Origin: Luidia sarsii
Taxonomy: Eukaryota > Echinodermata > Asteroidea > Paxillosida > Luidiidae
Direction of reading: 5' to 3'
Assembly (NCBI GenBank): GCA_949987565.1
Contig: OX465103.1
Location: 8,763,405 to 8,827,404 of the forward strand
DNA length: 64,000 nucleotides
Made by a program: the position numbers and the translations under genes. Below are positions 1 to 64,000 of the stretch, in pieces (positions within the stretch are counted from its first letter, which is position 1; the number at the start of each line of letters is the position of its first letter). The notes beneath the pieces were generated by a model. The model saw nothing but the letters and a program-made list of their open reading frames with translations. It was not told where the DNA came from and searched no databases.

Positions 1-1540
1 CTTTGTCTTCATTCTCAGGTACCCGTACAAGGCGGGAAAACGGGAGAAATGGAGAGAAGATATTCCGTGTTCCAGAGGGCCACCCAAGCTTTAACTTCAA
101 CAAAGCAATTCGCGATGTTTTCAGATTTTGGATATCGGAGTTGGAGCTGGAGCCTTTTGGAGATAAAAAAAAGGAGCCCGGATCAGGGGTTGACTCCTCG
201 CGAACCAGATTACCTCCCCCCCCCCCCCTCTTCCCAAAATGCACACGACACACATGCATCCACCGTTTGTCCCCCATCCTCCCCACAAGCCCCCGTTGGA
301 GGTCAGAGGTCGTGCTGCGTGTAAATAGAGCGAGCCGTGGCTAACAGATTCATGTACTGTACATGTGCATTGTACAGTACACTGCGGTACTGATACTGTA
401 CACACCGGGCACCACGATGAGAGGGTTTTGGTTTGAGTTTGAGTTTGGAAAGACCAAGAAGGACAAACCCCAATTTGACACAAACGAAGCTAATTGCACC
501 GGAGAGCAAGACCTTCAAACCACACTCGCAAACAGAATGTGTGTGGGTGTATATACCGATAAAAAAAACACCACTGAAATAATTGGCAAGTGCATGCCTA
601 TATAGTGAGCTAATCCTACTTCCGAGTCCTTTAAAAAAAAAAATTCTACGGCGAGGTCTCCGTCGGAGGTTCAAGGTAGAGAAATCGATTGATTTATTGC
701 GGTGTTGTTTCTACATTCTGCACGCCTACCTGTAAACGCAGGCATTTAATGGGTCAACAGCACAAAGGTATTTTGTGTGGTTTTTTTTTCTCCCCACACC
801 ACTTGCCCCAAAGACAGAGACATTGTAGTCGCCTGACTGTAGTGGGAAAAAAGTGGAAAGGAAGTCGTATTTTTCTGTTTTGGTTGGCCCGATATGAGGA
901 GGGGCAAACAAATATGTCAATCACCTGTCAACAAAAAGGCTATTAATAGATATGGCCATAAGTTAAAGCGGAGAAAAACGCCAGTCCTATTCTCAAATGT
1001 TTGTGTCAGCATTGTGTAATCTTTTTTTTTTTATCAAATGCCGTATCGGATTGCGCCGCAAAATCATATCTATAGAGACAGGGGTGGGGGTAAAGCCTCA
1101 TGGCTATTGTGATTTCACATCGATTATCTAACTACTTAGTGGCTTACAGCGAGGCGGTATCATTCACAGTACCGCCCTACAAATATATATAGCGATGTGG
1201 CATTGCGTTACTTTGTTGCCCCGACCGAATTCTTAGATTAAGCCGCCGCGCAGATTGAGCGTATGCTGGGAGTGTGTACATTCATTCCTCCATGGTACAT
1301 TTGTACAGCCTGGGCCCGAGTTGTCGACACGGGAGTATATAATGCGAACACTGAAGCACGGCTATTATGACTGTACCGTGCACGCAAGGCTATGGGACTA
1401 TATCACTCAGGCACCGGAAGGATGCTGCCAGGATCGCGTATCGGGAAGAAGCTGTAAATGAGAGAGTCTTCGTGTGTACCATCCTCTATGACTAATACCA
1501 TGCTGGATTCTATACACTCTGTAGCACTGTCCGTGCTGTG
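1..1540. other. No gene recognised
   Basis: AT-rich non-coding DNA with short homopolymers. The open frames are short and have no recognisable domain. Confidence 0.5.
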
Positions 1541-1960
1541 TACTCGTTCAACGTTTTGATCCATTCTCCATCATCCACTCTCGACACTCTCCTTACTGTA
1601 TGATCTCGCAACATCCTCGTTCATTCTACACTGTAGTCAATCACTTTCGACACGTGTCAGTGATCTTTCGACGTTCTGGCGCATTCTACGCCTTGATCAT
1701 CTTTCGACTTCCTGATTATGTTTTAGTCTATACCCTAGGCTAATCACTTCCGTGGCTATCCTCACTGTAATGATCTTCCGCCTCTGTGAATATCTCATGC
1801 TACACTTTGACCAATCACTTTCCAACACTCTCCCGACTGCATGATCTTCCGACTTTCGGATTCACTTTTAAAAGACTTTGATCACCCACCCTCGGTACTA
1901 ACCTTATTGTAGGATCACTTTTGTGATTCATTCCTCACTTCGATCATTCGCTTATTCGAT
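1540..1960 (+). repeat. Degenerate minisatellite
   Basis: About five imperfect units of 60-110 bp sharing actgtatgatctt, ttcattctacactt and gatcaatcactttcgacact. Confidence 0.5.
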
Positions 1961-3290
1961 CATTTTCCAGACTCGTTTTCATCTCTCCTTTTTCTACCCA
2001 CCTCTCACCGTCACCCACCCGTCCACATCTATTGTTTATTTTGTACACTGCATGCTCTCGTGCCCGAAGACGATTTTTCCTCTCTGACTGATTCGAACTT
2101 TTTTTGTTCATGGGGGAACTGTAGTTGGGCACGTGTGTGGTCCGACATTGCGTAAGCAAAATGCACCCCAAATATTGGCTCTGCCCATGCGAGGGGCAAG
2201 TGAGGTGATGTTTTGACGCGTGAATGACGTGCGACGCTATACACTGGGTTGGTGTGACACAGACTGCATCCAGGTCCAATTCGTCTGGGGGCCGCTCTTC
2301 GAACATGACCGTCCGCGGGAGAAGATGTGTGGAGGAATATTGAGCGGCTGTTGCCAGACTTCCTAGTGAATCAAGCGCGTCTCTATAATAGTCCGATTAC
2401 GGAATGAAGGCTTGGGCTCTGGATTAGGCTTCCGGTCGCACTTTCTCTTACCCGTTATAATTAAGGCAATTATAGAAATAAGCGTTTGCCCCTAGTTTCT
2501 TGGTGAATACTCTGTATACTTATCAGGCCAACATACCTTCAAATCCGGCAACAAGCCACAACCTGGATTGTCGGGTTTTGTCAGACGGAGACGAAGCCTG
2601 AGCCCGAGCCCAAGCCTTCGTTTCGAAAACGGCCTCAGAGCGTCTCTATGTGTGCGGCACCAGCGTCGCTTTTGTACGGCGGCCTTGACCCTGAAAGCGT
2701 GCCATTTATTATAAGGCTGGATCCAGTCAGGTCGGGATCGCATTTGGAAAATGGGTCTATGTGGGAGATTAGGCGAAGAGAGCCGCGTATGGTTGCTTTA
2801 GTTCAGACGTCCATCCGATAGGTCTCCGTTCCACGCTAACACACGCAGTTATCCGATATCGCAGCACAAGCTCATCCATTTAACGTTTCCTATCCGTAAT
2901 AGCGAGCTCACTTCCCTCGTTGACAGTTGCATGTGGGTTCATAAAAGTGGAGGAGCACATAATTCATCCTGTTTTTGAAACTTTAACGAGAATCTCCAGA
3001 GCGAAGAAAATTATGACGAATCGGTCCAGGAAGAACTACAGCTATACTTGAAAGCGAGTCAAACTAGATTCTATGTCTGAACCTTCTCATAACAGTCGTG
3101 GGGAAAAAAAAGGAGTTTCTAGCTTGTTGGGTTTTTTTATGACTGAGGTTAAAGGGGGAATAAAGGAAGGGAGAGGAGACTCACGCGAGAGACCGCACGC
3201 TAAGCTGAACACCACCAGCAGAAGTCTGGATGTTGGAGCCATTATCGTCTGCCCTGTCGCGTGGTATAATAGCCGCTCTTGCCACACGTC
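1960..3290. other. No gene recognised
   Basis: Contains a diverged relative of MITE family 4 at about 2560-2640; otherwise nothing recognised. Confidence 0.5.
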
Positions 3291-3560
3291 CAGTCAAGGG
3301 GGGTCCCAGCGCAGCGACTGCCAGGCCGACTCGCCACGGTCGAAAGTTTACCCCCAGCCGCGGTCGCGGCCAATCAGTCAGGCCGTCACTGGTGCCCGTC
3401 GGCGCCTGGCCTGCGCGGCGGGAGAGGGGGGCGGGGGAGGGAAACGGGCACCAGCTCGTGAGTGACGTATCAGTTAAAAGGGGGCGGGGCTTATCGATAG
3501 AAACACGACTGTATGGGGGGAAGTCTGCGTGTAGGCGTTTCACTGCGCATGATAGACGCG
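3290..3560. promoter_or_regulatory. GC-rich promoter-like patch
   Basis: CpG-dense, with CCAAT (ggccaatcag at 3370), two GC boxes (ggggcggggg near 3428 and gggggcgggg near 3480) and a CRE-like tgacgtat near 3463. No adjacent coding exon was found; it could serve CNBD2-like A or an unseen gene. Confidence 0.35.
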
Positions 3561-3780
3561 CAGGTCGCGTGTGGGGGGTTTATGTTTTTTTATTTTTCGA
3601 CAACTGCAAGGCGGTATTTTTATGTGCGAGTTCAATGGGGGGACTCTATGGCTAATCTGTGACCAGATTTCGGCTGAAGACTACCTCGGTGGTTGCCGGT
3701 TGAGCCACATGGCAGCTGCATAAACGGGAGAAGTCATTCTGCTCAGGCTTTGGCTTTGACCCAACATATGCTGTGCCTTA

Positions 3781-4495
3781 GGTCTCAGTCTGTCTCTGGG
3801 TCTGTGTGTCTGTCTCACTGTCTCTCTCCGTCCCTCTGCCTCTTTGTCTCTCTCCGTCTCTTTGTTTGTTTCTCTCTCTCCTGCTCTGTGTGACTCTCTG
3901 TCTCTACATGTCTCTCTTTCTCTCTATCCCTCTGCCTCTGTATCTCGGTTCCCCTCTCTCGCTGGGCCTTTCTTTGCATCTTCGTTTCTGTCTCTCTGTG
4001 TGTTTCCCTCTATATGTCTTTCTCCTTCTCCCTCTCTCTCTCTCTATCTGAATTTCTCTTTCTCGGTTTTTATTTGTCTTCCTCTTTGTCTCTCCCTATC
4101 TTCTCCTCTCTCTCTCACTCTCATCATTTCTGTGAATCACACACTTTCTCACTCAATCAATTCCCCCTCTCTGTCTCCCGTTGTCTCTCTCACCTCCTCC
4201 TCATCTCTCTCCCTCTCTCCCCTCTCTCTTCCCCTTTATTTCTCCCTTTCTCTCCCACTGTCTCCCTCTCTATCACCCCCTCTCTCTCCCGCTCTCCCCA
4301 TCACCTTTCTCTCCCCTCTCTCTCCCTTTCTCTATCCACCTCATCTCCCTCTCCATCGATCCCCCTCTCTCTATCCAGTATCTCTACCTCTCGACCTCTC
4401 TCTGTTCCCCTCTCTCTGTCCCCCTCTCCCCCTCTCCCCCTCCCCCCTCTCCCCCTCTCTCCCTCTCGGTCTCCCTTTCCCTCCACCCATCATCA
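3781..4495 (+). repeat. CT-rich polypyrimidine tract
   Basis: About 715 bp of tctctctccc variants. The Ser/Leu/Pro-rich frames in it are low-complexity artefacts. Confidence 0.95.
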
Positions 4496-4814
4496 CTCTT
4501 TATCTAGGAGAAAGTTTTTGAAGCCAAACAAGCGCAATAGAGCAGGTACAGGTACGTGCTGCCGAGTGCATTCCGCTGGTAAACCCCCCCTCTGGGTCGG
4601 CTTGCTCAACGTCAGTCCGGAGAAAACACCCAAAGGTGAAAACAAACAGAGAGCGTTTAGAACAAAAATAAAAACATCTCGTAGTGGACAGTTAATATCT
4701 TCGCTAAACAAGTTAAACCACAGAAACAGCCCCTCCACCCCACCCTCACAAACAAGAAACTCTGTTCTTCTGATGAACTTTCATCGCCCTGAACAGCTCC
4801 TATAAAGTGAACGA

Positions 4815-4915
4815 TCAAACCACGGTCCGGCCGCGATCCGGCGACGATCCGACAACCATCCGACAATAATCCGATAATGATCCGACGATCCGATCCGACC
4901 ATTATCCGATAACGC
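4815..4915 (+). repeat. Short tandem repeat (about 12 bp, ATCCGACNA-type)
   Basis: gatccggcgacgatccgaca, then ccatccgaca and taatccgataatg: a diverging 11-12 bp unit. Confidence 0.7.
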
Positions 4916-5539
4916 GGAGCGCGCGTGATATTATAGAGGTGCAACCGCCACTCGCTGCGAAGACTGCAGAGTTTTGAGCTTGTCCGTGTATGATCATTTA
5001 CAGCCGGCTTCGAGTCAACCTTTATTTCGATTTATGGAAATGGTCAAGGAAATTTGACTGGGCAAGGACTTGTCACGGGCCCCCGGTTTAAACGTGTCGG
5101 CGCCAAACCATTTTAGCTATAAGTATCTAACCAGCAAATATAATAGGTGAGCCCTTCCAAAGAACAGTCAACTGTTGTCGTAGGGATGAAGGCATCCGTC
5201 AGAAACATATCACCATCGACTTGTCATCTCCTAGGACCACTAACCCATTTCAATTAAGATACAATCCCAGCTGCAAAAAAAAACAACAACACAGGGACCA
5301 CAAGAACTAGATACAGCTTCTTAACTGAACAGCCAGTTGAGAGACTGTGCTTATTCAATCATGGAGACAATAGTGTAAGGTAAGTAATGAGAGAGTGGAG
5401 TGAAAACAAACACCGAGACAATGTCACCACCGTCGCCTTTAAAGATGCTGAAGGGGGACGGCACTGTTACCTTTCAGTGAAGACCTTGCAAGCCGGACAG
5501 CAACGAATCGGTGGCTGTCTATAAGTTTCTCCAGCCTCT

Positions 5540-5745
5540 GCAAGTAGCGGCGCTCGTTTCCGGTCGGGAAAGCGCGGGGCGAACGCGCGACGCGCCCCGT
5601 CACCCCCCGGCGCGAAGGCGTTGCGCGGGCCGGCCTGGACCCATGCGCTTACCGAGACCCTCCGCTTCAGGACGGTCTCCTTTCCCAGTCTTGCTCCGAG
5701 GAAGGTCCGGCTCCGTGAGTGTCCCAGCTCTGTGGCCCGCGGATG
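5540..5745. promoter_or_regulatory. CpG-dense patch 0.7-0.9 kb upstream of CNBD2-like A
   Basis: Dense CpG (gcgaacgcgcgacgcgcccc) without a convincing coding frame. A candidate promoter or untranslated first exon of CNBD2-like A. Confidence 0.3.
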
Positions 5746-6401
5746 AAAGCCTCGTTAAGTGCCACTCGTTGAAGAGGGGTGCAATGGGTGGGGGGGGGGG
5801 GGAGGGGAGGAAGGGGAGGAATCAGGTGAAGCCTTACAAGTGGGGAAGCTGGGAGGCCGCGGCTGCACGGACAATGGGGCCCAACCGTTCACCATCTCTC
5901 CGACCCGTCTCATTATTTGCCCACAAGATGAAGTGAGTGGGGCTCGTATTGTCCTCCACCCTACCAACGCAAACACTCCTGGGCTTTAGACCGCATCAGC
6001 TCGATCCGTGTACCAACAAAATAAAAACTTTTCTACTATACGTATAGGCAGGCCGTGATTTTATGTTTAGACAGCCCTGAGCTCACTGCACACAACAACT
6101 GCATGCAGTAGCTCAGCTTGGGCGAGAAAACAAGCTGCTAGTGCTTCGTTATAGGCTTATAAGTGTAGACTGAGAACAATTCGTCGACAGTTGGTTTTAT
6201 GGGGAAACTTCTGGCTTGGAATCATTTTCTTCCTGCGTGGAGACGACAGATCGAGAGTCATTCTGAGGATGGTCGTTCGACATGGCTTCGTCCTAAAGCT
6301 TTTGTGACCATCCGTCCGCCTTTCAGAGTCGACTGCTGATGTGACCAGTTCTTCTCGGCCAAGGTTCGTCTCCGTCTTGTCGGTTCGGGGGCCGGGGGAA
6401 G

Positions 6402-9400
6402 ATGTCTTTGTCACTGACCGAGGTACCGGGGCTGGGGGACCGCGGGCGGAGGTCCTCGGAGACCGCCGCCGTGCCGCAGCCGGCCCCGGCCAGGTTCGAG
6501 CCGGGCGCCCGCCGGCGGAGCATGCTGGCCTCGCTGCGCCTCCTGGAGCCCGGGGCTCGGTCGGGGGAGGAGGACGGCCGGCCGGGAGTCCGACGAGGCG
6601 AGGCCCACCGCCGCTCGTCCGCGGACCCACCGCCATCAGCTACAGGGGCCACGGGCCAGCATCAGCGCGCCCGACGACGCGGGAGCCTCGTCGACCCGTC
6701 GTCGGACCGAGCCGATCGCGACGCGGCCGCCGCCCCGGCGAAGAGGCCTCAGCGCAGCAGGAGGAAGACCCTCTCGGTGCCGGACATCCTGGAGGAGGAG
6801 GCCGTGGAGACGGCAGCTGCCCCGGCCGGCCCGGCGGCGGGCGGCGGGCGGCGGGCCGCCTCGCTGGGCGGAGTGCCCCTCCTCTCCGCCCGTTCCAAGT
6901 CCGGCCGGGCCGGGCTCCGAGGGCTGGCTCCCCTGACCAGGAACTCGGACTCGTCCAGGGCCGGGTTCCTGTCCACGGGCATCAACTCGGGGACGGCGAG
7001 CACCTTCAGGACCCGAATGCAGAAGGCCAGGAAAGCTCGAAGGGTAAGGCTTTACAAAAGACAAAATCTCCTAAATCAGGCTTCTGAATTGGTTGTTTGC
7101 ATCTGAATGAAACTTAGCGGGGGTGTGTTCCCTGGAGATACACGCCAGTTAACCGTTGAATTGCTTCTGACTGGCGCCCCACCCCGGCAAAGACTAGTTG
7201 ACTATTTGGGAAGGCCACCATCTGTAAGGCCTAGAGAGCTCAGATGGAAGAGCACCGGTACGTTCATCCAGAGGTCTCGGGTTCAAGTCCCGGTCCATTC
7301 AAGGCTTTCTTTGCCAATTGTTCAATTAAAAAGAGGAAATTCATAGGACCTAAGGCAATCATCGGTTTAATACCGTCTGTAATCCTCAAGTAAATTGTTT
7401 TTAAGGAAACCTCACATGAGAGCAAGCACTATTCAAATCACACCATTATTGTGCACACTTTTCAAGAAAAGACAACCTGTTTATTCGTGGAGGCAAAAGA
7501 GTGGCCACGTCCCAGAACGCAGTTAACAAGTATCTGCATTTTTGTAGAGAATTCTGCTCTTCAAAACTGATGTTTACAATGGTCCCGCGATAAGATCGAA
7601 ATACAAGGCCCGTCTATACACTACTTCGAGTCAGACACTTGACCTATATAGTGGGTATCAAACGACCAAGAAACATGGCGGCCCTCATATCAACGTGTTG
7701 TAAAGTATAATACGATGATTGTTGCACTAGATCGTTCGATCGAGGATTTTCGTTCTCGAAATCTATGAAGAATATTCCAGAGTTTGTACCCGAGACCTTA
7801 CCTGGACACCTGCTCTAAGTCACGTGATGACATTCACGTGATGACACGCGCATTCGGTCTATTGTTGCGCTTTATTTGAAGCAAAGTACGAGATTACATC
7901 TCTCATTAAATCCATGGAAGTGCTCCTTCTCGGGACGTCGGTGAAGCTATCTATACTAACCATTCGTGATTGCGTTGTGGCGCTTTTTTGGGGGGAAAAT
8001 AAACTCTCTTTTTGTGTCATTTGTCGTCCACCGCAGAAGAAACTGCTGCTGAAGTTCAAAAGCTACTCGCGGCTCGTGGTCTTCCTGCACCGGCTGTGCA
8101 AGAACCACTTCCTGAGGTAAGCAGCATGTTCATGTAGATCTCCTTGCCTGCGGACGACCGATCGAGCGTCTTTCTTGAGAGTGATAGTTCAATTCAATTC
8201 AATTCATATTGCCATATATATGGAAGAACAAAAATAGGCAGTACTTCGAGCTATGAAGGTAACCACTGAAAGGCTGGTAGCTCAGATATAAAGAGCACTA
8301 GTACCCAAAACAAGAGGTCTCGTTTTCAAGTCCCGGCCCAGTCAAAGTTTTCTTTGCCATTTTTTGTTTTCACATCCCCCCTCAACAAAAAGATTTCGGG
8401 GGCGGTGAATGAGCTTCCCCGACCCGTGTGTTTCACCGCATGCACACTCTCAAACATATCGTGCGCTTTAAACTCGTACCCGGTAACTGTTTGCGAATAA
8501 TCATAAGCGCCTTCCATTACCCCGAACACTTCAACGGCATTGTCAGTGAAAAGTGTCTTCTCAATCCCCGTGCAGTGTGGACGACCAGGGCAATTCGTAC
8601 CGCGGCAAATACATCAGCGACGATCAGACGGAGGAAATCCTGTTCGATGTCCGATACTTCAGAGCCAACAAGGAGGTGAGCCACTGCCCTCAATTGGCCA
8701 ATGGATTGATAATTATTAAATACCCGGTAATTACTTGTGATCACTCCAGAGAAAGGCCCGGGAGAGGCTCTTGTTGCTGCCCCTATATGCCAGGAGGCAC
8801 AATGGGCAGTAAGTAAGTACTTGTGAAATGCTTCTGAATGGCGCCCCCCCCCCACACACACACATGCAAGCAAAAGATAGTTGACTATTTTCAGAAACGC
8901 AGTGGCTGTTGTTACGGCAGTCGTCCGTGTGGTTCCTTGACTCGATTGTATTTCATCAGCATTGCAGGCTGGTTGAACCAGTCTATTACTAGTATTAGCT
9001 GATAGTCTGGTTCCAAGAGCTAAACATCCTGACAAATACTGTGAAGTCAGGGAACCATACGAACGACTGCCGTAACAACAGCCACTGCGTTTCAGAAAAG
9101 GCTCTTCAGCTAAGAACTAGCTGGATTGTGCAGAACGGTGACAGCGCTCGCACGTCAAGCCAGAGGTCTCGTGTTTAAATCTCGCTCCGGCCAATGTTTT
9201 GGACAGACTTCCACAGCTTTTTAAAACGTTCCTTTTGTAGTTTCCATTCCCATTCTTTGTTTGGTCGAACATAGAGGCAGTTGGATGGGCATACCATTGT
9301 ACTCAAGTCGTCATCCATTATCAACTACCAAGACACCATTCATTCTCCGCAAAACAAAATGGCGTTCCTTGCCCTAGCAACCAAGCACGTTACGCGAATC

Positions 9401-12400
9401 CCGAGCGATGCACGCATGCCGCATTCGTCCACGGTATTGAGCCGACCGTACCACCCGTGAATCATCTAAACAAAACAAAAAAACACAGCGACAATATCGT
9501 GGTCCCCGTTGTGAGACGATAATTTGATCCTAAACTATCGAATAGATGCCTCTCTCGTCTTGGGGTAATTTGTGTAAATAGCCACCCGTCTCCCTCACGC
9601 GAGTTCCTTTTTTGGGACCCTTTTATTAGTGGGCTCTACCCCAGTGCTGATTTGTTTTCATTGCTTATTAATGTCAAGGCTGGCATTTCCCCGGAATGCA
9701 AAAAGATATTGAGTCTACCGACCCACCAGCGGACGGAGAGGGACCATTATAGGGTAAGCTTCTTTTAGAATGTTTGGCTTTTTGGTCGAGGTCGCTTGGA
9801 AGATAATGGCATGGAATGGACAAGCATGAAGCTGCGAGTGGCCTTGAGAGAAGAATCATACATCAGGTTTGGGATGGGATCGGATGAGATGAGATGAGAT
9901 GAGATGGGATGGAAATGGATGGGATGGGAAGGGAAGGGATTGGAAAGGGATGGGTCGGGGTGAGATGGGATGGGATGGGATGGGATGGGATAGGATGGGA
10001 TGGGATGGAATGGGATGGGATGAGATAGGATGGGATGGGATGGGATGGGATGGGATTGGATGGATGGGATGGGGTGGGGTGGGATGGGATGGGATGGGAT
10101 GGGATGGGATGTGATGAGATGGGATGGGATGGGATGTGATGGGATGGGATGGGATGGGATGAGATAGGATGGGATGGGATGGGATGGGATGGGATGGGAT
10201 GGGATGGATGGGATGGGGTGGGGTGGGATGGGATGGGATGGGATTGGATGGGATGGGATGGGATGGGATGGGATGGAATGGGATGGGATGAGATGGGATG
10301 GGATGGGATGGGATGGGATGGGATGGGATGGGGTGGGGTGGGATGGGATGGGGTGGGATGGGATGGAAAGGAATGGGATGGGATTGGAAGTGAAGGGATG
10401 GGATGGAAAGGGAGATAATAAGATGTCATGGCACGGCATGGTATGGTATGGCGTGGTATGCACGGCATGGCAAGTCGTTGCGTGACATGGCATTGCATGG
10501 CATACCATGACATGACACGGCATGTCGTGACTTGACATGACACGGCATGTCGTGGCATGGCATGACATGGCATGGGATGGCTCTCTCTTTGCACGATTAT
10601 CCAACACTCTCATCACTCATTTCCATCTAATAGAGCCCATGCGCAGCGAGCAATGGTCCTCCAATCAGGGCCGATCAATTCTCCAATAAATGACATAATT
10701 AATGAATATGCCTATAAACAAAGGAAAGAGCCAGTACAGTTTATATATTTGGTCATCGACATTATGTGTGTATGGGACCTATTCTGTGACCTATTACTGT
10801 CCATGATTGATTATTGAACAGGCTTTGATCGCCCTACGGAATTTCCCGACCTTTGCCGAGTTCCCGCTGGTCATGCAGCAGGAGATCGTGAAGGTTGGCT
10901 GGTACGAGCGATACCAGGCCCAGCGGGTCATCCTCAGGCAGGGTCATCGACCTCTCAACTTCTACTTCATCATGACCGGCTCAGGTAAAGGGCAGTGCAA
11001 CTCCCTTTATGCGCTTTTAAAAGAGGGAGAGACAGATAAAGACTGGGGGAGAGAGAGAGAGGGGGGGGGGAGGAAGAGAGAGGGGGAGAGGAAGAGAGAG
11101 AGGGGAGAGGGAGAGAGACAGGGGGGATAGAGAGGGAGAGAGACAGGGAGAGAGAGGAGATAGAGAGGGAGGGAGAGAGGGAGAGAGAGAGAGAGGGGGG
11201 ATAGAGAGGGAGAGAGGGAGAGAGCGGGGGAGAGGGAAAGAGAGGGGCATAGTGAGGGAGAGAGAGGGGGATAGAGAGGGAGAGAGAGAGGGAGGGATAG
11301 AGAGATGAGATAGAGAGGGAGGAAGAGAGGGAGAGAGACAGATGGAGGGAGAGAGAGATGAGATAGAGAGGGAGGGAGAGAGGAAGAGAGAGGGGGAGAG
11401 GGAGAGAGAGGGGGATAGAGAGGGAGAGAGAGAGAGGAGAGAGAGGGAGGGAGAGAGAGAGGGAGGGAGAGAGAGAGGGAGAGGGAGAGAGAGATTGTGG
11501 CACCTGGCCACAAATCGGATGGAGGCTGTGGAAGTCCCTCAACAGACTACGCACAGAAATGGGTCGTAGCAAAGCCAACCTGAGCAAGTGGGGCTATGCT
11601 GATGTGGCCGATCCAACCTGTGAATGCGGTGTTTCAGAGCAGACAATGCAACATCTACTGAGATGCCCACTCCTGGAGGACGAGTGCCAAAAGTGCCAAA
11701 CAATTTTGGTCGATCACCCCGATTTTCTCTTTTTGTTGTTGTTAAGTTGTGGTCCGAGTCCTGGAGGAAGGCAGCGACAATCCACGCACGGTGGTCTATC
11801 TCAACCGCGGCGAGACCTTCGGGGTGAGTTCAACCTTGCAATATTAATCCCCCTGTCACATTTTCATATCATGTCATGTAATCATGGCGAACCAAAAACA
11901 ACGCAGAACTTTATTCAGAACAGCTGGTTGCCCGGCAAGTCACCGGGATCAAGGACGATCAAGTTCAGTGAGCGAACTGGGCGGACCTGACATGTCATTA
12001 TACTGACGGCATAATCGTCAGTATGTATTCCACCATCCATGCACAAGGACAAAATATCCGAGTCGACAATACGAAACTGACTCTTTTACTTTTGCCTGCG
12101 AATCGACTAGCACTCTGATTCCCTCAAAATCCATGCACTACATAAAGTACATGGACTGTGTGAATGAGTCTATGTAGCTTCCTCTATCCAGAACGAAGAA
12201 AAGCAGCAACCTCCCCAATGCCTTGAGGTAAACACCACAGAATGGTTCATGTCTATCTCCTCGATCACTCAGCGTAAGAATTCATTCCTCCCGGGGTGCA
12301 GAACACTAAATAGAGCTCCCATTGAACACTGTACACAAACACTCACTTTCAAAGCCAATTATCCCATGCCCAAAAGTCTCTCAGTTCTTGTAGCTATACT

Positions 12401-15400
12401 TAAAATTGTAGTTTGGACCTTCATCTCTCAGATTCTTTTCAATTTTAGTGCCCTTAGCCGATTAGATTTTTTGCTAATTACCCCCAGAAAAAAACACCCC
12501 CAAAATGTCTAGTCGTCCAAGCCGAATTTCTGCAAGGATTTTGAGATGGACCCCTCCACTTCCGCAGCCAAATAGGGCCCCATTTAAAGCCAGATATGGT
12601 CCAAATTTCATACCAAATTGAAGAGTGAACCCCCAGGTTGTCTTAAGCTTCCCTTGTTCTACAATGTATCAGTTAATTAGCCTCCAAAGACCCCTTATTA
12701 AAAAAAAGTTGTGGGTACACACTTTATGATAATCAGCTCGGCGGAGCCATCTTGGATGGATTTTGTGTGCTGCACCCCCCGCCATTGAGTGCGGCCATGT
12801 TGAGTGGAGGGCATGAGTGCGCCCGAGGCTAAAATCACTTTTATCATGCTCTTCTAATGGCAACAGATTCCACTTGGTCGGGTTTTTTGTGTGTTTTTTT
12901 ACAATTAGTTTGGCCATCATTATGGCTTTATAAATATGTGTACACGGAATGTGCATAGGATTGAAGCGCGTACAAAATTGAATATGATGGATCGTTACAA
13001 TGAAAACGACATAAGTGACCTTCTCTTCCCCTTGTGACCTTCTGCAAGGCACACAACGGTATAACGCCGGTTATAAAGATTGCCCAACATTTTGATACAG
13101 TATCTGTAATTGTCAACCACTACTATATACACGAGGAAGAATGACCAAGGGTTGATTTATAGTTCCCTGACAAATTAAAGTATGTTTGGATATCGGTGGC
13201 TTTCAAAATGGTTTCTCGTCACGACCCGTCAATCCCATTCAGACGGTACGCGGCAAACCGCTGGAACGAGCCTGTCCAATTTGCGTCGCAGCAGGGGGTA
13301 ATCGTTCCTCCCTTGTATCGTATCCCTCCCCCCGGTGATGTCTCCACGTGGATCGAGCTTATTGCATTGCCCATAATTTCGGGAAATAATGATAGTGAAC
13401 ACGGCCCGTCAGACTGATGGTAAGCGGTGCGTGCAACGCCACAGCGTCTCCTGCCTAGCTATAGCTTCTGGCGGGACACTCAGGCCCTTTTCCAAAACGA
13501 GGCTTAGGCTTCGGCTCGGGCTTCGTCTCTGTTATACAAAAGCTGAAAACACAGGTGGGAGTTCTCTGTTGAAGTTGAAGCTTTGGATTGCTTTTCAAAA
13601 CTCAGTCAAACATTCATAAATGATGCCAAAGGCTTCCTGTTTGCATGCCTTGTACTTGAAATGGATGAAAGAACTCGAGACAAAGCCGCAGCCTGAGCCT
13701 AAGCCGGGCTTTGGAAAAGGGCCTCAGTCCTTCAGAGACTGCACTGCATCTTAGGCGCGACTTGTCTTTTTTTTCTCTCATAAACTAGGGGGCCCCGGGT
13801 GGATTTCACAAAGCCTTACGATGCATGGTACCTCAACTTATAGGATGGACAACCCATCGTAAGTTGCGATAGGCCTTATGGTCTCTGTGCATCGCGAATT
13901 GTCTTGCGATTGATCGTGAGTCACGTTGAGTTTGGTGAAATCGACTCCTGGCCTTTCGATACCGGTACTATATTTATAGCAGAACCTTTCTTAAACTAAG
14001 GCAGCCTTTCAGACAGGTTCTGATAGGATCGAAACATCAGGCCCTCCTAATTTCTGAGTTTTTTTTCTTTTGGCCATTTTTTGTCAGTAGGCCTATGAGC
14101 AGTTTGCAACGCTTCTTGCATTATAGTAACTGTTTGTGTGTTTGTTTCCCTGCGGCCAGGAGTTGGGCTTGGTGAATCGGGAGAGAAGACAGTCGACCGT
14201 CATCAGCAGGGATAAAGTGGAGCTGCTCTGCATCGGGGACGAGGTGAGTTGACGTCGCCCCGATGAGGGTCCCGTTATACGATAGGAAGGCTGAAGGCTC
14301 GGATCGGAGGCCGGGGGCCGGTACCTACATCACTGCACCGTTGCAACGCCACGGGTGTGATGAGAGAGCAAAGCTTCGCCCAAAGTTCTGGTGTAGGCGC
14401 GCGAATGGCCTGGCTCCATTTTCAACGAGCCACTTTCCCGCGTATACGCAGGGTTGCAAAGGCTAGACCCAATATCGTAGAGCTGCTTGAGGCATATAAG
14501 CGTCACGACGTATGATACTTAACCACCGTGGCTAAGCTATAAGTGCGCATGCGCAAAGCCAGGTTTTGCTGAGGCCTCTCCCCATTCATTCATTCATTCA
14601 TTCATTCATTCATTTATTTCTCAGGTAGTGACAGGCACAAGCACGAAACAACCATAACCCTAATCCTAATCCTAACCCTAACAACCATGATCCTAATCCT
14701 AACCCTATCACTAACGCTAACCCAACCCGAACTCTAACTGTAACCGTAGCCGTAACCCTAATTGTAACGCCCCAAGCCTAACCTACGCTGGTTTACAAAA
14801 CACGTATAGTACCCACACAATTTACGGGGTACCAGCATAGCTAATCGATGGTGGTTGAGCGTCATATGTCGGTCCTGTTATATATCTCAGCTGCTTATAA
14901 GCACCTTTTTTAAAAATCTTTTTCGCGTGTTGTGAACCGTCATTTTATTTAACTCACAGTTAGAGTCGCCTTATCGCCACATCGCATCGGCCCACTCTTC
15001 AGTGCTGTGACCGCCACGCGTGGGGGGGGGGGGTTAACGATTAATGTGCCATTTTCAGAACTCGCCAAACAACTGGGAAGCATCAATACCGGCGTGGGAA
15101 AAAAGTACACTGTGTGTGCAAGCGAGTCAGGCCTGACACAATCGGACGTCTGTGTAGCTTTTGTTACGATACAATACTGTTTTCTGGGAGGCTGGGGTAA
15201 AGTCCTGGTTTTAAAGCTTGGATAATGGTGGTGCCCGGATTCGGAGGGACCGCGGAAGACCCATAGACCGAGCAAGCCATCACGAACTACCCTCACTCTT
15301 CCAGGTCGTTCGTGAAACATCGTGTTCAAAAACCCAAAGGAATCACTTTGATTCACACCAAGATACAGCATAACACTTCTCATTTATTGCGAAACCAATC

Positions 15401-18400
15401 CGCTCTCTCTCACCAGCACTTCAACAAATTCGAGTGTCTAATTGGCTGTAATTTCCATTGTTATATACTTATTGCAAAAATGTGGAACAAATCACTTATA
15501 TTTTGAAAGGTGACGAAGCAGATGAATTGCAGTTGATGGAAAAAGTACTACTACTACTAAGCCTATAGAGAAAAGCTTGTCATAATAAATAAATACCGTA
15601 GATTGCGCTTTGCATTTAAGATGTACATCAATAGTATTTCACATCTCGGCATAGTGAGAAATCGCATATTGAATGCTGCAGCCTCTGAACCACTCTTGAA
15701 AAACAAAACTTAAGTTTGATATTAAAGATTCTGTGTCTACCGGCATACGGCGAAATCTGGGAATTCCCAAAATATAAATAGCAAGTCAGACAGAGTAATT
15801 GCATTTCTTCTACAACGTTTTCTAAAATGCACACGCGGCTCTATATTTCATTTGCAAAGCGAACGAGCGACGAATTTGTCCAAATTAACAAGTTATAATC
15901 ATGACTTAAGGTGATATACAAAAAAGTTGCAAACTGCTTACTGACTAAAATTACCAAAACGTAAATCTTAAAATTTAGTGGGCCTGACGTTTCGATCCTA
16001 GCAGGACCTCTGCCTTTGAGAAAGGTCCTGCTAGGATCGAAACGTCAGGCCCACTAAATTTTAAGTTATAATCATGTACGGTAGCATGCGGTATACTATA
16101 TTAAAACACATCACAATGTATAATGTGTTCATTTAATTTTGATTAGTTGCAATCGAGAGACAAAAATGCCTTGTTGGTGCAACCAGATCGGTTAACTAAC
16201 ATCGAGTTCCGTTGAATAAGAATCTGACGAAATTTGAAAGAGGAGACCGTGAATCTTGGAGATATAGGCCTACGGCATGCAGTTAATGGTCCACTTGCTT
16301 CTGAGCACTGGTGTGGAAAAGACTAGTTGACTATTTGGAAGGCCACTATCTAAAGGCTGGATAGCTCAGATGGTAAGAGCACTGGTGTGGCAAAGACTAG
16401 TTGACTATTTGGAAGGCCACTATCTAAAGGCTGGATAGCTCAGATGGTAAGAGTACTGGTGTGGCAAAGACTATAGTTGACTATTTGGAAGGCAACTATC
16501 TAAGGGCTGGATAGCTCAGATGGTAAGAGCACTGGTGTGCCAAAGACTAGTTGACTATTGGGAAGGCCACCATCTAAGGGCTGGATAGCTCAGATGGTTA
16601 GAGCACTGGTGTGCCAAAGACTAGTTGACTATTTGGAAGGCCACTATCTAAGGGCTGGATAGCTCACATGGTAAGAGTACTGGTGTGCCAAAGACTAGTT
16701 GACTATTTGGGAGGGCCACTATCAAAGGGCTGGATAGCTCACATGGTAAGAGCACTGGTGTGCCAAAGACTAGTTGACTATTTGGGAAGGCCACTATCTA
16801 AGGGCTGGATAGCTCACATGGTAAGAGCACTGGTGTGCCAAAGACTAGTTGACTATTGGGAAGGCCACCATCTAAGGGCTGGATAGCTCAGATGGTTAGA
16901 GCACTGGTGTGCAAAAGACTATAGTTGACTATTTGGAAGGCCACTAATTAAGGGATGGATAGCTCAGATATGGTAAGAACACTGGTGTGCCAAAGACTAT
17001 ATAGTTGACTATTCGGAAGGCCACCATCTAAGGGCTAGATAGCTCAGATGGTTAGAGCACAGGTGTGCCAAAGACTAGTTGACTATATGGAAGGCCACCA
17101 TCTAAGGGCTTGGTAGCTCAGATGATGGGAAGAGGTCTCGGGTTCAAATCCCGGTACAGTCAAAGTTTTCTTTGCCAATACATTAGGTCAATTTATCATA
17201 TTACAGATTCGTAAGGAATAGGTTTTGGGGCAGTTTTTTATTTTTACCTAAAAGAGAACATTTTCAACAGCGCTTTGTTACACATAATCTACAAGTTTGA
17301 TCGTTTATTGATCAACAAATAATTTGGAAAGGATTTGAAGCGTAATAAGAGAGGGGAGAATTTGACTCAGATCAGCTCCTTAACTGCCCTCGTTCCTGCT
17401 GACTGTAGAGGGCCAATTGTTCTTCGCTCCTGGTCCGGAAATAGCAGTGTGGTATCCAATTTGAACGGGTCATGGTAAATCCTTCTTTCTAATTTTGTAT
17501 AGACAATGATTTATACTAGAGAAAAGTTGTTTGGGCTGAATCAGATGTTATCCGCAGATGGGAGACCCGTGGGAAAAGGTGGCGGCAGAGCTGCGTGTCG
17601 GTTTGGGTTTACTCAGTGATTGTGTAGCACTTCGTCGACAGACCGCCTTGAGCGACCTCGGCCTCGCAGACGAAATGAAGTGAGGTGGAACACTGGGAGC
17701 GGGTTGTGTTCCCACTCGCGATGGCGAGCCGAGGACAGTTGCGATCCTGAGGGTGGGCACCGCAGGGCCCCGTCCACCCGGGGGCCGACTCGCACTCCAG
17801 CCACAGCTGGGCCACGACGGCCCGGGACCCGTTGGCCGCCAGGCCGGCCACGAAGGCCCGCTCTCCCGGCGACTCGACTCCGAGGAGCCGGGCCGCGTCC
17901 AGGCCAGCGCACCGCAGGCGGGCCTGGGGCCAGGAGGCGCGCTCCCTCTCGCCGAAGAAGTCGAGGTAGCAGGAGCGGTCGTGCCGCCACCAGCCGCGCG
18001 GGCAGCTCGCGTCTCGGGCCCGTACGGCGGCGCACATGCACAGTAGTAGGGAGACCCCGATGACGATGCCCAAGCCACGACGTCCACTGGTATCCATGAT
18101 TACGGAACCTTATACAGGATTACCGGAGCGAGGCGCTCGCAGTATCGAACGGCGGTCGCATAGACGGCGGGCCGTGGTATTTCCGTTGCTCGCCGGACGT
18201 ACGTGCAGACGCGATCGAAGCCGATTCCAGTTCGGTTTCACAATTCGTGCAAGTGACCTCGGTACAGCTTGATTCAAAAATGTCTCGTGCGGCTCGCGTT
18301 AACACGCCTATACGTTGTGCCTTTTGTTTTCACCCGACCGGCACTATGCTGCTCACCGTTTCAAGCCGTGAGTTACGAGTGGAGACAATCTCTTTTTAAA

Positions 18401-21400
18401 TACATTGTACCACTGATGACAGCCCGGCTAAAATTGGCGTAGTCTTTTCTTCAAGGCTCCATAGTGGAGGGGGGGGGGGTCGCAACACTAAATACCTTCC
18501 ACTCAATGGAGAACAGCGCCTTAAGTGTCACGACCTGCAAATGAGAAGTTGCCTCACGAAACGATCGCGACTTGAAGTAAGGTTTATAATAATCATAGGC
18601 ATGGGCGTAATTAAGTCGGCAGCAATTACGTCTGCCATCCTCACGAAAAGGCATTACCAAAGGCCGTGGAACAGAGGATACGTCCATCAGAACTGATTCT
18701 ATTTGACTGACGGGAGCAGCAATTTAGCCGCGAATTGCGTTCTTGTCAATTATGACATCGACGATTCTCGGCACGGTTGGACAGATGAGAGCGAGGGTGT
18801 TATAAGTCGTGCACAACTCCTATTGTGGTATAACAGGCTTCTCGCTCGTTCCAAATTTCAACCGTTTCACGGTCAACGTGACGGCTGCGGCAGCAAAAAC
18901 GCAAGGCACTATTAAGGCACTGGTGAAGAAGCGATGGGTGCTTTCGATGGGTGCTTTCCCGCCGGAAGCGTGCGTGGAGTGTGCGGGTCCTAACCCTCAA
19001 GGGGCCGGGTTATTTTGACCATCTCACAGCCGGGGAGGTTTCCACATAATGAACATTTGTGTCCAATTTTCTTTCAATAAAATAATGTTTTGTCTAATTA
19101 TAGCTCGTTAATTATTCATAATTCCATTTCGGGGGCTTTTTCCATCTTTTTTGTTTTAATTTAATTTCCCATATCAAAGAATCTGTTTGCAGCGTTTAAA
19201 TAAAATTATTTTACAATGATAATGAAACACGAAGAACCGACAATGGCAGACAGCAATGTTAATGAGATAATTATGCTAATCTAAAATTTAGTGGGTCTGA
19301 CGTTTCGATCCTAGCAGGACCTTTCTCAAAGGCTAATTATGCCACAGATTTCCTGAAGAAAAAAACCCAGTAGGGCCTATGCACTTGGGATGCTATGCTT
19401 TTATGTATAGTGTAAGTTAATAGAAAAATGTCCATCAAACTACACCATGGCCCTGAAAAAATGTTCATTGTCAGAGATCGGCACCTCCAATTTTAATAAA
19501 ATTGGCGTCAGAACGTGCCTAATAAGCCTGCCGGCAAAATCACAAAGCCTCAGCACGCAGCTGGGGACTTTCGGCTGGCAATGATACACAGTCAGACTGA
19601 TGCAGTCATTAACTCCAGCCTTGGTCCAACCTTGGTGGGGGTCGTATAGACAAAAGCCTATTATGTGTTCCCTTGATGCTCGAAAAGACAATGAGAAAAC
19701 ATGAGAAGAGATTATGACGAAGACACGTGCGGGTTACAGGCGGTCCACAAAAGGCCGCCCCTTTGGCAAAACATTCGAGCAATTGAGAGGTGGCGCATGG
19801 CTTGAACGCCTTTCTGTTTTGGGGTTTTTTTTTTGGCGGCAGTGGTAATGAAGAGAGATGAACGACGCGTTTTATTACTGTGCCGAGTCGCCAAGGTCGT
19901 AGTTTTCACGTAGCACGTTCACAAACGCACACTATGCTTACAGCACTCCCATAAATCAAGGCCGAACCTTTCGCGAAACATCTAGTAAAGATTGGGCAGT
20001 GACTTGCGGGGTTTTTTTTACGCTGTGGTTTGCGAGGGTGATCGTTTTTTTCGATGAAGATCGAAACGGGTGTAACATATATGTGACCTGGCACAACGAC
20101 ATGAGGAATATCCCACCAAAACACTTTTCGAGTAAACAATGCCTGAAGTTAAAGTATCTTCACAATTCGATTAAAAATCAATTTTCTTGTTTTTGTATTT
20201 TCAGAAATTTTATGTATTAGAGGATATTATATCCAAAGAATTTTTCCGAAATCCGTCTCTAAATGTTGAAAAAACAACATTGCCGTTGCCAAGGGGTTTT
20301 GATTTCTGTAACACTGACTGAGCTCCGTGTTCGGACCATAAACTTCAACGCTGTTTTTCACGAAAAGTGTTTTCCGTTACTCGGCGTTTTTCTCGCACTG
20401 TAACTTCATAAATCTTTACCGCATGAAATTTTTTTTGATATCATTTGAAAGCAAATGGTATACTCTTTCACCTCATTAGAAAATCTAAAAATCTCATAAA
20501 TGGGGGTTATTCCTCATTATGCTGTGCCGGGTCACATATTATGGGCTCGTGACCAATTTCATAGACTACAGCACATTCACCTTATCTATCGTCCATGAGG
20601 TGCGATGCTTCCATTCAATCCACCCACACACACACACCCGCACAAGCACATTTTCAAAATAGAGGGAGGGTACATCACACCATTTGTCACAACACATTTT
20701 GAGACCAGACAAATGACAGTTAAGCACTCCTTTTCTTTTGGATGACCCTTTGAAGAAGACAAGATAAACCTAAAAGTATACACCGAATTACATTACCACA
20801 AGCACAAAAATGCAACAAGCTGTCTACCGTTGGAGGGCGGTATACCAGTGTTGTTGACTCGAGTCACTATTTTTCAGACATGAGACTTGACTTGACTTGC
20901 CAAAATTTGACTAGCGTGGGACTTGACTCGACTTGAACACAAAAATGACTTGGTTACAACCCTGGGGGTACAGCCCTACCAAACACTCCTTCCCAGCTCA
21001 CCCTAAGAGCACTGACTCTGTCACTAGTATACGTTCCCTCGCAAATGGCCCCGCTACGGCACACTTATCGTACAGAACCGGTTGACTCTCTTGGTCACAG
21101 GAGAGACTTGCTGATTGCACGAATAATCATAGCGAGCTCCGAATTACCGGGACCGCTCATTTTAAGGCAACCAGGGAGTGGCTCACACAGACCCTTACCA
21201 CGGCTCGTGGTGGCGGGGAAAGAAAGGAGTTTTCCTGATTGCTCGCTTGATGGTAAAGAAAATAGGCCATGAGGTTGTCATGTATACTGTGTGCAGTACC
21301 TCTTTATATTTTTCTTAACAATTAATCTGCGGTTTGATTTGTTTCCCTTCCCCCTCATTGCAGGACTACACGCGGATCTTCATGGCAGGCGGACTAAAAA

Positions 21401-24400
21401 TGCTTCTTGACCCAAACCAAAGTGACTTCGTTAGGTACAATACTCTCTGATCCATATCTTGTATATCCCATCTTCCAACAGCCACTTTACCCGTGCAACA
21501 TTTGGGAGTTGGTAAATGGACAGTCTATAGAGTATTATAGTACATATCAAGCTAACTAAGAACGGTATTTTTAAGACGGTAAAATCAAAGATGGTTTGTT
21601 ACTTTAGGCCTCCGAAGCTTTCGTATAGACTCTGTATAGTTGACTATTTGGGAAGGCCACCATCTAAGGGCTGGACAGCTTAGATGTTAAGAGCGCTGGT
21701 ACATAGTACGCAAAATCAGAGGTCTTGGGTTTAAAGTCAAAGTTTTCTTTGCCATTTTTCAAAAAATTGTTACAATCAATGGTTAGGCCTATAGGTGCAC
21801 TTTCCTTGTTTTGATTTTCCCACAGGAATCTGACGTTTCTTGAAGGTTGGCCGATGCATCTTCTCGCCGAGAATCCGAAGAAATGCATATTTTCGTACTT
21901 CAAGTAAGTCCACAGTAAATGCCCGTACGTCAGTTGAATTCCTCATTCGGTTACACTCTCTCCAACGCAAACTACTAATTTCTGTGACTGGCAGCGATGC
22001 TAGCCGCTATACAAAACCCAATCCCCCACACGGCCCAAGACCAGCTAGGTGGTCAAGTGGTTAAGAAGTCTGCACTACAGTTGCTGCTTCGAATCCAGCC
22101 GGCACCGCACATGTTTCTTGAGCAGGAAATATTCATTAAGCACGGAGCATGCAATGATATAAACTTAAAGGCCCAATACAACATTGGCAAAGGTAAACAT
22201 AATTACCACAGTGTGTGTGTTAAACCATAAAACATTCCAAAACAGCAATACTGCAAAGGTTTTTAGCTCAGATGGTAATCTGAGAAACTAGAAAAATGCA
22301 AAAAAAAAAATGTCACGGTTTACGCACCACTCTGTATTGTAGGAAATCGTTTAAACTATTTGTCGATGTTTGGGTGAAGATTTCTCAAAAACTGCAGCAT
22401 TCCAGACCGTAAGATTTCAACATGAGGATTCCATTATGACCATCTACAAACTGTGTGAATTAGAAGGAAAGCTGTGGACATGGATCCGATGTTTTCCGAT
22501 CTTCCCAATATTGTATTGTGCTAACTAGATGCCGGGCAGTGCAAGCTTAAACCGACTTAAAGCATAACCAAATTTATCAATCATATTGGTCTATGTTGTA
22601 TTGTTTTACATCTTTGGACTGGTTTGTTCCGATAGGAGGGGAGATGTTCTCGTGAAGAACAGCAAGAAGTCAGACTGGATCCTGATAGTGAAATCGGTGG
22701 GTGATTAACTTCTAAAGAATCCAAGACCGTTTTGCAAAACGAGGAAGAAAGGACAATTTATACTGTGGTCTGTCTACCATTAAGGAGCAAGGATGATAAT
22801 GACCAGCGCTGGCACCTCAAGTCGGATGTCTTAAATTCACTACCTTCTCCAGTCAATTTCATTTTTAATTTCAATTGATAATCAAATATGATCCGTTATT
22901 TGTGTTGGTTGAAATACTTGGCTCATAATGGAGCAATAGAGAGACAGTATTCGCAGCTCCTGGAGTCGGCATTGCGAGTATAAGCGGTTCTCTGGTCGAC
23001 TGAATGAGCGTATTGTGCAAAAGATGTACAGCCTGTGGTGCTCATCAGCTTCCACAGTATCATTACCGTCTTGCTCGGCTGTTCGGCTGGTCTGCTTGAG
23101 GTAAGCTAATATTCTGTTTCTCCTCTTAATGATATTTCTCAATACTCGTTCTCTTTCTGAATTCCAGGGTAGCTGTTCCGTGATGAAGCTGCTACACAGA
23201 AAGAAGGCGAAGGTGCGGAAGAAGAGGAAGAAGAGTGACACAGGTATTATTGCCAATTACTTGTCTGATCGCACCGTTGCTGAAATTCGCCATTACACCA
23301 CTCTAGGCAATGTAGTTTCAAATACGGGCGATTCACAAAAGTGCGCCCTCAAGAGTTTGCAATGCGTTGGCCAATCATAATGCGACCCTCTGCCGAGTAT
23401 GGATATGCATCAGGTACTGACGTCACTGCAAAACATCCGTATCCGTATGTTCCACTAGCGAGCATTCGTTTTACGACGGAGAGCGCACAGTACGGGGGAT
23501 TTCACAGACCGCGACTGTTCCCGCACCTTAGCTCCCGTCCTGTTTGGAAGCTGTTTCGTTCTGTTTACGCGACGGGTATACGCACTGTGTTGCTCAGGCG
23601 TCTCAATGACATTAGTCCCAATTCAGTCCGTCTAATCTCTGCTTATATTGAATGCATTTCGTCTCGGGCTGATGAAAAAAAACACCACCTCTTTCATCAG
23701 TGGCACCAGATCTGGCAACGGAGGGACGCCATCAAGGGCAGGGGGCCCGGGACTCAACGCTCGAGAGCTACCAGCAGCGGAAGACGCGTGACGAGTTCGA
23801 GCACTTCCTGCAGGACCTGAACATTCACGAGGACGAGGCTCGCGGGTCAGGGGTCGGCGCGCATGCCAAGAGAGGGGAGCGCCTGGTGGCCGACGGCGGC
23901 GGCGGTGCCCCGGCGGCGGACGGCAACGGTGCGGCGGGATCCAGACGGCCCGGTCGTCCCGTTCTGCCCTCGCAAAACTCGAGCGTACGTGGCTGAGGAA
24001 ACCATTCACCCCCACACCTCCCAACTGATCATTGATCTTTGTTGCCAGCTTGAACAATCGGGTGAAATCCGGGCACGAGATATAGGCCACGACACTGTTA
24101 AATCGAACACAAGCATTTGAACCTCAATTCACTCAATTAGCTTTGACTCATTCACATTATCCATATCCAGAACTTTGGTCAGAGTTCCTAAGCAGTCATC
24201 AATCTTTGGTCGAGAATAGATGGCCGGTCTGGTTTTACAAGTCATTATTGTTTCGTTTGATAAAAAAGGGGCTGTGATCCTTGGAGTGTATACAGTCAGA
24301 TCGCTTCTAACTAGACTGGACACACGCTGGCAAAGACAATACGGGTGATTCGCAATAGTGCGCCCTCAAGAGTTTGCAACGCATTGGCCAATCACGATGT

Positions 24401-27400
24401 TCCTTGGTGCCATTCAATCAAAGTGGTCTTTAAATTTAAACTCAATCTAGGCCTATATAGCGGCATTCCAATCAATCGATTCATCTAAACTTTCCAGAAT
24501 TGCTGACGACCTTCCGTAAAAGAATGTCTACTTACATCTAACCCTTCGCCTCATCGTTGGTGGTTACTTCTCTTCCTGCCGCAGGTTCATCTGTCGAGAT
24601 TACCTTCGCACGCAGCCCGTCAAAAGGACACAGGACCCGAAGGTATCTGGCATTGACTTGTTGAAAACCACGCCGTATTCCTCGTATCCGCCCTCAAAGT
24701 GAGAAGGACTGCAGGGAAACAAAATGCAAGGCTTTAAAGCTTTGTCCGCACTGGACTTTTGTAAGCCAGGAAAAACTAACCGAGCAAAATGGGTCACTTA
24801 ACCATTCTAAGTCCAGTGCGGACGGCCCAGAAAGTTTTCCTCCCGGGTAACTTACTCGGCTCGAAAGCCCCTACACAACATTGATGGTAAGATCGAAAAA
24901 CAGAGATGTTCACATATTTACATGAACTTTTACAGTTTGAAGATGGTTATAATAGAAATCTCGCACTGAAGTATTTCTACCTAAAATGCTGTACATGTAT
25001 TTTTGGAGAACATAGTAAAGAAATAGTTTACGTCTCACCGAGATCTAAACTATTTTTCAGAACAAATGAAGCGGTTTTCACGATTTTCTCGAGACTCGGT
25101 CGGCGGATTGAGCTGAAATTTTCACAGGTGTGCTATTTCATGCATATGTTGGATCAGACAACGTATGGATGTTATTCTTTGACCTCGACCAATGTTGTGT
25201 AGGGGCTTTAACCGACTGACTTCGGCACGGTTACATTGACCAGCAGTCGACTTCACCAAACCCATTGTAACTTACGATCAATCGCAAGACGATGAGCGAT
25301 GCACAGAAACCATACAGTGTAATACTATCACAACCTACGATGGTTTATCTATCGTAAGCTCAGATACGATGTATCGTAAGGGTTTGTGAAACCCAACCCT
25401 GGTCAGTTTAACCGAGTCGAAAGTCCAGTGCGAACGCGACGTCTCATACGTTTGTATTTTAGTCAGTCGATTAAGTTTTACCCGCCGTTGCGGACATATC
25501 TACCCACGTCGGTAATCCAAGTGCGAACGCCGGTAAGATTGACACATTTGAATGTTAATCACGCTCTTGGCAAAAAAAAAAGTCCAGTGCGAACACGGCC
25601 TTAGGCTAGCAGTACATAGCGTATTTCCAACCGTTAATGACAGAAACGAAGCTTATAAAGAAGCCATTGCAATCTGTAGTACAATACAGATACCAACGTG
25701 TTATCATAATGCTTGGTGTTTTATTTTCATTTGAACAAAATGATGAAACGAGTCGAAATGAACGGATTTTTTCCGTTTCCCACTTTAATTTCAATATAGG
25801 CATTTCTTATAATCTCTCTTTTTCTCCACATCTCTGCAAACCCTAAGCTTTTGTCGCAAATCCGTGAGACCCATTCCTTATATATGCATTGATAATATGC
25901 TTGGAAACATTATCGGTAACCCTATACGACCGCCGGCCCTTTCAAAACGCCACTGTAGTTGTTGTTCTTTGAAGGTTGGGGCCTCTGCTTATTCCACGTT
26001 TAAGCTAATTCGTGAAAATTAGATATACCGATCCTATTACATAAGACTCACCGTTAACTGCATGGTTACACGTCGGGAAAACACCACAGCGGGAGGTAAC
26101 CTCCCAAAAACGAGGCAGGAAATGGAGGTCGTCCATTGGATGTAGGTTTTGAGACCAGAATCGTCTTTTGACGCTGGAAACACAGTGCGACCGCTAAGAG
26201 TTTGCTGAGCTTCAACATTTCAATCATCTGCCGCGAAATGCTTGTGGCATGCTATCTACGGTGGTGCAGACAGGACATTGCAAATAGTGAATATGTAGTA
26301 AAGTTCAAATCTGTTGGTGATACAATAATAATTGATAGTGTAAATTGTTCAACAACTAACTTGGCCAGAAATATACGGGTCATGAAGTTAGGGGGCCTGT
26401 CGTTTTGGTCACAGCAGTACGTTTCGTAAGGGCATTTTTTGTTAGTACGATTTGCTGCGTCCCTTCTTGGCCATCGTAGTAATCGAAATTAACACAACGT
26501 CGGCCGTGACCGAATTCATTGGCTACGGCTTTCATGGACTCGTGTGTAGAGTAAACCGAAGTCTTAGCCGGTGCGCTCGGGATGGGTAAACTTTACCAAG
26601 TCCTCCTTGTTTCAGTACAGTATTATTTTTTTTTTTTTCGTATGACCAGAAAGCCAGCATGATTTAGCCAAGCAAAATCCGCTGGGACAAAAGAAGACAA
26701 TAGCGACGGAAATTGTGGACGATATCGTAAATGAGGTGAGTTCAAAAGAGAAAAAAACTTGAATAAAATATTTAGTGCAAAATAAGAATGATATGAATAG
26801 TGTTTGTTCATTTCGGTTACGACTCAAGATGATTGAAAATACATTCAGATATTATTGACAACGGATGCTTTATTCTTTAAAAAGTTTCAACCACAAGAGC
26901 TGAAAAGGTCATGAACCGTGTCGGTTTTACCAGGCTCTGGTTCAAATCCCTGTTCGGTCATAACGTCCTCTGCCCTTTAAGTCACCTCGTTAGAACGTGA
27001 CGTATTCATGAACTGATGTAAATTCATTATCATTTGTTTTCCGTAGGGCGGAGGCACAGAAGCGGTCTGGGTGCAAATACAAATCCTGACCAAGGGATCC
27101 TACTTTGTGAGTTCTGGTCTCGTTTAGATCAAATGACGTTCCGTTAACAATGGCAGAATTTACCGATGTATCTCCTGGTACATCAGGAGAGAGAGAGTAC
27201 CGGGTAGATGGTGAGAGCAAAAGGGAGAGAGGGGGAAAGAAAAGGGCAAGAGCGATAGAAAGAGAATGTGATGTAGAGGGAGAGAAGGATATAGATGGGA
27301 AGAGAGAGGGGAGGGGTTTTATATAGGAAGGAGAGTGAAATAGAGAGGGAAAGGGGAGACAGATAGATGGAGGGGTAGAAAGAAAGTGAGGTAGAGAGAT

Positions 27401-29022
27401 ATAAATCTAGAGGGGAAGAGAGGGGAGGGAAGAAAGGAGAGAGATGGGGTGAGAGGAGAGAAGGCAGAGACGGGTGGGAGAGAGGTAGAGAGAGGAGAAA
27501 TGTAGAGGGGTATAGATAAAGTGAGGTAGAGGGAGATAAATGTAAAGGGGAAGAGAGAAGAGAGGGAGGAAATGAGGGAGGGGAGAGAGATGGAGGCTAG
27601 AGAGAGGAGAGAAGGGAGAGACATGTGGAAACGAGAAAGAGAGAGAGAGAGGGAGAGTAGGGGAGACAGATAGATGAGAGACATTGCGAGAGAGTGGGGT
27701 GATTGGAGAGAAAGCGAGAGGGGAAGAGGGTTGGGGAAGAATGAAGAGAGGGAAGAGAGAGAGGAGTGTGAGAGAGGGAAACAAGGGAATACGGCCGGAG
27801 AGATAGAGAGAAAGTGAGGTAAAGGAAGAGATAGAGAGGGGGAGAAGAGAGAAGAGAAAATGGGGAGAGACAACGAGAAAGGGGAAAGAAAGGAGAGATA
27901 GAAAGAGTGAGAGTGAGAGAGAGGAGTAGATCGAGGAGAAAAAAAAACAGGATAGAGAGATAACAGTGGAAGAGGAGAGTGATCACCCACCGCATATGAT
28001 ACCATCAAGCTGGACGGATCCATATTGCACACTAAAATTGTGTAATTGACCAATGCTGTCTCCCGATCCCAGGGACTATCTGATATGCTGTTCGACTCGC
28101 AGCCCAGTTTCTCGGTCATCAGCAACGGGGCGGAGTGCATCCTCGTCTCCAAGAAGCTGTACAGGGAGCACGCCACACAAGTTATGCTGACGCGGCTACG
28201 TAGAGAGGTATACGGACGACAACTCCATCAATGTCAATACGGTGTTCTTGTTGTCACTGTCGTTGTTGTCGCTGTCATTGTCGTTGTCGTTGTTCTTCTT
28301 GCTTTTAGGCCTATTACCTATAAGCTTTTGTGAAATTGTCTGTCTATACACGGCTCAATTTCCAAAACGTGCAATTCACTTTGGACCAGTGAAGCCCCAA
28401 TGGCTCTATAGGTATAAGCCACCATGTTAGCATTCCGACATGGCTATACTGTGCACTGTATACTTTTAGGCACTGGGAACAAGACTGGCAAACATGATGT
28501 ATTGGGATTGCAAATATGGCGGAAAGCCGCTTCAGTTCAAACGTCTGTCGCACTATCCAGTTTGCAGAGCTTTAAGTGTCTTTCGTAAACAACTAGACCT
28601 TCAAATCGTCCAAAACGTTGTCACAGAGTGCAATGGTCATATTATTATTAGCGCAATGTGCAGCTATGTACTGTATAACGTTTGCGATGACACCATTGGC
28701 ATAATTTCTTTTGAGAATGAGCGACGTGGCTCCCAGAAGATTCGCTAACTCTGAGCTCAGAGCAGCACTCATTATGAGAGGAGTTAGAGCACATTAAGAC
28801 ACAACGTTCTACATTGTGACTCCTCTTATGCAGTCCCTCAAATCACATATCTGGACACCGTCTCATTTGCCTGTCTCGTTTCCTCTCCAGGAGCAAAGTT
28901 ACCCGGACGACAAGGAGCTGCAGAGGAACCTGGAGGTGAAGTTCAAGTGGGACGCCTTCAGGAGGAACACGCTCCTCGGCTCACTCAATGGAGGCCGGAA
29001 AAGAAGCAGTCTGCAGAGGTGA
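6402..29022 (+). CDS. CNBD2-like: CNBD2-like cyclic nucleotide-binding protein, copy A (16 coding exons, 728 aa)
   Basis: I assembled the model from splice sites. Exons are 6402-7043, 8037-8116, 8576-8675, 10822-10984, 11747-11823, 14160-14243, 21364-21434, 21826-21903, 22636-22696, 23168-23243, 23701-23984, 24585-24642, 26650-26735, 27047-27106, 28073-28207 and 28891-29022 (TGA). All introns are GT-AG and the phases join into one 728-codon frame. Residues 1-214 are a basic, low-complexity N-terminus. A cNMP-binding domain spans about 278-385 and contains VGWYERY, FYFIMTGS and the phosphate-binding cassette FGELGLVNRERRQST (353-367), with Glu355 and Arg364 kept. A second, degenerate cNMP-like fold spans about 407-690; its cassette-like FGLSDMLFDSQ lacks Glu and Arg and it is split by low-complexity exons 11-13. 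Mammalian CNBD2 (CRIS) binds cAMP and is needed for sperm flagellar function; a similar role here is inference. The ATG is the first in the frame with an acceptable context. AATAAA at 29742-29747 could end the transcript. Exons 11-13 are the least certain. Confidence 0.85.
7161..7315 (+). mobile_element. tRNA-derived SINE copy
   Basis: Head ttgcttctgactggcgcccc, then gactagttgactatttggg, an A-box-like agagctcagatgg, B-box gggttcaagtcccgg and a ctttctttgcc tail. Intron 1 of CNBD2-like A. Confidence 0.7.
8271..8359 (+). mobile_element. tRNA-derived SINE, 3' part
   Basis: ggctggtagctcagatata, B-box-like tttcaagtcccgg and the family tail gtcaaagttttctttgcca. Truncated at the 5' end. Confidence 0.6.
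8829..9200 (+). mobile_element. tRNA-derived SINE interrupted by a foldback element
   Basis: The head (tgcttctgaatggcgcccc, gatagttgactattt) and the tail (agaggtctcgtgtttaaatc) flank an unrelated inverted-repeat element at 8892-9095. The SINE is therefore the older insertion. Confidence 0.6.
8892..9095. mobile_element. Foldback (MITE-like) element nested in a SINE
   Basis: Terminal inverted repeats of about 50 bp: left arm begins agaaacgcagtggctgttg, right arm ends caacagccactgcgtttc. No open frame inside. Confidence 0.7.
9874..10428 (+). repeat. (GGGAT)n satellite tract
   Basis: About 555 bp of tgggatgggat pentamers with scattered gggg and gagat variants, just upstream of CNBD2-like A exon 4. 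All protein-like frames in it are repeat artefacts. Confidence 0.95.
10429..10582 (+). repeat. (ATGGC)n-like degenerate tract
   Basis: Variants of catggcatgg and gacatgacac continue directly from the GGGAT tract. Confidence 0.8.
11022..11494 (+). repeat. GA-rich polypurine tract
   Basis: Imperfect (GA/GGGA)n, purine on the sense strand of CNBD2-like A, in the intron between exons 4 and 5. Confidence 0.95.
11497..11700 (+). pseudogene. Non-LTR retrotransposon C-terminal fragment
   Basis: An open frame reads WKSLNRLRTEMGRSKANL, then KWGYADVADPTCECG and EQTMQHLLRCPLL. This is the Cys-rich tail found at the end of jockey-like ORF2 proteins. It is fused to the GA-rich tract on the left and ends just before CNBD2-like A exon 5. 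It is not a host gene. Confidence 0.65.
12590..12800 (+). repeat. Interspersed relative of the EctC-like upstream repeat
   Basis: Shares cccccaggttgtcttaagctt, a ttaattag...ccaaag run, gatnatcagc...gcggag and tgtgctgca in the same order as 30350-30500, but is diverged. It lies in intron 5 of CNBD2-like A. Confidence 0.5.
13483..13723. mobile_element. MITE family 4 (TIR GGCCCTTTTCCAAAAC) with TCA target duplication
   Basis: ggcccttttccaaaacgagg on the left, ggctttggaaaagggcc on the right, directly flanked by TCA on both sides. Diverged relatives lie at about 2560-2640 and 42410-42600. Confidence 0.65.
13794..13966. mobile_element. MITE family 5 (Ser/Tyr-poor, non-coding repeat with CGTAAG arms)
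   Basis: tttcacaaagccttacgatg...cttgcgattgatcgtgagt...ttggtgaaatcgac. The same blocks occur in inverse order at 25240-25405. Confidence 0.5.
14584..14615 (+). repeat. (CATT)n microsatellite
   Basis: Eight uninterrupted cattcatt-type tetramers. Confidence 0.9.
14651..14775 (+). repeat. Interstitial telomere-like (CCCTAA)n degenerate tract
   Basis: Runs of cctaatcctaaccctaac mixed with ccgtagccgtaaccc variants. Confidence 0.6.
15911..16064. repeat. Same Penelope-type repeat with an abutting inverted copy
   Basis: A forward copy runs from atatacaaaaaagttgcaaa to agcaggacct. A perfect inverted copy of its last 42 or so bases ends at 16064, giving a long palindrome at 15968-16064. Confidence 0.65.
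16292..17180 (+). repeat. Tandem array of a tRNA-derived SINE head, about 11 units of 75 bp, ending in a complete SINE tail
   Basis: Each unit repeats an A-box-like tagctcagatgg block, agagcactggtgtgcc, agactagttgactattt and ggaaggccac. Only the last unit is followed by the B-box-like ggttcaaatcccgg and the tail cagtcaaagttttctttgcc. It lies in intron 6 of CNBD2-like A. Confidence 0.8.
17609..18097 (-). CDS. C-type lectin-like secreted protein nested in an intron of CNBD2-like A
   Basis: A single open frame of 162 aa. Residues about 8-28 form a hydrophobic signal peptide (GLGIVIGVSLLLCMCAAV), so the product is probably secreted. A C-type lectin-like domain follows: SCPRGWW with SCY, an ASWPQARLRCAGLDAARLL helix block, and C-terminal NCPRLAIA, SQCSTSLHFVCE with the usual cysteine spacing. 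The WIGL position reads LWLE and no WND or EPN/QPD calcium and sugar motif is visible, so calcium-dependent sugar binding is not supported. The domain is also slightly short for a long-form CTLD. The gene lies antisense between exons 6 and 7 of CNBD2-like A. Codon use is very GC-rich compared with the surrounding intron. A minus-strand AATAAA at 17304-17309 is a plausible polyadenylation signal. Upstream exons cannot be excluded. Confidence 0.7.
   Translation of the reverse strand: MDTSGRRGLGIVIGVSLLLCMCAAVRARDASCPRGWWRHDRSCYLDFFGERERASWPQARLRCAGLDAARLLGVESPGERAFVAGLAANGSRAVVAQLWLECESAPGWTGPCGAHPQDRNCPRLAIASGNTTRSQCSTSLHFVCEAEVAQGGLSTKCYTITE
19280..19333 (-). repeat. Penelope-type hammerhead-like repeat, short copy
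   Basis: Minus strand: hairpin, then cgaaacgtcagacccacta. Only the terminal 50 bp or so are present. Confidence 0.5.
20082..20536. mobile_element. MITE family 1 (TIR TGTGACCCGGCACA), copy 1
   Basis: Begins tgtgacctggcacaacgac and ends gctgtgccgggtcaca. Flanked by TA on both sides, consistent with a Tc1/mariner-type TA target duplication. Intron 6 of CNBD2-like A. Confidence 0.75.
20860..20960 (+). repeat. Degenerate GACTTGACTC repeat
   Basis: gagacttgacttgacttgcc and gggacttgactcgacttg. A longer relative is at 45340-45480. Confidence 0.6.
21632..21753 (+). mobile_element. tRNA-derived SINE copy in the intron unique to CNBD2-like A
   Basis: tagttgactatttgggaagg, ggctggacagcttagatg, gaggtcttgggtttaaagtc and the ttttctttgcc tail. 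It occupies about a third of the 391-bp intron between exons 7 and 8, which has no counterpart in copy B. Confidence 0.65.
23319..23385. mobile_element. MITE family 2, solo arm
   Basis: aatacgggcgattcacaaaa followed by gcgccctcaagagtttgcaa; the opposite arm is missing. Confidence 0.6.
24335..24400. mobile_element. MITE family 2, solo arm
   Basis: aatacgggtgattcgcaata followed by gcgccctcaagagtttgcaa; no opposite arm nearby. Confidence 0.6.
24863..25210. mobile_element. MITE family 3 (TIR AAAGCCCCTACACAACATTG)
   Basis: The ends are inverted copies (aaagcccctacacaacattg and caatgttgtgtaggggcttt). The interior has gatgttcaca and ttggatcagacaac, shared with the copies at 62.6-63.2 kb. Confidence 0.75.
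25240..25405. mobile_element. MITE family 5, second copy in opposite orientation
   Basis: gtcgacttcaccaaacccat, acgatcaatcgcaagacgat and cgtaagggtttgtgaaaccc mirror the copy at 13.8 kb. Confidence 0.5.
27186..27966 (+). repeat. GA-rich polypurine tract
   Basis: About 780 bp of imperfect gagagaggg, starting about 80 bp after CNBD2-like A exon 14. Purines are on the sense strand. Confidence 0.95.
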
Positions 29023-29137
29023 AAGGTCAGCATCACCTGACCAGCGGCCCCTGCCCCAAACGGAGAGAAACCCCGTTGTCTAAAAGAAGCGTGGCAAAGG
29101 CAGAGTTGGCACTTGGTACAGTCTCTGCTACACCTAG

Positions 29138-29319
29138 ACAATGCGGGCGATTCACAGTAGTGCGCTCTCAAGAGTTTGCAACGCGTTGGCCAATCGCAAT
29201 GCGCGTGAAAACTGTCGACCCTTTCAAGACGCGCATTGGGTCGATATATTCCGCGCATTGTGATTGACCAACACGTTGCAAACTCTCGAGGGCGCACTAT
29301 TATGAAACGCCCGTATTGT
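29138..29319. mobile_element. MITE family 2 (GGGCGATTCAC foldback), complete copy in the CNBD2-like A 3' flank
   Basis: Arms of about 60 bp: gggcgattcacagtagtgcg...gagtttgcaacgcgttggcc, and its inverse ending cgcactattatgaaacgccc. About 120 bp after the stop codon, so possibly within the 3'UTR. Confidence 0.75.
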
Positions 29320-29931
29320 CAATGGACCTTTCCCATGAAACATGCAAATAAGAGCTGGCGCATGCGCTTTACTAAATTGGTGGGCAAACGAGTGTGCGTT
29401 GCGTGCAGGTTTCGAAATGCGCGCACAGGAGACGCTGAATAGCCAATGACCGCACGACAAACAGTTAGTGAGAAGGAACGCGCGCACGCCCGTGGAAAAC
29501 TATGATTGGTTGGCAGCCCGCTTGCCCACCAATTTAGTTAAGCGCATGCGCTAGGTCTACTTTGCATATTTCATGGGAAAGGTCCATTAAGGTACAGGAA
29601 GCCTGAAGGCAAAACTAATACACTGCTCTCATCTTTGACAAAAACTTAACCGAACTTATGCATGGTATAATATTTTTATGGTTTGAGTGCAATTTTGTAC
29701 AGTAGACAGATAAACATTTTACAAGCTTCTATGCTGATATAAATAAAGCGTTCCCTATTTCAGCTGTTATTTTTTGTTTATATTAAATGTGTTTTACAGC
29801 CAAGTGGATGCCTCGTGTCTTTAATGTACTTGTGTTGATTCTACCTTATACTGTAATCGGGTATACATGTATCTATATACATCTAAACAAGTAGGGGAAC
29901 ACAAACATACTTTGCTATATGATGAAAGGAA

Positions 29932-29970
29932 CAACCAACCAACCAACCAACCAACCATCCAACCAACCAA
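29932..29970 (+). repeat. (AACC)n microsatellite
   Basis: About nine aacc units with one atcc variant. Confidence 0.85.
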
Positions 29971-30658
29971 TAATCCAATCAATCAACTATACAGACAATG
30001 AGGCAATCATCATACCATCCAACGGAGGCAAGCTTGTAATCCGAACGTCGTTCTAAAACAAACGAATGGCGTTTATAACTTGCTTCGCGAGTTTTTCAAT
30101 AAAAGTAAGCCGCGCAATGTCAGTGAGGATATACTAATGATAAATCGTATTTTGGATGTTGAGTGGTCTACGCGAAGTAACAACAATACGAGTTTGGAAA
30201 TCGCCTTTTCAAAGCGCCCGACTGTGTGAGCTTGTTGCCCTTGTGTGTGTCTGCATCGCGTGCGTGATCAGTAGGACCACATGCCTGAAGTGAAGCGTGA
30301 ACTATATATACACCCTACTCTATATGTTTTCAAATTACACTTGGAATTGAACATTCAACCCCAGGTTATCTCAAGCTTCACTATACACTATTTTTATCGG
30401 TTGATTAGATTTCCAAGGTCCCTTTTTTCAAAAAGGGCTTATGGTGATCAGCCCAGCGGAGTTATCTTCGCTTGATTTGCTCTGCATATAGTGTGCTGCA
30501 GCAACATAGCTCTATTTATAGAGCTCTAGCTGTGGCTGCCGCCGTAACCCTTGTCTGGCTATAGGCATTGCGACGATACCCCCACGCACACCGTTCACTT
30601 GGCTCTACAGAAGTCTGAAGCCTAACTCTTGCGGGATTGGAGCCCTCGTGCAAAGCGG

Positions 30659-30665
30659 TATAAAA
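30659..30665 (+). promoter_or_regulatory. TATA box of EctC-like gene 1
   Basis: TATAAAA lies about 79 bp upstream of the GTAAGT donor that ends the inferred non-coding exon. A start near 30690 would give a 5'UTR exon of about 48 nt. In gene 2 the aligned site (about 35560) reads GCTAAAAG, so the TATA core is damaged there. Confidence 0.6.
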
Positions 30666-30689
30666 GACGACCTTTTGGATACAAGACCG

Positions 30690-30737
30690 AGCGACTTTCA
30701 GGGACCACAAACTTCCTTGGAGTGGGCACAAGTTTGG
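30690..30737 (+). other. Inferred 5'UTR exon of EctC-like gene 1
   Basis: The exon ends at a strong donor (TTTGG|GTAAGT) that pairs with the acceptor at 31317-31318, giving a 581-bp 5'UTR intron. Exon end and donor are conserved in gene 2 (donor at 35639). The 5' end is estimated from the TATA box. Confidence 0.55.
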
Positions 30738-31336
30738 GTAAGTACTCCTTTAGACGGAAGCTTCCTCTTGAAGACAAAATGATAGAGCAGACCCGTAAAC
30801 AGGGCTCGAATCGTAGGTATATACAGCCTCTCAAAGTGGACGCGCACCTTGCCTCAATCCCCGAATTTTCCCGGAATCCATATCCGAAAAAAATCCGTTG
30901 AGTACGCTATCCAAATTTCGTTAGCGTATTAAGTACTCACGCAGAGGGCATCAGGCAGCGTCCCAACCACACAGACCTCGACTATTTCCAACATTCGAAT
31001 AAAAACTGACATAAGCCGCCCGCTCATATTCACGTTTCCGAGGTTTAATGGTCTGCACTCCCCGCCATAGTTATTATGGTATCCAGTCTCCTTCAATACT
31101 AAAAACCACTGAGCGCATTGCGCGAAGTCAGGGGTAGGCTATCCAACTAAGAGTACATTACCGGCGCGTATAGAATTATGCACAGTATATAGCCTATGGC
31201 GAAGGTGGCAGTCGGTTTTGACTGCCAAGTCTTGATGAGAAAACTTATGATTATAGAAGTTAGAGCTGTATCATAGGATTCCTTTTCAAATGGACGTTGT
31301 TTGTTTTTCTGTGTGCAGTTTTGGACAGTAACGACC

Positions 31337-32113
31337 ATGATTGTCAAGCACTCTGCCGACCTCCCTGTGGTGGTTCTACCGAATAGCGCCCTCAGCGGCG
31401 TCCAGCTGACCACCAAGGAGGATTACGGGAACTTCACCGTCTTCGAGGCTCGGATCGAGGCCGGTGCCACAGTGCCCCTGAAGTCGGCGGACGGCGAGAG
31501 GAGCGTGCACTTTTACTACTGCATCACCGGGAAGGGCCATTGTCGATCCACTGATGGACGCCAGCACCACGTGGTCCCTGACACCGTGGTGGCGCTGTCC
31601 TCCGACGTGACCTACGAGCTGGTGGTGTCAACGGAGAGCGCCATGCGGCTTCTGGTCGTCTACCACCCAGACGCCGGCTTCGCCTACAAGTCACTCGGGG
31701 TGGTTCGGCATCTGTCGGCACTGATCGGGACCGACAGAGACATCGACTTCGGCAACGGCCACAGCCGCCGATATCTGATTCAGCGGGACGACTTCCCCCT
31801 GGGCATCCACAACACCTGGGTACAGCCAGGAACGACCTCGAGGCTGGGCTACCAGAACCACGTGGAGGGCGTGTATTACATATCGGGGCAGGTCACCTAC
31901 CGGTGGCAGGGTACCAGCGGGGAGTGGGTCGAGGAGAGGTCCAACACGGACGCGGAGAACGGCACCAGCTACCTGATGGAAAAGCACGACAACCACATCC
32001 TGACGTCACACGACCAAGACGCCTACACCATCTGCATCTTCGACCCCGTGCTCAAGGGCGATGAAAACCACCAGCTAACCGAAGACGGGTTCTCCGGATT
32101 CGGGGCTTCCTAG
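31337..32113 (+). CDS. ectC-like: Double-cupin ectoine synthase (EctC)-like protein, gene 1 (258 aa)
   Basis: One coding exon; the ATG context (ACCATGA) is good, and a splice acceptor lies at 31317-31318 just upstream. Residues 1-120 and 121-258 are two related cupin halves. The C-terminal half follows ectoine synthase end to end: GTDRDIDFGNGHSRRYLI, then YQNHVEGVYY, SYLMEKHDNHIL and FDPVLKGDENH...EDGF. In bacterial EctC (family Ectoine_synth), Glu57, Tyr85 and His93 bind iron; their counterparts here are Glu177, Tyr212 and His220. In the N-terminal half the same positions are His58, Val85 and Tyr93, so that domain is probably non-catalytic. Bacterial EctC cyclises N-gamma-acetyl-diaminobutyrate to ectoine in the cytosol. 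No signal peptide is present. No ectA, ectB or ectD neighbour is seen, so the substrate is unknown. Protein identity to gene 2 is 250/258. Another RmlC-type cupin function remains possible. Confidence 0.85.
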   Translation: MIVKHSADLPVVVLPNSALSGVQLTTKEDYGNFTVFEARIEAGATVPLKSADGERSVHFYYCITGKGHCRSTDGRQHHVVPDTVVALSSDVTYELVVSTESAMRLLVVYHPDAGFAYKSLGVVRHLSALIGTDRDIDFGNGHSRRYLIQRDDFPLGIHNTWVQPGTTSRLGYQNHVEGVYYISGQVTYRWQGTSGEWVEERSNTDAENGTSYLMEKHDNHILTSHDQDAYTICIFDPVLKGDENHQLTEDGFSGFGAS

Positions 32114-32235
32114 GCGTCGAAAAAAATCAAGATAGATCGCCAGGATCGACGCCGTAACGTGACATACGTACAACCGTAAGTGACGTACAACCAAATAGAT
32201 CACGCAGCTTGAAATCAAAAGCACACACTAATAGT

Positions 32236-32724
32236 TGTGACCCGGCACAGCATAATGAAGAATAACCCCCACTTTTGAGATTTTGAGATTTTCTAAGGAT
32301 GTGAAAGAGTATACCATTAGCTTTCAAAATGATATCAAATTTATTTCCGTATGAACTTTGTTGCAAATAGTACAAGGGGACTTCGCTCGTTCGTTTCGTA
32401 CCAGACACAATATAGCAGCACCATTCTAACTCCTCGAAAGCGGCCATTCAAAAAGGCAGGGACTTTACATTTTCATGAAAACAGTACACAAACGCTCCCC
32501 TGAAATCCTCGTTTTTTCAATATTTAGAGACGGATTTCGGAAAAATCCTTTGGACATAATATCCTCATGATATACATAATATCTTCATAATATACATTAA
32601 CTTTCCGAAAATACAAAAAACCAACAACTTATGTTTTTATCGAATTGAGAAGATACTTTGACTTCAAGACTTACTCGAAAAGTGTTTTGGTGGGATATTC
32701 CTCATGTCGCTGTGCCGGGTCACA
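32236..32724. mobile_element. MITE family 1, copy 2
   Basis: tgtgacccggcacagcat at one end, gctgtgccgggtcaca at the other; internal ttttggtgggatattcctc. Lies about 120 bp after the stop of EctC-like gene 1 and is absent at the aligned position after gene 2. Confidence 0.75.
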
Positions 32725-33639
32725 ATTACGTACGATTGAAGAAAGATCGCTCCTTCATGGCAAAATCTATAAATAAGAAACACGACAAATCCCAGTTCTG
32801 TTAAGATTCAATAGATATTGAGATGATTCAGGGTGATGATGGTGGTCTTATCGACGATTTACAAGCAAATCTCCCACCTTGAATACAGCCATGTTAATAC
32901 TGATGCCAAAAGTGCCAATGAAAATATTCATCATTGGTGCCCACAGCGGTGATATCGGAAGCAATGGATACTGTTGACGAAAATAAGATTTTACGCGTTC
33001 TGATAAAATGGTGATGGGTTTGGATATTTTGAGATTCTAGTAGATTGTAACTTTCCTTGAAATTGATTTGCCCTACTCAGAGGTTATGATAATCAAATTT
33101 CTAGTTTCATAATAAGGCTCTTCGTATCTTTACAATGTGATTGCGAAAATTAGTTTTAGCACTGTACCAATACCCGTATTAACCTTTGAAATAAATTCAA
33201 TCTTTTGGGATAAACATTAAAATGTTATTGACGTTATTAAAATAATATATCGCTATGTGTACGCCACACTAAAAAGAGGAAATATCCATAGCATAATTGT
33301 GTGAATTTCAGACTTAGGTATTTTGACAGCGATGATTAAGTATGAGTAACATTCGCTCATAAGTAAAATTCGCTCGCTCAATCCATTCTCAATTCGATCA
33401 AATTGAAAAACAAACTTGATCATAAAGATTTGGCCAAACGTATACGTAACGAGGCGAATCATCTTAATTATTCTAAATAAAGAAATAGTACTTATAAGTA
33501 TAATACGAACAGCTAAGAGAGATTTCTACTGCTCTCAATTTGAAAAAGAAAAGCATAGTATCGGTATTAAGAACACTATAAAAAAATATACATTATAACA
33601 ACCAGTTAAATAGAAATAGGCCAATGTTCCTGATGTATT

Positions 33640-34010
33640 TCTGTGTGACAATCCTTCAATCATGACCGAGAAATTCAATAATTATTTTGTCAATGTTGGT
33701 CCAAATTTAGCAAGGGAACTACCTCAGAGTAGAACTATATTTTCAGACTACCTCTCAAATCCGAACCCAAATACAATGGATTTTTTTCACCAGTAACTAA
33801 TAAAGAAGTAATTAGTGATCTTTTGGAAGATTTTGCAAATAAAAGAAGTCGTGGTTTTGACTCTATTAGCACTCTCGTTATTAAAAAGACATCCTCTGCG
33901 ATCTTAGAACCTCTAACATAATCAAGTCGTTACTATTTCATTATCAACTGACACCGTCCCTAATAGTGACTTTGAAGATAGCAAAAGTTATACCCATTCG
34001 TACGAATTCG
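33640..34010 (+). pseudogene. Non-LTR retrotransposon fragment (region before and into the RT domain)
   Basis: Frames contain MTEKFNNYFVNVGPNLA, then after a shift FFSPVTNKEVISDLL and KRSRGFDSISTLVIKK, and TLKIAKVIPI after another shift. This order (NYFVNVGPNLA, PVT..EV, RGFDSIS, LKIAKVIP) is typical of jockey/CR1-type reverse transcriptases. Two frameshifts and a stop make it dead. It lies between EctC-like genes 1 and 2. Confidence 0.65.
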
Positions 34011-34789
34011 GCTACAGACCAAGTAACATACCAACTGTTGCGTGGATCCTTCTCTCCTGTACGTTTTTTTTGTCTCGTACGCGTTTTACCGTCTCATCGA
34101 ACGACTGCGTACGAATACTCACGGGCTTCGTGGAATTTGGTTTGATAATGCGTTTGCGTTTTCATCGTGATGTACGTCTTTCAAAATACATTCGAAATCC
34201 GCGTAAATTAGATAAGGTGTATCTTGTTTGTTTTTAGCAATTCTCAACTTTAAACTATTTTCACACGACTTTGGCATGATAACATTGGAGGGGATGTTGT
34301 TATTGTTATACCTTCACAGTCTTTCTCTAAAATCATATTTCTCTAAAATTATTTCATTATTTAATTTCTCTACAATTAGCTTCACTAATGTTTTTTAAAT
34401 GATTTCTATGATATCTGTAAGGCAGAATAAGCATCTGCACGCTCCGATGATGTAACACTCAAGTTTCACTATCTGCTAATAATAATATTATATTACAGAC
34501 GTAAATATTTTCTTTTTCGACAAATAATTAAATTTTATATTTATCGCAAAAATAAAATCGATACGTTTAGGTATTGGAATATTAACATTCTCGACGTGGT
34601 ATCTAAATATTGAGACTCCAATGACCGAATCATTTGACTGAAATATGGTTTATCTTTTCCATACTTAACTTTAGAAAATGTTTGATTTTTTATTACATTT
34701 TTTTCGGAGTCATGTTAACAATTCCAAGTTCATGAACTTGTTGTATAGCTCGGATTTGTTCAAGTTGTGAAATCCCCATTTCAATGCAC

Positions 34790-35175
34790 GCGAGTGTGTG
34801 TGTGACCTTTTTGACCTTGTGTCTGCGTCTCTATCGCGTGATATGGAGGCATATAGATGAAGTGAAGCGTGAATTTCAGCTACATAGGCCTACATAGAAT
34901 GTCTGTATAACCCCGACTCCATATATTCCACATTACACATGAAATTGAACATTGAGCCACCAGGTTGTCTCAGGCTTCAATTTTACCATTATATCGGTTT
35001 AATTAGAATCCAAAATTTCCTCATTAAACAAAACTTCATGGTGATCAGCCCAGCGGAGGCATCTTGGCTTGAATTACCGTGTACTGTGCTGCAACAATAG
35101 AGCCCTATTTTATAGAGCTCCGTGTACATGTTATACGTGTACTACGTGTACCCTTGTCTGGCTATACGTACTGCG
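34790..35175 (+). repeat. Third, partial copy of the EctC-like upstream region
   Basis: Aligns with 30225-30560: gatgaagtgaagcgtgaa, an aattgaacatt...ccaggtt...caggcttca block, ggtgatcagcccagcggag and cccttgtctggctata. A more distant relative is at about 12590-12800, so part of this upstream DNA belongs to an interspersed repeat. Confidence 0.6.
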
Positions 35176-35589
35176 ACGATAAGTGCAGCGACGGTGAACT
35201 GTATATACCCTCTACTCTATATGTTTCCAAATTACACATGGAATTGAACATTCAACCCCAGGTTATCTCAAGCTTCACAATTTCTACCATTTTTATCGGT
35301 TGATAAGATTTCCAAGGTCCCCTTTTTTTTAAAGGGCTTATGGTGATCAGCCAAGCGGAGTTATCTTCTCTTGAATTACTGTGCATATAGTGTGCTGCAG
35401 CAACATAGCTCTATTTATAGAGCTCTGTGGCCGCTGCCGTAACCCTTGTCCGACTATAGGCACCGCACTGCGACGATATCACCACGCACATCACCGTTGA
35501 CTTGGCTCTACAGAAGTCAGAAGCCTAACTCTTGCGGGATTGGGACCTTCGTGTACAGCGCTAAAAGACGACTTTTTGGATAAAACATT

Positions 35590-35638
35590 AAGTGACTTTT
35601 AGTGACCACAGATTTCCTTGGAGTGACCACAAGTTTGG
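35590..35638 (+). other. Inferred 5'UTR exon of EctC-like gene 2
   Basis: Paralogous to the gene 1 leader exon, with the same TTTGG|GTAAGT donor. The intron runs 35639-36345 (707 bp) and is longer than in gene 1 because it contains the MITE at 35683-35933. Confidence 0.5.
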
Positions 35639-35682
35639 GTAAGTACTCCTATACGTCTGAGACACTTCCTCTTGAGGACGAA

Positions 35683-35933
35683 TGTGACCCAGCACAGCGA
35701 CATGAAGAATATCCCACCAAAACACTTTTCGAGTAAACAACGCCTAAAGTCAAAGTATCTTCTTAATTCGATTAAAAAACAATTTTCTTTTTTGTTTGTA
35801 TTTTTGGAAAGTTAATGAATTGGAGGAAATTTTGATATCATTTAAAAGATAATGGTACACTCTTTCACACCATTAGAAAATCTCAAAATCTCAAAAGTGG
35901 GGGTTCATTCTCATTATGATATGCCGGGTCACA
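35683..35933. mobile_element. MITE family 1, copy 3, in the 5'UTR intron of EctC-like gene 2
   Basis: tgtgacccagcacagcgac to tatgccgggtcaca. The aligned gene 1 intron has the uninterrupted flank, giving a paralogous empty site at about 30776. Confidence 0.75.
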
Positions 35934-36363
35934 AATGATAGCAATCAGACCCGTAAACAGAGCCCGGATTGTCGGTCTTCTCTCGATTCCCCCGATTCTT
36001 CTCGAAATCCATATCCGAAGAAATCTGTTGAGTACGCTATCCAAATCTGGCTGGTATAGTTCCGGTACTCACGCAGAGGACACCAGGCAGCGCCCCAACC
36101 ACACAGAGCGTCCCGAGTACCACACAGACCCTATCTCCGAAATTCGAATCAAAACTGACATACGCCGTCCGCTCATGCGCAAGTTTCATCCCCGTCATAG
36201 ATATTGTATCCAGTCTTCCCCAGGGCCTATACAGTCGAAGGTCGGTTTTGATTGTCGAGTCTACATGAGAAAACTTTTGACTAGGAGTTACAGCTGCATC
36301 ATGTAAACAAAATCAAATAGACGTTGTTTGTTTTTCTGTGTGCAGTTTCAGACAGTAACGACC

Positions 36364-37140
36364 ATGATTGTCAAGCACTCTGCCGACCTCCCTGTGGTGG
36401 TTCTACCGAATAGCGCCCTCAGCGGCGTCCAGCTGACCACCAAGGAGGATTACGGGAACTTCACCGTCTTCGAGGCTCGGATCGAGGCCGGTGCCACAGT
36501 GCCCCTGAAGTCGGCGGACGGAGAGAGGAGCGTGCACTTTTACTACTGCATCACCGGGAAGGGCCATTGTCGATCCACTGATGGACGCCAGCACCACGTG
36601 GTCCCTGACACCGTGGTGGCGCTGTCCTCCGACGTGACCTACGAGCTGGCGGTGTCAACAGAGGGCGCCATGCGGCTTCTGGTCGTCTACCACCCAGACG
36701 CCGGCTTCGCCTACAAGTCACTCGGGGTGGTTCGGCATCTGTCGGCACTGATCGGGACCGACAGAGACATCGACTTCGGCAACGGCCACAGCCGCCGATA
36801 TCTGATTCAGGGGGACGGCTTCCCGTTGAGCATCCACAACACCTGGGTACAGCCAGGAACGACCTCGAGGCTGGGCTACCAGAACCACGTGGAGGGCGTG
36901 TATTACATATCGGGGCAGGTCACCTACCGGTGGCAGGGTACCAGCGGGGAGTGGGTCGAGGAGAGGTCCAACACGGACGCGGAGAACGGCACCAGCTACC
37001 TGATGGAAAAGCACGACAACCACATCCTGACGTCACACGACCAAGACGCCTACACCATCTGCATCTTTGACCCCGTGCTCAAGGGCGATGAAAACCACCA
37101 GCTATCCGAAGACGGGTTCTCCGGATATGAAGCCTCCTAA
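36364..37140 (+). CDS. ectC-like: Double-cupin ectoine synthase (EctC)-like protein, gene 2 (258 aa)
   Basis: A tandem duplicate of gene 1, 5,027 bp downstream of it. Only eight residues differ: V96A, S101G, R150G, D152G, G156S, T248S, F255Y and G256E. The ligand-equivalent residues Glu177, Tyr212 and His220 are kept. The acceptor at 36344-36345, the 18 bases between it and the ATG (one base changed), and the upstream non-coding exon (ending 35638) are shared with gene 1. Its 5'UTR intron carries a MITE that gene 1 lacks. AATAAA at 37343-37348, about 200 bp after the stop, is a plausible polyadenylation signal. Three of the eight changes (150, 152, 156) cluster at the start of the C-terminal cupin. 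Function is inferred as for gene 1. Confidence 0.85.
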   Translation: MIVKHSADLPVVVLPNSALSGVQLTTKEDYGNFTVFEARIEAGATVPLKSADGERSVHFYYCITGKGHCRSTDGRQHHVVPDTVVALSSDVTYELAVSTEGAMRLLVVYHPDAGFAYKSLGVVRHLSALIGTDRDIDFGNGHSRRYLIQGDGFPLSIHNTWVQPGTTSRLGYQNHVEGVYYISGQVTYRWQGTSGEWVEERSNTDAENGTSYLMEKHDNHILTSHDQDAYTICIFDPVLKGDENHQLSEDGFSGYEAS

Positions 37141-38556
37141 TTATCAAACAAATCAAGAGAGGTCGACAGGATCAACGCCGTAACGTGACATAGAAGTGAC
37201 GGACAACCAAATAGATCACGACCAATCACTCATAAAGGATGGATACGTAATTATACCAAAAGCACACACAATTTCAGATCGACGAAAGGAAGCCCCTATA
37301 ACGCCAAAATCTGTAGACCCCAAAATTGTAACGCAGAAACACAATAAACCCCAACTCCTTTATAATTCAATCGGAATAGATATATATTGAGACGATACTG
37401 GGTGGTAATGGTTTTCTTGACGACGATTAACAACCAAAATTACTTCTCCCATTTTGAATACAGCCAATATTCACGCCAAAAGTGCACACGAAATAATTAT
37501 ACTTGGTGCCTGTGCATATAATTATAGCGGCTTGCTTTAAACAGCAATGGACACAGTTGACGAATTTACGCGTTCTGATAAACGGTGATGGGTTTGGATA
37601 GGCCTATTTGGGGATTCTAGTGAATTTTAAATTTGTTTTGGCCTACTCAGAGGTAATGATAATTGAGTAGGCCTACATTATTTTACTTTTTTTTTTATTA
37701 AGGCTCTTCGTACATTTTACAGAGTGATTGTGAAAATTATTTTGGTAATTTTACCATTGACCTTATATTCGCCTTTGAAATATATCATGGAATGTTTTGG
37801 GACAAACATCAAAATAATGTTATCGTTTTTAAGATAATGACTTGCTTTGTGTACGCCAAATTAAAACGAGGTAATGTCCTTAGCACATAATATAGTGTGA
37901 ACTTTGTGGTTATATTTGAACGTCATGTACTTTGACAGTGACGTTCAGTTGTGAGTAAAATCCGCGTGGTCCTGTTTTGCACCTTTAGTTTTAGTTTCAG
38001 GTTTTTAGAGAGTTCGAAGTTGCCCTGAAATTCCACTTCTTCGTTAGATGCTTCGTTTTTCTCTTTTTTTTGATTGCACTACGGTGACGATCGGACTTGA
38101 AAAAGTCTACCCGCACAATCCAACCCCTATCAGGTTTTTCATGTCCATTATTTTTATCGAGCTATGTATAATTCTTCTCTCCTCAGTTTCCCTTAATGTG
38201 CACCTGGACTACAACATAGCTTGCACTACACATGATTGATTCCGTTAGCACGTAGTCGGTGCCGGATGCCCGCTTGACGCGTGTTTGCTTCAAGTTCTGG
38301 CCGCGATCCCGACGGATCCTGGGAAGAAAATCGTTTTCTTTCGGAAGGATTTTCTTCTTCATCAAGCAGCAGCACTAGCACAAGCAATGACGATGATTTA
38401 TAAGAGAGGGGTGAAATTAATGTCCGCGGTGCTGAGCCATATCGGTTTGAGCCCTGGGCAGCGAACAGCCTGAGGCGACGAGGCCAACGGACGTGATGTC
38501 CAAGTCCCCGCGAATGGTCGGCTGTTGAACAATCACTGATGCATTGTTTATAATTA

Positions 38557-38795
38557 TGTGACCCGGCACAACGACATGAGAAATATCCCACCAAAACACT
38601 TTTTGAGTAAACAACGCCTGAAGTTAAAGTATCTTCACAATTCGATTTCAAATCAATTTTCTTTCTTTTTCGTATTTTCGGAAATTTTAAGTATTAGAGG
38701 ATATTGTATTGTGATATCATTTGAAAGCTAATGGTATACTCTTTCACAAATTCTCAAAAATGGGGTTATTCCTCATCATGCTGTGCCGGGTCACA
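38557..38795. mobile_element. MITE family 1, copy 4
   Basis: tgtgacccggcacaacgac to gctgtgccgggtcaca, flanked by TA on both sides. Confidence 0.75.
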
Positions 38796-38929
38796 TATCC
38801 ACGCACTCAGGTTTGGTTTTGCGGGGTGAATTGAATGGCAGTATTAGTATTACCGGTCCAAGTGACTCAGACTAATACCATGGCATAGTGAAACCTTTCA
38901 CAAAAGCCTTTTATATTGAAGCCTTTCAG

Positions 38930-39048
38930 TCATAGCGCGTTCTTTAGGACGCGGACCCACTCGCGTTGTGTTGAAAAGACAGGAAGCATACTCCCTGACG
39001 TTTGCTGGTGTTTCGACTACAACCACCAACCACACACGATTCTGGCAT
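38930..39048 (-). pseudogene. Degenerate THAP-type zinc finger start
   Basis: MPESCVVGGCSRNTSKRQGV resembles the C-x4-GC start of a THAP domain. The open frame then diverges, but another frame continues as FSTQREWVRVLKNAL, the expected W-containing helix. A frameshift inside the domain suggests a transposase or THAP pseudogene. Only about 40 residues are visible. Confidence 0.45.
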
Positions 39049-40629
39049 CGTGCATAGCGGTGGCAATGTGTTCAGAGGAAACAAAATACAGCCCGTATCA
39101 CTATTCACTATGGCCGCCTGTTGTAGCGTACACACACACAAGTCTGGGACTCCAAAGATGTATGTCACGGGGTCATTGCATATCATTATGGCGTCATTAA
39201 TCCTTTTCTCGATTCGGGCACGGCGCGCTGTTAAAGGTGATTTGTGATCGTCGTTTTTTTAATAAACGGGAGTCTAAACGTACGTAGGCCTAACCGTATT
39301 TCACAGCCAATAATTTGTCTTACTTATTCCGTAAGCGCAAAATGATTCACTACGCGCATGCGTGAATTGCTTCCCTGCCTGGAATGCAAAAGAAATCGTT
39401 GCGTTGTCGTCTGCTTATTGCCGCATTTTGCAAAGTATTTTCGGCAAAGGAGGTAAAGCCAAACCTTGCCAAAACCTGCGTCGGTGAAAATATTTCTAGG
39501 GGTTTTGTCTAAAATAATTTGCACTTACTGATGAAATTTAGGTCGTCGAATTCGACGGACGGTGGCCATTTTTTTTGGGGGGGGGGGGTATAGAAAATCC
39601 TGCGCAGAAATAGCGCCGAATCCTTGCATAAGCGTTCCATGAAATGAATTATGCGCTTACAGCGTCCTGTAAGTGCAGAATTCTGCGTTAAGGGGAGCCA
39701 TGAAATTGGGCCCAGTCGAAAACTGGAGGCAGAAATCTTCTCTCCAGTTCACGACTTGACAAAAATTGGGGTCAGCAAACAATATTTTTACCAACATCGT
39801 GTCGACGCATGCACGGGTTATACTTATAGGACCGAATATCAATAAGATTACGATACATACGGTGACGGCTTCTGTAATGACTCCAGGAACCAAACGGTGA
39901 AATTTACCATGACTTTACTACGCACATGTCAGGACTAAAAAATGGTTTCCGTTAGCTGCGAAGTGGTAGTGCGTGCGTGCTTGCGTGGCTGGCGGCCGGG
40001 CGTGATAACGCCCTCTCGTGGTGGCGGGCTAGCGAACATCCAAACGATAACAAGGTCTAGCTCCTAGACTACCGTGGTGCACGTGACCGTGCAACTTTCT
40101 CTCTCCAACTGCCGTTGATTGTTCTCACACGTGAGTGCCACCTTCATTCTGAAATATTGACCAAAAATGTGCTGACACTGTAGCTGTCATATATCCGAAT
40201 CAGAATGAGTTTCTTAATCCACGACCATAGTTAACATTGTCCAAATCAGAGCTTCCAACACCTTGAAAATCTGCACTTTCAAGAGGTTTTAGCTCGCAGC
40301 GCTGCCTGCAAGTTCACGTTGGAAGTATGTATGGGTCATTGGACTCGACGACTGTTGCATGGACCCTCACACGACGACTGTTTCCAGTACACTTATTTTG
40401 GTCCAATTATTGTTTCCCTGTAGGATCAACCTAACATGAGAGAGATAGGGTTTGCATAGTACCTCTTTGTTCACTTGATTCTTTTATAACATGTACTTCA
40501 CTCTCTTTGCCCTCTTTTTTTATAATTAAAACAAATCTGAATCATTCAATCATAAATTAATTGTTATTGTTCTTCTTATGAGTCATTTAATTGTTGAATT
40601 GCCAGAGGAATCAACCCTGATTATTATAT

Positions 40630-40743
40630 AGTGATATACAAAAATGTTGCAAACTGCTTACTGACTAAAATTACCAAAATGCAAATCTTAAAATTTAGTG
40701 GGCCTGACGTTTCGATCCTAGCAGGACCTTTCTCAAAGGCATT
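40630..40743 (-). repeat. Penelope-type hammerhead-like repeat
   Basis: Same sequence as at 15.9, 54.1 and 62.2 kb: gatatacaaaaatgttgcaa through gcctgacgtttcgatcctag. Confidence 0.55.
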
Positions 40744-42717
40744 TGAGAAAATTATTATAGTTAGGCGGATTCACCCCTCACGTAACCGTGGCAGTACCAA
40801 CTACTGCAATACTACCATGTGGTTGTGAAATAATCATACTTTGTACATCTGTTGAATATTATCATTGTCCTGTTTTGAGATTATAATTGGCAAATCGGAC
40901 AAGCATCAAGGTCAAGCCCACTTGAACAAAAGTTGTATTTGTTTATAACGAAACCAAGCAAGGACCGCAAGCGTAATGGTCTCAAAGTCCAGTCGAGCAC
41001 GCAAAGAGCTTGCTCCATCGTTTCACCTTGTACAATGCATCAGTGGTGCAGTTTGTATAGTTGTACTGGAGAAACAGGCTGTAGACGTGTGTACATAGCT
41101 CGTGCACGGAGCGTGGAGGTAGGCCGCACGCATTAATTTGTGTTACTGTCACAAACGTAGGATGAGATAAGAATAGCGATTTCAGGCAATTCGTGGTCGA
41201 GGTAGTAGCAAGTCGATGGTGGTTTGCAGTGACACAATGCGAAGATAGACCTATCTCTTCTGTGGGTTGTTTGGGTTTTGGATAGAACCGATTCAAACTC
41301 AACGTTTTTGAAGAGTATACTCTGTCCGTAGTCAGGGGACTTTGGAGATTATGTGGTGGTCAAAAGGGATCCTGGGTGCGGTGAGGCACTGAGGTGTGAC
41401 AGACCCAACCAAGAGTCACGCTCAGTGTCTACCTGAATGAGCTGAGGCGAAGAAATGGCTACATATTCAAAAATCAACTCGTCCTATAGGCTATAGCTAG
41501 GGAGTTGATTGGGTTGGGGAAGTTCCATCGAGGAGAGAGATAAGAGCTCCACACGGTATATGATACCGGTTGCGATGTTACTATTTCTACAGATGGAATT
41601 CTAACAATTTAATATAGGCCTCGTGCTTCGCCAACACTGAGATGATATTTGATTTTAAACCACGCGATCAGGTGATCGTGAATTTCTTCCAATTTCAAGC
41701 AATTTTCTGTTTGAACCAGGTACTTCCTTGCTCTATGGTTGAACCAGCCATAATTTTAAAACAACAAAAAAGCAAATATCTGCTGACTTCTGCGAAATGA
41801 TTTGAAAAAAGAAAAAGAAAAAAAAGAGAAGATTTCAATTTTTGGGCCAAGAGAAATAAATTCATCTGGAGTTAAAGGTAACATATCTGACTGACTTTCC
41901 CAAAGTCAATCAGGATCCTGGGCAGCAAAGTAATCATTTGTAAAAAGTTGCCTGGCACTTGGTATTTTAAGCCCCGCCCTAGCTGACCAATCTCTGTGGT
42001 TCTGGGTGTGCTGTTTTGGCAGGCCGTGTACATTTTCTAGGTGGGTATTAATTTCTAGATACGAATTTGAATTGTAACCGTCCCATTGCACTTTCTTAAA
42101 AACAATGGACTATTTTTTTTTCAAAGTCCTCCTTTGGGCATGTGACCCTCCTTACTTTATATACGGAAGGGCCGGCCGTGCTTTCAGGTGTATGTGGAGC
42201 TGTGCTTGTTGCAGTGCAGTGATCAATGGACGCGATCACAAAGCCATTCTGTTGGGGAACACGACGCGAAGGATGTACTGATATTTTTAGACAGCGGACC
42301 TGTGCCAATTATGTGAAAAAAGGAAGACAATGTCTGGGAATAAACAGTTTTGCTCCACTCTATTCAGGCTGGTGGTTTTATAACTCTGTCAGTACTGATA
42401 GTCGGCTATTGGTGGCCTTTTTCCAAAACCCGGCTTCTGCTCCGGCTTCGTCTCTGTTTCCAAAAGCTGAAAACACCGGTTGGAGCTACATGTGTGTATT
42501 TGTTGAAGTTGAAGTTTTGGATTCTTTTCCAAAACCCAGTATACCGTTCAGATATGAAGCCAAAGGCTTCCCTTTTCATGCATTGTACTTTAAAATGGAT
42601 TTACGAACTACGTGTGTACTTAACACTACAAGAGTTATGCGTCACACAGAAATCAGTTAGAGAGTGGTGCATATTTTCGTTTAATTTCCCCATGCAGCTC
42701 AGCCAAAAGCGGCCGCA

Positions 42718-43497
42718 ATGATCATCACCCATACTGCGGATCTGGACGAGGGGCCCCTGCCCAACAGCGCCCTCAACGGCATACGGTTGTCCAGCGAGGA
42801 GCAGTACGCCCCCTTCACCGTGCACGAGGCGCGCATTCCGGCAGGCGCGACCGCGCCCCTGAGATCGCCCGACGCCAAGAGCTGCGTGCACGTTTACTAC
42901 TGCATCGAGGGCCGAGGCACGAGCTCGGCGACTGGAGGAGGAGACAAGCACGATGTCCGTCCCGACACCATGGTGGCGCTCTCCTCCGACCAAGCCCACG
43001 AGATGACGGTGTCGCCAGAGGGCGCCATGAGGCTGTTCGTAGTCTACTTTCCAGACGTCGAGATGCAGTACCGTTCCCTGGCGGTCGTGCGGCGACTGGA
43101 CGAGGTGGAGGGCACCGACCGTGACGTCGACTGGGGCAAAGGTCACAGCTGGCAGCACCTCGTCCACCGGGACGGCTTCCCCGTGGGCATCCACAAGACC
43201 AGGCTGGCCCCGGGCACGTCGCTCCGCATCGCGCACGCGCACCACGTGGAGGGCGTGTACTACACGTCGGGGCGGGTCGACTACCGGTGGCGGCCGGGCA
43301 CCAGCGATTGCAGCGCGCAGTCCAAGGTGGACGCGCGCAACGGAAGCCTCTTCCTGCTGAGCGCGCACGACAAGCACACCCTGGAGAACCAGGTTGACGC
43401 GCCGGCCGACTGCGTCAACGTCTGGTACCCGGCCCTGACGGGGGAGGAGGGCAAGACGACTACCGCCGATGGCTACACTGGATTCGATGCCAATTAA
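42718..43497 (+). CDS. ectC-like: Double-cupin ectoine synthase (EctC)-like protein, gene 3, divergent (259 aa)
   Basis: The same two-cupin layout and single coding exon, with a splice acceptor at 42696-42697 that leaves a 20-nt leader before the ATG. It is colinear with genes 1 and 2 but only about half identical by eye (NSALNGIRL, EARIPAGAT, VHVYYCIEGRG, GTDRDVDWGKGHS, HHVEGVYY, YPALTGEE). The C-terminal metal positions read Glu178, Phe212 and His220, so the iron-binding Tyr of bacterial EctC is Phe. The N-terminal half lacks the ligands, as in the other two genes. The coding exon is markedly GC-rich compared with its AT-rich flanks. A TATA-like TTTATATA lies near 42157, but I could not fix an upstream exon. 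The Tyr-to-Phe change could mean loss of, or change in, activity. Confidence 0.82.
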   Translation: MIITHTADLDEGPLPNSALNGIRLSSEEQYAPFTVHEARIPAGATAPLRSPDAKSCVHVYYCIEGRGTSSATGGGDKHDVRPDTMVALSSDQAHEMTVSPEGAMRLFVVYFPDVEMQYRSLAVVRRLDEVEGTDRDVDWGKGHSWQHLVHRDGFPVGIHKTRLAPGTSLRIAHAHHVEGVYYTSGRVDYRWRPGTSDCSAQSKVDARNGSLFLLSAHDKHTLENQVDAPADCVNVWYPALTGEEGKTTTADGYTGFDAN

Positions 43498-43574
43498 ATA
43501 ACGGACCGATAAAGCTCTAAGCCCCTTTAACTATCGTCATAATGAACCACATCACTCCACTAGCCTATCATTCG

Positions 43575-43795
43575 GTAAGACTAGAAGGTTTGCACGGTGG
43601 AATCCCAAAGTGGAAAGTTTGCGGTGACACCACGTAAGTCACCTCTTTCGAGAAGGAATAATGGCTATGCAAATTGAAAACTTTACCGGCTCTTTTCAGA
43701 ACAATATTCCGACAGAGGACCTCTTTCGTGAAGGAATGTGGTTCTGGAAAGAGCCTCAAGTGGCATCACCGAAAACGTTCCACACAACCATTTAA
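43575..43795. repeat. Repeat family H (GTTTGCGGTGACACC) with histone-stem-loop-like hairpins
   Basis: Contains tttgcggtgacacc and two 16-nt hairpin relatives: ggctcttttcagaaca at 43688 and, on the minus strand, ggctctttccagaacc at 43740-43755. It lies 80 bp after the stop of EctC-like gene 3. Confidence 0.6.
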
Positions 43796-44484
43796 ATGCA
43801 CAAATACCCCGTTACACATGCATCCAGAATTCCAGATTGATTAGGCCTCTTCAAATCCAGCTGGTAGCCCTTTCAAAGACGCTATCTGTTCTATACATTA
43901 CATTATCTTGTTCCCATTCTCCAAGATCAATACCATTTTCAGGTGTATGGGATCCATACTGACATCTCCTTTTGAGAACAAAGGACTAGTTAATTTTTTG
44001 GGTGTTTTTTTTTCGAAAATAAAGATAACGGTTCCTGCCAGGATCGAAACGTAAAACCCTCTACATTTCTGAAAATAAATTACACTTGAAATACAGTGGC
44101 TGTGAAAAGACAGAATTAGTTCTTTTATATTTCTCTTTGATCAAATACATTTTTTAGACACTAATAACAGCGTGAACTCCCACGTCTATGAGAGAGCAGT
44201 AGTGAAACTTGGGCCGCAGTCCACTCCCCGTAAGGCGGACTCGTGTGTGATTTCCGATCACAGCCGCAAATGTTAAGCCGCGGTCCGATCCGATGCACAC
44301 CGAGGCCGATGCTGGCTGAATAGTCGGGTACCCCTGACGTGAGAATCCGGCGGTATTCGTTGAATCCTTGGACATGATTATACCAGGGTGGGGGTCGAGG
44401 AGGATGGCAAAAGAATTGCTCTACCAAGACAACACAACTGCGATCAGTCGGTCGGTCGGTATACAATGTAGGTCGGTCGGTCGT

Positions 44485-47400
44485 TCAGGTGCCCGCCTGC
44501 GTACCGACCTGTGGGGCGGCCTTGGCCAGGCTCTTTCGGCGGTGTCGGCGCAGCGAGCGGGCCGTGTCGCTCAGGGTGCGGCCACGGTGGTCCCGCCACG
44601 TCAGCTTCTCCCGGAGATCCCGCAGCAGTGTGTCCTCGCTCGGGTACGGCCGGAGCTAGAAGAGGCGAGGGTGGAGTGGAGTGAGGTGGGCCGGGTGGGG
44701 TGAGGTTTGTTGGGTGGGGGAGAAAGACAAATCGGAAGTGCTTCATAATTACATTCCACTCAAGTTTATCCAGACTCTAAACTGAGCGTACGCCTCCGCG
44801 CTGCGGAGTGATATTCCACACAAAGAACTTAATTTCGGTCTTATTCGCTGCCTCGCTCAACCGAACGCAATTGCACAAATTCTTGTGAAACCCGAACAAA
44901 GAGGACTGTCGAAACCCAAACTAACAATGCAGGAATATCGTGCTCTATGTGGAGAATTCAGACCATCATCAATGGTGCCACCATGTACTATGTATCGCTT
45001 TGTGAGCGCGTGGTGTTTTTAAGTGTCACAAAAGCTCACGTAGTTCATTTGTACCTGGAACCACAAACAGTTGTTGAATTGTCACCAGGATTGGTCTTAA
45101 AACAATTTCAAGTACAAAAGCTAGACCTTCGTAGATCTTTTTACTGACCAGTATAAATCAATGGTTATAGATGTGCATAGATAACCGCGCTTATCTAACT
45201 CAAGAATAATGACAACTCATACACTGTGCGAGCAGCCCTATTACATGTACATGTACTAGTAAATGCCATTCAAGAATCAAAGTAATGAATTGAGAAATAG
45301 GTTTCCAGTGCAGTATTAAGTTGAAGTGTTTAAAGTGACTCGTGACTTGGAGCCGAGATTAAGCTTAGTGATGCGTGACTTGGACTCAGACTTGACCTGG
45401 ATGACGATCGGGACTTAGCACTCGGACTCGGGAATGCGACTCGCACTCAAAACTCGGACTCGATATTCAGCGACTCGGGCACAGATACCGATTTTTATAT
45501 CCTTGTGGAGACATTGCTTTGTTCTCGTGCAGTTATACAACCGACTGAAAAACGATGCTTTAAAAATGCTCCCATTTCAACCACATTTCACTTTCCTGGG
45601 TAGAAATTTGGATCGTATGTCCCTTATGTATAACACTTCAAGATTTTTTAACCCATCGAGTTATTTCCAAGTATCAGTTTCGTGAAAAACTTGTGGAGAC
45701 CTGTATAGGAAACACCTTTACAATTTCCCTGTGGAGACCTATTGTCTGAGGTCTCCAAAAGGCACTAGATTCGCGCCCACGGGTCCGGCAGTAACACCTT
45801 ATACGGTTGGGCCGGGTGGGCAGGGAACTCACGAGATCCGTGATGGCCTTGATGTTGGCCTCGGTGGCGTGCCTGGTGTAGAACCTCTTGGCCACCATGA
45901 TGCACTCCACGCCTTGGCTGACCAGGCACAGGCTGGGCTGCCTGCCGAACACTATGTCAGACACGCCCTGTGGAAACAAGCACGACAACAAGACCGAAGC
46001 ATTCACGCTTCTACACTTCGCTTCACCACCCTGTAAATACTTTAAGGTTTGCACGGTGGAAGTACCGAGTGGAAGGTTTTCTTTCGGGACGGAGTGTGAT
46101 CAGATTTGAAGGTTTGTTTGACGATGTGAAAATACCAAGTAGGAGTTTTGCGGTGACACCATGAGCCATACTCATCTTTATAGAGATGATATACAATGTG
46201 TTAACCCAAACCTCCTATAGGCCTATACTTGAAACGGGGTATGCATGGCTCTGTTCATAGCCACACTCCGTCTCAACAGAGATGATTTTTGCACGGTGTC
46301 ACCGCAAACCTTCCACTAAACCACACACCGTAAAAAAAACGTAGGGGAACGGGTATGGGCATCAGCCAATTTCATACAGCCGCTTAAACACCAACCTTTG
46401 CGTAAGCACGAAAAGCCGGCCTCCGTAAAGGAAAAGCAACTAAAGCTCCGCTTGAATTTCATGATAAGCAGCAATCTAATGTATTGACGCGAGTCATGGG
46501 GCAGCAAGCATCGAGTGAAAAATGTGGTTGGCAATCTTGTTTTCATGCTTAGCAGATTTTCGTGCTTAAGCAGCTGTGCATTGTCGTATCTAGACCTGGT
46601 GCCTGGGAGGAAACGATTTTGGATAGTTCTGTGAAGCACAGACCGTCTATGAATAACAGATGTTGCTTCATGCTCTACACTTTTGTGTATTGACCTGCCC
46701 GGAGTACACAGTCTACATTGTTTTCCATGAGCCTTTTTTTTTTAGTTTCGAAACGCCATCTCACCCCCCCCCCCTGCTCTCGTCCTCTGCGCTTCTTAGA
46801 TGGCGGGACATCGTCCAGCTAGGAACATTCGAAAATAGGATTGAACTCACAAAGATGGCACCCCGTTCCAGCGTGTCTATCTGCACAAAGGTATCCCGTC
46901 CGATGCTGGAGATCTCGGCAACCTGAAGATGACATGTTTTGAAAAAGAGAGCGATATTAAAAGCGGGGCCATTTGAATTGAGGCCGCCGTCGTCGTGGTA
47001 GTGGTGGTATAGTAGGTGTGGAGGTGGCGGTGGCAGTTGTAGTGGTTGTCGCAATGACACATTTACAGTGACAGTGGTAGTGGGAGCGGAGGTGACAGTG
47101 GCAGCGGTGGTGGCGGTGGTGGTGGCGGTGACGTTGGCGGTGACGTTGGCAGTGGTGGTGGTGGTGATGGTGGTGGGGGTGGTGGTGGTGACGTTGGCAG
47201 TGGTGGTGGTGGTGGTGGTGGTGGTGGTGGTGGTGGTGGTGGTGGTGGGGGTGGTGGTGGGTGTGGGGGTGGTGGGGGTGGTGGTGGTGGTGGTGGTGGT
47301 GGTGGTGGTGGTGGTGGCGGTGGCGGTGGCGGTGGTGGTGGTGGTGGTGGTGGTGGTGGTGGTGGTGGTGGTGGTGGTGGTGGTGGTGGTGGTGGTGGTG

Positions 47401-50400
47401 GTGGTGGTGGTGGTGGTGGTGGTGGTGGTGGTGGTGGTGGTGGTGGTGGTGGTGGTGGTGGTGGTGGTGGTGGTGGTGGCGTTGGTGGTGGCGTTGGTGG
47501 TGGCGGTGGTCGGGGTGGTAGTCGTGGTGGTGACGGTGGTGGCAGTGGCAATGAAAGTGGCAGTTGCAGTGCCAGTGGACGTCTGGCAGTCAAAAGCCCG
47601 CGCCTCATTTGACTATACCACGGATCCTTTCACCATGTTGTCCATAAATTATACGGGCATGCACATTACTCGCCTTATAGGTGGCTGCTTGATATCCAAC
47701 ATATTGATGGAGACAAACTAACAGTGAACTTTGGACACAATTTGAAAGGGGGGAAGACAACTTGACTGTGCCGGGACTTGAGCCGCTGGCGTTCAAGATT
47801 AAGATCGGTGGGAGGATTGGCGGTGCGGTTGTTCTCACCTGCTGATCGGTATCCACATCGTCTTGGTCTTCGTGGCTGGCGAAGCTGATGTGCTTTTGCT
47901 GCGGGTCGGTGAGCGTGTCGTCCCCGGTCCGACTTGACGTCGGCGTGTCTGATCAAAGACGGGAGGAGACATGCGGTGTGATTCAGTGAGGGTTTGTCCC
48001 ATGGGCTGCGCTCAGTTTAGCACCTTATTGTTTTACATTCACATTTAATTCAATGCTGTCACTCTGTACAGTGTAACCAAGCATGTACAAATACATACGA
48101 GTTACACTCCATTGAGTAACACTTCATAAAATAGTATCACACATTAATTTGATGAATTCGTATTCGTACATTTTGATAAATTAAATGACAACTTGTAGGT
48201 TTAAGTTTAAGCAAGACCTGTCTTGGCCGTGGGTTACGCTTTTGATGAGAATAATTGAAACTTGATTCAGTTCAGAAAGTAGACATGCTGCCATCGTGCC
48301 ATGTACATTATAATGATCATATGTATGTGTGTAGTATGTGTATAGGAAAGGCTCGTGCCTATAAGGCAGCAAACGACCAAGACAAAATACAGGAAGTTTG
48401 CGGTGACACCGTGGAAGTCATCTCTTTCGAGGGGCCGGACTCCATCTCGAAAAAGATGGCTTACGTGGTGTCAACGCGAAAGCCTTATCCAGTCCTAGAC
48501 ACACAATGAAAGAGCCGGGCACTAATGCCGTGACAACGACATCTTCCCGAGTCAAGGAACGCGACTCGTTCCTACCGGTGTTTTGATGGAGGACCGACGG
48601 GTGCCCGTGGTCGCTGATGGCCGGCGCGGGTTCTGCAGTCGGGGGCTGCCCGGTCACCTTGATGTCCGGAAGGCGCCGGCTGTGTGTCAAGAACGGGCCC
48701 TGTGTGTACGTACGGGAAGAAAGACGGTAACGTCCATTGCACTTTCAGGCCCTGGTCTCGGCACACCTCTCTCTCTCGGCCTACCGGTACCTTAGAACTA
48801 TGACATTGACTAGGCCTCTTGTGTTTATATCGCACGAGGTCATGATATTATGTGCATGTATGATATCCCCAACCTCTTGCACGCCCACTTTTTCCTCGGC
48901 ACGGGTCTGTAGGGCACTAATGAACTTGAATCTGCTGTTCCCAAGAGAAAGTACATTCACCGAAGCCCGATAAGGTAATGGTTGGATGCTCATTGAATTC
49001 ATGTAGTTGTAGTACATGTCGTATCGGGCGATTCCCGAGGGTGCGCCCTCAAGAGTTTGTAACGCGTTGTCCAGTCACAATGCGAGGAATCTGTCGACCC
49101 CTTCCAGACGTGCAATTGGTCGCCAGATTCCGGGCATTGTGATTGGTAAACGCGTTGCAAACTCCTGAGGGCGCACTATTGTGAATCGCCCGTATTGGTA
49201 CGTGAAACCGACTTTGAGGCAATCGATCGAGTTGACTGCATGATAAACGGAGGACATTCCTCTGACGGATGAAAATATATCTAGAAATGTTGGAAGGTCG
49301 ACGAGTTTCCATCTTGACGATTGCCCTGGAACCGACAGCCTGCCTGGTGTGGCGTGGCGGCAGAGACAGCGCCAGAGAGGGCGGGGATCACCCGTGTGCC
49401 GTACCCGAGGAAATGCCGGGGCGGTGACGCGTCCGACGACCGGCCGTCGGGTGGCGGGGCTCGCGTCTCCCTCGGGCGAGCTGCAGCCGGCATCGGGCTC
49501 GGCCGAGGGCGGCGGGCCGACCGGGCGACTGGAATCGGAGACCACGATGGCCGGGACGCTGGAGGGCGCCGTTGCCGCTTCTGGCGGCGGTGCCGGTTCC
49601 GTCGCGGAGTCGTCGGCGGCCAGGTGGTCGTCTCGCATGGGGATTCGCACCAGGTTGGTGGGGCGGTAGGTGTCCTGCAGACGGCGGGACTTGCCGCGCA
49701 GGGCCTTGGCCCGCTTCCGCTGCATGTCGCGCAGTCTGCGGGCGATGTGCTCCTCGTGGCCCATGGCCAGGGAGGCTGCGGCCTGCGGTGAAGCAGCTGC
49801 ACAGCGTAGGTGGGAAGCAAACCAACAAAGTCACGCCAAGCTCACGTCAACCAGGAAATTCGAGTCTAGAAGACTTTAGGCTTTGCAAGGTGGGTGAAAC
49901 AGTATTGGAGGGTTTGCAGTGACACCAAGTATAAGGTCTCTGATAAAGAAGAGGTATGGGTTCTGAAAAGAACCTGAGTGATAACTCTAAGATAACTGAG
50001 CTATCACTCAGATTCACCTTATACATGGTGTCACCGCAATCCCTCCTATATTTCACTGGCGGGGGGGGGGGGGGGGGTGGCAGGACTAGCCTTACTTCCA
50101 GTTATTTATAGGCCACCCGTTTCAACCAGGGAGAAGATATGTGAGCCGGCACAGCATAATGAGGAACAACCCCATTTTTGAGATTTTGAGGTTTTCTATA
50201 ATGATGTGAAATAGTATACCATTAGCTTTCAAATGATATCAAAATATCATATCCTCTAATACTTAAAATTTCCGAAAATACAAAAAAGAAAGAAAATTGA
50301 TTTGTAATCGAATTGTGAAGATACTTTAACTTCAGGCGTTGTTTACTCAAAAAGTGTTTTGGTGGGATATTCCTCATGTTGTTGTGCAGGGTCTCATATG

Positions 50401-53400
50401 CTAATACACAGAGCAGAATAAGTCAGAGATAGAAACGGTTAAGAAGGAATCTCACGCAGAACGTTCACCATAGAGAAATACCCCGATAACGTGAGTGTAA
50501 ACGGACATACTTTCACATTATCTCTCCATAGCGACCTCACCCTTACAGTACAGATAGCGCTACTAATTCGGAAGCACGGGATCTCTCGGAGCGCAGACCA
50601 CTGTTACATTCAACCACAGCGTCAAGTTCGAAATTTGAATCTCAGCTGAAGTCAAATCGTCCAGGCTGATTGATCCAAGTCACTACTTTTCTTTGCCATT
50701 GAGAAAGGTCCTGCTATAGGATCAAAACGTCAGGCCCTGTAACTTTTGAATATTTTTTTTTCTAGTTGTATAGAATAAGGTAGATAGGAGTGCATGTATC
50801 ATACCTGGCAGATTTCGCCTCCTCTTCGCGGGCACCGCTTCCTCGTGGTGGAGTTTCTTCATAACCGCGCAGCTTCCCTGTGGAAGATTGAGAGCGAAGC
50901 ATAAAGTAACTATCGTTATATATACACCCTTTGGAGTGGATCAAATCCGAACTTGAAACGGGGTATGCATGGCTCTTTTCAGAGCAACACTCCGTCTCAA
51001 CAGAGATGATTTTTGCACGGTGTCACCGCAAACCTTCCACTAAACCACACACCGTAAAAAAAACGTAGGGGAACGGGTAGTATCCGGGTATGTGCATGGA
51101 ACTGAATTTTAATGGCGGTACCACAGACATAAAGTTCATGGAAGCCGCCATTTTTGAAGGGTGTGGCTGTACGCCAGGCACACAGTGCATGACGTCACCG
51201 GCGGTGCTGACTCTACGTGAAGCTTACTACTAATACATGCTAACTGAATGGCGATATAATTTGTTTAAAGACAAGAAACAGAATCGCATTGCTTTCGTCT
51301 GAATTCATTATACGGAAACCACCAACAATAGGTAAATCTCCGTCTTTGATTCAATTGAAACAACTGAAATGAAGCTATGGGCCTATTGGAGTTCAAAAGT
51401 TTGTCAAGATGAACGAATCGAGCGGCCTATACTCACTGATTTCAGGATGTAGATCCAATCGCTCGCGTTGCTGTCCTTCTCGATAACAGTTCCTCGACTG
51501 AATGAAAGAGACGATCAAAGCAGTGGAAGTGTTGGTGAGTACACTGTCAACATGTTGGTCTTTCTTCTGCCTTTGAAAAAGTTCCTGCTGGAATCGAAAC
51601 GTCGTGACCTCCTTATATTGGATAAAACCTCCTTTCCCCCCCCCCAAGAAATTCCGAAAAGGGCACGCCGTCGTACGACGAACGTTTTTTTTTTTTAAAC
51701 CTACTGATGAGACAAACAGTCATTAATACACCGATCCCAGTAGCCCACGCCCGTCACAGCAACGGCCAAGCAACTGCGCACATGCGCACAACGTGTCACG
51801 ATCGCCCACAGCGCGGTGCGCGTCCACTGCACGCCCGCAACCACCGAAAGCTGGACTTTGGTTTTGGAAAAGGCCAAAAATGTACATTTCCGCTCTTGCC
51901 AGGGTATCGAGAGTCAGAATTATGATGAAATTATAAACACCGCTTGACCATGGCCTCGGGTACGGTTTGCAAAGGAATTGCCTGGTGCAGATACGAAACA
52001 AAACTAAACACAACGAAAAGTGTGTAGTAAAGAATACAACAATTTAAAATGTTATGTCGGTAATTTTGTCGGACCTTAAATCACGAGTTCTTAATCATTA
52101 CAATACACTCAATTTTACAACATTGGGAGGGCGACCGACAGGCACACCAACCCTTTATTCCTTGTTTCTCGATTAAGTAACAATTCTTACAATAATTAGA
52201 CGTGTAGTTCATGATGGTGCTCCATCGATTTTGGGCTATTATACATCTTTTAACTTGATAAGTTGTAACTTAAGTGTAATTTATATATGGTTTATAGCAT
52301 TGTGATCAGTCATTCAGACTCCATCTTAATATAATGTATCTCAGTGCATCAATCTTCCTCATCAACTTCATTCATATTATTTGTAGGATGGAAAAACCCA
52401 GTGGGAAAAGCCTTGCAAATAATAAAATGAGTTGGAGAAATTGATGCGAGGTGTTCGCCTGTCGGAACGCAGATGGCGCATTCTTGCCCCACCCTTCCTT
52501 ATATACCCATGCAGACTCTTAACTCACTGTACGCCTCCGCTCTGCGGAGTGATATTCCACACTTAAGAACTTAATTTCGTTCTCATTCACTGCCTCGCTC
52601 AACCGAACGAAATTACATTTGTCAATTCGTCAGGGGCCGTGGCCTACTGGATCGGTGCATTCCGTTCCGACTTACGTGAAGAAGTTGAAGCGGCATTTCT
52701 TGGGGTGCTTCCTGAGCAGATGCAGCGGCCATCCCTGGAAGATGCTGACCGACTCGATGAAGCTGCTCCCATCCACCCCGCTGATGTTGCTGACTCCACC
52801 GCCCAGGAATATCTGAGAATATTCCTGTTGATGTTCGCCAAAAAAACCCAAAAAAGGAGAAGAGGAAGAAGTAGTCGAAGCCCGAGTGTTTGAGTGCCTT
52901 CTTGGTCGTCAAAATTAGTATAGGCCCCCTATGTAGCCGTGTTGGTCTATTAAAGGTAGGTTACACCATTTGCGAAGGTTCAAGAATCGCTTCCATACTT
53001 TGTCGAATGGAAACCCGTCCTATAATAATAATGAATAAAATAACACACTTTCGTAAGTTTCGGCTCAATTCGACAACCGCGTGATGAGAAAAATCTTGGA
53101 AACGTTATTAAATGCTATACTACATGTATACTAGTTCTAAAAGGAACTCTTTGTTCCAACTAGTTAGAAATTCAACACATTTCTTCTTTTCACGAAAACG
53201 GCAGATTGTCGAGCACTAGAATTTCACGGAATGTCTGATACCGTTAGGCCTATATACCAACTTCCTGATGAGTACCGGTAGGTAATTTCTCAAAATTAAT
53301 TTGAAATTTAGCGCATTGCAAAGAGTGTAACCCCTTTAACAAAATTATGATTTATACCAAGCTAGGGAAGTTGGGAAGATTTCGTACAACAGCAGCTATA

Positions 53401-56400
53401 CACCAGGTGCAGTATATAGATGCTGCTACGAAAACGTATGCAATATTCCCCACTGGTTATTATAGTGTTTCAAATCAAACGTGCAAGTCAGACAAGGGGA
53501 CAATGTCTGCACCGGCTGCGGCCATTGGTCTCGGTTCACTCGTGCGCTATTTGAAGCCGCAGCCCTTGCACACGAGACGGGAACCGGACGAGCACCTACC
53601 GCGACCGTGAGGCTCAGCAGCTGGATAGTCTCCTTAGATATGACGGTGCTGTTGTGGCGACCTCGGTTCACAATGGCTTCGTGCTGTACAGAGTAGCCAA
53701 AAGGGAGTTACCAAAAGGGAACAGGACCTTAGCATTTCACGTAGTCTCCACTGGTAGCAGTGATACAACATCTGATGTGGGATGTGTTCGGTGCTCCTTT
53801 CGTGCATTCTTTTCGCCGCCAGGTCCTTGCAGCTCTTTCAACCTTTAATACTTAATGTGCTGTTTGTGTTTCAGTCTTTGACTATGTGCTGAATAAATTA
53901 TTATTATTATTATATAAATTATTATTATTATTGCGGCCCAATGTACGTTGTGCCTACCCCGAAGACGTGTCCCTTCAGTACTGCAGTGGCGGGCCTACCG
54001 CTGTTCTCCGGATCGCCTTCCAGGGAGATAGCTGAACATAAAAGAACAGAACAGATATCTCACTCAACACCACCAAAGTTTCTGGGCACTGATCCCCAAG
54101 AACTACCACAACTATATTAGTACACGAACTGGTATAAAATAAAATGTTGCAAACTGCTTACTGACTAAAATTACCAAAATGCAAATATTAAAATTTAGTG
54201 CGCCTGACGTTTTGATCCTAGCAGGACCTTTCTCAAAGGCAGAGTGACAAGGACAACACAGATACATGTAAACGAAGGAAGGGGGAAGAGAGTGTATAGG
54301 ACACGGATGAGAAACAAAGGACAAAGAGTAAAGCTGGTAGGGAGAGGTCAAAGGGAAGGGCAAGGAGTAGGGTAGGGATTAGTGAGGAGAAGGGGGAAAG
54401 ATCAAAGACAGAAGTGTGGAGGAGTGAACACAAAAGAAGGATTATCAGAAAGTCATTACACTCCTGGATGTTGAGACCATAATGGTTGAATAGTCCGAAG
54501 ACGCTTCATCCACATTTTCTCACTGCTATAGACGGACAGCATTACTACGGTAACCAAGGGATTCTATGCCCAGTACACTCCTATCTGATATCGAATGATC
54601 AGGGAGATTGAAGTGATACCCAACAGGGGTGTCCATTTTACCGGTTTTGATTGTAGACCTATGGCCATAGATACGTTTTTTGAGGGTGCTTTTGGTCTCG
54701 CCAACATACTGAACATTACAAACTCTACAAGTACACGAGCTGATTATAGTCTTCACGTATATACAGTACTTCAAATCAAACGGCAAGCCAGTCAGGGGGG
54801 CAATGGCTGCACCGGCTACGGCCAGTGGTCCCGGTTCACTCGTGCGCTATTTGAAGCCGCAGCCCTTGTGCACGCGAAAGGAACCAGACGATCATGCACC
54901 TATACCGTTTTGAACCGTGAACAATCTTCCCCGTGTAAACAGGATTAAAATCCAAAATACGACTTGATGTCAATTCCTTCTGACTTGTATTCCACTATTG
55001 TCGTTTCAATCAAAGACAACAATGTCTTTCTCGGATAGAAAGTTCGGGTCCCCCCCCCCAAAAGAACTTGGCGATGATTGTACTGGTCACCCTAGTCAGT
55101 GAGGAGTTTTCAAACTAAATACTGGAAGTTTTGCTTCCCACAAGTCAGTGTTCCGTTTACAGGCAAGCTGGAGGCAATCTGCCCCACTTCACGAAAGGCG
55201 AGCGCTTATTGCCAATGCGTGATTGGGTATACGAGGGCCTTACCGGAGCCACCGAGCACCAGGTAGAAGGCGTAGGGCCGCCTGCCGTGACGGATGATCA
55301 CCCGGCCCGTCTCGTAGGTCTCGAAGGCCCCGTGTCGTATCAGGCTCCGCTGCATGTGCACCGGGTACTTGGTGATAAAGTCCATCTGCTGCAGTTCAAC
55401 TTGAACCTATACACGCACAGGAAGATACCACCACAACAACAACAGAATCAAATCTCGACGGCGGGACGTGTCCGACAAGGGCTAAGGTATGGCTTGTTGT
55501 ACTCAAAGGGACGAATACAAAGGTCTCGATCAGTAAGTCTTGCTTACGTGGTGGATATCTTTGTCAGTACGCCTTGCGGTCGGTGTCTCCAAAACTCTCC
55601 TAGTCCCGCTGGAAATTTTGTTCTGTAGATGTAAAAAAAAAAAAAATAAAAATAAAAAAGGAAAATAAGAATACCCATGTTGGTTTTTACTTGTCTAGCT
55701 GTAGGTTATGTACACTGCGCTGATTGTTGATATGATCTGTCCCATCCCCCGTTGAGGAAGGTGTCGCCAAATCGTTTGTCCTTCACTTGGTCTCGTTTTA
55801 TACAACTTACAAGATTTGAAGGTTTGCATGGTGAAGGTATATACAAGATAGAAGGTTTCCGATGACACCATGTATATCATCTCTTCTCATCAGATGTAGT
55901 GTGTCTCTAACGCGAGCCGGTAACACAACGTATCGGGCAGTGTGTCCTCTGACTGTCGTTAGAAGACGGTCCTAGTTTTATATAGAAATGTTGGACATTA
56001 CTGCGTGATTGATTTTGAGACTAAATTTCACATTGGATAATCATACACAGTGTTGGCTTGTATAACTATGTCCATGGATTGCTTTTCGGCTCGAAATGGG
56101 GCCGTTGATTGAGTGTTGCCATCTATATGCGCAGCGCCCTCTAGAGACCAGAGAGCCATCGTTTTGCAGAAAACATCGAAACACTAACACAGAGGCTACG
56201 TGGGCCTGGGGTGCATGGGAAGTATACCTGCTTCTTGGCGCGGTATTGCGTGACGTCGAAGAGCAGATCGCCTCGAATTTTGTACTTGTCGCCGGCCTGA
56301 GCGGCGTCTATGGCGCTGAACAGCTTGACCATCTTGGCGTCATTCTCTCTAGAGGATTGGAATGGATTGAGTAGGGGGATTAGAAAGGTGGACGGGGAAA

Positions 56401-57891
56401 AGTGAGGAGAGACCGTAGGCCCTACTCCCGATAAATTTAGAAGTTGGAGGTGACCATTGCAGTGATTCAGGAATTCTACACTGCTAAAAAAACACTGCCA
56501 AGGCCATGCCTTACCCAACGTTGATTCAAAATAGCCACAATATCAACGCACACATTTTGCCAAACACTTACGTCAGGATGTAGGTCCTGCACATGCGCAG
56601 AAGCAGCACGATGATCTTGGCTATCGTGCGGAGCTTGCCGAACTTTCTCAGCTGTGGAAGAAGCCAAACGGAACAGCGTGAGTGCCCAGGGAAAGACGAG
56701 AGAGTACACTCATTACCTTACACCCAGTCCCCGTGGCGAATTGGTGCACCTATGAGAACATCTTATTTGATGCAGAGCAGGATTGGACATGAGCAAAGAA
56801 CACTATCATATCGTCCACATTCTTCTTTGTACATTTCTATATATGGCGGCTTTGTGTCAAATGAGACACCTACTATACATCGCGTGATGCCGTGTAAACA
56901 GTGGTCGCGCAATCGGTTAAATATCATATAAAAATTATTATATTCTCGTTAGTTAATAAGTTTAAGGATAATTTAAGTTTAAGTTTAAGGATAGTTAGTA
57001 CTGATGACACCGTGTGTGTACAATAAATCTATTTTTGATTTGAACAAAATGGCAAAGGAAACTTTGATTGGACCAGGATTTGAACACTCTTCCCAAGGCT
57101 CAGCTATCCAGCCCTTAGATGTTGGCCGCCCAAATAGCCGACTAGTCTTTGCCGTGGTGTGTGTTGCAGGGGCCTATTGGTGAGGGGCTGATGAGACCAG
57201 GAGATGTTTCAGAAGCAACGTCTTCTGTCCGTCGTCGGCACTCAGGAAACTGTCTCGATTCCAGTAGTGTGGTGGAATTATGGCGATTCACAAAAGTGCG
57301 CCCTCAAGAGTTTCCAACGCGTTGGCCAATCACAATGCACGGAATTTGTCATCTGGGAAGGGTGGACAGATTCAGTGCATTGTCAGTGGCCAACGCGTTG
57401 CACACTCCAGATGGCGCACTATTTCGAATCGCTAGTACTGTTAAGGTTGTCTTGATGGATCATTTTTGGAGACTTACCCTGACGGGTATTTCCGGTTCTT
57501 CGGCTATGCTTTTGCCGATCTCAAACCGAGGACTCCTAATGGGCAGCGTGCCGTCGGTGATGGCGTGGCGACGCGACAGGCTCCTCTGCAGGGCACTTCC
57601 GGATCCGTCGGCCCCTTCTCTCACATCTTCCGCCAGGCGCGACCAGGGCCCGCTAGTCTTGTTGCCCAGCCGCCGCGCCCTCCGCTGGCTGGCTGGCTCC
57701 ATCAGGGCCAGGATGGCGCGGAGCTTCTCGCGCCGCCGGTCGTCGGCGGCGGTAGCGTCGGAGGCGGCGGCGGCTGGAAGGGAGACTAGGCTCCGAGTGA
57801 TCGCCGGGGCAAGCTGCCGGGTGGTCGGGGCGCGGATCAGCGGCGCGAGAGGGCGCTCGTCACCGCGCCGCGACCCGCCGAGTTCGTCCAT
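44485..57891 (-). CDS. CNBD2-like: CNBD2-like cyclic nucleotide-binding protein, copy B (15 coding exons, 740 aa)
   Basis: Exons in transcript order are 57891-57478, 56651-56572, 56348-56228, 55406-55244, 54031-53958, 53683-53600, 52824-52676, 51497-51437, 50877-50805, 49796-49405, 48699-48576, 47948-47839, 46922-46851, 45967-45833 and 44655-44485 (TGA). All are GT-AG and the frame closes at 740 aa. It is paralogous to copy A exon by exon. Shared blocks include FDVTQYRAKKQ, GWPLHLLRKHPKKC, SDWIYILKS, GSCAVMKKL and GVSDIVFGRQPSL. Several exons have identical lengths in the two copies (80, 163, 84, 61 and 135 nt). Copy A exons 7 and 8 (71 + 78 nt) are a single 149-nt exon here. The cassette reads FG-HEAIVNRGRHNST (283-297), so the usual Glu and Arg positions are His285 and His294. 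Canonical cAMP binding is therefore doubtful. The gene is tail-to-tail with copy A, and its introns hold SINE, MITE, Penelope-like and (GGT)n repeats. Confidence 0.85.
44748..44890 (+). repeat. Interspersed repeat with a palindromic CCTCCGC-GCGGAG core, copy 1
   Basis: gtacgcctccgcgctgcgga, gtgatattccacac and cgctgcctcgctcaaccgaa are shared with 52498-52625. Confidence 0.6.
45340..45480 (+). repeat. Degenerate GACTCGGACTTG repeat
   Basis: gacttggactcagacttgac, cactcggactcggga and ctcggactcgatatt. Last intron of CNBD2-like B. Confidence 0.6.
46035..46340. repeat. Repeat family H, two partial copies
   Basis: aaggtttgcacggtggaagt near 46045 and an inverse block cacggtgtcaccgcaaacct near 46294. 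Hairpin relative at 46247-46262. Confidence 0.6.
46980..47575 (+). repeat. (GGT)n microsatellite
   Basis: Nearly uninterrupted ggt for about 150 bp (47330-47478) inside a 600-bp imperfect tract. It lies between exons 12 and 13 of CNBD2-like B. The polyPro and polyVal frames are artefacts. Confidence 0.95.
49021..49196. mobile_element. MITE family 2, complete copy
   Basis: gggcgattcccgagggtgcg at one end and cgcactattgtgaatcgccc at the other. In the intron between exons 10 and 11 of CNBD2-like B. Confidence 0.75.
49885..50050. repeat. Repeat family H, palindromic copy
   Basis: gggtttgcagtgacaccaag on the left, tggtgtcaccgcaatccctc on the right, and a perfect hairpin ggttctgaaaagaacc at 49959-49974. 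Confidence 0.65.
50140..50397. mobile_element. MITE family 1, copy 5
   Basis: tgtgagccggcacagcat to ttgttgtgcagggtctca, with TA flanks. In the intron between exons 9 and 10 of CNBD2-like B. Confidence 0.7.
50945..51078. repeat. Repeat family H, near-identical to 46230-46345
   Basis: gaaacggggtatgcatggct through aaaaaacgtaggggaacggg matches the 46.2-kb copy almost base for base. Hairpin ggctcttttcagagca at 50971-50986. Confidence 0.7.
52498..52625 (+). repeat. Interspersed repeat with a palindromic CCTCCGC-GCGGAG core, copy 2
   Basis: gtacgcctccgctctgcgga, gtgatattccacac and actgcctcgctcaaccgaac. In an intron of CNBD2-like B. Confidence 0.6.
54136..54241 (-). repeat. Penelope-type terminal repeat with hammerhead-like hairpin
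   Basis: On the minus strand a GGTCCT/AGGATC hairpin (GGATCA in this copy) precedes the GAAAC-type box (AAAAC here) and CGTC, as in Penelope-associated hammerhead ribozymes. The expected CTGANGA core reads TTTGAGAAA, so catalysis is doubtful. Confidence 0.5.
54455..54786 (-). pseudogene. Penelope-like retroelement remnant: GIY-YIG endonuclease region
   Basis: The minus-strand frame contains CTCRVCNVQYVGETKST, then KKRIYGHRS and GYHFNLPDHSISD. This is the GIY-YIG-type pattern found at the C-terminus of Penelope-like element proteins. Stop codons and frame changes follow, after which EKMWMKRLRT and HYGLNIQE resemble the usual protein end in other frames. It is therefore an inactive fragment. 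The hammerhead-like repeat at 54136-54241 lies downstream in the same orientation, as expected for such an element. Intron 4 of CNBD2-like B. Confidence 0.65.
57051..57153 (-). mobile_element. tRNA-derived SINE, minus orientation
   Basis: Reverse complement of the family: ggcaaag...ctttgattggaccagg at the 3' end, tcagctatccagcccttagat, and aatagccgactagtctttgcc. First intron of CNBD2-like B. Confidence 0.65.
57278..57440. mobile_element. MITE family 2, complete copy next to exon 1 of CNBD2-like B
   Basis: tggcgattcacaaaagtgcg at one end and cgcactatttcgaatcgc at the other. Lies about 40 bp inside intron 1. Confidence 0.7.
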
Positions 57892-58023
57892 TGTCGGTCG
57901 TCTTAGGCACCTTTCAGAAAGGAATTCCTTACAACTCTTTCTGGTTTTTTTTTTTCAAAGTTGGCAGCCGCGTCTGGGAAGTAGAGGCGCCATTGAACTC
58001 GTTCCTTCAAAGTGTGAGGGGAG

Positions 58024-58760
58024 TGAACCTGTATAAGAACATGAGGATATGAATGCGGGAATGTGAATAGGAATAGGAATAGAAATTAGAATGAAGATAG
58101 GAATGGGAATGGGTATGGGAATAGGCATATGAATAGTAATCGGAATGAAGATGGGAATCGTATTAAGAAAAGGAATAGGAATCGGAATGAAGATGGGAAT
58201 GGGAATAGAAATCAGAATGAAGATGGGAATGGGAATAGGAATAATTATAGGAACATGAATCAAAATGGGAATGGGAATAGGAATAGGAATCAAAATGAAT
58301 ATGGAAATGGGAACAGGAAACGGAATGAAGATGGGAATGGGAATGAGAATAGGAATCGGAATCGGAATGAAGATGGGAATAGGAATAGGAGTCGGGACAG
58401 GAATGGGACTTGGAATGAGAATATGCATGACAGCATGCAGGAGTAGGAATTGAATTTGAAGTAGAAATGGGAATGGAATTAGAATTTGAATAGGAGTGGA
58501 AATGGGAATAGAAAATGGGAGAGGGAGTGGAATTTGGAATGGCAGCCGGAGTAGGAATTGAAATCGTATAGAAATTTGAATCGACATGGGAATTAGAATG
58601 GGAATGGGAGCAGGAACATGAATAGGAATGGGGTTTGGAATGGGAGATGAGAATAGGAATGGAAGTGGGATTGGGGACGGACGGGAAATGGGTGTGGAAA
58701 TGGGAGTGGGATTTCGACTGGGAGCTGAAGTGGGAGTTAGAATGGGATTGGGAGTGCGAG
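58024..58760 (+). repeat. GGAATR satellite tract upstream of CNBD2-like B
   Basis: gggaatgggaatagg and gaatgaagatggg variants for about 740 bp, starting about 130 bp upstream of the copy B ATG. Confidence 0.95.
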
Positions 58761-61440
58761 CGGTTCACTGATGAGCATGGGAAATTGGGAATGTGTAAGA
58801 GTGGTAGTGGGAATGCTGACTCGGATCATCTTCGGCGAGTATACATACAGTGCGGCGGTGCAGGTTTTACAGAGGATCATAGATTTTGTACAGCGCGTGC
58901 CAAATTTCTACACAAAAACGACGGGATGTCTGACAGTCTGGCTAGTTCATTATGCAAGGCTTATATTGATCAAATGGCTGATGAAATAATCCTGAATTGA
59001 ATGTGGGTGTTAATAACATATACATCGATATCCATTGGGAAGAATGGGCCTAACAAAGGGCAATTTGGCGCGGTGTTGGCCACACGGGAAACCATAATTC
59101 GGTCGTTGACATGATTTGCTCAACGAACAACGTTGACATAATCTGCCTCTAAAACTGTTCAACTTTCCCTGTATACATACAGCCTACGGCGGCATTTCGT
59201 GTCACTCAGAGCCGAAATCAATGCACATGATATTTGTATAGCACGTACTCATTACCCCTAACGCTGCTTGAACCATGGCGGAATAAGAACTATAATGCTA
59301 TATACAAATAGGCCTACACTGCAATTGTTTCTGGAAACGTTACTCGTAGTTGAAACGTAAATTACTGCTCCACGCATTCACTCACTGGAAACCAGTGAGT
59401 GAGTGACGGACATCCGGCGTTGAAACTACAATACCGTATACACAAGTCTTACATCAAATTATACTTTCCTAGTTCCTACCTTGAATTGTACGCACAACCG
59501 CCTGGCTGCGTCCTCGCAAAGTGGGCTAAATATTATTAGTATCACAGTGACTGAGACAACCACTACAACGCTATCTACTATACGGTTCTTCGACTGCTTC
59601 CACACGAACCACTGTACAGCAACAGCTTGATAACATTGTACTACATCGACAGACAAGGACGGTGTCGCTGGAAACTCGAGAAGCGAAATCAATAAACACA
59701 GGCCCCCGTGACGTGCACAACAACGGGACAAGAATGGACTCATCGGCCCGATGGGGGAACAGTGCATCGATCGAGACGAGGGCCAGTGACAGCGTTCATC
59801 AGACGGGGACACGACGGCCGGAGGGCCGCATATCCTTCACTTCAAAAATCGGCAAATCATCGGCATCAACCATAGAAATTATAGTCCAGACAAGTTTCTG
59901 GTGACATTATCATTATAGACATTAAATAAACTGCACACGGTGTCACCACAAACTCCTCTTGACTTATATGTTTCGGTGTTTAAAAATTGGAGTCAATTCC
60001 TTGCCAAATATTGAAGCGGATGCTGTATAATCTCTTTAAATCATAGGCCTATATAAATACAGTTTGTGGGGTTATGAGGAGAGACTCAACTATTCGGAAA
60101 GTGTGTTCTACCCGTTGTTAGGAGACTGTATGCCATAGTGATCCCAACACTACATAATTGTACTTGGTGTGACCACAAAGTATTTTGACGCGCCACCTTC
60201 ACAATATTATGCGGGCTGAAATATAATCAAAGATAAAAGTGCAACCCGAAGTTCCCGCATAGTGCATAATACATGTACATGTACATGTACAATGTACATG
60301 GAACGAGTTCCAGCACTATAGGCCTATACAGAACGGCAGTCCGTATAGAATGTCGCCTGTTCAAAATGATGTCTACGTGACCGGTGTGAATAATTCCAAG
60401 TGGTTTATAGGCCAGCATAAACACTAGGTTTCACAGGCTATCTCCACGGAATACAATCAAGTGTCTATAAGTATAACATGTGCATAATTAGTCCTTTTTT
60501 ATACAAAAATGTGATCGTATTATTGTGTTTTTATTTACTACTGCCTATTTGTGGAACTCGTGCCAGAGACTAGAGAGACGCAATGACATGTAAGATAATG
60601 ACAGTAATAATATTGCACTTTTATAAACGTGCAGGCACACGTGTTGTACCTCTCCTGCACACATGTACATGTACATGTATGATGTATATGCACCTACCTT
60701 TAGATATCTCGCAGTCCAGCGCCCGTTTACAATATTGTAAACAAATTCTGACGGCCAAATCTCCGCAGGTGAATATTAGATATCAGTCACCTCGAATGAC
60801 CCTCAATCAAGCCCAATGGAAACGACATGATACGCGGTATAAACCAAAGAAACCGACACTTCAGAAAACAACATATGTAGCAATTGACACTTCGATAGAA
60901 AATCCTGATGAACTTTGATACGACTGATTGAAAATTTGAAGCTCCTTCTGATCTGGCGAACGGGTGCGTGCAACAGCCACCACTGCAAACTTTATAGAGA
61001 CGTTGGGTGAAATGATGCTGTGGAAGTACAGTATACATTGTTGGTGCACTCTGTACAATGCGGTGGGAGGGGACTTCAAGCGCCGATTATTTTGCCAACA
61101 AAGGGATTTCGAGCTCAGTCAGCCACGACCACCGCCGGTCGTTTCTATGGCTGCGTCGATGCTTCTGGTACACTCATTCAGCGTGCGTCGAAATTCAACC
61201 TCGGTCCCCGATCGACGTCCATTCATAATCCGAATAGTCATCAGCGTGTTATCGGCACAACTGCATGGCACAAACTGCACAATTTGAGTGACAGAGCTCG
61301 ATCTTCTTTTATCAGAGTTAATCGAAGGCAGTTTCAGAAAACTGCGAATGCATACCAGACGAGCCAGACACAAAACGGGGGGAGGCATTCCATCGCGAGT
61401 GAATAACTCGAGTCATTGTTGAAGGTCCATGCCAGGGGGG

Positions 61441-61443
<3 letters not shown>

Positions 61444-61475
<32 letters not shown>
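61444..61475 (+). repeat. (CA)n microsatellite
   Basis: Sixteen uninterrupted ca units. Confidence 0.95.
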
Positions 61476-61476
<1 letters not shown>

Positions 61477-62243
61477 CTAGCAAGGAGCTGACTCGAAGTT
61501 TAAAACAAACTAATTGAAAGTTTCTGTTGCAACAAAGCACTTACCGTACCCGTGCAGTATAGTAGTACTCCGTAGCAACAATCAGAGCACTCCGATCCTG
61601 CCTGCGAATTGAGGAATTTTGTCCGGAGTGAAATTCTACCACACCGAAGTTGACCTTCTGGCTTGCCATTCCCTGTGAAGGAATGCCATTATAGCTTCCA
61701 CCATATTATAACACAGCCGACGCGCGGTTTTACCCGTCAGGGTGTATCATGGAGGAATACGGGTGTATGGAATACTTTATGTACGGCGCTTTCTGACCTT
61801 ATGACCTCGCATACGATTTGGTTCCTCCAACTCTCAGCAGACAAGGGTTCGACTGATAAGGTTTACTTTATATCAACAGCCTTCAAAGGACTTCAGATGT
61901 CTGGGTTCGCCGGGCGCACACTTTTCCCTGAGGGGAGACTACAGCTCAGCGCATTCCATCATGGGAGAACTAGGGTCATTCTCTAAAACCAAGGTGTAGC
62001 GGTCTGATCCTGGCCCCATGCTCAAATTGCCGCCCAATATAGCATCAATCTATGCATTTCGGCTTGATAATGATGTAGTCGGATTTGGCGCCAATTTCTG
62101 ACACTGCCCTGCATTTTTGTCCCACCAAAATTTGATTTTTTTTCTTTTTAATTTTTCTTGTGTATTTGTAAGGATGTTGGCCTCTGACATCCACACAGTT
62201 ATTTTTTTCACAACCACACACTAACCAACAATAATGATTTTGA

Positions 62244-62347
62244 TATACAAAAATGGTGCAAACTGCTTACTGACTAAAATTACCCAAATGCAAATCTTAA
62301 AATTTAGTAGGCCTGACGTTTCGATCCTAGCAGGACCTTTCTCAAAA
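62244..62347 (-). repeat. Penelope-type hammerhead-like repeat
   Basis: atatacaaaaatggtgcaaa through cctgacgtttcgatcctagc. A shorter, diverged hairpin variant follows at about 62404-62455. Confidence 0.55.
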
Positions 62348-62851
62348 AAGATGCTTACTGACTCAATTGACAAAAATATAAAATTAATGTCGTAAAGTAA
62401 TTAGAGGGCCTGGCGTTTCGGTCCTGGAAGGATCAAAACGTCACGTCCTCAATTATTTAAAAATAGTTTATGAAGAATTGAAGCCAATTTCTCTCCAAGG
62501 CAAAAGGCTGTCACACGAGGCAAGAACTCCCCAAAATCATATCGCATTCTATTCCGGCAATTTGCGCAACATAACATTGGTAAATTAGAGAAACAGAAAT
62601 GTTCACAGATTTACATAAAACTTACATTCTTGTCTAAAATGTTGTATCTTTGGAGAAAAGAGTAAAGAAACAATACATTCAATGCTGCATTTTTGCGAAA
62701 CATATTAAGCAGTTTTCAATACGGTATCTCGAGACTCGGTTTGCGGATTGAGCAGGAATGTTCACAGCCGTGTGCTATTTCATGCATATGTTGGATCAGA
62801 CAACACATGGATGCTATTCTTTGACCTTGACCAATGTTGTGTTATCCCTTT

Positions 62852-63160
62852 AAAGCCCCTACACAACATTGGTAAGATCGAGAAACATAAATGTTCACAG
62901 ATTTACACGAAACAAATACAGTTTGAAGATGGTTATAGTAGAAACCTCCCACTGAAATTTTTTTCTACCTAAAATGTTGTATTTTGGGAGAAATGAGTAC
63001 AATAAATAGTGTACGTCTCAAACAAATGAAGCGGTTTTCACGATTTTCTCGAGACTCGGTTGGCGGATTAAGCTGAAATGTTCACAGGTGTGCTATTTCA
63101 TGCATGTTGGATCAGACAACGCTATTCCTTGACCTCGACCAATGTTGTGTATGGGCTTTA
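62852..63160. mobile_element. MITE family 3, second copy
   Basis: aaagcccctacacaacattgg to ccaatgttgtgtatgggcttt. A degenerate copy abuts it on the left (about 62565-62850). Confidence 0.75.
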
Positions 63161-63364
63161 ACTTTTAAGAGAGCCATGTGTCGATGACACAAACTACTTT
63201 TCAGCAAAATTTGTGATCCATTGGGAAGGACACGGGACTGTCATGAGTTGCGCAAAATTCAGGCTGATAAATCCATCGAACTGATCGAAGCACACGATAT
63301 ATGTTAAATAACATGGAAGTCGAAATCAAACAAAACCAACACAAATACCTTCATATTTCAAAAC

Positions 63365-64000
63365 GTTTATTGAAAAAGCCAAATTCAAAACATACAAAAT
63401 CTATATACACTATAATATGCATAATAAATAAACTTAAGTAAACTAAGTTTTCCCTTTTTAACCCTGGGGAGCCCCATGTGACATATCATAAAATTATAAA
63501 AAAGATAAATTAAAAAAAAATCTGCATCAACCCCCCACTGAAACCGTAATATACAAGTAAATAGCCATTGTGACCCACTTTGTGAAAAGGGTATTACATG
63601 TATACAATAACATTACAGTAAATGGCCTTTTCTCTTGCAGACAGGGTAAACAATCATGCTATAAGTGAATCCCTATTTTCTTGTTATTTGTCTTCTATAA
63701 TATCTTCCATATGTACATGTATGTCATCATTTTTGTTCAGATAAGATAATAATGATGAAAAAACTTCTGTGTGTCCACATTAACCTGGCAGTCTTAAGAC
63801 ATTCTTCACCTACCAAGGAAGGTATGTTTTCGATGGCTGTAATAATTTGCCATATGTTCCACATTTCTATGGACCTGTAGTTCGGTATGTTGACATAAAC
63901 ATTATTAGTAAGACAATCAGAAGTACATGTACATGTATGTCAATGTTTACTTCAAGGTTGAATGGCAAGCTGTTGAAAATGGCAAGTTGAATGCCATGTT
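63365..64000 (-). other. Possible 3'UTR of a minus-strand gene beyond the right edge
   Basis: A minus-strand AATAAA at 63365-63370 is followed to its right by AT-rich, open-frame-poor DNA without the usual repeats. This resembles a 3'UTR entering from the right. Confidence 0.25.

What the first reader, a model, noticed from the sequence alone, without database searches (positions are those of the whole stretch)
31337..43497. Tandem family of double-cupin ectoine-synthase-like genes in an animal genome
Three paralogues encode proteins whose C-terminal half follows bacterial EctC from the TDRD start to the C-terminal DGF. A second, EctC-related cupin is fused in front. Known bacterial EctC is a single-cupin protein of about 130 residues. 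A duplicated, fused, animal-encoded version with spliced leaders would be a new member of the solute-synthesis family, probably acquired by horizontal transfer and then domesticated.
Basis: partly seen in the sequence, partly recalled or inferred. Interest (0 to 1): 0.9.

Follow-up and report, generated by a model that had tools for sequence, protein, structure and literature searches.

The report
Sea star double-barrel ectoine-synthase-like genes
A chromosome of what is most likely a sea star carries three neighbouring genes for a doubled-up protein related to the bacterial enzyme that makes the salt-stress protectant ectoine, and the same genome also holds a look-alike of the enzyme that hydroxylates ectoine, so an animal may make an ectoine-like compound; this has not been shown.

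Summary
Three uninterrupted frames encode 258-259 aa proteins of two EctC-type cupins; a fourth copy lies on another chromosome. The mitochondrial contig indicates an echinoderm, most likely a sea star. The gene 1 C-half scores best against Ectoine_synth (82.6 bits). The N-half is a distant EctC-type cupin (24-33 bits) without the iron triad, yet the better conserved half in 6 of 6 gene pairs. AlphaFold predicts a confident bicupin.

The interpretation needs changing. The C-halves group with orphan 'GNGxS' EctC-like proteins, not with EctC of ectABC operons (1000 of 1000 bootstraps); 0 of 56 GNGxS loci have ectA/ectB in the fetched flanks. No EctA or credible EctB was found, but one EctD-like frame carries the 17-residue hydroxylase signature.

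Best reading: an orphan-type EctC-like cyclodehydratase working as an internal pseudo-dimer, making ectoine or a related cyclic amidine that the EctD-like enzyme may hydroxylate. Substrate and product are inferred. EctC-related sequences in animals are already reported; I found no report of the bicupin.

The parts
31337..32113 (+). Gene 1: bicupin EctC-like protein, 258 aa, single coding exon; iron ligands of PlEctC all conserved in the C-half
31337..31693 (+). Gene 1 N-half (119 aa): degenerate EctC-type cupin without the iron triad
   Evidence: predicted strands between residues 2 and 111
31694..32110 (+). Gene 1 C-half (139 aa): orphan-type EctC-like cupin (motif FGNGHSRR; E177, Y212, H220 stand for E57, Y84, H92 of PlEctC)
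36364..37140 (+). Gene 2: bicupin EctC-like protein, 258 aa, 97% identical to gene 1 (758 of 774 bases); iron ligands conserved
42718..43497 (+). Gene 3: bicupin EctC-like protein, 259 aa, 51% identical to gene 1; in the C-half the columns of Y84, Y52, R25 and F106 read F, H, Q and W
30659..30665 (+). TATAAAA upstream of gene 1 (possible promoter; not kept at the matching place upstream of gene 2)
   Evidence: inference
30738..31318 (+). Predicted 5'UTR intron of gene 1 (GTAAGT ... TGTGTGCAG)
   Evidence: no RNA support
35639..36345 (+). Predicted 5'UTR intron of gene 2, same donor and acceptor as gene 1
   Evidence: no RNA support
42680..42697 (+). Acceptor-like site TTTAATTTCCCCATGCAG 20 bases before the ATG of gene 3
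   Evidence: weak
30297..30752 (+). Upstream block of gene 1, 85-93% identical in pieces to 35194-35653 upstream of gene 2 (less alike than the two coding regions)

Best explanation
The genes encode a bicupin related to orphan ('GNGxS') EctC-like proteins, built by duplication and fusion of the cupin domain. SHOWN by sequence: two EctC-type halves, the iron triad only in the C-half, four intact copies in an echinoderm (most likely sea star) genome, C-halves on the orphan side of the tree, and an EctD-like companion frame. INFERRED: the protein works as an internal pseudo-dimer. Bacterial EctC is a head-to-tail homodimer; here the N-half would supply the partner surface, and perhaps a regulatory or binding role, while the C-half of genes 1 and 2 binds iron(II) and removes water from an N-acylated diamino acid to close a cyclic amidine such as ectoine or a near analogue. 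The EctD-like dioxygenase encoded elsewhere could hydroxylate that product. Gene 3 and the C2 gene, with Tyr84 to Phe, may have altered or lost activity. I put about 0.55 on a metal-dependent cyclodehydration of this general kind (which includes the specialised-metabolite rival below) and about 0.3 on ectoine itself being the product.
Against: No EctA match at E 0.001 in the own genome, though 7 of 14 control genomes ring for that model (exon-by-exon search, so a split gene could be missed). EctB gives only two fragments of 26-27 bits against a cut-off of 552 bits, and 14 of 14 controls ring too. Several close bacterial relatives sit beside adenylation, acyl-CoA dehydrogenase, ketosynthase, PKS or NRPS genes and none of 56 beside ectA/ectB, which points to another substrate. 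The Trp21 column is Gly in the sea star, as in 56 of 56 GNGxS-type rows; an aromatic residue two positions earlier may replace it. The C-half of gene 3 is weakly constrained: dN 0.70 against dS 0.67 with C2. The EctD-like protein misses its family cut-off (244.6 against 336.5 bits) and differs at 18 of 72 columns invariant in 12 bacterial EctD rows, including Phe to Thr at residue 306, near what I recall as an ectoine contact.
Confidence: 0.55

Rival explanations
1. The protein no longer makes ectoine-like compounds: it is a domesticated bicupin used for small-ligand binding or another metal reaction, with the N-half carrying the conserved function.
For: N-halves are more alike than C-halves in 6 of 6 gene pairs (for gene 1/gene 3, gene 1/C2 and gene 3/C2: 56/52/48% against 46/46/35%). 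In gene 3 the columns of Y84, Y52, R25 and F106 have changed and in C2 that of Y84. All four N-halves share VH-x-YY, LPNSAL and VALSSD.
Against: Genes 1 and 2 keep the whole iron triad plus R25, T40 and Y52, which would be unlikely to persist without use. An EctD-like gene is present in the same genome.
Confidence: 0.25
2. It serves a specialised metabolite: cyclisation of an acylated diamino acid as may happen in bacterial biosynthetic clusters, unrelated to osmoprotection. (Same chemistry as the best explanation, other product; the two overlap.)
For: Close bacterial relatives lie beside adenylation enzymes, a PigA/prolyl-carrier-protein dehydrogenase-like enzyme, ketosynthases, PKS or NRPS. 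None of 56 GNGxS-type loci has ectA/ectB in its fetched flanks.
Against: No such cluster was seen near the sea star genes, but only 7 other frames of the window were scanned. The EctD signature companion fits ectoine better.
Confidence: 0.3
3. A bicupin of the (S)-ureidoglycine aminohydrolase (UGlyAH) type, in purine breakdown.
Against: 22.8 bits is far below the 200-bit cut-off; genes 1 and 2 do not hit that model. Ectoine_synth scores 88-105 bits. A shared bicupin fold shows no function.
Confidence: 0.03
4. Bacterial contamination or an assembly artefact.
For: Coding regions are uninterrupted, with GC3 of 81-90%.
Against: The loci lie inside contigs of 28, 32 and 20 Mb of a 471 Mb assembly. 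The C2 and C14 loci share repeat families with the window at up to 92% identity over 250 bases (C2) and 98% over 114 (C14).
Confidence: 0.01

Closest known systems
Orphan (solitary) EctC-type proteins of bacteria, e.g. L013 Methylobacter sp., L014 Rhizobium mongolense, L018 Crenotrichaceae
   Same: GNGxS motif, iron triad, no ectAB in the fetched flanks; 35-41% identical over the C-half; same side of a 100/100 split
   Different: Single cupin (about 125-130 aa); the sea star proteins add a degenerate cupin in front and are eukaryotic
Ectoine synthase EctC (PF06339; P. lautus 5onm/5onn/5ono, S. alaskensis 5bxx)
   Same: Best sequence family of the C-half; in genes 1 and 2 also E57/Y84/H92, R25, T40, Y52
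   Different: Bicupin, Trp21 column is Gly, below the NCBIfam cut-off, no ectA/ectB partner found
ectA/ectC-related sequences of Branchiostoma floridae and Saccoglossus kowalevskii (Harding et al., cited in PMC5924519 and PMC5796728; passages of the citing papers seen; the original not held)
   Same: EctC-related sequences in deuterostome animals
   Different: The passages seen mention no double cupin, sea star or animal EctD partner; whether those animal proteins are bicupins is unknown to me
(S)-Ureidoglycine aminohydrolase / DUF861 bicupins (4e2q, 1sfn, 1sef, 1rc6)
   Different: 13-15% identity; sequence family cut-off not met

Membership tests
Ectoine synthase EctC | Pfam PF06339 gathering score (27 bits) | tested here: met
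   88.0-105.4 bits for genes 1-3; C2 gene 80.9 bits in the genome search
Ectoine synthase EctC | NCBIfam NF009806 cut-off (128 bits) | tested here: not met
   110.8, 113.5 and 94.1 bits. The bacterial orphan L013 passes with 165.3, so this model does not part orphan from operon EctC; it shows divergence of the sea star proteins
Ectoine synthase EctC | Iron ligands Glu57, Tyr84, His92 - genes 1 and 2 | tested here: met
   ligands from PMC6344544
Ectoine synthase EctC | Iron ligands Glu57, Tyr84, His92 - gene 3 and C2 | tested here: not met
   Tyr84 is Phe in both
Ectoine synthase EctC | Trp21 at the substrate | tested here: not met
   Gly in 4 of 4, as in 56 of 56 GNGxS-type rows; Trp in 37 of 37 canonical rows
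Ectoine synthase EctC | Single cupin of about 130 aa | tested here: not met
   258-261 aa, two cupins; 11 of 11 annotated plasmid genes fetched are 125-137 aa
Ectoine synthase EctC | Partner genes EctA and EctB in the genome | tested here: inconclusive
   EctA 0 matches at E 0.001, EctB two 26-27-bit fragments; exon-split genes can be missed; the laxer EctA search did not complete (on)
Ectoine synthase EctC | Cyclisation of N-gamma-acetyl-diaminobutyrate | not testable with these tools
   needs purified protein
Orphan GNGxS EctC-like proteins | Phylogenetic grouping | tested here: met
   GNGxS + sea star split 100/100, 1000 of 1000 bootstraps; nested within or sister to them is unresolved (AU p 0.32)
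Orphan GNGxS EctC-like proteins | Aromatic-G-[NHSG]-G-x-S motif (my own working definition) | tested here: met
   FGNGHS in genes 1 and 2, FGNGKS in C2; gene 3 has WGKGHS, with K outside the bracket, so strictly 3 of 4
(S)-Ureidoglycine aminohydrolase | NCBIfam TIGR03214 cut-off (200 bits) | tested here: not met
   22.8 bits in gene 3, no hit in genes 1 and 2
Ectoine hydroxylase EctD (the C14 companion) | 17-residue signature F-x-W-H-S-D-F-E-T-W-H-x-E-D-G-M/L-P | tested here: met
   FYWHSDFETWHSEDGMP; signature from PMC5924519
Ectoine hydroxylase EctD (the C14 companion) | NCBIfam TIGR02408 cut-off (336.5 bits) | tested here: not met
   244.6 bits

The most novel reading that the evidence does not exclude
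Sea stars themselves make ectoine, hydroxyectoine or a new cyclic-amidine analogue, using a self-dimerised bicupin EctC and an EctD-type dioxygenase (possibly mitochondrial, from its N-terminal extension), with the acylated diamino-acid substrate supplied by divergent host enzymes, diet or microbes. This would be an animal compatible-solute pathway of bacterial origin.
Probability: 0.3. Interest if true: 0.85.

Novelty: new variant of a known kind. Interest (0 to 1): 0.62.

Why it matters
If active, it would bring a solute pathway known from bacteria, a few archaea and some protists (PMC5924519, passages) into an animal phylum. It would also give the orphan EctC proteins, whose function is called unresolved or not yet clear in PMC5924519 and PMC6344544 (passages), a tractable eukaryotic example. 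A fused pseudo-dimer with one half lacking the iron site is also a clean case for asking why EctC is a dimer.

Tried and rejected
Ectoine synthase proper was rejected as the filing: NCBIfam cut-off, Trp21, single-cupin build and (two genes) Tyr84 were not met. Ureidoglycine aminohydrolase was considered because of the fold matches and a weak hit, and rejected on sequence. EctC chains are not among the 50 rows shown of either structure search, which rank two-barrel chains first; I draw nothing from that. Contamination was rejected on chromosome context and shared repeats.

Led nowhere: viral-contig scan with gene 1 (10 stretches, 0 confirmed); first genome-contig scan with the three paralogues (two patterns, 115 stretches, 0 confirmed), so no bacterial bicupin was found, but with a narrow search; first structure job with 3 rows (pLDDT 61.0), replaced by 40 rows. 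A first count of invariant EctD columns was spoiled by two truncated rows; I dropped L082 and L026 of 14 and recounted on 12. Rfam found one weak tRNA match only. tblastn of bacterial EctA, EctB and aspartokinase against the window and the C2 and C14 loci gave only hits of E 0.6 or worse. The sea cucumber metabolomics paper PMC12860522 has ectoine only in its reference list (passage).

So 56 of 93 is not a natural frequency. Some flanks end at contig ends and those of the plasmid loci are 1.5-2.5 kb. Start codons of the bacterial frames were chosen by script. The tree has only 130 columns. The structure alignment A3 used 37 of the 93 bacterial rows plus genes 1-3.
Full report
WHAT IS THERE. 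Three frames encode 258, 258 and 259 aa. Genes 1 and 2 are 97% identical in protein and 758 of 774 in DNA; gene 3 is 51% identical to gene 1. Whole-genome search of the window's own assembly (471 Mb, 227 contigs; window at C3:8763405-8827404) with PF06339 gives 5 matches, which are these three genes (gene 3 twice, once per half) and one gene on C2. A search with gene 1 itself gives 4 matches, the same four genes. The C2 gene is 261 aa and 49% identical to gene 1.

THE ORGANISM. Contig C227 (16,429 bases) carries COX1 (Pfam match) and frames that I read as COX2, ND1 and ND2, open under the echinoderm mitochondrial code, with ND1 and ND2 on the strand opposite to COX1. That arrangement is, from memory, the sea star one; the code and proteins say echinoderm, and the class is my recall. 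The species is not known.

BOTH HALVES ARE EctC-TYPE. Pfam's best family is Ectoine_synth for all three proteins (102.1, 105.4, 88.0 bits; cut-off 27). The gene 1 C-half alone scores 82.6 bits; the N-half alone 24.2 (gene 1, under the cut-off) and 32.9 bits (gene 3). Profile comparison of the four N-halves with the C-half/bacterial alignment gives probability 96.5% and E 9.6e-10, pairing His58 of the N-half with Glu57 of EctC. In the residue table made with MAFFT (which sets a gap there and pairs other residues with E57) no N-half has the E57/Y84/H92 set; gene 3's N-half has a lone His in the H92 column. The AlphaFold model on 40 rows has pLDDT 84.5 and pTM 0.85, with a similar strand order twice, residues 2-111 and 121-236. 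The 37 bacterial rows are single-cupin and should bear on the C-half mainly, so the N-half rests on few rows.

WHICH EctC. I collected 93 bacterial loci: 80 from a genome-contig scan (the closest of 575 confirmed) and 13 from plasmids. By a motif near residue 20, 56 are 'GNGxS' and 37 are canonical. EctA or EctB is found by tblastn in the flanks of 0 of 56 GNGxS-type and 34 of 37 canonical loci. In a careful tree of 96 rows the three sea star C-halves (gene 2 left out as near-copy) form one clade (100/100), and GNGxS-type plus sea star are split from canonical EctC with 100/100 and in 1000 of 1000 bootstrap trees. Whether the sea star clade is nested within or sister to the GNGxS-type is open: holding the 56 rows alone together is not rejected (p 0.32). 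Sea star branches are long, so finer placement should not be trusted. In the 99-row tree with N-halves these sit on a branch of 4.1 changes per column, and I draw nothing from their place.

ACTIVE SITE. Against PlEctC (PMC6344544, passages): E57 and H92 kept in 4 of 4 C-halves, Y84 in genes 1 and 2 only (F in gene 3 and C2), R25 in 3 of 4, T40 in 4 of 4, Y52 in 3 of 4; the W21 column is Gly in 4 of 4. GNGxS-type rows have E57, Y84, H92, T40, Y52 and R25 in 56 of 56 and Gly at W21 in 56 of 56; canonical rows have W21 in 37 of 37. PMC6344544 reports that in some orphan proteins the Trp is shifted by two residues; in the sea star the aromatic of the GNGxS motif is F, F, W and F (genes 1, 2, 3, C2). 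At the N38 column canonical rows mostly carry His (36 of 37), GNGxS-type mostly Thr (37 of 56), and the sea star His in three genes and Thr in C2: a mixed picture that partly goes against a pure orphan-type pocket.

NEIGHBOURS OF THE BACTERIAL RELATIVES. From plasmid annotation: an NRPS (L008), a PKS (L007), ketosynthases (L012), an ATP-grasp protein and an MFS transporter (L006), a desaturase, a GNAT acetyltransferase and a halogenase (L009); L010 and L011 carry no annotation there. By family scan of 14 neighbour proteins from 7 loci: adenylation/AMP-binding enzymes (L013, L016, L022; fused to a ketosynthase in L014), an acyl-CoA dehydrogenase like PigA or prolyl-carrier-protein dehydrogenase (L013), a ketosynthase (L034), but also a PRA-isomerase-like and a transglutaminase-like protein and a threonine ammonia-lyase relative (L022), and a Rieske oxygenase and a sulfotransferase (L032). 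Two frames of L013 and one of L058 matched no family. The other GNGxS loci were not scanned.

THE COMPANION. EctA (TIGR02406): no match at E 0.001, while 7 of 14 control genomes ring. EctB (TIGR02407): two fragments of 26-27 bits against a 552-bit cut-off, while all 14 control genomes ring. EctD (TIGR02408): one frame on C14, 244.9 bits, with 0 of 14 control genomes ringing. The C14 frame is 372 aa. Its residues 206-222 match the EctD signature 17 of 17; PMC5924519 describes that signature as telling true EctD from related dioxygenases (passage). Best PDB hit is ectoine hydroxylase 4mhr (E 3.1e-64); the 20 plasmid records listed of 74 are 37.5-41.1% identical over about 300 aa. It keeps 54 of 72 columns invariant in 12 bacterial EctD rows and differs at 18, and misses its family cut-off (244.6 against 336.5). 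Its first about 50 residues (8 K/R, 3 D/E in 45) extend beyond the bacterial match and could be a mitochondrial presequence; no predictor was run. The C14 locus and the C2 locus share repeat families with the window.

GENE STRUCTURE AND EVOLUTION. Genes 1 and 2 share a GTAAGT donor and a CAG acceptor 18 bases before the ATG. Acceptor-like sites also precede gene 3, C2 and the EctD-like gene, scoring 12, 10 and 11; scores of at least 12, 11 and 10 occur in 9%, 19% and 31% of random stretches, so each alone is weak. Coding regions of genes 1 and 2 differ at 16 of 774 sites (6 synonymous, 10 non-synonymous), while their upstream blocks are 85-93% identical in pieces; recent gene conversion of the coding part is a reasonable guess. 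N-halves are more alike than C-halves in all six gene pairs; for gene 1/gene 3, gene 1/C2 and gene 3/C2 the figures are 56/52/48% against 46/46/35%. Whole-gene dN/dS (NG86) is under 1 for all six pairs (about 0.3 to 0.7), but dN 0.70 and dS 0.67 in the C-half of gene 3 against C2. So the N-half without the iron site is under at least as much constraint as the C-half.

MECHANISM. Bacterial EctC is a head-to-tail homodimer held by the N-terminal strand of one chain against strand 81-86 of the other, and forms ectoine by iron-assisted water removal (PMC6344544, passages). In the sea star model both halves begin with a matching strand (residues 2-5 and 121-125), which suits an internal pseudo-dimer with one working site in genes 1 and 2. 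This step is inferred. The presence of an EctD-like gene favours ectoine or an analogue as product; the missing EctA/EctB and the orphan-side grouping argue for another substrate. I keep both.

WHAT IS KNOWN. PMC5924519 and PMC5796728 (passages) report from Harding et al. that ectA- and ectC-related sequences occur in eukaryotes including Branchiostoma floridae and Saccoglossus kowalevskii, and that ectA-ectC fusions exist in some cases. PMC5924519 calls the function of orphan EctC unresolved; it tells that a P. syringae orphan ectC gave ectoine production in a Halomonas elongata ectC mutant, but calls that data set not yet conclusive. The Harding paper itself is not held. My answered searches (ectoine synthase with eukaryotes; EctC with amphioxus, 78; ectoine with starfish, 85; ectoine synthase with nonribosomal peptide, 87; EctC with metazoan, 89; ectoine with sea star or hydroxyectoine, 106; ectD with Branchiostoma, 118; ectoine with echinoderm, 130; ectoine synthase with bicupin or double cupin terms, 138) listed no title or abstract on an animal bicupin EctC or a sea star EctD. 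These were listings, cut at 20 of 25, 10 of 485 and 10 of 20, and they cover only the open PMC library.

VERDICT. A real, intact, unusual family; a new variant of the orphan EctC kind; function open but sharply testable.

Noticed in passing
G000:C14:19478771-19479889 (minus), locus L108 4472-5590: Uninterrupted 372 aa EctD-like frame with the full 17-residue ectoine hydroxylase signature and an N-terminal extension; another long frame lies at L108 288-1148 (unidentified).
   Followed up: partly
G000:C2:13542524-13543306 (+), locus L003 1111-1896: Fourth bicupin EctC-like gene, with NHVEAAYYI near the Glu57 place but Tyr84 to Phe.
   Followed up: partly
window 35682-35936, also 38555-38799, 50136-50399 and others: A roughly 250-base repeat family shared by the window, the C2 locus and the C14 locus; one copy lies in the predicted intron of gene 2.
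   Followed up: partly
window 17609-18109 (minus): Frame with a weak C-type lectin match (19.6 bits, cut-off 22.6).
   Followed up: no
window 54526-54846 (minus): Frame with a weak GIY-YIG match (16.8 bits, cut-off 22.6), possibly a retroelement remnant.
   Followed up: no
window 46957-47612 and 9765-10616: Long low-complexity stretches giving spurious long open frames.
   Followed up: no
GNGxS-type bacterial loci L013 and L018: Two gammaproteobacterial loci with the same frame layout: two frames of about 320 aa (in L013 without a Pfam family), the EctC-like gene, then in L013 an acyl-CoA dehydrogenase and an adenylation enzyme (families scanned in L013 only); a possible conserved unnamed biosynthetic cluster.
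   Followed up: partly
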